Shown here one piece after another: positions 1 through 21,808 of a stretch of 21,808 nucleotides of DNA. The position numbers and the translations under genes were made by a program. Position 1 is the first letter of the stretch. The number at the start of each line of letters is the position of its first letter. The notes under the pieces are model-generated. The model did no database searches. It was not told the origin of the DNA and saw nothing but the letters and a program-made list of their open reading frames with translations. The DNA comes from a virus. Where the stretch lies: positions 1 through 21,808 of IMG/VR virus record IMGVR_UViG_3300023444_000011; one strand, 5' to 3'.

Positions 1-1373
1 CAGATGTGCAGGACGTCGGGGAGGATGACTTCCGGGTCGATCTCCTTTCCGACGTAGCGTTTGATGAGGAACGGCCAGAACAACTCCTCGGTGACGTAGG
101 CCCCGACGGTGAGGACCGTCCACGAAGCGTACTTCTTGCGAGCGCCGCTGTTGTCGCCTTCTTCGCGCCCCTCACCCCAGTCGATCCCGGCGAAGATCCG
201 AAGGTTCACGTGATCGGCCGTGCGCTGGAACGTGAATGCCTGTGTGTTCTTGTCTGGGATCTGCTTGTCGGGCCAGCAGCACCTCTGGATGTCCATTCTC
301 GTGACGGGGGCAGAGGCGGTGTCGAAGGAGAACCCCAAGATCTCGTTGTGGAACTTCGACTCGGGCCATTTTTCGAACGGGAGGACGATCTCCGTCCGCC
401 ACGCGTCGGGGGACTGCTTCCACGGCACCATGAGCTGGGAGATGTGGTACCCGACGTAGAACTCATCTGGTTTGAAGGAAACCCATTGGCCGGACTGCGG
501 GTTGATCGGCTTCCCACAGTTTGAGCAGATGAGACCGTTCTTGCCGATGCAGGAGTCATCGAGGAAGTTCCAGTAGGTCGGTGACTTGCAGTCGCATGGA
601 ACGAGCCATTCATTCTGGGTAGACCAGTTCCAGTATTCCTCGAGGGTGTTGGAGAACGTCAGTGGTGTTCCAGCGAGCATCTCTGCTCCCTGGACTCCGG
701 CGGCGATTCGCGATGCCGACAGGGACTGACTGATGACCTTGATGTTGTCTTTGAGCAGGTCCTGTGCTTCATCGAAGAAGACGCGGCTTGCTGGGATCCC
801 GCGTGCGCGCGCTGCGGTAAGGAACGCGTAGCGCAGGAACATGTACGATCCGTTTGCGAGTGTCTTCTCGAAGACCTGGTCGGTGACGCCCTTCGCGATG
901 AACACGTTTCGGATGAACGGAGAGTCGTAGATAGTCGGTCGAAGCTTTTCGTTGGAGTACTGACGAGTCTGCAGCGCAGAGGGGGATACGAACAAGCTTC
1001 GCCAGTGGGGGCGAATGACCGACTCGATCACCTGCATGTTGCAGATGGTGGTACTTTTCGCGACTTGGCGAGAACACTTCAGAACCATGCGTGGCTCGTC
1101 ATCGTTGTAGATGGGGAGCATGAACGCATGGTTGTCGAGTCGTAGGGGGCGACCAAGATGGTGCAGCACTGCTTGGGCAATATCGCTCTTACGTCCGCGA
1201 AAAACAGGCCTGCCGTCCTCGTTGCTGATCTCGAGCAGCTGAGGGGACCACTTGTACTCTTTGCGCCACTCGACGCTAGGGACGAGAGAAGGCGCTTCGG
1301 GGAATGAAGTCAGGTCGAACGGGTCGCTGTCGAGCTCATCGGCGACTTCTTCGGCAGCAGAAGGTGGTTGCAT
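1..1373 (-). CDS. terL: Large terminase subunit (TerL), C-terminus cut by window edge
   Basis: This is the packaging motor ATPase/nuclease that pumps phage DNA through the portal into the prohead. 457 residues are visible from the ATG at 1373; the frame is open to base 1, so the end of the nuclease domain is missing. A variant Walker A, CSRQVAKST, is at residues 100-108; Walker B VFFDEAQ is at 198-204; an AGTP coupling-type motif is at 234-237; and the first acidic residue of the RNase H-like nuclease is D398 in GIDWGEG. Between the two domains lie C260, C262, C283 and C286, which could form a zinc ribbon, as in GpA-type terminases (VPC...CG). The start codon shares one base with the upstream stop (TGATG), which suggests translational coupling to the preceding gene, a small-terminase candidate. 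The assignment is secure; the exact family (GpA-like or T4-like) is less so. Confidence 0.93.
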   Translation of the reverse strand, partial: MQPPSAAEEVADELDSDPFDLTSFPEAPSLVPSVEWRKEYKWSPQLLEISNEDGRPVFRGRKSDIAQAVLHHLGRPLRLDNHAFMLPIYNDDEPRMVLKCSRQVAKSTTICNMQVIESVIRPHWRSLFVSPSALQTRQYSNEKLRPTIYDSPFIRNVFIAKGVTDQVFEKTLANGSYMFLRYAFLTAARARGIPASRVFFDEAQDLLKDNIKVISQSLSASRIAAGVQGAEMLAGTPLTFSNTLEEYWNWSTQNEWLVPCDCKSPTYWNFLDDSCIGKNGLICSNCGKPINPQSGQWVSFKPDEFYVGYHISQLMVPWKQSPDAWRTEIVLPFEKWPESKFHNEILGFSFDTASAPVTRMDIQRCCWPDKQIPDKNTQAFTFQRTADHVNLRIFAGIDWGEGREEGDNSGARKKYASWTVLTVGAYVTEELFWPFLIKRYVGKEIDPEVILPDVLHI

Positions 1374-2263
1374 CAAGCACCTTCCTTCTTGGCATCCTTC
1401 TTCGCGTCATGAGACGCGACCGTACCGCGCAGCTCGGATAGTGAGATGTGCTTCGATTTTGATATCTGAACGGAGAACAAGCTGTCGATGTTTGCTGTCG
1501 ATGGGTCCTTGTTCTTCTCCAGTTCGCGCATGTCGTTCTTGGACGCGGTCCAGGCCTTGAGGCACGCGTCGTACCACTTCAGAGCTCCTGCTGATTCGGG
1601 ATGGGGGGACGCCATTGCTCGCTTGAACTGACGGTATGCCGAGGTGAGCAGGTCGTTGATGACGACTTGGTGGTCGAGGTTTATCGGGATGTCGGCTGCA
1701 TCTCTCACGTCGTCGAGAGTGTCCGCCGAGATTCCCGTTCCGATCAGGTGGCGTTCCTCTTCCGCTAGTTGACCGAGTAGGACCTGCCAGTCTTCCGGTG
1801 ATGGGAGACTGACGTCCCAAAAGACTCTCCTGTAGAGCGACAGCGCAGTTGGTGTGGCCGTGATGTCGCACTTGTCTTGCAAGGTAGAGCAAATCTCGTC
1901 GTCGTCGGATTCTGCAAGGAGCAGCATTCCGCACAGAGACCGTGCGTATGCGTGCACGAAGATGCGGAACGCACACCGCAGCTCGATGCTTTCGATTCCT
2001 CCGAATTCCGGCTGGAACTCCCACAGCACGCGGAATCCTTCCGTGTGCGCCCACTCCAGGATTCCGTCACGAGCTCCGAGTTCGTCGTTCTTGGAGTCGA
2101 TGTAGGTCACCAGCGCATACGGAGCGGAACGGCGGATCGATCCTCGCGCACGAGCGATCCACAGGTCTCCGACGCGAGGGAGACCGTAACGCTCAAGCTT
2201 GGCGTTTACGTCTGCGCGGCGCGAGACGAGAAATCGAAGGAATCGCTCGTACGGGTATTTCAC
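1373..2263 (-). CDS. Uncharacterised 296-aa protein upstream of terL; small terminase candidate by position
   Basis: I do not recognise this protein. The start is a GTG at 2263, six bases after the stop of the preceding gene, with no strong Shine-Dalgarno sequence, and the stop overlaps the terL ATG by one base. The N-terminal third is basic and mixed alpha/beta in character. The middle is acidic and leucine-rich (around residues 115-195, with EEER and SADTLDDVRDA). The C-terminus is hydrophilic and lysine-rich (ending KKDAKKEGA), probably disordered. Small terminase subunits usually sit directly upstream of terL and are often 150-300 residues, so TerS is a reasonable positional guess, but I see no clear helix-turn-helix. 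It could equally be a virion or packaging accessory protein. Confidence 0.75.
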   Translation of the reverse strand: MKYPYERFLRFLVSRRADVNAKLERYGLPRVGDLWIARARGSIRRSAPYALVTYIDSKNDELGARDGILEWAHTEGFRVLWEFQPEFGGIESIELRCAFRIFVHAYARSLCGMLLLAESDDDEICSTLQDKCDITATPTALSLYRRVFWDVSLPSPEDWQVLLGQLAEEERHLIGTGISADTLDDVRDAADIPINLDHQVVINDLLTSAYRQFKRAMASPHPESAGALKWYDACLKAWTASKNDMRELEKNKDPSTANIDSLFSVQISKSKHISLSELRGTVASHDAKKDAKKEGA

Positions 2264-2269
2264 GCAGGT

Positions 2270-4429
2270 TCATTGCGTGAACCCAGCGGGTTCAACGCCT
2301 GTTGGGCGCCCGATGAACTTCATGATGGAGAACGGAGCCGCAGTTTTGTCTTGGTGTTCACTGAGGAGCTTGACGCGTGCGACGCCCTTGAGCACCCGTT
2401 GGATGTTCTGGATTGCTGAACGCGTAGCTTCCTCGGGAATGTCGGAAGCTCCAAGCCGCGCGGCGAGCAGCAGCTTGGAGAGCATGTGTACGACATCCCA
2501 CAGCATCGGAGCCGCGGAGGCGAACCGCTTGATGTTCTCCTCGTTGACGAATCCAAGGCTCAAGACGCTGTCGACCGTATCCGCATCGTCGAGGTTGGCG
2601 GCGATCTTGACCAGGTCGGCCATCGCCGGCTTGACCTCCGAGACGATCGCGGACAGGCGAGCATCCGATGCAGATTTGATGGCTCCAGCGGGCGGAGGCT
2701 GCCGAAGATGGTGGATCTCGAGCTGGATGCGGTGCTGTGCCTTGTCGAGGACCTCCGCGGTCTTCTCGTGGTCGAGCCCCCACGAACGAAGCAGGAACTC
2801 GGCTTCATGCTTCGGGAGACTATGGAAGTCGAAGTCGCTCGCGTACTTCGAGATGTCGCCACCGCGAAGCACGTACCGACCGTTGGACATCGCGACCTTG
2901 ATCGGGTTCGTGTCGAGGTGCTCGAGCGCGATGCGCTTGAAGTCGTCGGGACCTTCGGAGACCGCGCACAGTCGCGGCATGCGGATGAAGTTCATCCGCG
3001 CCGAGATGATGTAGTTGTCGTGCGGACCCATGAGCGGACCGAGCTCGGGGCGTTTGCTCTCGGAGATCCGCACGATGCCGTTCACGTTCGGCGACAAGAT
3101 GAGGTTTGCGCGGTTCCCCTTGTAATCGACGATGCCGATGCTCTTGATGTCCTTGAAGACGGTCACAGACGTGACTTGGAACGGGCTCGTAGCGAAAATT
3201 CGCTTCCCGTCGCGGTAGACGAACGTTCCGATCTTCCCGGTGTCGGGGCGGTCAGCCTCGAGGAACGTGTCGTCATCATCCTCGAGGTGAATGCCGGCGA
3301 TGCGCGTCTGCATGGACGCGAGCACCTTGCTGAGGAAGAGCTTGATGGGAAGTGGTTTCCCGTCGAAGTCGACGACGTTGGGGATGACCCAACCCTTCGC
3401 GAGGACGCCGTCCGCGTCGCGTACCCCGTACCTGCCAAACTTGTCGATGGTGGTCACCACGCGGTCGTCTTGCAGCGGGTCGAAGACCCACGGGTTCTTG
3501 TGCGGACCGAGGTTGGCGCCATAGCTTCCGGATCCGTCTACTCCGCTGCCGGACGGGCCGTCGACGTCAAGGCCGTAGACGGGCTTCGGCGCCTCGATGG
3601 TGTAGTGACCGACTCGATCGATGTGCGTGAGGGGGTCGTCCTCGAACTCGTTGAGACATGCGGACCGCGTGTTGAGGAACTCCTTGAGCCCCTGTCGGTC
3701 CGTCGAGATGATGACCGGATCGAAAACCTGGTCGTTGGCCGAGTACAGGCGGTAGTTGTTGGGACCGTCCTTCTTGACCGTGAAGACCGTGGCGGCGCGC
3801 GCCTTGTTGAGGTCGTCCTGCTGGTCCTCTTTGGGCTTGTCCGGTGCAGCAAGCTTCTCGAGCACATGGAACGTTCCACGCTTGTGGAATCCGGCGAGGA
3901 CGGACGGATTGCTCAGGACGGCCGTCTTGAGCAACTTGACATCCTCGAGACCACGAGTCCCCTCGATGAGCTTCGAGATGGGAGCAGAGTAGGAGTACTT
4001 CCCACCGAGCGGTGGGTTGCGGGCATCTGCGAAGACGTCGTCCGTCATGTTGGGCGGCGGCTTCCTGGACGCGAGGCCCACGCCGAGGCTGGTCTGGTAG
4101 AAGGCCTTCGAGACGGTGTCGTCGTTGAGGGGGTAGAGCTTCCCCTCGAGGAAGAACAGGTCGATCGGAGCCAGGTGCCAAGCCTTGACGATGATCGGGA
4201 TTCCGATCTGTTTGCCTCCGCTTGGGTCTCGAGCGATCGCGGTGCCGAGGGCGTACCCCTTCTCCTCATCGACCTTTTGGAAGACCGTGGTGGTTTCGAG
4301 GTTGAGTCCCTTGGGGAGGTTCTCCGCCACGATGGCGGAGATCTCCTGCTGCCACTCGCGTACGTTGTCCGACAGCTTCTTGTACTGGACGCGGCGGAAT
4401 TGCGGGTCTTCGGAGAAAAGGTTGTCCAT
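2270..4429 (-). CDS. Large uncharacterised protein (719 aa), probable virion structural component
   Basis: I chose the start MDNLFSEDP at 4429 because AGGAG lies 5 nt upstream (4435-4439), right after the stop of the previous gene. An in-frame extension to 4633 would add 68 arginine/proline-rich residues that only mirror the other frame of the 4438-4881 gene. The protein is soluble, with no signal peptide or membrane segment. Residues about 1-300 are mixed alpha/beta, a glycine/serine-rich patch follows (DGPSGSGVDGSGSYG), then a beta-rich middle and a helical C-terminal quarter (about residues 560-700). Sitting between a spike-like gene and the terminase, it is most likely a baseplate, tail or head structural protein. 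I cannot name a family. Confidence 0.82.
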   Translation of the reverse strand: MDNLFSEDPQFRRVQYKKLSDNVREWQQEISAIVAENLPKGLNLETTTVFQKVDEEKGYALGTAIARDPSGGKQIGIPIIVKAWHLAPIDLFFLEGKLYPLNDDTVSKAFYQTSLGVGLASRKPPPNMTDDVFADARNPPLGGKYSYSAPISKLIEGTRGLEDVKLLKTAVLSNPSVLAGFHKRGTFHVLEKLAAPDKPKEDQQDDLNKARAATVFTVKKDGPNNYRLYSANDQVFDPVIISTDRQGLKEFLNTRSACLNEFEDDPLTHIDRVGHYTIEAPKPVYGLDVDGPSGSGVDGSGSYGANLGPHKNPWVFDPLQDDRVVTTIDKFGRYGVRDADGVLAKGWVIPNVVDFDGKPLPIKLFLSKVLASMQTRIAGIHLEDDDDTFLEADRPDTGKIGTFVYRDGKRIFATSPFQVTSVTVFKDIKSIGIVDYKGNRANLILSPNVNGIVRISESKRPELGPLMGPHDNYIISARMNFIRMPRLCAVSEGPDDFKRIALEHLDTNPIKVAMSNGRYVLRGGDISKYASDFDFHSLPKHEAEFLLRSWGLDHEKTAEVLDKAQHRIQLEIHHLRQPPPAGAIKSASDARLSAIVSEVKPAMADLVKIAANLDDADTVDSVLSLGFVNEENIKRFASAAPMLWDVVHMLSKLLLAARLGASDIPEEATRSAIQNIQRVLKGVARVKLLSEHQDKTAAPFSIMKFIGRPTGVEPAGFTQ

Positions 4430-4434
4430 GGATG

Positions 4435-4439
4435 CTCCT
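4435..4439 (-). promoter_or_regulatory. Ribosome binding site fixing the start of the 719-aa gene
   Basis: AGGAG on the minus strand, 5 nt upstream of the ATG at 4429 and directly after the TAG of the preceding gene. It decides against the longer in-frame start at 4633. Confidence 0.75.
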
Positions 4440-4881
4440 ACAATAGCGGAACGACCGCTCCTGGCGGAACGGTGACCTTCACTGAGCCGATGGTGAACGC
4501 GGAGATCACCTGCGCAAGGGCATTGGCTTGTTGCTGGGGGGTCGCAGACGGTGGTTGCGGGCTCGATACGCTTCCGACGGGGATGACGGCCGTCACCGTA
4601 CCTGCTTGGGCTGGGACTGCAAGTCCGAGCCAAAAGGTCTGAAGCGCCTGAATGAACAAAGCTGGTCCTGCGCCGGCGAGGTTGGGATTGAACGCTGATT
4701 CGAGCGCAGATGCAAAGGGTTGCTCTTTGGGTGTCGCTGGAACTCCGCCTGCAATTGCGTACTTGGTGTACGCGCTAGCCCATGTTCGCGCGGCATCGCG
4801 CGTTGTTTGAGGTGCTGTCTTCGACACGAACATGGGAAGTAGCCCCGCAGCAAGGACTGGCGTGGCAACCGATACGGGCAT
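4438..4881 (-). CDS. Small virion-type protein (147 aa), baseplate/tail neighbour
   Basis: It starts at ATG 4881, six bases after the stop of the spike-like gene, and has no obvious strong ribosome binding site, so it is probably coupled to that gene. Composition is rich in Ala, Val, Pro and Gln with no signal peptide. The middle has aromatic repeats typical of small tail-assembly proteins (RTWASAYTKYA around 32-42, then FIQALQTFWLGL around 76-87). A proline/glutamine-rich linker (around 106-117) follows, then a hydrophobic tail ending VPPGAVVPLL. I do not recognise a named family. Position between a spike-like gene and a large structural gene suggests a tail or baseplate part. Confidence is in the gene, not in the role. 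Confidence 0.78.
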   Translation of the reverse strand: MPVSVATPVLAAGLLPMFVSKTAPQTTRDAARTWASAYTKYAIAGGVPATPKEQPFASALESAFNPNLAGAGPALFIQALQTFWLGLAVPAQAGTVTAVIPVGSVSSPQPPSATPQQQANALAQVISAFTIGSVKVTVPPGAVVPLL

Positions 4882-4887
4882 GTTTGG

Positions 4888-5877
4888 CTACACGAGTGTG
4901 GCTGGGTCCTTCGACAAGAATAGGAAAGTCGAAAGAATTTTACCAGATAGCTCGTTCTTCAGCGCTTCGAGGTCCGCAATCGTATTCGGCAACGGAGGAG
5001 TCGACGGTCCCCATGCGGTGTTTACCTTGAGGTTTTTGATGATGTCGATGAGCTTGTCGAGGGCCTCGACGAGCTGATTTCCGAGCACCGCGGGTTCATC
5101 GGCGGACTCACCTCCCCACTGGTATTTCGGCCCTTCGCCCACCCATGTTCCGTCGCTCTTGTAGGTCTCTCTCGTCACGATGGTCGCCGTTTGGTTTCCT
5201 CCGGCGACCACAACAGACGCCAGTGTGAGACGTCGGCGTGCATTGTTCTCGAGGTTGCCGTGAGCAACTGTGAATCGGTCGTAGGAATTCCCGAGCTGGT
5301 GGAGGAAGTGTTCCTCGTGCTTGGTCTCGGGAGCCGTCTGTCCTGGGGTCTGACGTCCGCGTGACGACAGGTATCCGTCTGCGCTTTGTTTGAAGTTCGC
5401 CGATCGGATGGTCGCTTGGTTGTTGGTGGGGTTGAGCAGAACGGAGGTACCCGCGCCGCCTTCCATGATGACTGCGCCGCCGCGCTTGAGGATGATCGTG
5501 GCGCCGCCGGCGGTGCGGATGGTCTTGTCACCTGCTGCGATGTTGTCGTCGGGATTTCCAACGACGGGCGGGTCATCGGCAGACTCGTCAAACACCGGCA
5601 TGGGGTGGAACCCGCAGATGAACACCTGTCCGCCATCGGATGTGACCACGGCGACGCATGGGGAGCCTGCACGCGGCTTGGTGATTTCTCCGGTCCCCTG
5701 CGCGTCCACATCGGGGGATAGAACGTGTGCATCGCTGACGGCGAAACCATCAGTGGACTGAAAGAAGTAGGTCCCTGGGTGGTTGGGGTTTTCCTCGCCG
5801 ATGATGCCGTACAAGATGCGGCCGCGGGCTGCATTTCCAAGTGAAATCCACGGTCTGCTCACACCGCCATGGTACAT
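4888..5877 (-). CDS. Baseplate spike/hub-like protein (gp5 or gpV type), 329 aa
   Basis: I start it at ATG 5877 ([10 protein letters not shown]). A longer start at 5952 would run back into the divergent SSB leader. Around residues 60-95 there is an OB-fold-like stretch in which the protein is matched to a setpoint-type sentence ([12 protein letters not shown], then FICGFHP), as in gp5/gpV spike hubs. Around 117-150 it becomes short beta repeats ([20 protein letters not shown]), as in spike beta-helices. The C-terminal part has a long helix ([15 protein letters not shown]) followed by [10 protein letters not shown] and a final helix ending in LS...FLFLSKD, an arrangement I associate with contractile-tail spike proteins. 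The role would be the membrane-puncturing tip at the baseplate centre, implying a myovirus. It is the first gene of unit III. Family assignment is by pattern, not by search. Confidence 0.6.
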
Positions 5878-5945
5878 CAAAGCACTCACGAATCGGTGGC
5901 ATAAGCGAAACGGTAACCCTAAGCATGCAGAAAGGAGCCATCCAA
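5878..5945. promoter_or_regulatory. Divergent promoter region between unit III and the SSB island
   Basis: These 68 bp separate oppositely transcribed genes, so they should carry promoters for both. On the minus strand GCTTATGCC (5898-5906) ends 20 nt before the ATG at 5877, followed by TGAGTG next to the start. The same element occurs 19 nt before the RNA polymerase gene. On the plus strand GTAACCCTA (5913-5921) lies upstream of the SSB start; a close copy precedes the other plus-strand island at 14337. There is no convincing host sigma70 -35/-10 pair by eye. Confidence 0.5.
5931..5937 (+). promoter_or_regulatory. Ribosome binding site of the SSB gene
   Basis: AAAGGAG, 8 nt upstream of the ATG at 5946. 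It supports that start, which gives the usual SSB N-terminus, over upstream in-frame starts at 5841 and beyond. Confidence 0.75.
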
Positions 5946-6341
5946 ATGGCACAAGGTATCAACAAGGTAATTCTCATCGGCAACCTCGGAAACGACCCTG
6001 AGCTCAAGTCGATTCCGAGTGGGAATTCTGTCTGCGAGTTCAGTCTCGCGACCAACGAGAGTTGGACGGACAAGAGCGGACAGAAGCAGGATCGCACCGA
6101 GTGGCACCGGATCGTCGTGTGGGGGAAGACCGGAGAGAACTGCGCGAAGTACCTCTCCAAGGGACGGCAGTGCTACGTGGAGGGACGCCTCCGCACGAGG
6201 TCGTGGGAGGACAAGGAAGGCAACAAGAGGTACACCACAGAGATCGTGGCCTCTACGGTCCAGTTCCTCGGAGGTGGACAGGGCGGTTCCAGCTCCGGTG
6301 GCGGAGAAAGGAACGCATCGCAAGACGACATCCCGTTCTAG
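5946..6341 (+). CDS. ssb: Single-stranded DNA-binding protein (SSB)
   Basis: This protein coats single-stranded DNA during replication, recombination and repair. The 131 residues have the complete bacterial OB fold: VNKVIL-type strand 1 ([15 protein letters not shown] at 5-19), LATNESW at 34-40, the [11 protein letters not shown] core at 51-61, and [21 protein letters not shown] from 82. The linker is short and glycine/serine-rich (109-121), much shorter than E. coli SSB's. The tip is DDIPF, essentially the E. coli tip that docks host partners such as PriA, RecO, exonuclease I and the DNA polymerase III chi subunit. It is the first gene of a plus-strand island opposed to late genes on both sides, which fits early or middle expression. 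Confidence 0.97.
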
Positions 6342-6364
6342 GGCAAAAGCGCTGGGGGACAAGG

Positions 6365-6817
6365 ATGGGTGCGATAGGTTTGGTGAACAAGGTGATGTGG
6401 AGAGTCATCCGATATGTAAACACGGAGCCATCGGAAACAGTCCGTGTTCGGATTCCACAACCCATTTCAAAGGAGGTCTGCGTTCCGTGGAAGCTGCTTC
6501 CAGCGACGATTGCCGGAATGAAGGTGCTTGCGGGAGCCACCCCGTACACTGGGACGGTGATCGACTTTCTCGATCTGTCCGACGAAGACGTCGACAATCT
6601 TGAGAAGGACATCGGTCGCATCGAGGTCGTTTCTAGAGACAACGCAGATGTGATCGAGCACGACTCGACATTCATGTCCGAGGTCCAAAAGGCCATTGAC
6701 GGCGCGAAGAACCTCGCATGCGAATGTCCGTACGAGGCTGTCGCCCGCGACCTGCGCGGGATCAGCCACATGACCGACAACGACCTGGAGATGTTGTTGG
6801 TCAGAGCGATGATGTAG
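6365..6817 (+). CDS. Uncharacterised 150-aa protein co-transcribed with SSB
   Basis: I do not recognise this protein. I use ATG 6365, preceded by a GGGGG run 6 nt upstream; ATG 6395 (MWRVIRYVN) is an alternative. A longer open frame reaches 6062, but that part is the SSB gene read in another frame. It has no membrane segment. The N-terminal half is basic to neutral (QPISKEVCVPWKLLP), the middle acidic (DLSDEDVDNLEKDIGRIEV), and the C-terminus holds two helices with three cysteines (around ACECPYEAVARDLRGI). It sits 23 nt after ssb and ends just before an intrinsic terminator, so the two genes form one short operon. A DNA-metabolism or host-takeover role is plausible from the neighbour only. 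Confidence 0.72.
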   Translation: MGAIGLVNKVMWRVIRYVNTEPSETVRVRIPQPISKEVCVPWKLLPATIAGMKVLAGATPYTGTVIDFLDLSDEDVDNLEKDIGRIEVVSRDNADVIEHDSTFMSEVQKAIDGAKNLACECPYEAVARDLRGISHMTDNDLEMLLVRAMM

Positions 6818-6824
6818 CAACGGC

Positions 6825-6852
6825 GAGTCGGGGAGTAATCCCCGGCTCTTTT
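6825..6852 (+). terminator. Rho-independent terminator of the SSB island
   Basis: An inverted repeat GAGTCGGGGA ... TCCCCGGCTC (10-bp stem with one G-U pair, loop GTAA) is followed by TTTT at 6849-6852. It lies 8 nt after the stop at 6817, oriented for the plus strand, and overlaps the last codon of the convergent metalloprotease-like gene. It should stop the SSB operon from running antisense into unit II. The minus-strand reading has no U-tract. Confidence 0.85.
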
Positions 6853-7960
6853 AGGCTATCACGGTTGCACGAAACCCTCGCTGAGGGTTGTGCAATGACT
6901 TGATCATGTCGCGATAGAACGCTCGCTTCGATGGCGGCTTTGCAGTGGCGCGGTGACGTGCAACGAGTCCAATGCGGTCGGTCGGAGGGATCGTTTTCGG
7001 CTTCGGCTTCGATGCGTCCATCTTCCATGCAGAAGATGCACTTGCTCGGAGCGCGCCGGACATCGCAACTCTCTTTGGAGGGGGGATTTTTTTTCGAGGA
7101 GAAGGCGGAACGGTGATTTTTTTGGGTGGTCGGAGTGATTTCGCCCCTGTCTTCTCGAGCTTTGATACTGAGTCATCCTTGGCTTTGTGAGGGTGGCGTT
7201 TCCCAAGATGCTTGGCGAGAGCGGTTGCAAGAATGGGGAACGCAGCACCGACAAGGTAGCTTCCAAAAGCGGGGCCAAGGACCTTTGCGATCTCCCACAT
7301 GCGAATCCCAGACCTGCTTGCTCCTCCGAGAGCCTTGATCGAAGCGCGTGCTTCCTCGGCCAATTGAGGGGCCAGCGTAGCAGCGGTAATGACGGGGGCG
7401 TTTTCGTAGATCTGCTTCCGAATCCCGTCTTCCTTGTCTCCAGGCCCCATCAGCGCAGCGCCGATAAGAAGGGTTCGGACAAGCGTTCCAGCACCACTGC
7501 CGAGTCCAGCTCCGGTCGCGAGCGTATGTAGACCACGGCGGAGCTTGACGCTCTTCAAGATAGGGCTGCCGTGTCCGAGTTCATGAAGGGCGATAGGAAC
7601 GGATGCTCGCCCTAGTCCGATGTGTTCCGGGATCGAGCGGACCTTTCGGTTGAAGATGATCTTCGGATCGAAGTAGTAGGAGTTACCGGTCCTATTCCCC
7701 AAAAGCGGGGTGAGAATCGGTGCAGTAACTGAGTGTTTCTTCGCAAACCTCGAGAGGATGTCGAGGTCCTTTTTTCGAAGTTCGCGGGTTTTCTCGATCG
7801 GGAATCCTCGGGTACGCGTTTTGATGAGGGGACCCATACCAAACGTGTCCGGCGCTTTCGCTCGAAGAGCCGCTACTGCATCGGCAATCCCGCCAGCGCC
7901 AACCAAAGCTGCGGCTGGAAGAACGTTTGGATGAACCAGTTTTTTGTCGGATTCGGCCAT
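6851..7960 (-). CDS. Membrane protein with zincin motif HELGH, candidate metalloprotease (369 aa)
   Basis: The HExxH zinc motif is at 126-130 in the context PIALHELGHGSP, as in gluzincin-type membrane proteases. A possible third ligand is E202 or E203 in PQLAEEARAS, about 75 residues downstream. Hydrophobic stretches lie at about 12-31, 145-171, 186-200 and 226-250, so it is probably a multi-pass membrane protein. Residues 255-350 are basic, proline/lysine-rich and probably disordered. The start codon shares one base with the RNA polymerase stop (TGATG), with GGAG upstream, so the two are translationally coupled. A_AAA_AAA at 7087-7094 is a potential slippage site. The motif is clear; protease activity and substrate are inference. 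A virion membrane-interacting protein that has kept only the fold is the main alternative. Confidence 0.72.
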   Translation of the reverse strand: MAESDKKLVHPNVLPAAALVGAGGIADAVAALRAKAPDTFGMGPLIKTRTRGFPIEKTRELRKKDLDILSRFAKKHSVTAPILTPLLGNRTGNSYYFDPKIIFNRKVRSIPEHIGLGRASVPIALHELGHGSPILKSVKLRRGLHTLATGAGLGSGAGTLVRTLLIGAALMGPGDKEDGIRKQIYENAPVITAATLAPQLAEEARASIKALGGASRSGIRMWEIAKVLGPAFGSYLVGAAFPILATALAKHLGKRHPHKAKDDSVSKLEKTGAKSLRPPKKITVPPSPRKKIPPPKRVAMSGALRASASSAWKMDASKPKPKTIPPTDRIGLVARHRATAKPPSKRAFYRDMIKSLHNPQRGFRATVIA

Positions 7961-10900
7961 CAGTAGACTCCGCTGGTCTTCGATTTGCTGTCAGGCTTGG
8001 TTCCGCCGAGGACATTGGTGCCTCCCTCGGCGCCGAACTCAGCTCCGTATACGAACGCTGGGACTGGAGCGTATCCGTGCAGGTCGGACTCCTCCAGCTT
8101 CGTGGCTCCGCCAACCAATGCGCTCGCCAAATCTCGATACCCCATCTGGCTCATCCAGTCAGACCGAAGCAGCGGGATACGGGTGATCCCGTGGAGCTCC
8201 GGTTTGTGTCGGATCGGCTTCGGACCGACCTCGACGGATGACTTCCCAGCCTTCTGGAGGATCTCCTTGACACGCTCGTCGATGATATCGCCCGGCTTGA
8301 GTCCAGGAACAGGCTCTCGAAGCACATGACCCTCAGACGATGACACAGGGACCTTCCCGATGGTCTTGCGGTTGAAGTCCTGTACAACGGTCCACGGGGC
8401 GAGGTCGCCAGGGAGAAACGAGCTGCTCCCTGGATCGAGAACGCGCGTTGTATTGCCCACGGACCTGAGCACAGTCTCGATGGCACGGCGCTTCAACGGT
8501 ACTCCTTGCCCGTGATAGGCACGCTGGATCTCGTCTGCGACGAGGTTCTGTGCGCGTCCGAGGTCGCCCGTGAGCTCAACGAGCTCCTTCGGGTGCACAA
8601 TGCCGCGTGACAGGATTTCACCCTTCTTGACAGAGGCGCCTTTTCGAACACGGGATGAATCCCACAAGTCGTTCTCGATGAAGACCGGCTTCTTTGCGTC
8701 ACCGATGTAGACGTTCTTTCCGCCTCCGCCAGGGGCATCTTCGATGCGCGTGACCTTCCCGGATCGCGGTGCGAGGGACGCCTTCCCGCGCTCGATCTTG
8801 TTGAGGCTGAACATCTTGTCGATCGCCTCGTACCCAGTGATCGCACCACGGGTCCCCGACAGTCCCCCCTGGTGGAATGTGCGCATGGTCATCTGCGTGA
8901 GTGGCTCAGACAGCGACTGTCCGTCTACGGCACCCACGTTGTCGCCAATCGCCGGGAGATGTCCGTGCTCATTGAGCCCGTAGCACTTCGCGCACGTCCC
9001 CTTCGGCATCTTGCAGTACAAAGGTGACCGAACAACGATCGTCTTCACCTTGAGGCGCTTGAGCTCCGTGAGCAAACGAGGGGTGATCTCATCACCTGCA
9101 CGCGCGAGCGTTTTCCCATTGGCGCGAACGTCCTTCGCAAGAAACCGGTCGTTGACATCACGGCTCGTCACCGGCATCTCAAGTCCATCGGTCGTCATGC
9201 AGTCGTCATCGGAGATCACATTGGTGATGGCGCTCGCCATGATGTTCTTGTTGAACGCCCCTGGCTCGGATGTCTGCAGCTGCTTGTCTACGGCAGATGC
9301 GCGTGCCCCGTACAGCGTTGACCAATAGTCGGAAAAGGGGAGCCCCTCGGCGAATGAATGGGTGATGGGAATGGGGCTCTTTTCTCCTCGGTGGTTGTCC
9401 ACCATGAAGGGCGCGGAGATAACCTGCTTGAGCTGGTTCATGTTGCCGCGGGCCCCAGAACGAACCATCAGGTGGAAGTTGTTCTCCTGCTTGTCGAGCG
9501 ACGTCGCCACGACCTGGTCGAGTTCTTTGTTGGCACGCTCGACCAGGCTCGTAGCTTTCTGCTTGCCCTTGGGAGTCCTGGTCGGCAAACGGGACACCTC
9601 CGACAAGACCTTCTTGAAGATCTTGTCCTTCCCTGGGATTTGCGGAATCAGGTCGTCAACACCTACCGTAAACCCAACGCGGTAGGCGTGGTCGTCCCCG
9701 AGCGCCTTGAGCTTGTCGATGACCTTTCCGTGGTCGTTTGGGATCTCCTTCGCGACATCCCGCAGAAGGTCATCGAGCGTGCTCTTCGTGAAGACCGTCG
9801 ATGCGTACTTCTTGCGGGCTTTTGGAGGAAGGAGCTTCCCGATCGTCTTTCTGCCTTCCGGGGTTTTCGACAGGAGGTAGAGCCCGAGCAAGGCCTCGTT
9901 TTGAGGCTTCAGCATGAGGGCGCCAGTTCCCGGGTTGTACAGGTTCTTGGACGGAAGCATCTTCCCTGCTTCCCGCACAGCATCGTCCAAGATTGGAACG
10001 TGCACCGTCATGGTGTCGCCGTCGAAGTCTGCGTTGAAGCCCTTGACGACGAGGGGAGGGATCTTGATCGCCTTTCCGTCGGTGATCTGAGGCTTGAACG
10101 CCATGATGGAGAACTTGTGCAATGAGGGAGCGCGATTGAGCATGACGGGGCGACCGCTCATCTCCTCCTCGAGCATCTTGCGAGCCAGGTCAGTACGTTT
10201 CTCGACGGCCTCGAGCGCAGCAACCGGAGACATTCCGAATCGAGTCACGAGGCGCCGACGTACGAACGGCCCGTACAGCGTCCATGCCATCCCCTCAGGG
10301 AGAGCCACCTCGTCGACGCCGAGCTTGGGCTCTGGGATGATGGTCCCTCGCCCAACGAGGTTCTGACGGCGCTTGACGAGTTTGTCCTGGAAGAAGCCGG
10401 TCTTGATAGGCTTCCCTTTGAGCTGCTCGACGATCCCCTTCGGGCGGCGCTTGGCCGGATAGTAGGCGATCGGAGACGTGAACCCGGCAAGTGCCTTGAC
10501 GGACTTGTACAGGTCGCCACGCCACTCAGCCTTGATGGCGTCGGTGATGAAGGGGACGTCCTTTTGCCACTTGAGCTCGTTGTTGATGAGCCCGACGTCG
10601 CGGTAGAGCGTGTTGAGCCCCGGCGTCGAAAGCGACCCGTCCTCGAGCTCGGCGATGGGACGGAAGGCCGGCGGGATCACCGGGATCTTGGTCTGGAGGT
10701 AGGCCTCCTCCGGCCGCACCTTGAGCTTCTTGAGGGCCGCAAGGTACTTGAGACGCGTGTTGGCGGTATTGAGGGCCGTGGGCGTCTTGGCGCTCTTGGC
10801 CTTCTCTGTCCAGGCGGCGATTTCTTCGTCGATGTTGACGCGCTTGAGAAGCGTCTTGATCCCTTCTCCCCCGGTAACACCATTCTCGCCGAGCTCGCCG

Positions 10901-13900
10901 GTCTTCGGGTCTACGAACAACTCTCCACGAACGATCGAGTCGAACTGTGACGCGTTGAGGTTGGTCAGCGTTCGGATCGCCTTTTCGAACACAGGGTTCG
11001 GAATCGGCTCTGCGAGCTGGATGTGGCCCCACCGTTCTCCCATGCGACCGCCGAGAACCATCGAGTCCATGAGGCCGCCCGGTTCCTCCTTCAGGTCCTT
11101 GCCGCGAGTGAACACCGGTTTGGTGATCTCACCCGAGCTGAGGTTCTCGACCTCTTTGTCGGTCATCGGTCCAAGGACGAGCTTCGACCCTCGGCGTGTG
11201 ATGTTCGCCCCCGCCCCCTTCATGTAGGCCTCGAACTTTCGGTACGCGAAGGTCGGCTCCGGAGGCGGAAGCGATTGGATTCCGACCTTCGTTCCACCGC
11301 CACGAAGCCAGTACCAGAACTTGTCGTTCTGCTCGGCTTTGTAGGTGGCCATCTCGCGAAGGTTTGCTCGAGCTCCATGGGCCAACATGGAGTACATGGT
11401 GATGAGGTCGAGGGACTTCGCGCCCTCTTCTCCGCGCCCCGCAGGTTGACGGTTCAGATCGTACTTCCCCTCCTCGCGTGCGGAGTACTGCGAGGTGACC
11501 TGCTTGGTCAGTTTGAGCAGGTACTGGGGACCCACGAGCACGTTGCCCAGAGGCTCCTTACTGTGAGGGTCGTATAGCGGCTCGACGTCGGACACCTTGT
11601 TCTTGGCGAGCAGGCTCTTGACCGTTCGTGCGTGGTCTTCGCCGCTGAAGTTGTCGACCTTGTACGGTCGTTCTTTGTCCGCGATTTTCGCGGCGGCTGT
11701 TTCCAGAATCTGCGACGGGTTGATACGACTTACCACGCCGGCCGGGTTGAGGATCACTTCGACGGGCTCACCATCCTTGGTGTGAGGAGCTTCCCCGTCG
11801 GGGATGATCTTCGTGACGATTCCCTTGCCTCCGTATCGATTCGTGAGCTTGTCACCGATACGCGCGGACTCTTCGGTCTTGATGTAGACCTTGATGGCTC
11901 CGCCCGTCTTGACGACGTCGACGACCTTGCCAGGAAAGTCGCTTTCCCATGTTTCCTCGAACCCGCGGATGGGAGAGAAGATGCCCGTCATCCGCTTCCC
12001 GGCGCGATAGTCCGGGTCGTACTTCTGCTCTCGAACTCCGACCCATAGCGGGTCGCCCTTTTCGACGACCGTCCCTTTCTTGACGACGCCGTCGTCGTCG
12101 AGAGCAACCAGCTGTTCTGGTTTCAGGCCTGTGGGCTTGTACACATGGTACTTCTTCTTGGAGATCTCGGTGTTGCGTCCGATTGACATCGCTCGCTCGT
12201 GAAGATGCTCGCTGGTGAGCTTCTTCGCGGCCGACTCGGTGATAACGATGCCATCCTCGAAGTTGTATCCCTTCCACGGAAGGTAGGCGACACGGAGGTT
12301 TGTTCCCAACGCCAGCGTGCCGTCCCGCGTAAAATTGGAGTCGGCAAGCACGTCATTGGCGCGCACTTTGTCCCCCTCTTTGACCAGCACGTTTGCGTGC
12401 AGGAATGACTTGTTGTTGAGGGGGAGGTTCTTGTACAGGTCGTACTCGACGTCTCCGTCGGCGCTCTTCACGATGATCTTCGACGGCGTCACGGACTTGA
12501 CGACTCCGTCGACCATCGAGCGGATCGAGAACCCGAGACCGATGGCTTCCTCGACCGTGGTCTTTCCGATCTTCGCCTGAACAAGCGGAGCTTCCCTCTC
12601 TTTGAGCGGGATCGCTTGCTCGAGCATCTTGGTCGCCATCTGTCCGCGTACGCCTTGCGTTGAGGCAAGAAACGGGATCATGTTCGAGGCGACGGAGAAC
12701 GCTTGTCGCGGGTTGGAGAGCACAACGTCGACCTCGGACGGATCGACGAGCTGGTGCTCCCCGTTGACGATGGCCTTGACCTTTTTCCCGATTGGTTTTC
12801 GGTCGCGGTACTGGTCCGGGAAGGCGACGACGAGGTTGCGTGCCTCCATCGGCGTGATGCGACGAACCTTCTTCTTCTTGACGTCGTATACCGTCGTCGT
12901 CAGCTGGTCTCCGTCCTTCCCTGCGCCGATGGGAAGGTTCATCACCAATCCGATCTTGTTGGAGTCTGGCGTATGGATCGGGTCGATGAATCCGAGCTGC
13001 GACGGATGGACCGCGCGCTCCGATGCGCCGACGCGCTGAGGGTCGGAAATGCCCCCTTCGCCCAACACCGTCACCTTCGCCATCCCGTTGATCATGTTGA
13101 TGGGGTTGGTTTGGCCCGGGTTGTTCGACAGCGTCGACTGCGTGAAGAACGACTTCACCAGATTGGCAAACTGGTTCGGAGACAGCACATCACGCACGGA
13201 CTTCGGTCGATGCAAAGGGTTTCGCAATCGAATGTTGAGTCTGCGTCGGACGTCTTCGAGTGGTGGGGTGAGGGTCCCGTTCGGTTTGACGAACCTCTCA
13301 CGCATGACGTCTGCAAGGCTGAGGACCTTCTTGAACTCGAGCGCGTGACGCTCGTCGGGACGCCGCTTCCCGGTGCTCGCTAGCAGGAGATGTTTCGATG
13401 CATCGAGGAGAGCGAGAGGCGTGACCTTCTTGTGCTCCGATCCAACCGTGGCCTTCGTGACCTCCGGCATGAGCTCCGAGCCGTCGAGCTGCTCCTTGAT
13501 GGCCTCAAGCGCTTCTTGTGCGGTCTCGTAGTCTCCTGGACGCAGAGCATTGGCGACTCGTTTGATGGCGGCCTCGGACGCTTTCGCGCTGATCGCCTTG
13601 TTGGCCGCGAGAACCTTTTCGCCCCAGACCTTGGCGAGCATTGCATCGGAGACCCCGAGGCGCGAGAGAAGTGGATACAACTCTGCGCGTACCGAGCCAG
13701 ATCCACCGCCCGCATCACGAACGACGTAGAACCGAGGAGCTCCAGTTTTCTTGTCGGTCGTGACCTCGATGTTGAACGAGCGCCCCGGTGTGAGGATCTC
13801 AGCCTTGAACTCGTGGTTGAGTTTCTCGGTAACGTAGATCCCAGGTTTTCGTCGGAGCTGGTTGTTGATCTGGTAGTGCTTCCCATCAACGATGAAGCTC

Positions 13901-14205
13901 CCCATGTTGGTGCTCTTGGGAAGCAAGGCCAGCCGCATCTTGGATGCGGTTGAGATCACCTTCCCCGTCTTGTCATCGATGAGCTCAATATCGGCGTAGA
14001 CGGGCACCCCCCAGGTTTTGTCCTTGCGGGCAGCTTCGTGTTGCCCTTTCCAGTCCGTGACGGACTTGTCGTCTTGCACCCAGACCTTCTTGGCGTGCAG
14101 TCGAAGACCCGTCCGAGGAGACTTGGTGTCGATCGCCTTCTTGAAGGCGGTCGCGATGTCCTTCTTCACTCGGTCGAATTGGTCTTGGTAGTCGAATGTC
14201 TCCAT
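7960..14205 (-). CDS. Single-chain DNA-directed RNA polymerase, fused beta and beta' (2081 aa)
   Basis: This is a multisubunit-type RNA polymerase with both large subunits in one chain. Beta half (about 1-1000): IPFLAS at 510-515, YNFEDG at 647-652, catalytic-lysine motif GDKLTNRYGGKG at 784-795 (K786, K794), NPAGVVSRINPSQILE around 820-835, and the hybrid-binding QPAGRGEEG region at 920-928. Beta' half (about 1005-2081): SGEITKP and GHIQLAEP, the clamp region (LPP-like IPPAFRP), active-site NADFDGD at 1391-1397, bridge helix around 1625-1656, zinc cysteines C1669, C1731, C1738, C1741, and trigger loop MTMRTFHQGG at 1772-1781 with H1778. There is no long linker at the junction. The total is about 670 residues shorter than E. 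coli beta plus beta'. The beta' N-terminal zinc domain and beta flap tip appear missing. No alpha, omega or sigma is encoded nearby. It is the first gene of unit II. Confidence 0.97.
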   Translation of the reverse strand: METFDYQDQFDRVKKDIATAFKKAIDTKSPRTGLRLHAKKVWVQDDKSVTDWKGQHEAARKDKTWGVPVYADIELIDDKTGKVISTASKMRLALLPKSTNMGSFIVDGKHYQINNQLRRKPGIYVTEKLNHEFKAEILTPGRSFNIEVTTDKKTGAPRFYVVRDAGGGSGSVRAELYPLLSRLGVSDAMLAKVWGEKVLAANKAISAKASEAAIKRVANALRPGDYETAQEALEAIKEQLDGSELMPEVTKATVGSEHKKVTPLALLDASKHLLLASTGKRRPDERHALEFKKVLSLADVMRERFVKPNGTLTPPLEDVRRRLNIRLRNPLHRPKSVRDVLSPNQFANLVKSFFTQSTLSNNPGQTNPINMINGMAKVTVLGEGGISDPQRVGASERAVHPSQLGFIDPIHTPDSNKIGLVMNLPIGAGKDGDQLTTTVYDVKKKKVRRITPMEARNLVVAFPDQYRDRKPIGKKVKAIVNGEHQLVDPSEVDVVLSNPRQAFSVASNMIPFLASTQGVRGQMATKMLEQAIPLKEREAPLVQAKIGKTTVEEAIGLGFSIRSMVDGVVKSVTPSKIIVKSADGDVEYDLYKNLPLNNKSFLHANVLVKEGDKVRANDVLADSNFTRDGTLALGTNLRVAYLPWKGYNFEDGIVITESAAKKLTSEHLHERAMSIGRNTEISKKKYHVYKPTGLKPEQLVALDDDGVVKKGTVVEKGDPLWVGVREQKYDPDYRAGKRMTGIFSPIRGFEETWESDFPGKVVDVVKTGGAIKVYIKTEESARIGDKLTNRYGGKGIVTKIIPDGEAPHTKDGEPVEVILNPAGVVSRINPSQILETAAAKIADKERPYKVDNFSGEDHARTVKSLLAKNKVSDVEPLYDPHSKEPLGNVLVGPQYLLKLTKQVTSQYSAREEGKYDLNRQPAGRGEEGAKSLDLITMYSMLAHGARANLREMATYKAEQNDKFWYWLRGGGTKVGIQSLPPPEPTFAYRKFEAYMKGAGANITRRGSKLVLGPMTDKEVENLSSGEITKPVFTRGKDLKEEPGGLMDSMVLGGRMGERWGHIQLAEPIPNPVFEKAIRTLTNLNASQFDSIVRGELFVDPKTGELGENGVTGGEGIKTLLKRVNIDEEIAAWTEKAKSAKTPTALNTANTRLKYLAALKKLKVRPEEAYLQTKIPVIPPAFRPIAELEDGSLSTPGLNTLYRDVGLINNELKWQKDVPFITDAIKAEWRGDLYKSVKALAGFTSPIAYYPAKRRPKGIVEQLKGKPIKTGFFQDKLVKRRQNLVGRGTIIPEPKLGVDEVALPEGMAWTLYGPFVRRRLVTRFGMSPVAALEAVEKRTDLARKMLEEEMSGRPVMLNRAPSLHKFSIMAFKPQITDGKAIKIPPLVVKGFNADFDGDTMTVHVPILDDAVREAGKMLPSKNLYNPGTGALMLKPQNEALLGLYLLSKTPEGRKTIGKLLPPKARKKYASTVFTKSTLDDLLRDVAKEIPNDHGKVIDKLKALGDDHAYRVGFTVGVDDLIPQIPGKDKIFKKVLSEVSRLPTRTPKGKQKATSLVERANKELDQVVATSLDKQENNFHLMVRSGARGNMNQLKQVISAPFMVDNHRGEKSPIPITHSFAEGLPFSDYWSTLYGARASAVDKQLQTSEPGAFNKNIMASAITNVISDDDCMTTDGLEMPVTSRDVNDRFLAKDVRANGKTLARAGDEITPRLLTELKRLKVKTIVVRSPLYCKMPKGTCAKCYGLNEHGHLPAIGDNVGAVDGQSLSEPLTQMTMRTFHQGGLSGTRGAITGYEAIDKMFSLNKIERGKASLAPRSGKVTRIEDAPGGGGKNVYIGDAKKPVFIENDLWDSSRVRKGASVKKGEILSRGIVHPKELVELTGDLGRAQNLVADEIQRAYHGQGVPLKRRAIETVLRSVGNTTRVLDPGSSSFLPGDLAPWTVVQDFNRKTIGKVPVSSSEGHVLREPVPGLKPGDIIDERVKEILQKAGKSSVEVGPKPIRHKPELHGITRIPLLRSDWMSQMGYRDLASALVGGATKLEESDLHGYAPVPAFVYGAEFGAEGGTNVLGGTKPDSKSKTSGVY

Positions 14206-14363
14206 GGGTCACTCATGTATTCGCGGCATAAGCCGAGTGAGGGCAGGTTAGCAGCCCTTGGAAGGAGTCTATCACCTGAAGAAACGCCCCAGGAAGTACC
14301 AACCAGGCTTCGTCGTCGAAGCTATTGCTACCCTCCGTAACCTATCCAACAAGGAATCATTCC
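14206..14363. promoter_or_regulatory. Divergent promoter region between RNA polymerase and the small-membrane-protein island
   Basis: This is the longest gene-free stretch (158 bp). On the minus strand GCTTATGCC (14225-14233) ends 19 nt before the polymerase ATG, with TGAGTG four bases from the start, matching the layout before unit III. Here the element is part of the inverted repeat CGGC-ATAA-GCCG. On the plus strand GTAACCTA (14337-14344) lies 21 nt before the ATG at 14364, followed by AAGGAA (14351-14356) as ribosome binding site. No host-type -35/-10 pair stands out by eye. Confidence 0.5.
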
Positions 14364-14630
14364 ATGATCTTCATCATCAATCTCAAGCGTCGTCGTCTCG
14401 CATCGTCCGAAAACTCGGCCGAAATGGTTCTTCGCGATAAGCCCAAGGGAACGGGCATCTTCGGGAAGGTCTTCGGGTTCATCATCTCCGCGTGCATCAT
14501 CGGCACCATGGAGATCGCTCTGGGATGGGTGGCCAACAAGGTGCGAACGGTCGTGTGGGACATGATCGAAGGGGAGAAGAAGGAGATCACAGTCGGAGGC
14601 ACGGATACGCCGGTAGAAGTCGCAGCATGA
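14364..14630 (+). CDS. Small single-pass membrane protein (88 aa), unknown function
   Basis: The start MIFIINLKRRR at 14364 is chosen because AAGGAA lies 7 nt upstream. Residues 1-32 are hydrophilic and basic, one hydrophobic segment spans about 33-57 (IFGKVFGFIISACIIGTMEIALGWV), and the short C-terminal tail is acidic (EGEKKEITVGGTD). Positive charges before the segment suggest an N-in topology. No family is recognised. It leads a two-gene plus-strand island next to the RNA polymerase promoter region. Small membrane proteins in such positions can be superinfection-exclusion, antiholin or host-takeover factors, but nothing here decides between them. Confidence 0.68.
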   Translation: MIFIINLKRRRLASSENSAEMVLRDKPKGTGIFGKVFGFIISACIIGTMEIALGWVANKVRTVVWDMIEGEKKEITVGGTDTPVEVAA

Positions 14631-14637
14631 TCTTCTT

Positions 14638-14680
14638 CCTGCTGAGAAGGATGCGTGCGCGCGCATCCTCATCCAGCAGG
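14638..14680 (+). repeat. Long imperfect hairpin between the two small membrane-protein genes
   Basis: The outer stem CCTGCTG (14638-14644) pairs with CAGCAGG (14674-14680). The inner stem AGGATGCGT (14648-14656) pairs with GCGCATCCT (14661-14669) with one G-U pair. The 3' arm overlaps the CAGGGAG Shine-Dalgarno of the gene starting at 14690. There is no U-tract after it, so it is not a classic terminator. It may control translation or stabilise the upstream mRNA. Confidence 0.6.
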
Positions 14681-14689
14681 GAGCCCCAC

Positions 14690-15043
14690 ATGATCGAAGT
14701 TCCGGCGCATGGGTTCGTTGTTGGCAGTGACGGACTCGTAAAGGATCGCCGGACGGGACCGATCCGGATGTGGTTCCGCAAGTTCATCGGAGCTTGCGCG
14801 ATGGCGTCGGCTATCGCCGCAGGGCTCATGGTGTACATGCACTTCACCAAGAAGTGGAAGCAGGCTGGATTCCCTGTCATTCCCATCAGCGCGTTGGCGC
14901 AGATTGAACAGGCGAACACCAGCCAGCCCCAGGCTCCCACTTCAGGGGCTGTCCCGCTGACACAAGGGACGAGCGGTATCTACCAGGGAGGACGGCAGGA
15001 GAAGAACACAAGTTTTCTGGACAACCTCGACTTCGAGGGCTAG
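14690..15043 (+). CDS. Small membrane-anchored protein (117 aa), unknown function
   Basis: I choose ATG 14690 (MIEVPAHGFV), preceded by CAGGGAG 6 nt upstream. An in-frame ATG at 14627, overlapping the previous stop as ATGA, would add 21 residues encoded by the hairpin region and cannot be excluded. Residues 1-31 are polar and basic, one hydrophobic segment spans about 32-53, and the remainder is Gln/Thr/Ser/Pro-rich and probably disordered, ending in FLDNLDFEG. No family is recognised. It ends on a CTAG that also supplies the stop of the convergent gene. Confidence 0.65.
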   Translation: MIEVPAHGFVVGSDGLVKDRRTGPIRMWFRKFIGACAMASAIAAGLMVYMHFTKKWKQAGFPVIPISALAQIEQANTSQPQAPTSGAVPLTQGTSGIYQGGRQEKNTSFLDNLDFEG

Positions 15044-15504
15044 TTGACAGCGGCGTGCACGAGCACGCCTACCAGCAAGGAGGTGCTTACGGCAGCCGCA
15101 GTCCAAGCCACGATCCCCCCCCATCGTGGCTTGACGCGCTCCTCTTGATACTTCTTGTCCAACGCAATCAGGTCATCCGTCAGTTTCACTGTTTGCGCAA
15201 GGAGAGATTTCTGTTGCTCGGCGTAGAGGTCGACCTGGTCGTGCAGGAACCTAACCTGCATGATCAGGTTGGCCTCCCGTGCTTCGTGATTCTTTAGCTG
15301 TTCTCGGGCTGTCACCAGCTCGGCATCTGCGCGCAGAATGCGCTTCCAGTCCTCGATATCGGCGAATCCGCAAACCGGACCTACCCCGGCCACCGTATAC
15401 ATCGTGCACGGAGGAATGATGAACGGTGTGTACTCGTCAGCGTGTGCGAACGCCGGCATCGCGCCAAGTGCGAATGCGACCAACAGCGCGGAGATTCGCT
15501 TCAT
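15040..15504 (-). CDS. Secreted coiled-coil protein with C-terminal membrane segment; spanin-like candidate
   Basis: It has a clear Sec-type signal peptide at 1-22 (MKRISALLVAFALGAMPAFA then HADE), two cysteines at C33 and C45 that could form a disulfide, a long heptad-rich coiled coil at about 52-122, and a C-terminal hydrophobic segment at about 128-150. This predicts a periplasmic rod anchored at its C-terminus. The start at 15504 has AGAGGA 5 nt upstream and lies inside the preceding gene in another frame (68-bp overlap), as in Rz/Rz1 pairs. Unlike Rz1, it has no lipobox cysteine after the signal peptide, so it is not a standard outer-membrane spanin. Last gene of unit I. Confidence 0.72.
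   Translation of the reverse strand: MKRISALLVAFALGAMPAFAHADEYTPFIIPPCTMYTVAGVGPVCGFADIEDWKRILRADAELVTAREQLKNHEAREANLIMQVRFLHDQVDLYAEQQKSLLAQTVKLTDDLIALDKKYQEERVKPRWGGIVAWTAAAVSTSLLVGVLVHAAVN
15052..15069. repeat. Perfect 7-bp hairpin at the convergent gene ends
   Basis: GGCGTGC and GCACGCC flank the loop ACGA, 9 nt from the shared CTAG stop. It sits in the last codons of the 15040-15504 gene. Neither strand has a U-tract after it, so a role in termination is only possible, not shown. Confidence 0.4.
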
Positions 15505-15871
15505 ACTTGTCCTCTACGGCTCGTATGTCAGCGTCAACGAGACGCAGCTGCTCTTCGGCGGCAGAGACCTTCTTTTTTAGCGCATCGACCTTCGTGTTGG
15601 TGGCTTCCACTTCACGAGCGGTTGCCGCCTGCGCAGCCGCGAGCTTCGCCTTCGCACGCTCATGACGAAGACGCGCGAGCTCGCGGTTCGACCGCCACGA
15701 GATCCACGACCAGACCGCCGCCCCAGCGAGAACCACAGCCACCAGAATCAGGGACTGAACCCACGATGGCCCGCCCTTCTTCGTCTTGGAGTCGACGATG
15801 CGCTGGAGCGTGGTGAGTAGGTCGTTCGGATCGACCGGAGGTGCTCCGGCGGTGGGCATCGAGGTGCCCAT
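15437..15871 (-). CDS. Membrane-anchored coiled-coil protein, inner-membrane spanin-like (144 aa)
   Basis: The start MGTSMPTAG at 15871 overlaps the previous stop by one base (TGATG). A longer in-frame start at 16177 is only the holin-like gene read in another frame. Residues 1-36 are hydrophilic, one transmembrane segment lies at about 37-59 (WVQSLILVAVVLAGAAVWSW), and residues 62-130 are Ala/Glu/Arg/Lys-rich and strongly coiled-coil. This is the layout of an Rz-type inner-membrane spanin. The following gene begins inside its 3' end. Alternatives are a virion membrane protein or a lysis regulator; arginines right after the segment make the topology uncertain. Confidence 0.7.
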   Translation of the reverse strand: MGTSMPTAGAPPVDPNDLLTTLQRIVDSKTKKGGPSWVQSLILVAVVLAGAAVWSWISWRSNRELARLRHERAKAKLAAAQAATAREVEATNTKVDALKKKVSAAEEQLRLVDADIRAVEDKYEANLRAVGRIRTWRDAGVRTR

Positions 15872-16359
15872 CAGATCGATGTGGACTCGTCCTCGGTGAG
15901 CCGCAGCTCGAACAGATGAGCTTCGATGAGCCCCTCGAGTTTGTTGCGCGCGAGTGCTGGAAGCTTCTGGTTCTCGGCCATCTCCAGGGCCCAGTTTGCC
16001 GCAACTTCCATGACCTCGCCGCCTGGAATCTTCTTGCCCTCGGTGAGCTCCTTGGTCTTCTTCCGTGCCCACTCGGCACCGCGCAGAGCAGCTCGACGAG
16101 AGAGCGCCTCCCATGCCTCCATGGTCTTCTCGGAAACCTCGAGGCCGAGCTTGCGCTGAACCTTGTGCAGCGCCCATGTGGCGAGCGACCCGACGAACGC
16201 CACGAACACCGGGATGAGGATGTTCATGATGTCCGATGAGACACGCTCGATCGACGTGGGAGCATCCGCAGCGGCAAAGGCCACGGCGGGGAACAGAACG
16301 ACCGCGAGTGCGCTAACGGTCGGCAGAAACACGCTTGAGCGCGAGATTGGTGACTTCAT
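15871..16359 (-). CDS. Holin-like membrane protein (LL-H/superfamily 6 type), 162 aa
   Basis: I choose ATG 16359 (MKSPISRSSV); a longer in-frame start at 16461 would overlap the preceding gene by 149 bp. The N-terminus looks like a signal peptide or first membrane segment (8-30, ending AVAFAAADA). A second segment follows at about 45-64 (IMNILIPVFVAFVGSLATWA), then KLGLEVSE and a long amphipathic Ala/Glu/Lys helix ending LARNKLEGLIEAHL. That order, a membrane segment, K-LG-I/L-V, then a helix with EGLIEA, resembles LL-H family holins. The role would be timed inner-membrane permeabilisation. Its position before two coiled-coil membrane genes supports a lysis cluster. No endolysin is seen in the window. 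Confidence 0.6.
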   Translation of the reverse strand: MKSPISRSSVFLPTVSALAVVLFPAVAFAAADAPTSIERVSSDIMNILIPVFVAFVGSLATWALHKVQRKLGLEVSEKTMEAWEALSRRAALRGAEWARKKTKELTEGKKIPGGEVMEVAANWALEMAENQKLPALARNKLEGLIEAHLFELRLTEDESTSI

Positions 16360-16651
16360 CTTCCATGTCTCCCTTGGTGCGTTTGGGCTTTCGTTCCCAG
16401 TAGTGTACGACCAAAAAAATGTCTTCTGTGGTGGTGACGATACCGTCGTCGCCGCCTTCACGAATCACTGTTTTTCTGGAGTACTCGCGGATCTGTTCGA
16501 TCTTGATCCCGCTTGCGGCGTTGTTCGCACGAGTACGCAGATCTGCGTACTCATCCATGGACTCCTGCTCAAACAGATTGAACGTCTTGCAGTGGAAGGT
16601 TCCTAGGTGAGCCGACCCACCGCCGATTTTGACTTCGCTCACTTTGGCCAT
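16313..16651 (-). CDS. Small soluble uncharacterised protein (112 aa) after the portal gene
   Basis: The start at 16651 overlaps the portal stop by one base (TGATG), and its 3' end overlaps the holin-like gene by 47 bp, so it is part of a tightly coupled series. The sequence is polar with no membrane segment: a short beta-like N-terminus (VSEVKIGGG), a helical middle (SMDEYADLRTRANNAASGIKIEQIREYSRK), a beta-like stretch (TEDIFLVVHYWERK), and a lysine/glutamate-rich end. I do not recognise a family. Confidence 0.75.
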   Translation of the reverse strand: MAKVSEVKIGGGSAHLGTFHCKTFNLFEQESMDEYADLRTRANNAASGIKIEQIREYSRKTVIREGGDDGIVTTTEDIFLVVHYWERKPKRTKGDMEDEVTNLALKRVSADR

Positions 16652-18714
16652 CAGATTGTCCCGTCCTTACGCCGAGGGGGAGCCTTTTGTGGAAGCGGCT
16701 TCATTCTGTCCGCTGCCTGGGACGCGGTCTCCCCGGGTCTCATCTGCGACAAGATTTGCTGAACCAGCCGCGCCATGTTTGGCATGCGACGCTGCAGATC
16801 GGAAAGAACAGCATTCTGCTGTGCCGGAGGCATCTTGGAGATGCTGTTTGCCCAGGTCTTTGCGATCCGCGATGCGTCGAGCTCGACAACCTTCCCGCCG
16901 CCGGCGGAGGTCCCCGCCTGCCCCGCGGTTTGCGCCTGCTGCTGCGCAGCTGCGCCCTGTGCGGCTTCTGCGGCCATCTGCTGGTCCGTAGACAGGTCTC
17001 CGCCCGATGGAGCTCCAGCGGGGGGTTGCGGCCCACCTGCGGCCTGTGGCGGACCTGCTTGAGCCTGCGGTTGCTCTGCCTGTGGGCCAGCTTGTGGTGG
17101 CGTCTGCTCTTGTGGTGGGCCAGCGGCGCCGGAAACCTGTCCTTGCGCTTGCTCTTCCTGCGACGGCTGACCGCCAGATGCCTGCCCAGAAGCCTCCTGG
17201 AAGGCCTCCTGCGCCCGTGCCTGGTACTTGGCCTGGACAATCTGGGCTTCTCCCTGAGCTTCTGTCTGGGCCTTCATCGTAAGCGCCTGAATGTGGTTAC
17301 GAGCCTCGGTCTCCTTTTCAATCATCTGCTGCTCGTCGTCGTAGTCGAACCCGAGCTCGGTGAGCAGCGTGTGGTCGGAAATCTTGTTGGCGGCGTTGAG
17401 CTGGATGACGATCTGCTTGCGCTGGATGTCATCCGCCATCTTGAACTCGGTGAACCCGATGCCAACATCGGGCATCCCGAGGTACAACCGGATTCGATTC
17501 TTGACCCAGTCGACGAACCGAAGAAGAAGTCGGCGGTACAGCAAGAAGTGGTTCTCGAGGGTCCGCAGAGAGACGCTCGAGCCGGACCACGAGAGGCCTC
17601 CGAACACGAGCTCCAGCGGAACCCCCATGCCGCCGGTGATCTCCTTGTTGGTGACCTCGATTTCAGGGCCAAGAAGGAGCGCACGTCCGTCGCCGCCGAG
17701 GCGCTCGAAGCCGAGCGGAACCGACACCACGGAGATGTAGTTGGGGTCGATGCGCCACTTGCGGATCTCGTTTTGGACGGTCCCTTGCCAGCTGGACAGG
17801 TTGACGTGCTGGTAGGGGTCTTGCTGTGCGTTCGCCTGTGGGAAGACGAACTCGAGCGGCATGATTCGCTGGAGCGCGATGGCCTCCTGCGCTCGGCGCA
17901 AGACGTACAGGTAGAACATCCGCCCCATCGAGTGAATGATGAGGGGTTTGCCCCACCCCATATCCTGCTCGGCGAGCGTGGGCCTCTTGAAGTGGAACAG
18001 GTTCTGCTCGCTGAGCGCAATCGAGCGCTTCTTCTTGAGGGCCTCGAAGAAGATCGCGGGGATGTCCACCAAGATCTCACGGCTTCCGAGCTGGATGGCC
18101 TTGCGAATCTTGTTGGGGATTTTGTACCGGTACTTGGAACGACCGGTGATGGGGTTGTAGTGAAGGTCGATGTTGCGCGGGTCCCACCGAACGAAGTTGA
18201 TCCCGGTGCGGTCACGTACGGGTACGTCGACGATTTTCGCAGGACCTCTCGTTCCGCACTTGGTGCACTCGATGGAGAACTCGAAGTTCCGGAACTCGTA
18301 TTTGAACGACGGGTCGGCGAGCTTGAAGGTCGACTTGCAGCTCGAGCACTCGATCCAGCGAGTGAACGGAAGGTTCAGCGAAACGAAGCAGTTGCCGTAG
18401 GTAAAGAAGTCGAGCCCGACCTCTATGAGGAATGGCTTGAGGTTCAGCGTGTCCTCGAGGAGGTCGCGCCACGCTTCTCGGACGTGCTTCTCCTTGGCGT
18501 TGTACACGAAGTTGGTCACCGGATACTCGGCGAGCTTCGTCACAACGGACCCGATCATTGGGTCCTTGTAGAAGAAGTACTGACACCACCGGAAGAGCTC
18601 CTTCACGGTGGGCGGCATGTAGGTCTGAGCGATGTCGAAGAACGGTGATGGGTACACCGTCCCGCGACGTCGGTCGCGACCCCATAGCCCGAGAAGTTGG
18701 TCGTCGGCGGCCAT
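16651..18714 (-). CDS. Portal protein with zinc-ribbon insertion and Q/P/A-rich tail (687 aa)
   Basis: The dodecameric portal forms the DNA channel at one capsid vertex and docks the terminase. The N-terminal region (FRWCQYFFYKDPMIGSVVTKLAEYPV at 41-66), the YGNCFVSL strand near 106-113, the PLEFVFPQ region near 286-293, and the GGMGVPLELVFGG segment (361-373) followed by a long helix resemble myovirus and jumbo-phage portals. Two CxxC pairs (C123/C126 and C150/C153) suggest a zinc ribbon inserted in the wing region. Residues about 480-605 are Gln/Pro/Ala/Gly-rich low complexity. The C-terminal 80 residues are helical and basic. A weak ribosome binding site precedes ATG 18714. Assignment is by pattern and by position in a structural operon; the terminase is on a separate unit 15 kb away. 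Confidence 0.83.
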   Translation of the reverse strand: MAADDQLLGLWGRDRRRGTVYPSPFFDIAQTYMPPTVKELFRWCQYFFYKDPMIGSVVTKLAEYPVTNFVYNAKEKHVREAWRDLLEDTLNLKPFLIEVGLDFFTYGNCFVSLNLPFTRWIECSSCKSTFKLADPSFKYEFRNFEFSIECTKCGTRGPAKIVDVPVRDRTGINFVRWDPRNIDLHYNPITGRSKYRYKIPNKIRKAIQLGSREILVDIPAIFFEALKKKRSIALSEQNLFHFKRPTLAEQDMGWGKPLIIHSMGRMFYLYVLRRAQEAIALQRIMPLEFVFPQANAQQDPYQHVNLSSWQGTVQNEIRKWRIDPNYISVVSVPLGFERLGGDGRALLLGPEIEVTNKEITGGMGVPLELVFGGLSWSGSSVSLRTLENHFLLYRRLLLRFVDWVKNRIRLYLGMPDVGIGFTEFKMADDIQRKQIVIQLNAANKISDHTLLTELGFDYDDEQQMIEKETEARNHIQALTMKAQTEAQGEAQIVQAKYQARAQEAFQEASGQASGGQPSQEEQAQGQVSGAAGPPQEQTPPQAGPQAEQPQAQAGPPQAAGGPQPPAGAPSGGDLSTDQQMAAEAAQGAAAQQQAQTAGQAGTSAGGGKVVELDASRIAKTWANSISKMPPAQQNAVLSDLQRRMPNMARLVQQILSQMRPGETASQAADRMKPLPQKAPPRRKDGTI

Positions 18715-18729
18715 AGCTCGACTGAAACG

Positions 18730-20175
18730 CTAGATGAGGCCTTCGCCGCCGGTGATGGCTCCGTGTCCGGTCACCATCCGGTACCCTGCAGCCCCCACCG
18801 CTCCTGCACGAATGAGCGCAGCCCGTTCGGCGGGCGTTAGGCCCTTCCATCCTTTTTCGTTGAGGGACTTGAACGCCTCGCTGGCGGTTACCTTTGGCGC
18901 AGCAGTTGGTTCTGCGCCTCCTTCACCCTTGTTCTTGTTTTTGCCCTTGTTCTTCTTTCCGCCGCGGGTTTTCGATGGAGCGTTCGCGGCTTCGGCTGCT
19001 GACTGTTGGGCGGACCGTCGTTCCTGCTCGACTTGGATGGTCTTCGCCTCATTGGTGGCCGCCGTCGTCTCCGACGGGGTAGCGGCTGGCTTCGTAGTCT
19101 TCTTCTCGAGGGGAGTCTTGCCAGCACTCGGAGCCTGGCTACTCGCAGCTGGAGTTTTCGCGGCCGTAGTCTCCGCAGAACGTACCGTTCGTTGCGACTT
19201 TCGAGCAGCTGCGAGCCCCTTGGCTTCCCTCTTGCTGGCAGCGAGAGCTCGTTCTGCGGCGCGAGCCTCTACTGAACCCGCGGGAGACGCCTTTGCGAGG
19301 TTACGCAACGCAGCATTCCGACGGCCGACCGCTTTCAGCTCCGCGGTTGACATCGCACGCAGCGGAACCTTCCCGCGAAGGTTGTACGCGCCCCCAGGAC
19401 CGTACATCTTCTTCGCCTGAGCCTTCATGCGATTGAGACCCGCCTTTGCAGATTCATATCGCATGCTCCCTTTGGGATTTTCAGCCATTGCCCTTCGAAG
19501 AGTGCGCTGCTCGCGTGACATTTCACGCGCCATCCGCTGCCCGGCGATAGCCTTTTCCGCACGGCCCGCCGCTCGCCAGCTCTTTGCGCCGGCGCTAAGT
19601 CTTCGTGCTCCTCCGACAAATGGACGCGCAATGACTCGTCCTGCTCCCCTCAACCCCGCACTCGCTCCCGCACGAAACATGGCTCCGCCGCGGGCAAGTC
19701 CGCGAGCTCCGCGGCCAATACCGCGGAGGATCGCCCCGATGAACGCCTCCTTCTCCATGGCCGCGATGGAGCTCAGCTCGTGGCCGAGCTTGGCAATGTA
19801 GACGTCGACGAGAGGCTGAAATTCCTCTCCGTACTCAGCGTACGAATGGTCGCGCGCGGCCTCGAGGTCGGTCAAGATGGCCTCCGTCGCGACCTTGTCG
19901 AAGAAAGCTCCGAACTCCTCGGCGGTCATGTCGCAGTTCTCGGCCACCAGGTCGATGTACGCATCCGCTCGCTTGACCATCCCAAGCCCCCATCCGCACT
20001 CGCCGGCGGTCTTGAGGAACTCAAGATCATGGTTCACCTTTGCGGCGATCTTCTCGAAGTCTGAGGCAACCTTCTCGTGGGCAGATGTGTGGTTGCTCTG
20101 GACCGAGTCAACCATCGCGTCCATGAAGAACTCAGACGCATGGTCGTCCACAAGGTACGCAAAATGATTGGTCAT
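18730..20175 (-). CDS. Basic, low-complexity probable internal virion protein (481 aa)
   Basis: The start MTNHFAYLVD at 20175 is chosen for GGAG 7 nt upstream (20183-20186) and the ATGA overlap with the preceding gene; an in-frame start at 20199 has no such support. Residues 1-143 are acidic and helical. From 146 the composition switches to Arg/Gly/Ala (AILRGIGRGARGLARGGAMF), followed by basic Ala-rich helices. A Lys/Thr/Pro/Ala-rich region lies at about 335-430 with a KKNKGKNKNKG run, and a short structured C-terminus (ASEAFKSLNEKGWKGLTPAERAALI) ends it. The high positive charge fits a nucleic-acid-contacting internal or ejected protein. It may also be a scaffold. No family recognised. Confidence 0.78.
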   Translation of the reverse strand: MTNHFAYLVDDHASEFFMDAMVDSVQSNHTSAHEKVASDFEKIAAKVNHDLEFLKTAGECGWGLGMVKRADAYIDLVAENCDMTAEEFGAFFDKVATEAILTDLEAARDHSYAEYGEEFQPLVDVYIAKLGHELSSIAAMEKEAFIGAILRGIGRGARGLARGGAMFRAGASAGLRGAGRVIARPFVGGARRLSAGAKSWRAAGRAEKAIAGQRMAREMSREQRTLRRAMAENPKGSMRYESAKAGLNRMKAQAKKMYGPGGAYNLRGKVPLRAMSTAELKAVGRRNAALRNLAKASPAGSVEARAAERALAASKREAKGLAAARKSQRTVRSAETTAAKTPAASSQAPSAGKTPLEKKTTKPAATPSETTAATNEAKTIQVEQERRSAQQSAAEAANAPSKTRGGKKNKGKNKNKGEGGAEPTAAPKVTASEAFKSLNEKGWKGLTPAERAALIRAGAVGAAGYRMVTGHGAITGGEGLI

Positions 20176-20357
20176 GGTAACTCTCCGTCGGCCCACCACG
20201 AGCCGCGTCCACGTCCAGCAGCGGGATCATACCCCGATGACACGACCTCATCGCACTCTTGTTTGACGCTGTCGACCAAAAGCTGCACGTACTCTCTGCG
20301 AAAATCCGCGATCAGTTGAGCTATCCCGCGAGCTGCGAGGAGCTGCTCGTCGTTCAT
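20172..20357 (-). CDS. Small uncharacterised protein (61 aa)
   Basis: It overlaps both neighbours by 4 bp in the ATGA pattern: its ATG (20357) is inside the stop of the upstream gene, and its TGA is inside the ATG of the 481-aa gene. The sequence begins MNDEQLLAARGIAQLI, then a charged helix (DFRREYVQLLVDSVKQE), and ends in a Gly/Arg/Trp-rich tail. A longer frame to 20633 would only mirror the upstream gene. The tight overlaps on both sides support a real coupled gene; function unknown. Confidence 0.7.
   Translation of the reverse strand: MNDEQLLAARGIAQLIADFRREYVQLLVDSVKQECDEVVSSGYDPAAGRGRGSWWADGELP
20183..20186 (-). promoter_or_regulatory. Ribosome binding site of the 481-aa basic protein gene
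   Basis: GGAG inside the 3' end of the 61-aa gene, 7 nt upstream of the ATG at 20175. It decides the start against the in-frame alternative at 20199. Confidence 0.65.
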
Positions 20358-21289
20358 GATGGCACAGGTGGGCTCGTCGTTGAAGCTTGCACCGGCGCTG
20401 GCATCGGAACCTTTCGCCTCATCTTCTGCTCCTCGAGATACCCCTTGACCACGAACAGCTTCATCACGTGGACGTCGACCGGGTCGTTTTCGCGCCACTT
20501 GATCGTCGACGGGTCCCTGTCTTTGACGACCGTCCACGCTTCTTCGACGTCCGTCTTCAGAGCTGTCAGCCATACCTTTCGCTCCAAGAGCTCGCGCGCT
20601 CCGTCGAAGTACATGCTCGGAGCGTACACCCACCCGTATTCATCCAAGATCGCGGCCATGTAGGCCTTGACCTCGGTATCGAACTTCTCGTCAGGGCGAA
20701 TGCTGCGAAGGATATGAACCGTGAAGGCGATCTGCGTCGGGGACAGTGGCTCGAAGACCCCGATGGTGGGGACCATGCCGTTCCATGCGAGACCGCAGTT
20801 CTCGAACGCATCCCAATCGAGCCACGGCGTATCCGTAACAGCAGCGAGACGCAGGGCGCCGATCTTGTTGCGTGTCACCTCCCCGACGGGACCAAAGTCC
20901 TTGCGAATCGCCCACCACAATGTCTCTGGCTCCCAGTCTACCCACTGTGTCTGGTAGCGTTCGTTCAGGACATCGAAGATAGCCAGGGGATGCGCTTGCT
21001 TGTCTGAGAACAGCTTCCCGTGGGTCTTCCGTGATGGCAATGGAGGTGCAGGGAGCGCGTCTTCTTCCGCAGGAGGCTCCGCATCGACCGCTGCAGGTTC
21101 TTCCTGAGGAGCGCTGTTCGCTGCAGCTTGCTGCTCGAGCTGCTCGAGGACAGACGGAGAGACAGACTCAACGCCCAAGGATGCAGCGGTGTCAGGGGTT
21201 AGCTCGGCGCCTGACTTGGAGAACGGCGCTTCCTCGAGAAGGGCTCCAAGAAACGCCTGTTCCGCGTCACTTGGTGTGTATCGCCCCAT
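20354..21289 (-). CDS. Uncharacterised probable virion protein (311 aa) with acidic disordered N-region
   Basis: The ATG at 21289 follows the upstream stop directly (TAGATG), with GGTGAGG upstream. Residues about 45-90 are Glu/Ala/Pro-rich and probably disordered. The core (about 95-290) is tryptophan-rich and folded: a HPLAIFDVLNERY helix, WEPETLWWAIRKDFG, then TPWLDWDAFENCGLAWNG and LSPTQIAFTVHILRSI. The C-terminus is again Pro/Ser/Thr-rich. I do not recognise a named family. It is co-transcribed with the portal gene and so is probably a head, neck or tail assembly protein. Confidence 0.8.
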   Translation of the reverse strand: MGRYTPSDAEQAFLGALLEEAPFSKSGAELTPDTAASLGVESVSPSVLEQLEQQAAANSAPQEEPAAVDAEPPAEEDALPAPPLPSRKTHGKLFSDKQAHPLAIFDVLNERYQTQWVDWEPETLWWAIRKDFGPVGEVTRNKIGALRLAAVTDTPWLDWDAFENCGLAWNGMVPTIGVFEPLSPTQIAFTVHILRSIRPDEKFDTEVKAYMAAILDEYGWVYAPSMYFDGARELLERKVWLTALKTDVEEAWTVVKDRDPSTIKWRENDPVDVHVMKLFVVKGYLEEQKMRRKVPMPAPVQASTTSPPVPS

Positions 21290-21808
21290 CTAGGCCTCAC
21301 CGGCGATGATCTGCTTGACGAGAACCTTCTCTGGAGCGGGGAGCGACTCGAACACTTCGGTGGGATGCTCGGAGAACTGGCGAGCGAAGGTTGTTCCCAG
21401 GTAGCTCGCGAGCTTCGTGGACTCCTTGAGCTTGCGCAGGTCCTCTTCGGTGATCGTACGACCGTCGACCTGCGCTGACCACCCTTCGGCGGTCTTGTCC
21501 ATGGTGCTCGCATATGGGTCGGAAAGCCCGCGGTCGTAGTAGCGGGTGAGTCCCGTCGCCTCATCGAACGTGCTGAGTGCTTGCGCGAACTCGTCTGTAG
21601 TGGTCTCACCGATGGCCGCGGCGAGCTTGTTGAGGACCTCGTGGGCCTTGTCATGCTGTGGAAGCAACGACTTTCGTTGCTCGAGGTGCGCGATGACGTG
21701 ACGATTCCAGTCATCGGATGCCCACTTCTGAAGTGCTGTATGGCCGTCGACGTCGACCGACAGCTCCGCTGCGCGTCGTTTCACCGACGCCGCAAACCGA
21801 TGGCGATG
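21290..21808 (-). CDS. C-terminal part of an uncharacterised virion-type protein (window edge)
   Basis: The frame is open from 21808 to the stop at 21290 (172 residues visible). A GTG at 21784 could be read as a start, but the frame continues upstream without a stop, so I treat it as truncated by the window. The visible part is soluble and helical, with KWASDDWNRHVIAHLEQRK, a mid region with tyrosines (GLTRYYDRGLSDPYAST), and a helix-rich end (LRKLKESTKLASYLGTTFARQF ... IIAGEA). Its role is unknown; it lies immediately upstream of the portal operon's other genes. Confidence 0.75.
   Translation of the reverse strand, partial: HRHRFAASVKRRAAELSVDVDGHTALQKWASDDWNRHVIAHLEQRKSLLPQHDKAHEVLNKLAAAIGETTTDEFAQALSTFDEATGLTRYYDRGLSDPYASTMDKTAEGWSAQVDGRTITEEDLRKLKESTKLASYLGTTFARQFSEHPTEVFESLPAPEKVLVKQIIAGEA

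What the first reader, a model, noticed from the sequence alone, without database searches (positions are those of the whole stretch)
7960..14205. Single-chain beta-beta' RNA polymerase encoded within a phage structural region
One open frame of 2081 residues carries both catalytic halves of a bacterial-type RNA polymerase with all core motifs intact. Beta-beta' fusions are known in a few bacteria such as Helicobacter, and divergent multisubunit-type polymerases are known in phiKZ-like (split subunits) and crAss-like phages (single chain). This one is close enough to bacterial beta and beta' to align motif by motif, yet short, and without alpha, omega or sigma in the window. With portal, terminase and spike genes on both sides, it could be packaged and injected to transcribe early genes.
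Basis: partly seen in the sequence, partly recalled or inferred. Interest (0 to 1): 0.88.

Follow-up and report, generated by a model that had tools for sequence, protein, structure and literature searches.

The report
Phage-carried one-piece RNA polymerase
A widespread group of large bacterial viruses encodes a bacterial-type RNA polymerase whose two main subunits are joined into one chain, together with its own sigma-like factor and its own promoter signal, and in one cultured relative both proteins are found inside the virus particle, so these viruses probably bring their own transcription machine into the cell.

Summary
In detail: 7960-14205 (-) is one 2081-residue chain, a complete beta half running without linker into a complete beta' half, core catalytic residues intact. 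It is no lone oddity: 108 IMG/VR contigs carry relatives (94 single-chain; the rest TGA-recoded, split or truncated), and cultured phages Arash, D69, D148 and D181 carry a split version. Both halves form one clade apart from Bacteria and from two-gene phage polymerases. Every aligned member lacks the beta' N-terminal zinc domain. Packaging is supported: RNAP sits between portal and structural genes on the late strand, and Arash RNAP is the most-detected protein in purified virions (PMC10585845). New here: (1) a divergent sigma-like protein in 28 of 33 fused-RNAP records, always on the RNAP strand, whose Arash ortholog gp10 is also in the virion; (2) a promoter-like element, CAC-N12-GGCATAAG, twice in the window (chance 0.00), whose GGYATAAG core in relatives lies almost only on the opposite, early strand. 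No alpha or omega was found. Best reading: a virion-delivered, alpha-free, sigma-dependent single-chain polymerase for early genes. The group probably overlaps the published mReC lineage; fusion, sigma and promoter were not found described.

The parts
7960..14205 (-). single-chain beta-beta' RNA polymerase, 2081 aa
11194..14205 (-). beta-like half (residues about 1-1004)
   Evidence: alignment to E. coli RpoB
7963..11193 (-). beta'-like half (residues about 1005-2081), joined without linker
   Evidence: alignment to E. coli RpoC; AF2 of residues 890-2081 pLDDT 86.7, pTM 0.83, best PDB match RpoC TM 0.77
11824..11850 (-). beta catalytic lysines K786 and K794 (E. coli K1065, K1073)
11032..11043 (-). 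place where the beta' N-terminal zinc-binding domain (E. coli C70, C72, C85, C88) is deleted in all aligned members
10483..10614 (-). beta' clamp helices (sigma-docking element in bacteria), length kept, E. coli sigma-contact residues mostly changed
10015..10035 (-). NADFDGD active-site motif, residues 1391-1397
8983..9201 (-). second zinc site, C1669, C1731, C1738, C1741
8863..8886 (-). trigger-loop motif MRTFHQGG, H1778 = E. coli H936
14210..14232 (+). promoter-like CAC-N12-GGCATAAG, just upstream of and divergent from the RNAP start
   Evidence: 0.00 expected; orthologous site in most window-subclade relatives
5883..5905 (+). promoter-like CAC-N12-GGCATAAG about 40 bp upstream of the SSB start codon
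5946..6341 (+). single-strand DNA-binding protein (likely start 5946), an early-strand gene inside the late cluster
   Evidence: Pfam SSB 1.4e-42
14492..15043 (+). small early-strand ORF (start uncertain) divergent from RNAP, conserved in the subclade
   Evidence: homologs in 13 loci
16651..18714 (-). portal protein
   Evidence: PHROG portal 1.1e-6; homologs in 90 RNAP loci including Arash gp204, which is in the virion
4888..5877 (-). baseplate hub/spike protein (likely ATG near 5877)
   Evidence: homologs in 79 loci; Phage_base_V hit in L204 homolog
2270..4633 (-). structural protein, ortholog of Arash gp218 (start uncertain)
   Evidence: homologs in 88 loci; gp218 in virion with 1149 spectra
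1373..2263 (-). conserved neighbour, ortholog of Arash gp219
   Evidence: homologs in 80 loci
6851..7960 (-). 369-aa protein directly after RNAP, window subclade only
   Evidence: homologs in 13 loci

Best explanation
The gene encodes a catalytically complete, alpha-free single-chain RNA polymerase made late in infection from the structural-gene strand, packaged in the virion with a dedicated sigma-like factor encoded elsewhere in the genome, and delivered with the DNA. In the new cell the chain plus sigma forms a holoenzyme that reads phage promoters with a GGYATAAG core (CAC-N12-GGCATAAG in the window's subclade) on the early strand, for example in front of SSB. Shown here by computation: chain architecture, intact active site, clade, gene neighbourhood, sigma co-occurrence, motif enrichment and strand bias. 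Shown by others for a distant relative: RNAP and the sigma ortholog in purified virions. Inferred: activity, packaging in the window's own phage, sigma-RNAP binding, and which polymerase reads the motif.
For: Catalytic residues intact; predicted fold matches RpoC. Portal-RNAP-structural-gene synteny from window to Arash. Arash gp206 is the most detected virion protein (3516 spectra, 100% coverage) and gp216 has 1210 (PMC10585845). A sigma-like family in 28 of 33 fused-RNAP records and 0 of 3 two-gene phages, 28 of 28 on the RNAP strand (compare); fold search puts sigma factors at the top; among 50,697 phage records its clear matches are exactly the four cultured fused-clade phages. Arash ortholog gp10 lies in a structural cluster and is in the virion (467 spectra), while Arash's other sigma, gp196, does not appear in the part of the virion table read. 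Promoter-like motif: window 2 sites, 0.00 expected; 39 of 39 in subclade loci on the strand opposite RNAP; wider clade 110 opposite against 12 same strand, p about 5e-21, with no excess in two-gene phages or bacteria; Arash GGTATAA in 13 of 58 early upstream regions against 1.4 expected. No alpha or omega. One RNAP locus per genome in 30 of 30.
Against: Virion evidence comes only from Arash (about 34% identical, split RNAP, trigger loop MRTFH changed to LGTKH and active site AADYDGD), and its authors list 116 virion proteins and allow for carry-over. The window's own record is a 21.8 kb fragment without sigma. The link between motif and polymerase is correlative; a phage sigma on host RNAP could read it. 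E. coli sigma-contact residues of the clamp helices are not conserved. A chain of about 230 kDa would have to pass the tail.
Confidence: 0.7

Rival explanations
1. A non-virion enzyme: the RNAP is made late and used in the same infection for late genes, and its presence in Arash particles is carry-over.
For: The RNAP gene is on the late strand with structural genes. Arash virions also show replication enzymes.
Against: Arash RNAP is the top virion protein while Arash's second sigma does not appear in the part of the table read. The clade-wide promoter-like motif is on the early strand, not the late strand.
Confidence: 0.15
2. The sigma-like protein directs host RNAP to phage promoters, and the single-chain RNAP works with another factor or at other promoters.
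For: Phage sigma factors such as T4 gp55 work on host RNAP (general knowledge). Clamp-helix contact residues differ from E. coli. Several members carry a second, canonical sigma.
Against: The sigma-like family tracks the fused RNAP and lies on its strand in 28 of 28 genomes, while the canonical sigmas of G007, G008, G034 and G036 lie on the early strand.
Confidence: 0.2
3. The RNAP's main role in the virion is mechanical, pulling the genome into the cell by transcription, with gene expression secondary.
For: Portal adjacency; very high spectral count in Arash; general precedent of transcription-coupled entry in other phages (own knowledge).
Against: No direct evidence here; promoter-like sites are spread through the early gene block, not only at one end.
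Confidence: 0.08
4. Ordinary recent capture of a bacterial rpoBC fusion, as in Helicobacter or Wolbachia.
For: Same beta-beta' order as bacterial fusions; a fused 2362-aa RpoBC also exists in a Woesebacteria genome (L128).
Against: Both halves fall outside all sampled bacteria (bacteria monophyletic, UFBoot 100), no N-terminal zinc domain, no alpha or omega.
Confidence: 0.02

Closest known systems
mReC, multi-subunit RNAP-encoding Caudovirales (Weinheimer and Aylward 2020, PMC7481178)
   Same: Phage RNAP alignable to COG0085/COG0086, deep branch apart from Bacteria, structural genes around RNAP, found in IMG/VR contigs (mReC1 and mReC3 come from metagenome 3300017989, as does fused-clade locus L171).
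   Different: The paper speaks of separate beta and beta' subunits and does not mention a phage fusion of this kind, a sigma or virions. Its only capsid family, PF07068, is absent in 30 of 30 fused-clade records but present in 12 of 12 two-gene records. The actual contig overlap could not be checked.
Salmonella phage Arash gp206+gp216 and Vibrio phages D69/D148/D181
   Same: Same clade (UFBoot 100 with the fused set), same neighbours (portal, gp218, gp219), sigma ortholog, GGTATAAG motif in Arash; RNAP and sigma in the Arash virion.
   Different: Chain is split after the active-site region (1525 + 606 aa in Arash); active-site and trigger-loop motifs altered; about 31-34% identity.
phiKZ-like virion and non-virion RNAPs
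   Same: Phage double-psi-barrel RNAP, one form packaged.
   Different: Four to five separate polypeptides and far more divergent (PMC7598289); here one chain with a sigma-like partner.
crAss-like phage RNAP, YonO, P23-45 RNAPs
   Same: Single-chain phage RNAPs related to cellular ones; some in virions (P23-45, PMC10770324).
   Different: crAss-like RNAPs lack detectable COG0085/COG0086 similarity and YonO is highly divergent (PMC7481178); this one matches at 1e-50 and aligns across the full length.
Bacterial beta-beta' fusions (Helicobacter, Wolbachia)
   Same: beta C-terminus joined to beta' N-terminus.
   Different: Bacterial phylogeny and alpha-dependent assembly (general knowledge); the phage clade lies outside Bacteria.
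Rhizobium, Cobetia, YerA41 and L039-L044 two-gene phage RNAPs
   Same: Phage-encoded bacterial-type RNAP; nearest outgroups in the trees.
   Different: Separate genes, in the cultured phages near DNA polymerase genes, T4-type capsid, no sigma ortholog in the three tested and no GGYATAAG excess.

Membership tests
mReC lineage | RNAP clade separate from cellular RNAPs with intact NADxDGD | tested here: met
   (bacteria only; archaea and eukaryotes not included)
mReC lineage | major capsid protein of PF07068 | tested here: not met
   0 of 30 fused-clade records against 12 of 12 two-gene phages; the paper itself found it in only 8 of 97 contigs
mReC lineage | TerL of PF03237 | tested here: inconclusive
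   3 of 17 fused-clade records over cut-off, 3 more weak
mReC lineage | being one of, or nested among, the 97 published contigs | not testable with these tools
   supplementary files not available; contig names not mappable
Arash-type virion RNAP | same RNAP clade and portal-RNAP-gp218-gp219 gene order | tested here: met
Arash-type virion RNAP | RNAP present in purified virions | not testable with these tools
   shown for Arash only (PMC10585845)
Arash-type virion RNAP | gp10-type sigma-like protein encoded | tested here: inconclusive
   present in window-subclade records G003, G005, G006; the 21.8 kb window fragment itself does not contain it
phiKZ-like multisubunit RNAP | beta and beta' broken into four or more polypeptides | tested here: not met
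   single 2081-aa frame
crAss-like / YonO RNAP | no recognisable similarity to full beta and beta' | tested here: not met
bacterial RpoB-RpoC fusion | phylogenetic position inside Bacteria | tested here: not met
bacterial RpoB-RpoC fusion | alpha and omega partners in the same genome | tested here: not met
   PF01193 0 of 25, PF01000 0 of 26, PF01192 0 of 26 relatives' records over cut-off
sigma70 family (the partner protein) | sigma regions 2, 3 and 4 | tested here: met
   region 3 up to 5e-10 and weak region 2; AF2 model matches sigma chains over its length, E 1e-6, prob 1.00; region 4 only through the fold match

The most novel reading that the evidence does not exclude
A major, nearly undescribed lineage of tailed phages carries in its virion a complete bacterial-like holoenzyme reduced to two proteins, a one-chain core without alpha, omega or the beta' zinc domain plus a dedicated sigma, which starts host-independent, rifampicin-resistant transcription from its own two-part promoter as soon as the DNA enters.
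Probability: 0.55. Interest if true: 0.9.

Novelty: new variant of a known kind. Interest (0 to 1): 0.8.

Why it matters
If true, this would be a very small sigma-dependent bacterial-type RNA polymerase, one chain plus sigma, suggesting that alpha, omega and the beta' zinc domain are dispensable. It would give a virion RNAP with a candidate promoter and cultured models (Arash, D69), which makes host-independent early transcription in large phages directly testable. It also offers a deep-branching outgroup for the history of cellular RNAP, and a possible simple orthogonal transcription tool.

Tried and rejected
Terminase in the window: no Pfam or PHROG hit. Alpha-like hits in G007 and G015 (E about 1e-3) contain stops and are noise. 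PF04542 alone missed the partner sigma in most genomes; a profile from weak hits was needed. A single-protein query from L171 found only itself and an identical copy, so mReC1 and mReC3 could not be identified. The A4 hit in G034 is the canonical sigma and was not counted. Many phage-collection hits (Staphylococcus, Listeria, Enterococcus and others) look like host rpoBC contigs labelled as phage and were used only as bacterial references. The Arash motif resembles an extended -10 (TGnTATAAT) and was suspected to be host sigma70, but -7 is mostly G, no TTGACA is evident, and in the wider clade TATAAT shows no strand bias (321 against 332) while GGYATAAG does (14 against 121). Literature searches found no paper on a fused beta-beta' bacterial-type phage RNAP; the library lacks preprints and most subscription journals.

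Full report
OBSERVATION. The frame at 7960-14205 (-) is a single 2081-residue chain with Rpb2 domains followed by Rpb1 domains 1, 2, 4 and 5. Aligned to E. coli and other bacterial RpoB/RpoC, the beta C-terminus (SLGINIELEDE in E. coli, GAGANITRRGSK here) runs directly into the beta' N-terminus with no linker near residue 1004. The NADFDGD motif, trigger-loop MRTFH, second zinc site, beta K1065/K1073 equivalents, NTP-contact arginines, clamp helices and flap are present. The E. coli lineage inserts are absent, and the beta' N-terminal zinc domain is cleanly deleted in all 13 phage members aligned. The chain is therefore short, yet complete at the catalytic centre. AlphaFold2 of residues 890-2081, which span the junction, gives pLDDT 86.7 and pTM 0.83, and the best PDB matches are bacterial RpoC chains (TM 0.77, E 1e-63).

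HOW COMMON. The window is an IMG/VR record of 21,808 bases. Scans of IMG/VR returned 108 contigs of this family: 94 carry it as one chain (some with intein-sized inserts), four as one frame with in-frame TGA, four as split genes, six run off the contig end. Cultured members are Salmonella phage Arash and Vibrio phages D69, D148 and D181, where the chain is split after the active-site region. Contigs reach 208 kb.

PHYLOGENY. FastTree trees of the beta and beta' halves separately and an IQ-TREE tree of both agree: the fused clade, with Arash and D69, is separated at UFBoot 100, bacteria are monophyletic at UFBoot 100, and two-gene phage polymerases (L042, L043, Carin-5, YerA41) lie between on long branches. 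Both halves share one history. Archaea and eukaryotes were not included.

NEIGHBOURHOOD. Iterated profiles of window proteins against relatives show a conserved order: portal (90 loci), RNAP, spike (79), a structural protein (88) and p296 (80). Portal, the structural protein and p296 correspond to Arash gp204, gp218 and gp219. The spike is supported by a Phage_base_V hit in an L204 homolog.

VIRION. In Arash, tandem mass spectrometry of sucrose-gradient virions (PMC10585845, read) found gp206 as the most detected protein (3516 spectra, 128 peptides, 100% coverage) and gp216 with 1210 spectra. The authors suggest early transcription but also allow carry-over, since 116 proteins were seen. This is the strongest external support for packaging, at about 34% identity to the window protein.

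PARTNER SIGMA. Weak sigma70-region hits in G003, G005, G028, G038 and Arash gp10 proved to be one family. Its profile finds members in 28 of 33 fused-RNAP records (29 records matched, one of them through a canonical sigma) and in none of three two-gene phages. Window-subclade members are G003, G005 and G006. Comparing (and the orientation of L008), the gene is on the RNAP strand in all 28, whereas the canonical sigmas of G007, G008, G034 and G036 lie on the other strand. The G005 protein folds with pLDDT 82 and its top structural matches are sigma-A and sigma-S chains. Against 50,697 phage records its only clear matches are Arash, D69, D148 and D181 (E about 1e-9), followed by weak cyanophage sigmas. 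The Arash ortholog gp10 sits among structural genes gp4-gp17 and is in the virion (24 peptides, 467 spectra); Arash's other sigma, gp196, does not appear in the part of the published table that I read.

PROMOTER. K-mer enrichment in Arash early upstream regions gave TGGTATAAGTAAnnTGTAA (13 of 58 regions with GGTATAA against 1.4 expected; 24 of 25 copies in the first 100 kb on the early strand). The same procedure on two window-subclade genomes independently gave GGCATAAG. The window has two copies, at 5898 and 14225 (+), each 12 bases after CAC; the two-part pattern has a chance expectation of 0.00, the core alone 0.23. They precede SSB and a small conserved gene divergent from RNAP, the two early-strand genes recognised in the window. 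In 13 subclade loci all 39 GGYATAAG sites are on the strand opposite RNAP, largely at orthologous places (some loci are near-duplicates; 33 unique sites, 22 with CAC at exactly -15). In the other 97 fused-clade loci there are 110 unique sites on the opposite strand against 12 on the RNAP strand (p about 5e-21), 135 observed against 58 expected, with no excess in two-gene phages (7 against 12) or bacterial loci (78 against 69). In that wider set the upstream part differs (A-rich at -19 to -16), so only the GGYATAAG core is clade-wide.

MECHANISM. RNAP and sigma are encoded on the late strand with structural genes; the promoter-like element is on the early strand. The simplest reading is that both proteins are made late, packaged, and act first in the next cell. 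Alpha and omega were not found, and each genome has one such RNAP. Rif-pocket substitutions (S531T in all 13 aligned members; H526G, D516G and R143Y in the window) predict rifampicin resistance. Activity, sigma binding and promoter use are inferred.

KNOWN OR NEW. Phage multisubunit RNAPs, virion RNAPs and deep-branching metagenomic phage RNAPs (mReC, PMC7481178) are known. The fused clade probably overlaps mReC, but its capsid marker fails (0 of 30 here against 12 of 12 in two-gene phages), and contig identity could not be tested. The one-chain architecture with zinc-domain loss, the co-inherited sigma and the promoter element were not found in the open-access literature searched.

Noticed in passing
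L016:12230, L023:12230, L198:10481, 11045, 12857: In-frame TGA codons in RNAP, most of them at positions that are tryptophan in relatives: some members of this lineage seem to read TGA as Trp. L196:12080 also has an in-frame TGA, but not at a Trp column.
   Followed up: partly
L022, L025, L030/L031/L038, L035, L027, L212: Large inserts that look like inteins with homing-endonuclease motifs inside RNAP, at the active-site motif (L022, L035), the KGIVT catalytic-lysine region (L030) and near the beta end (L025).
   Followed up: partly
L002 (Vibrio phage D181) 16707-17324: A homing endonuclease gene interrupts the D181 RNAP gene that is intact in D69.
   Followed up: no
L128:8813-15898: A Woesebacteria (CPR) genome has fused RpoB-RpoC of 2362 aa in one frame, an independent bacterial fusion.
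   Followed up: no
L003 (Arash), L004 (D69): Cultured members have diverged active sites: AADYDGD in Arash, and the trigger-loop MRTFH replaced, although RNAP is abundant in Arash virions.
   Followed up: no
L026:18369-22559, L029:17156-21025: The split C-terminal beta' gene is about 700 aa longer than usual; in L026 the extra part has a P-loop kinase-like domain and an acylphosphatase-like domain.
   Followed up: no
L003:25992-27410 (Arash gp217): A SNF2-type helicase directly after the beta' C-terminal gene, also in the virion; possible RapA-like partner.
   Followed up: no
phages collection, e.g. OR846602.1, OR844998.1, OR849902.1: Several records deposited as phages look like host chromosomal contigs with rpoBC.
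   Followed up: no
window RNAP residues about 2040-2081 (7963-8088, -): A C-terminal tail (HGYxPIPxFAYGAEFG...GxY) conserved in the phage clade and absent in bacteria; could be a packaging or docking signal.
   Followed up: no
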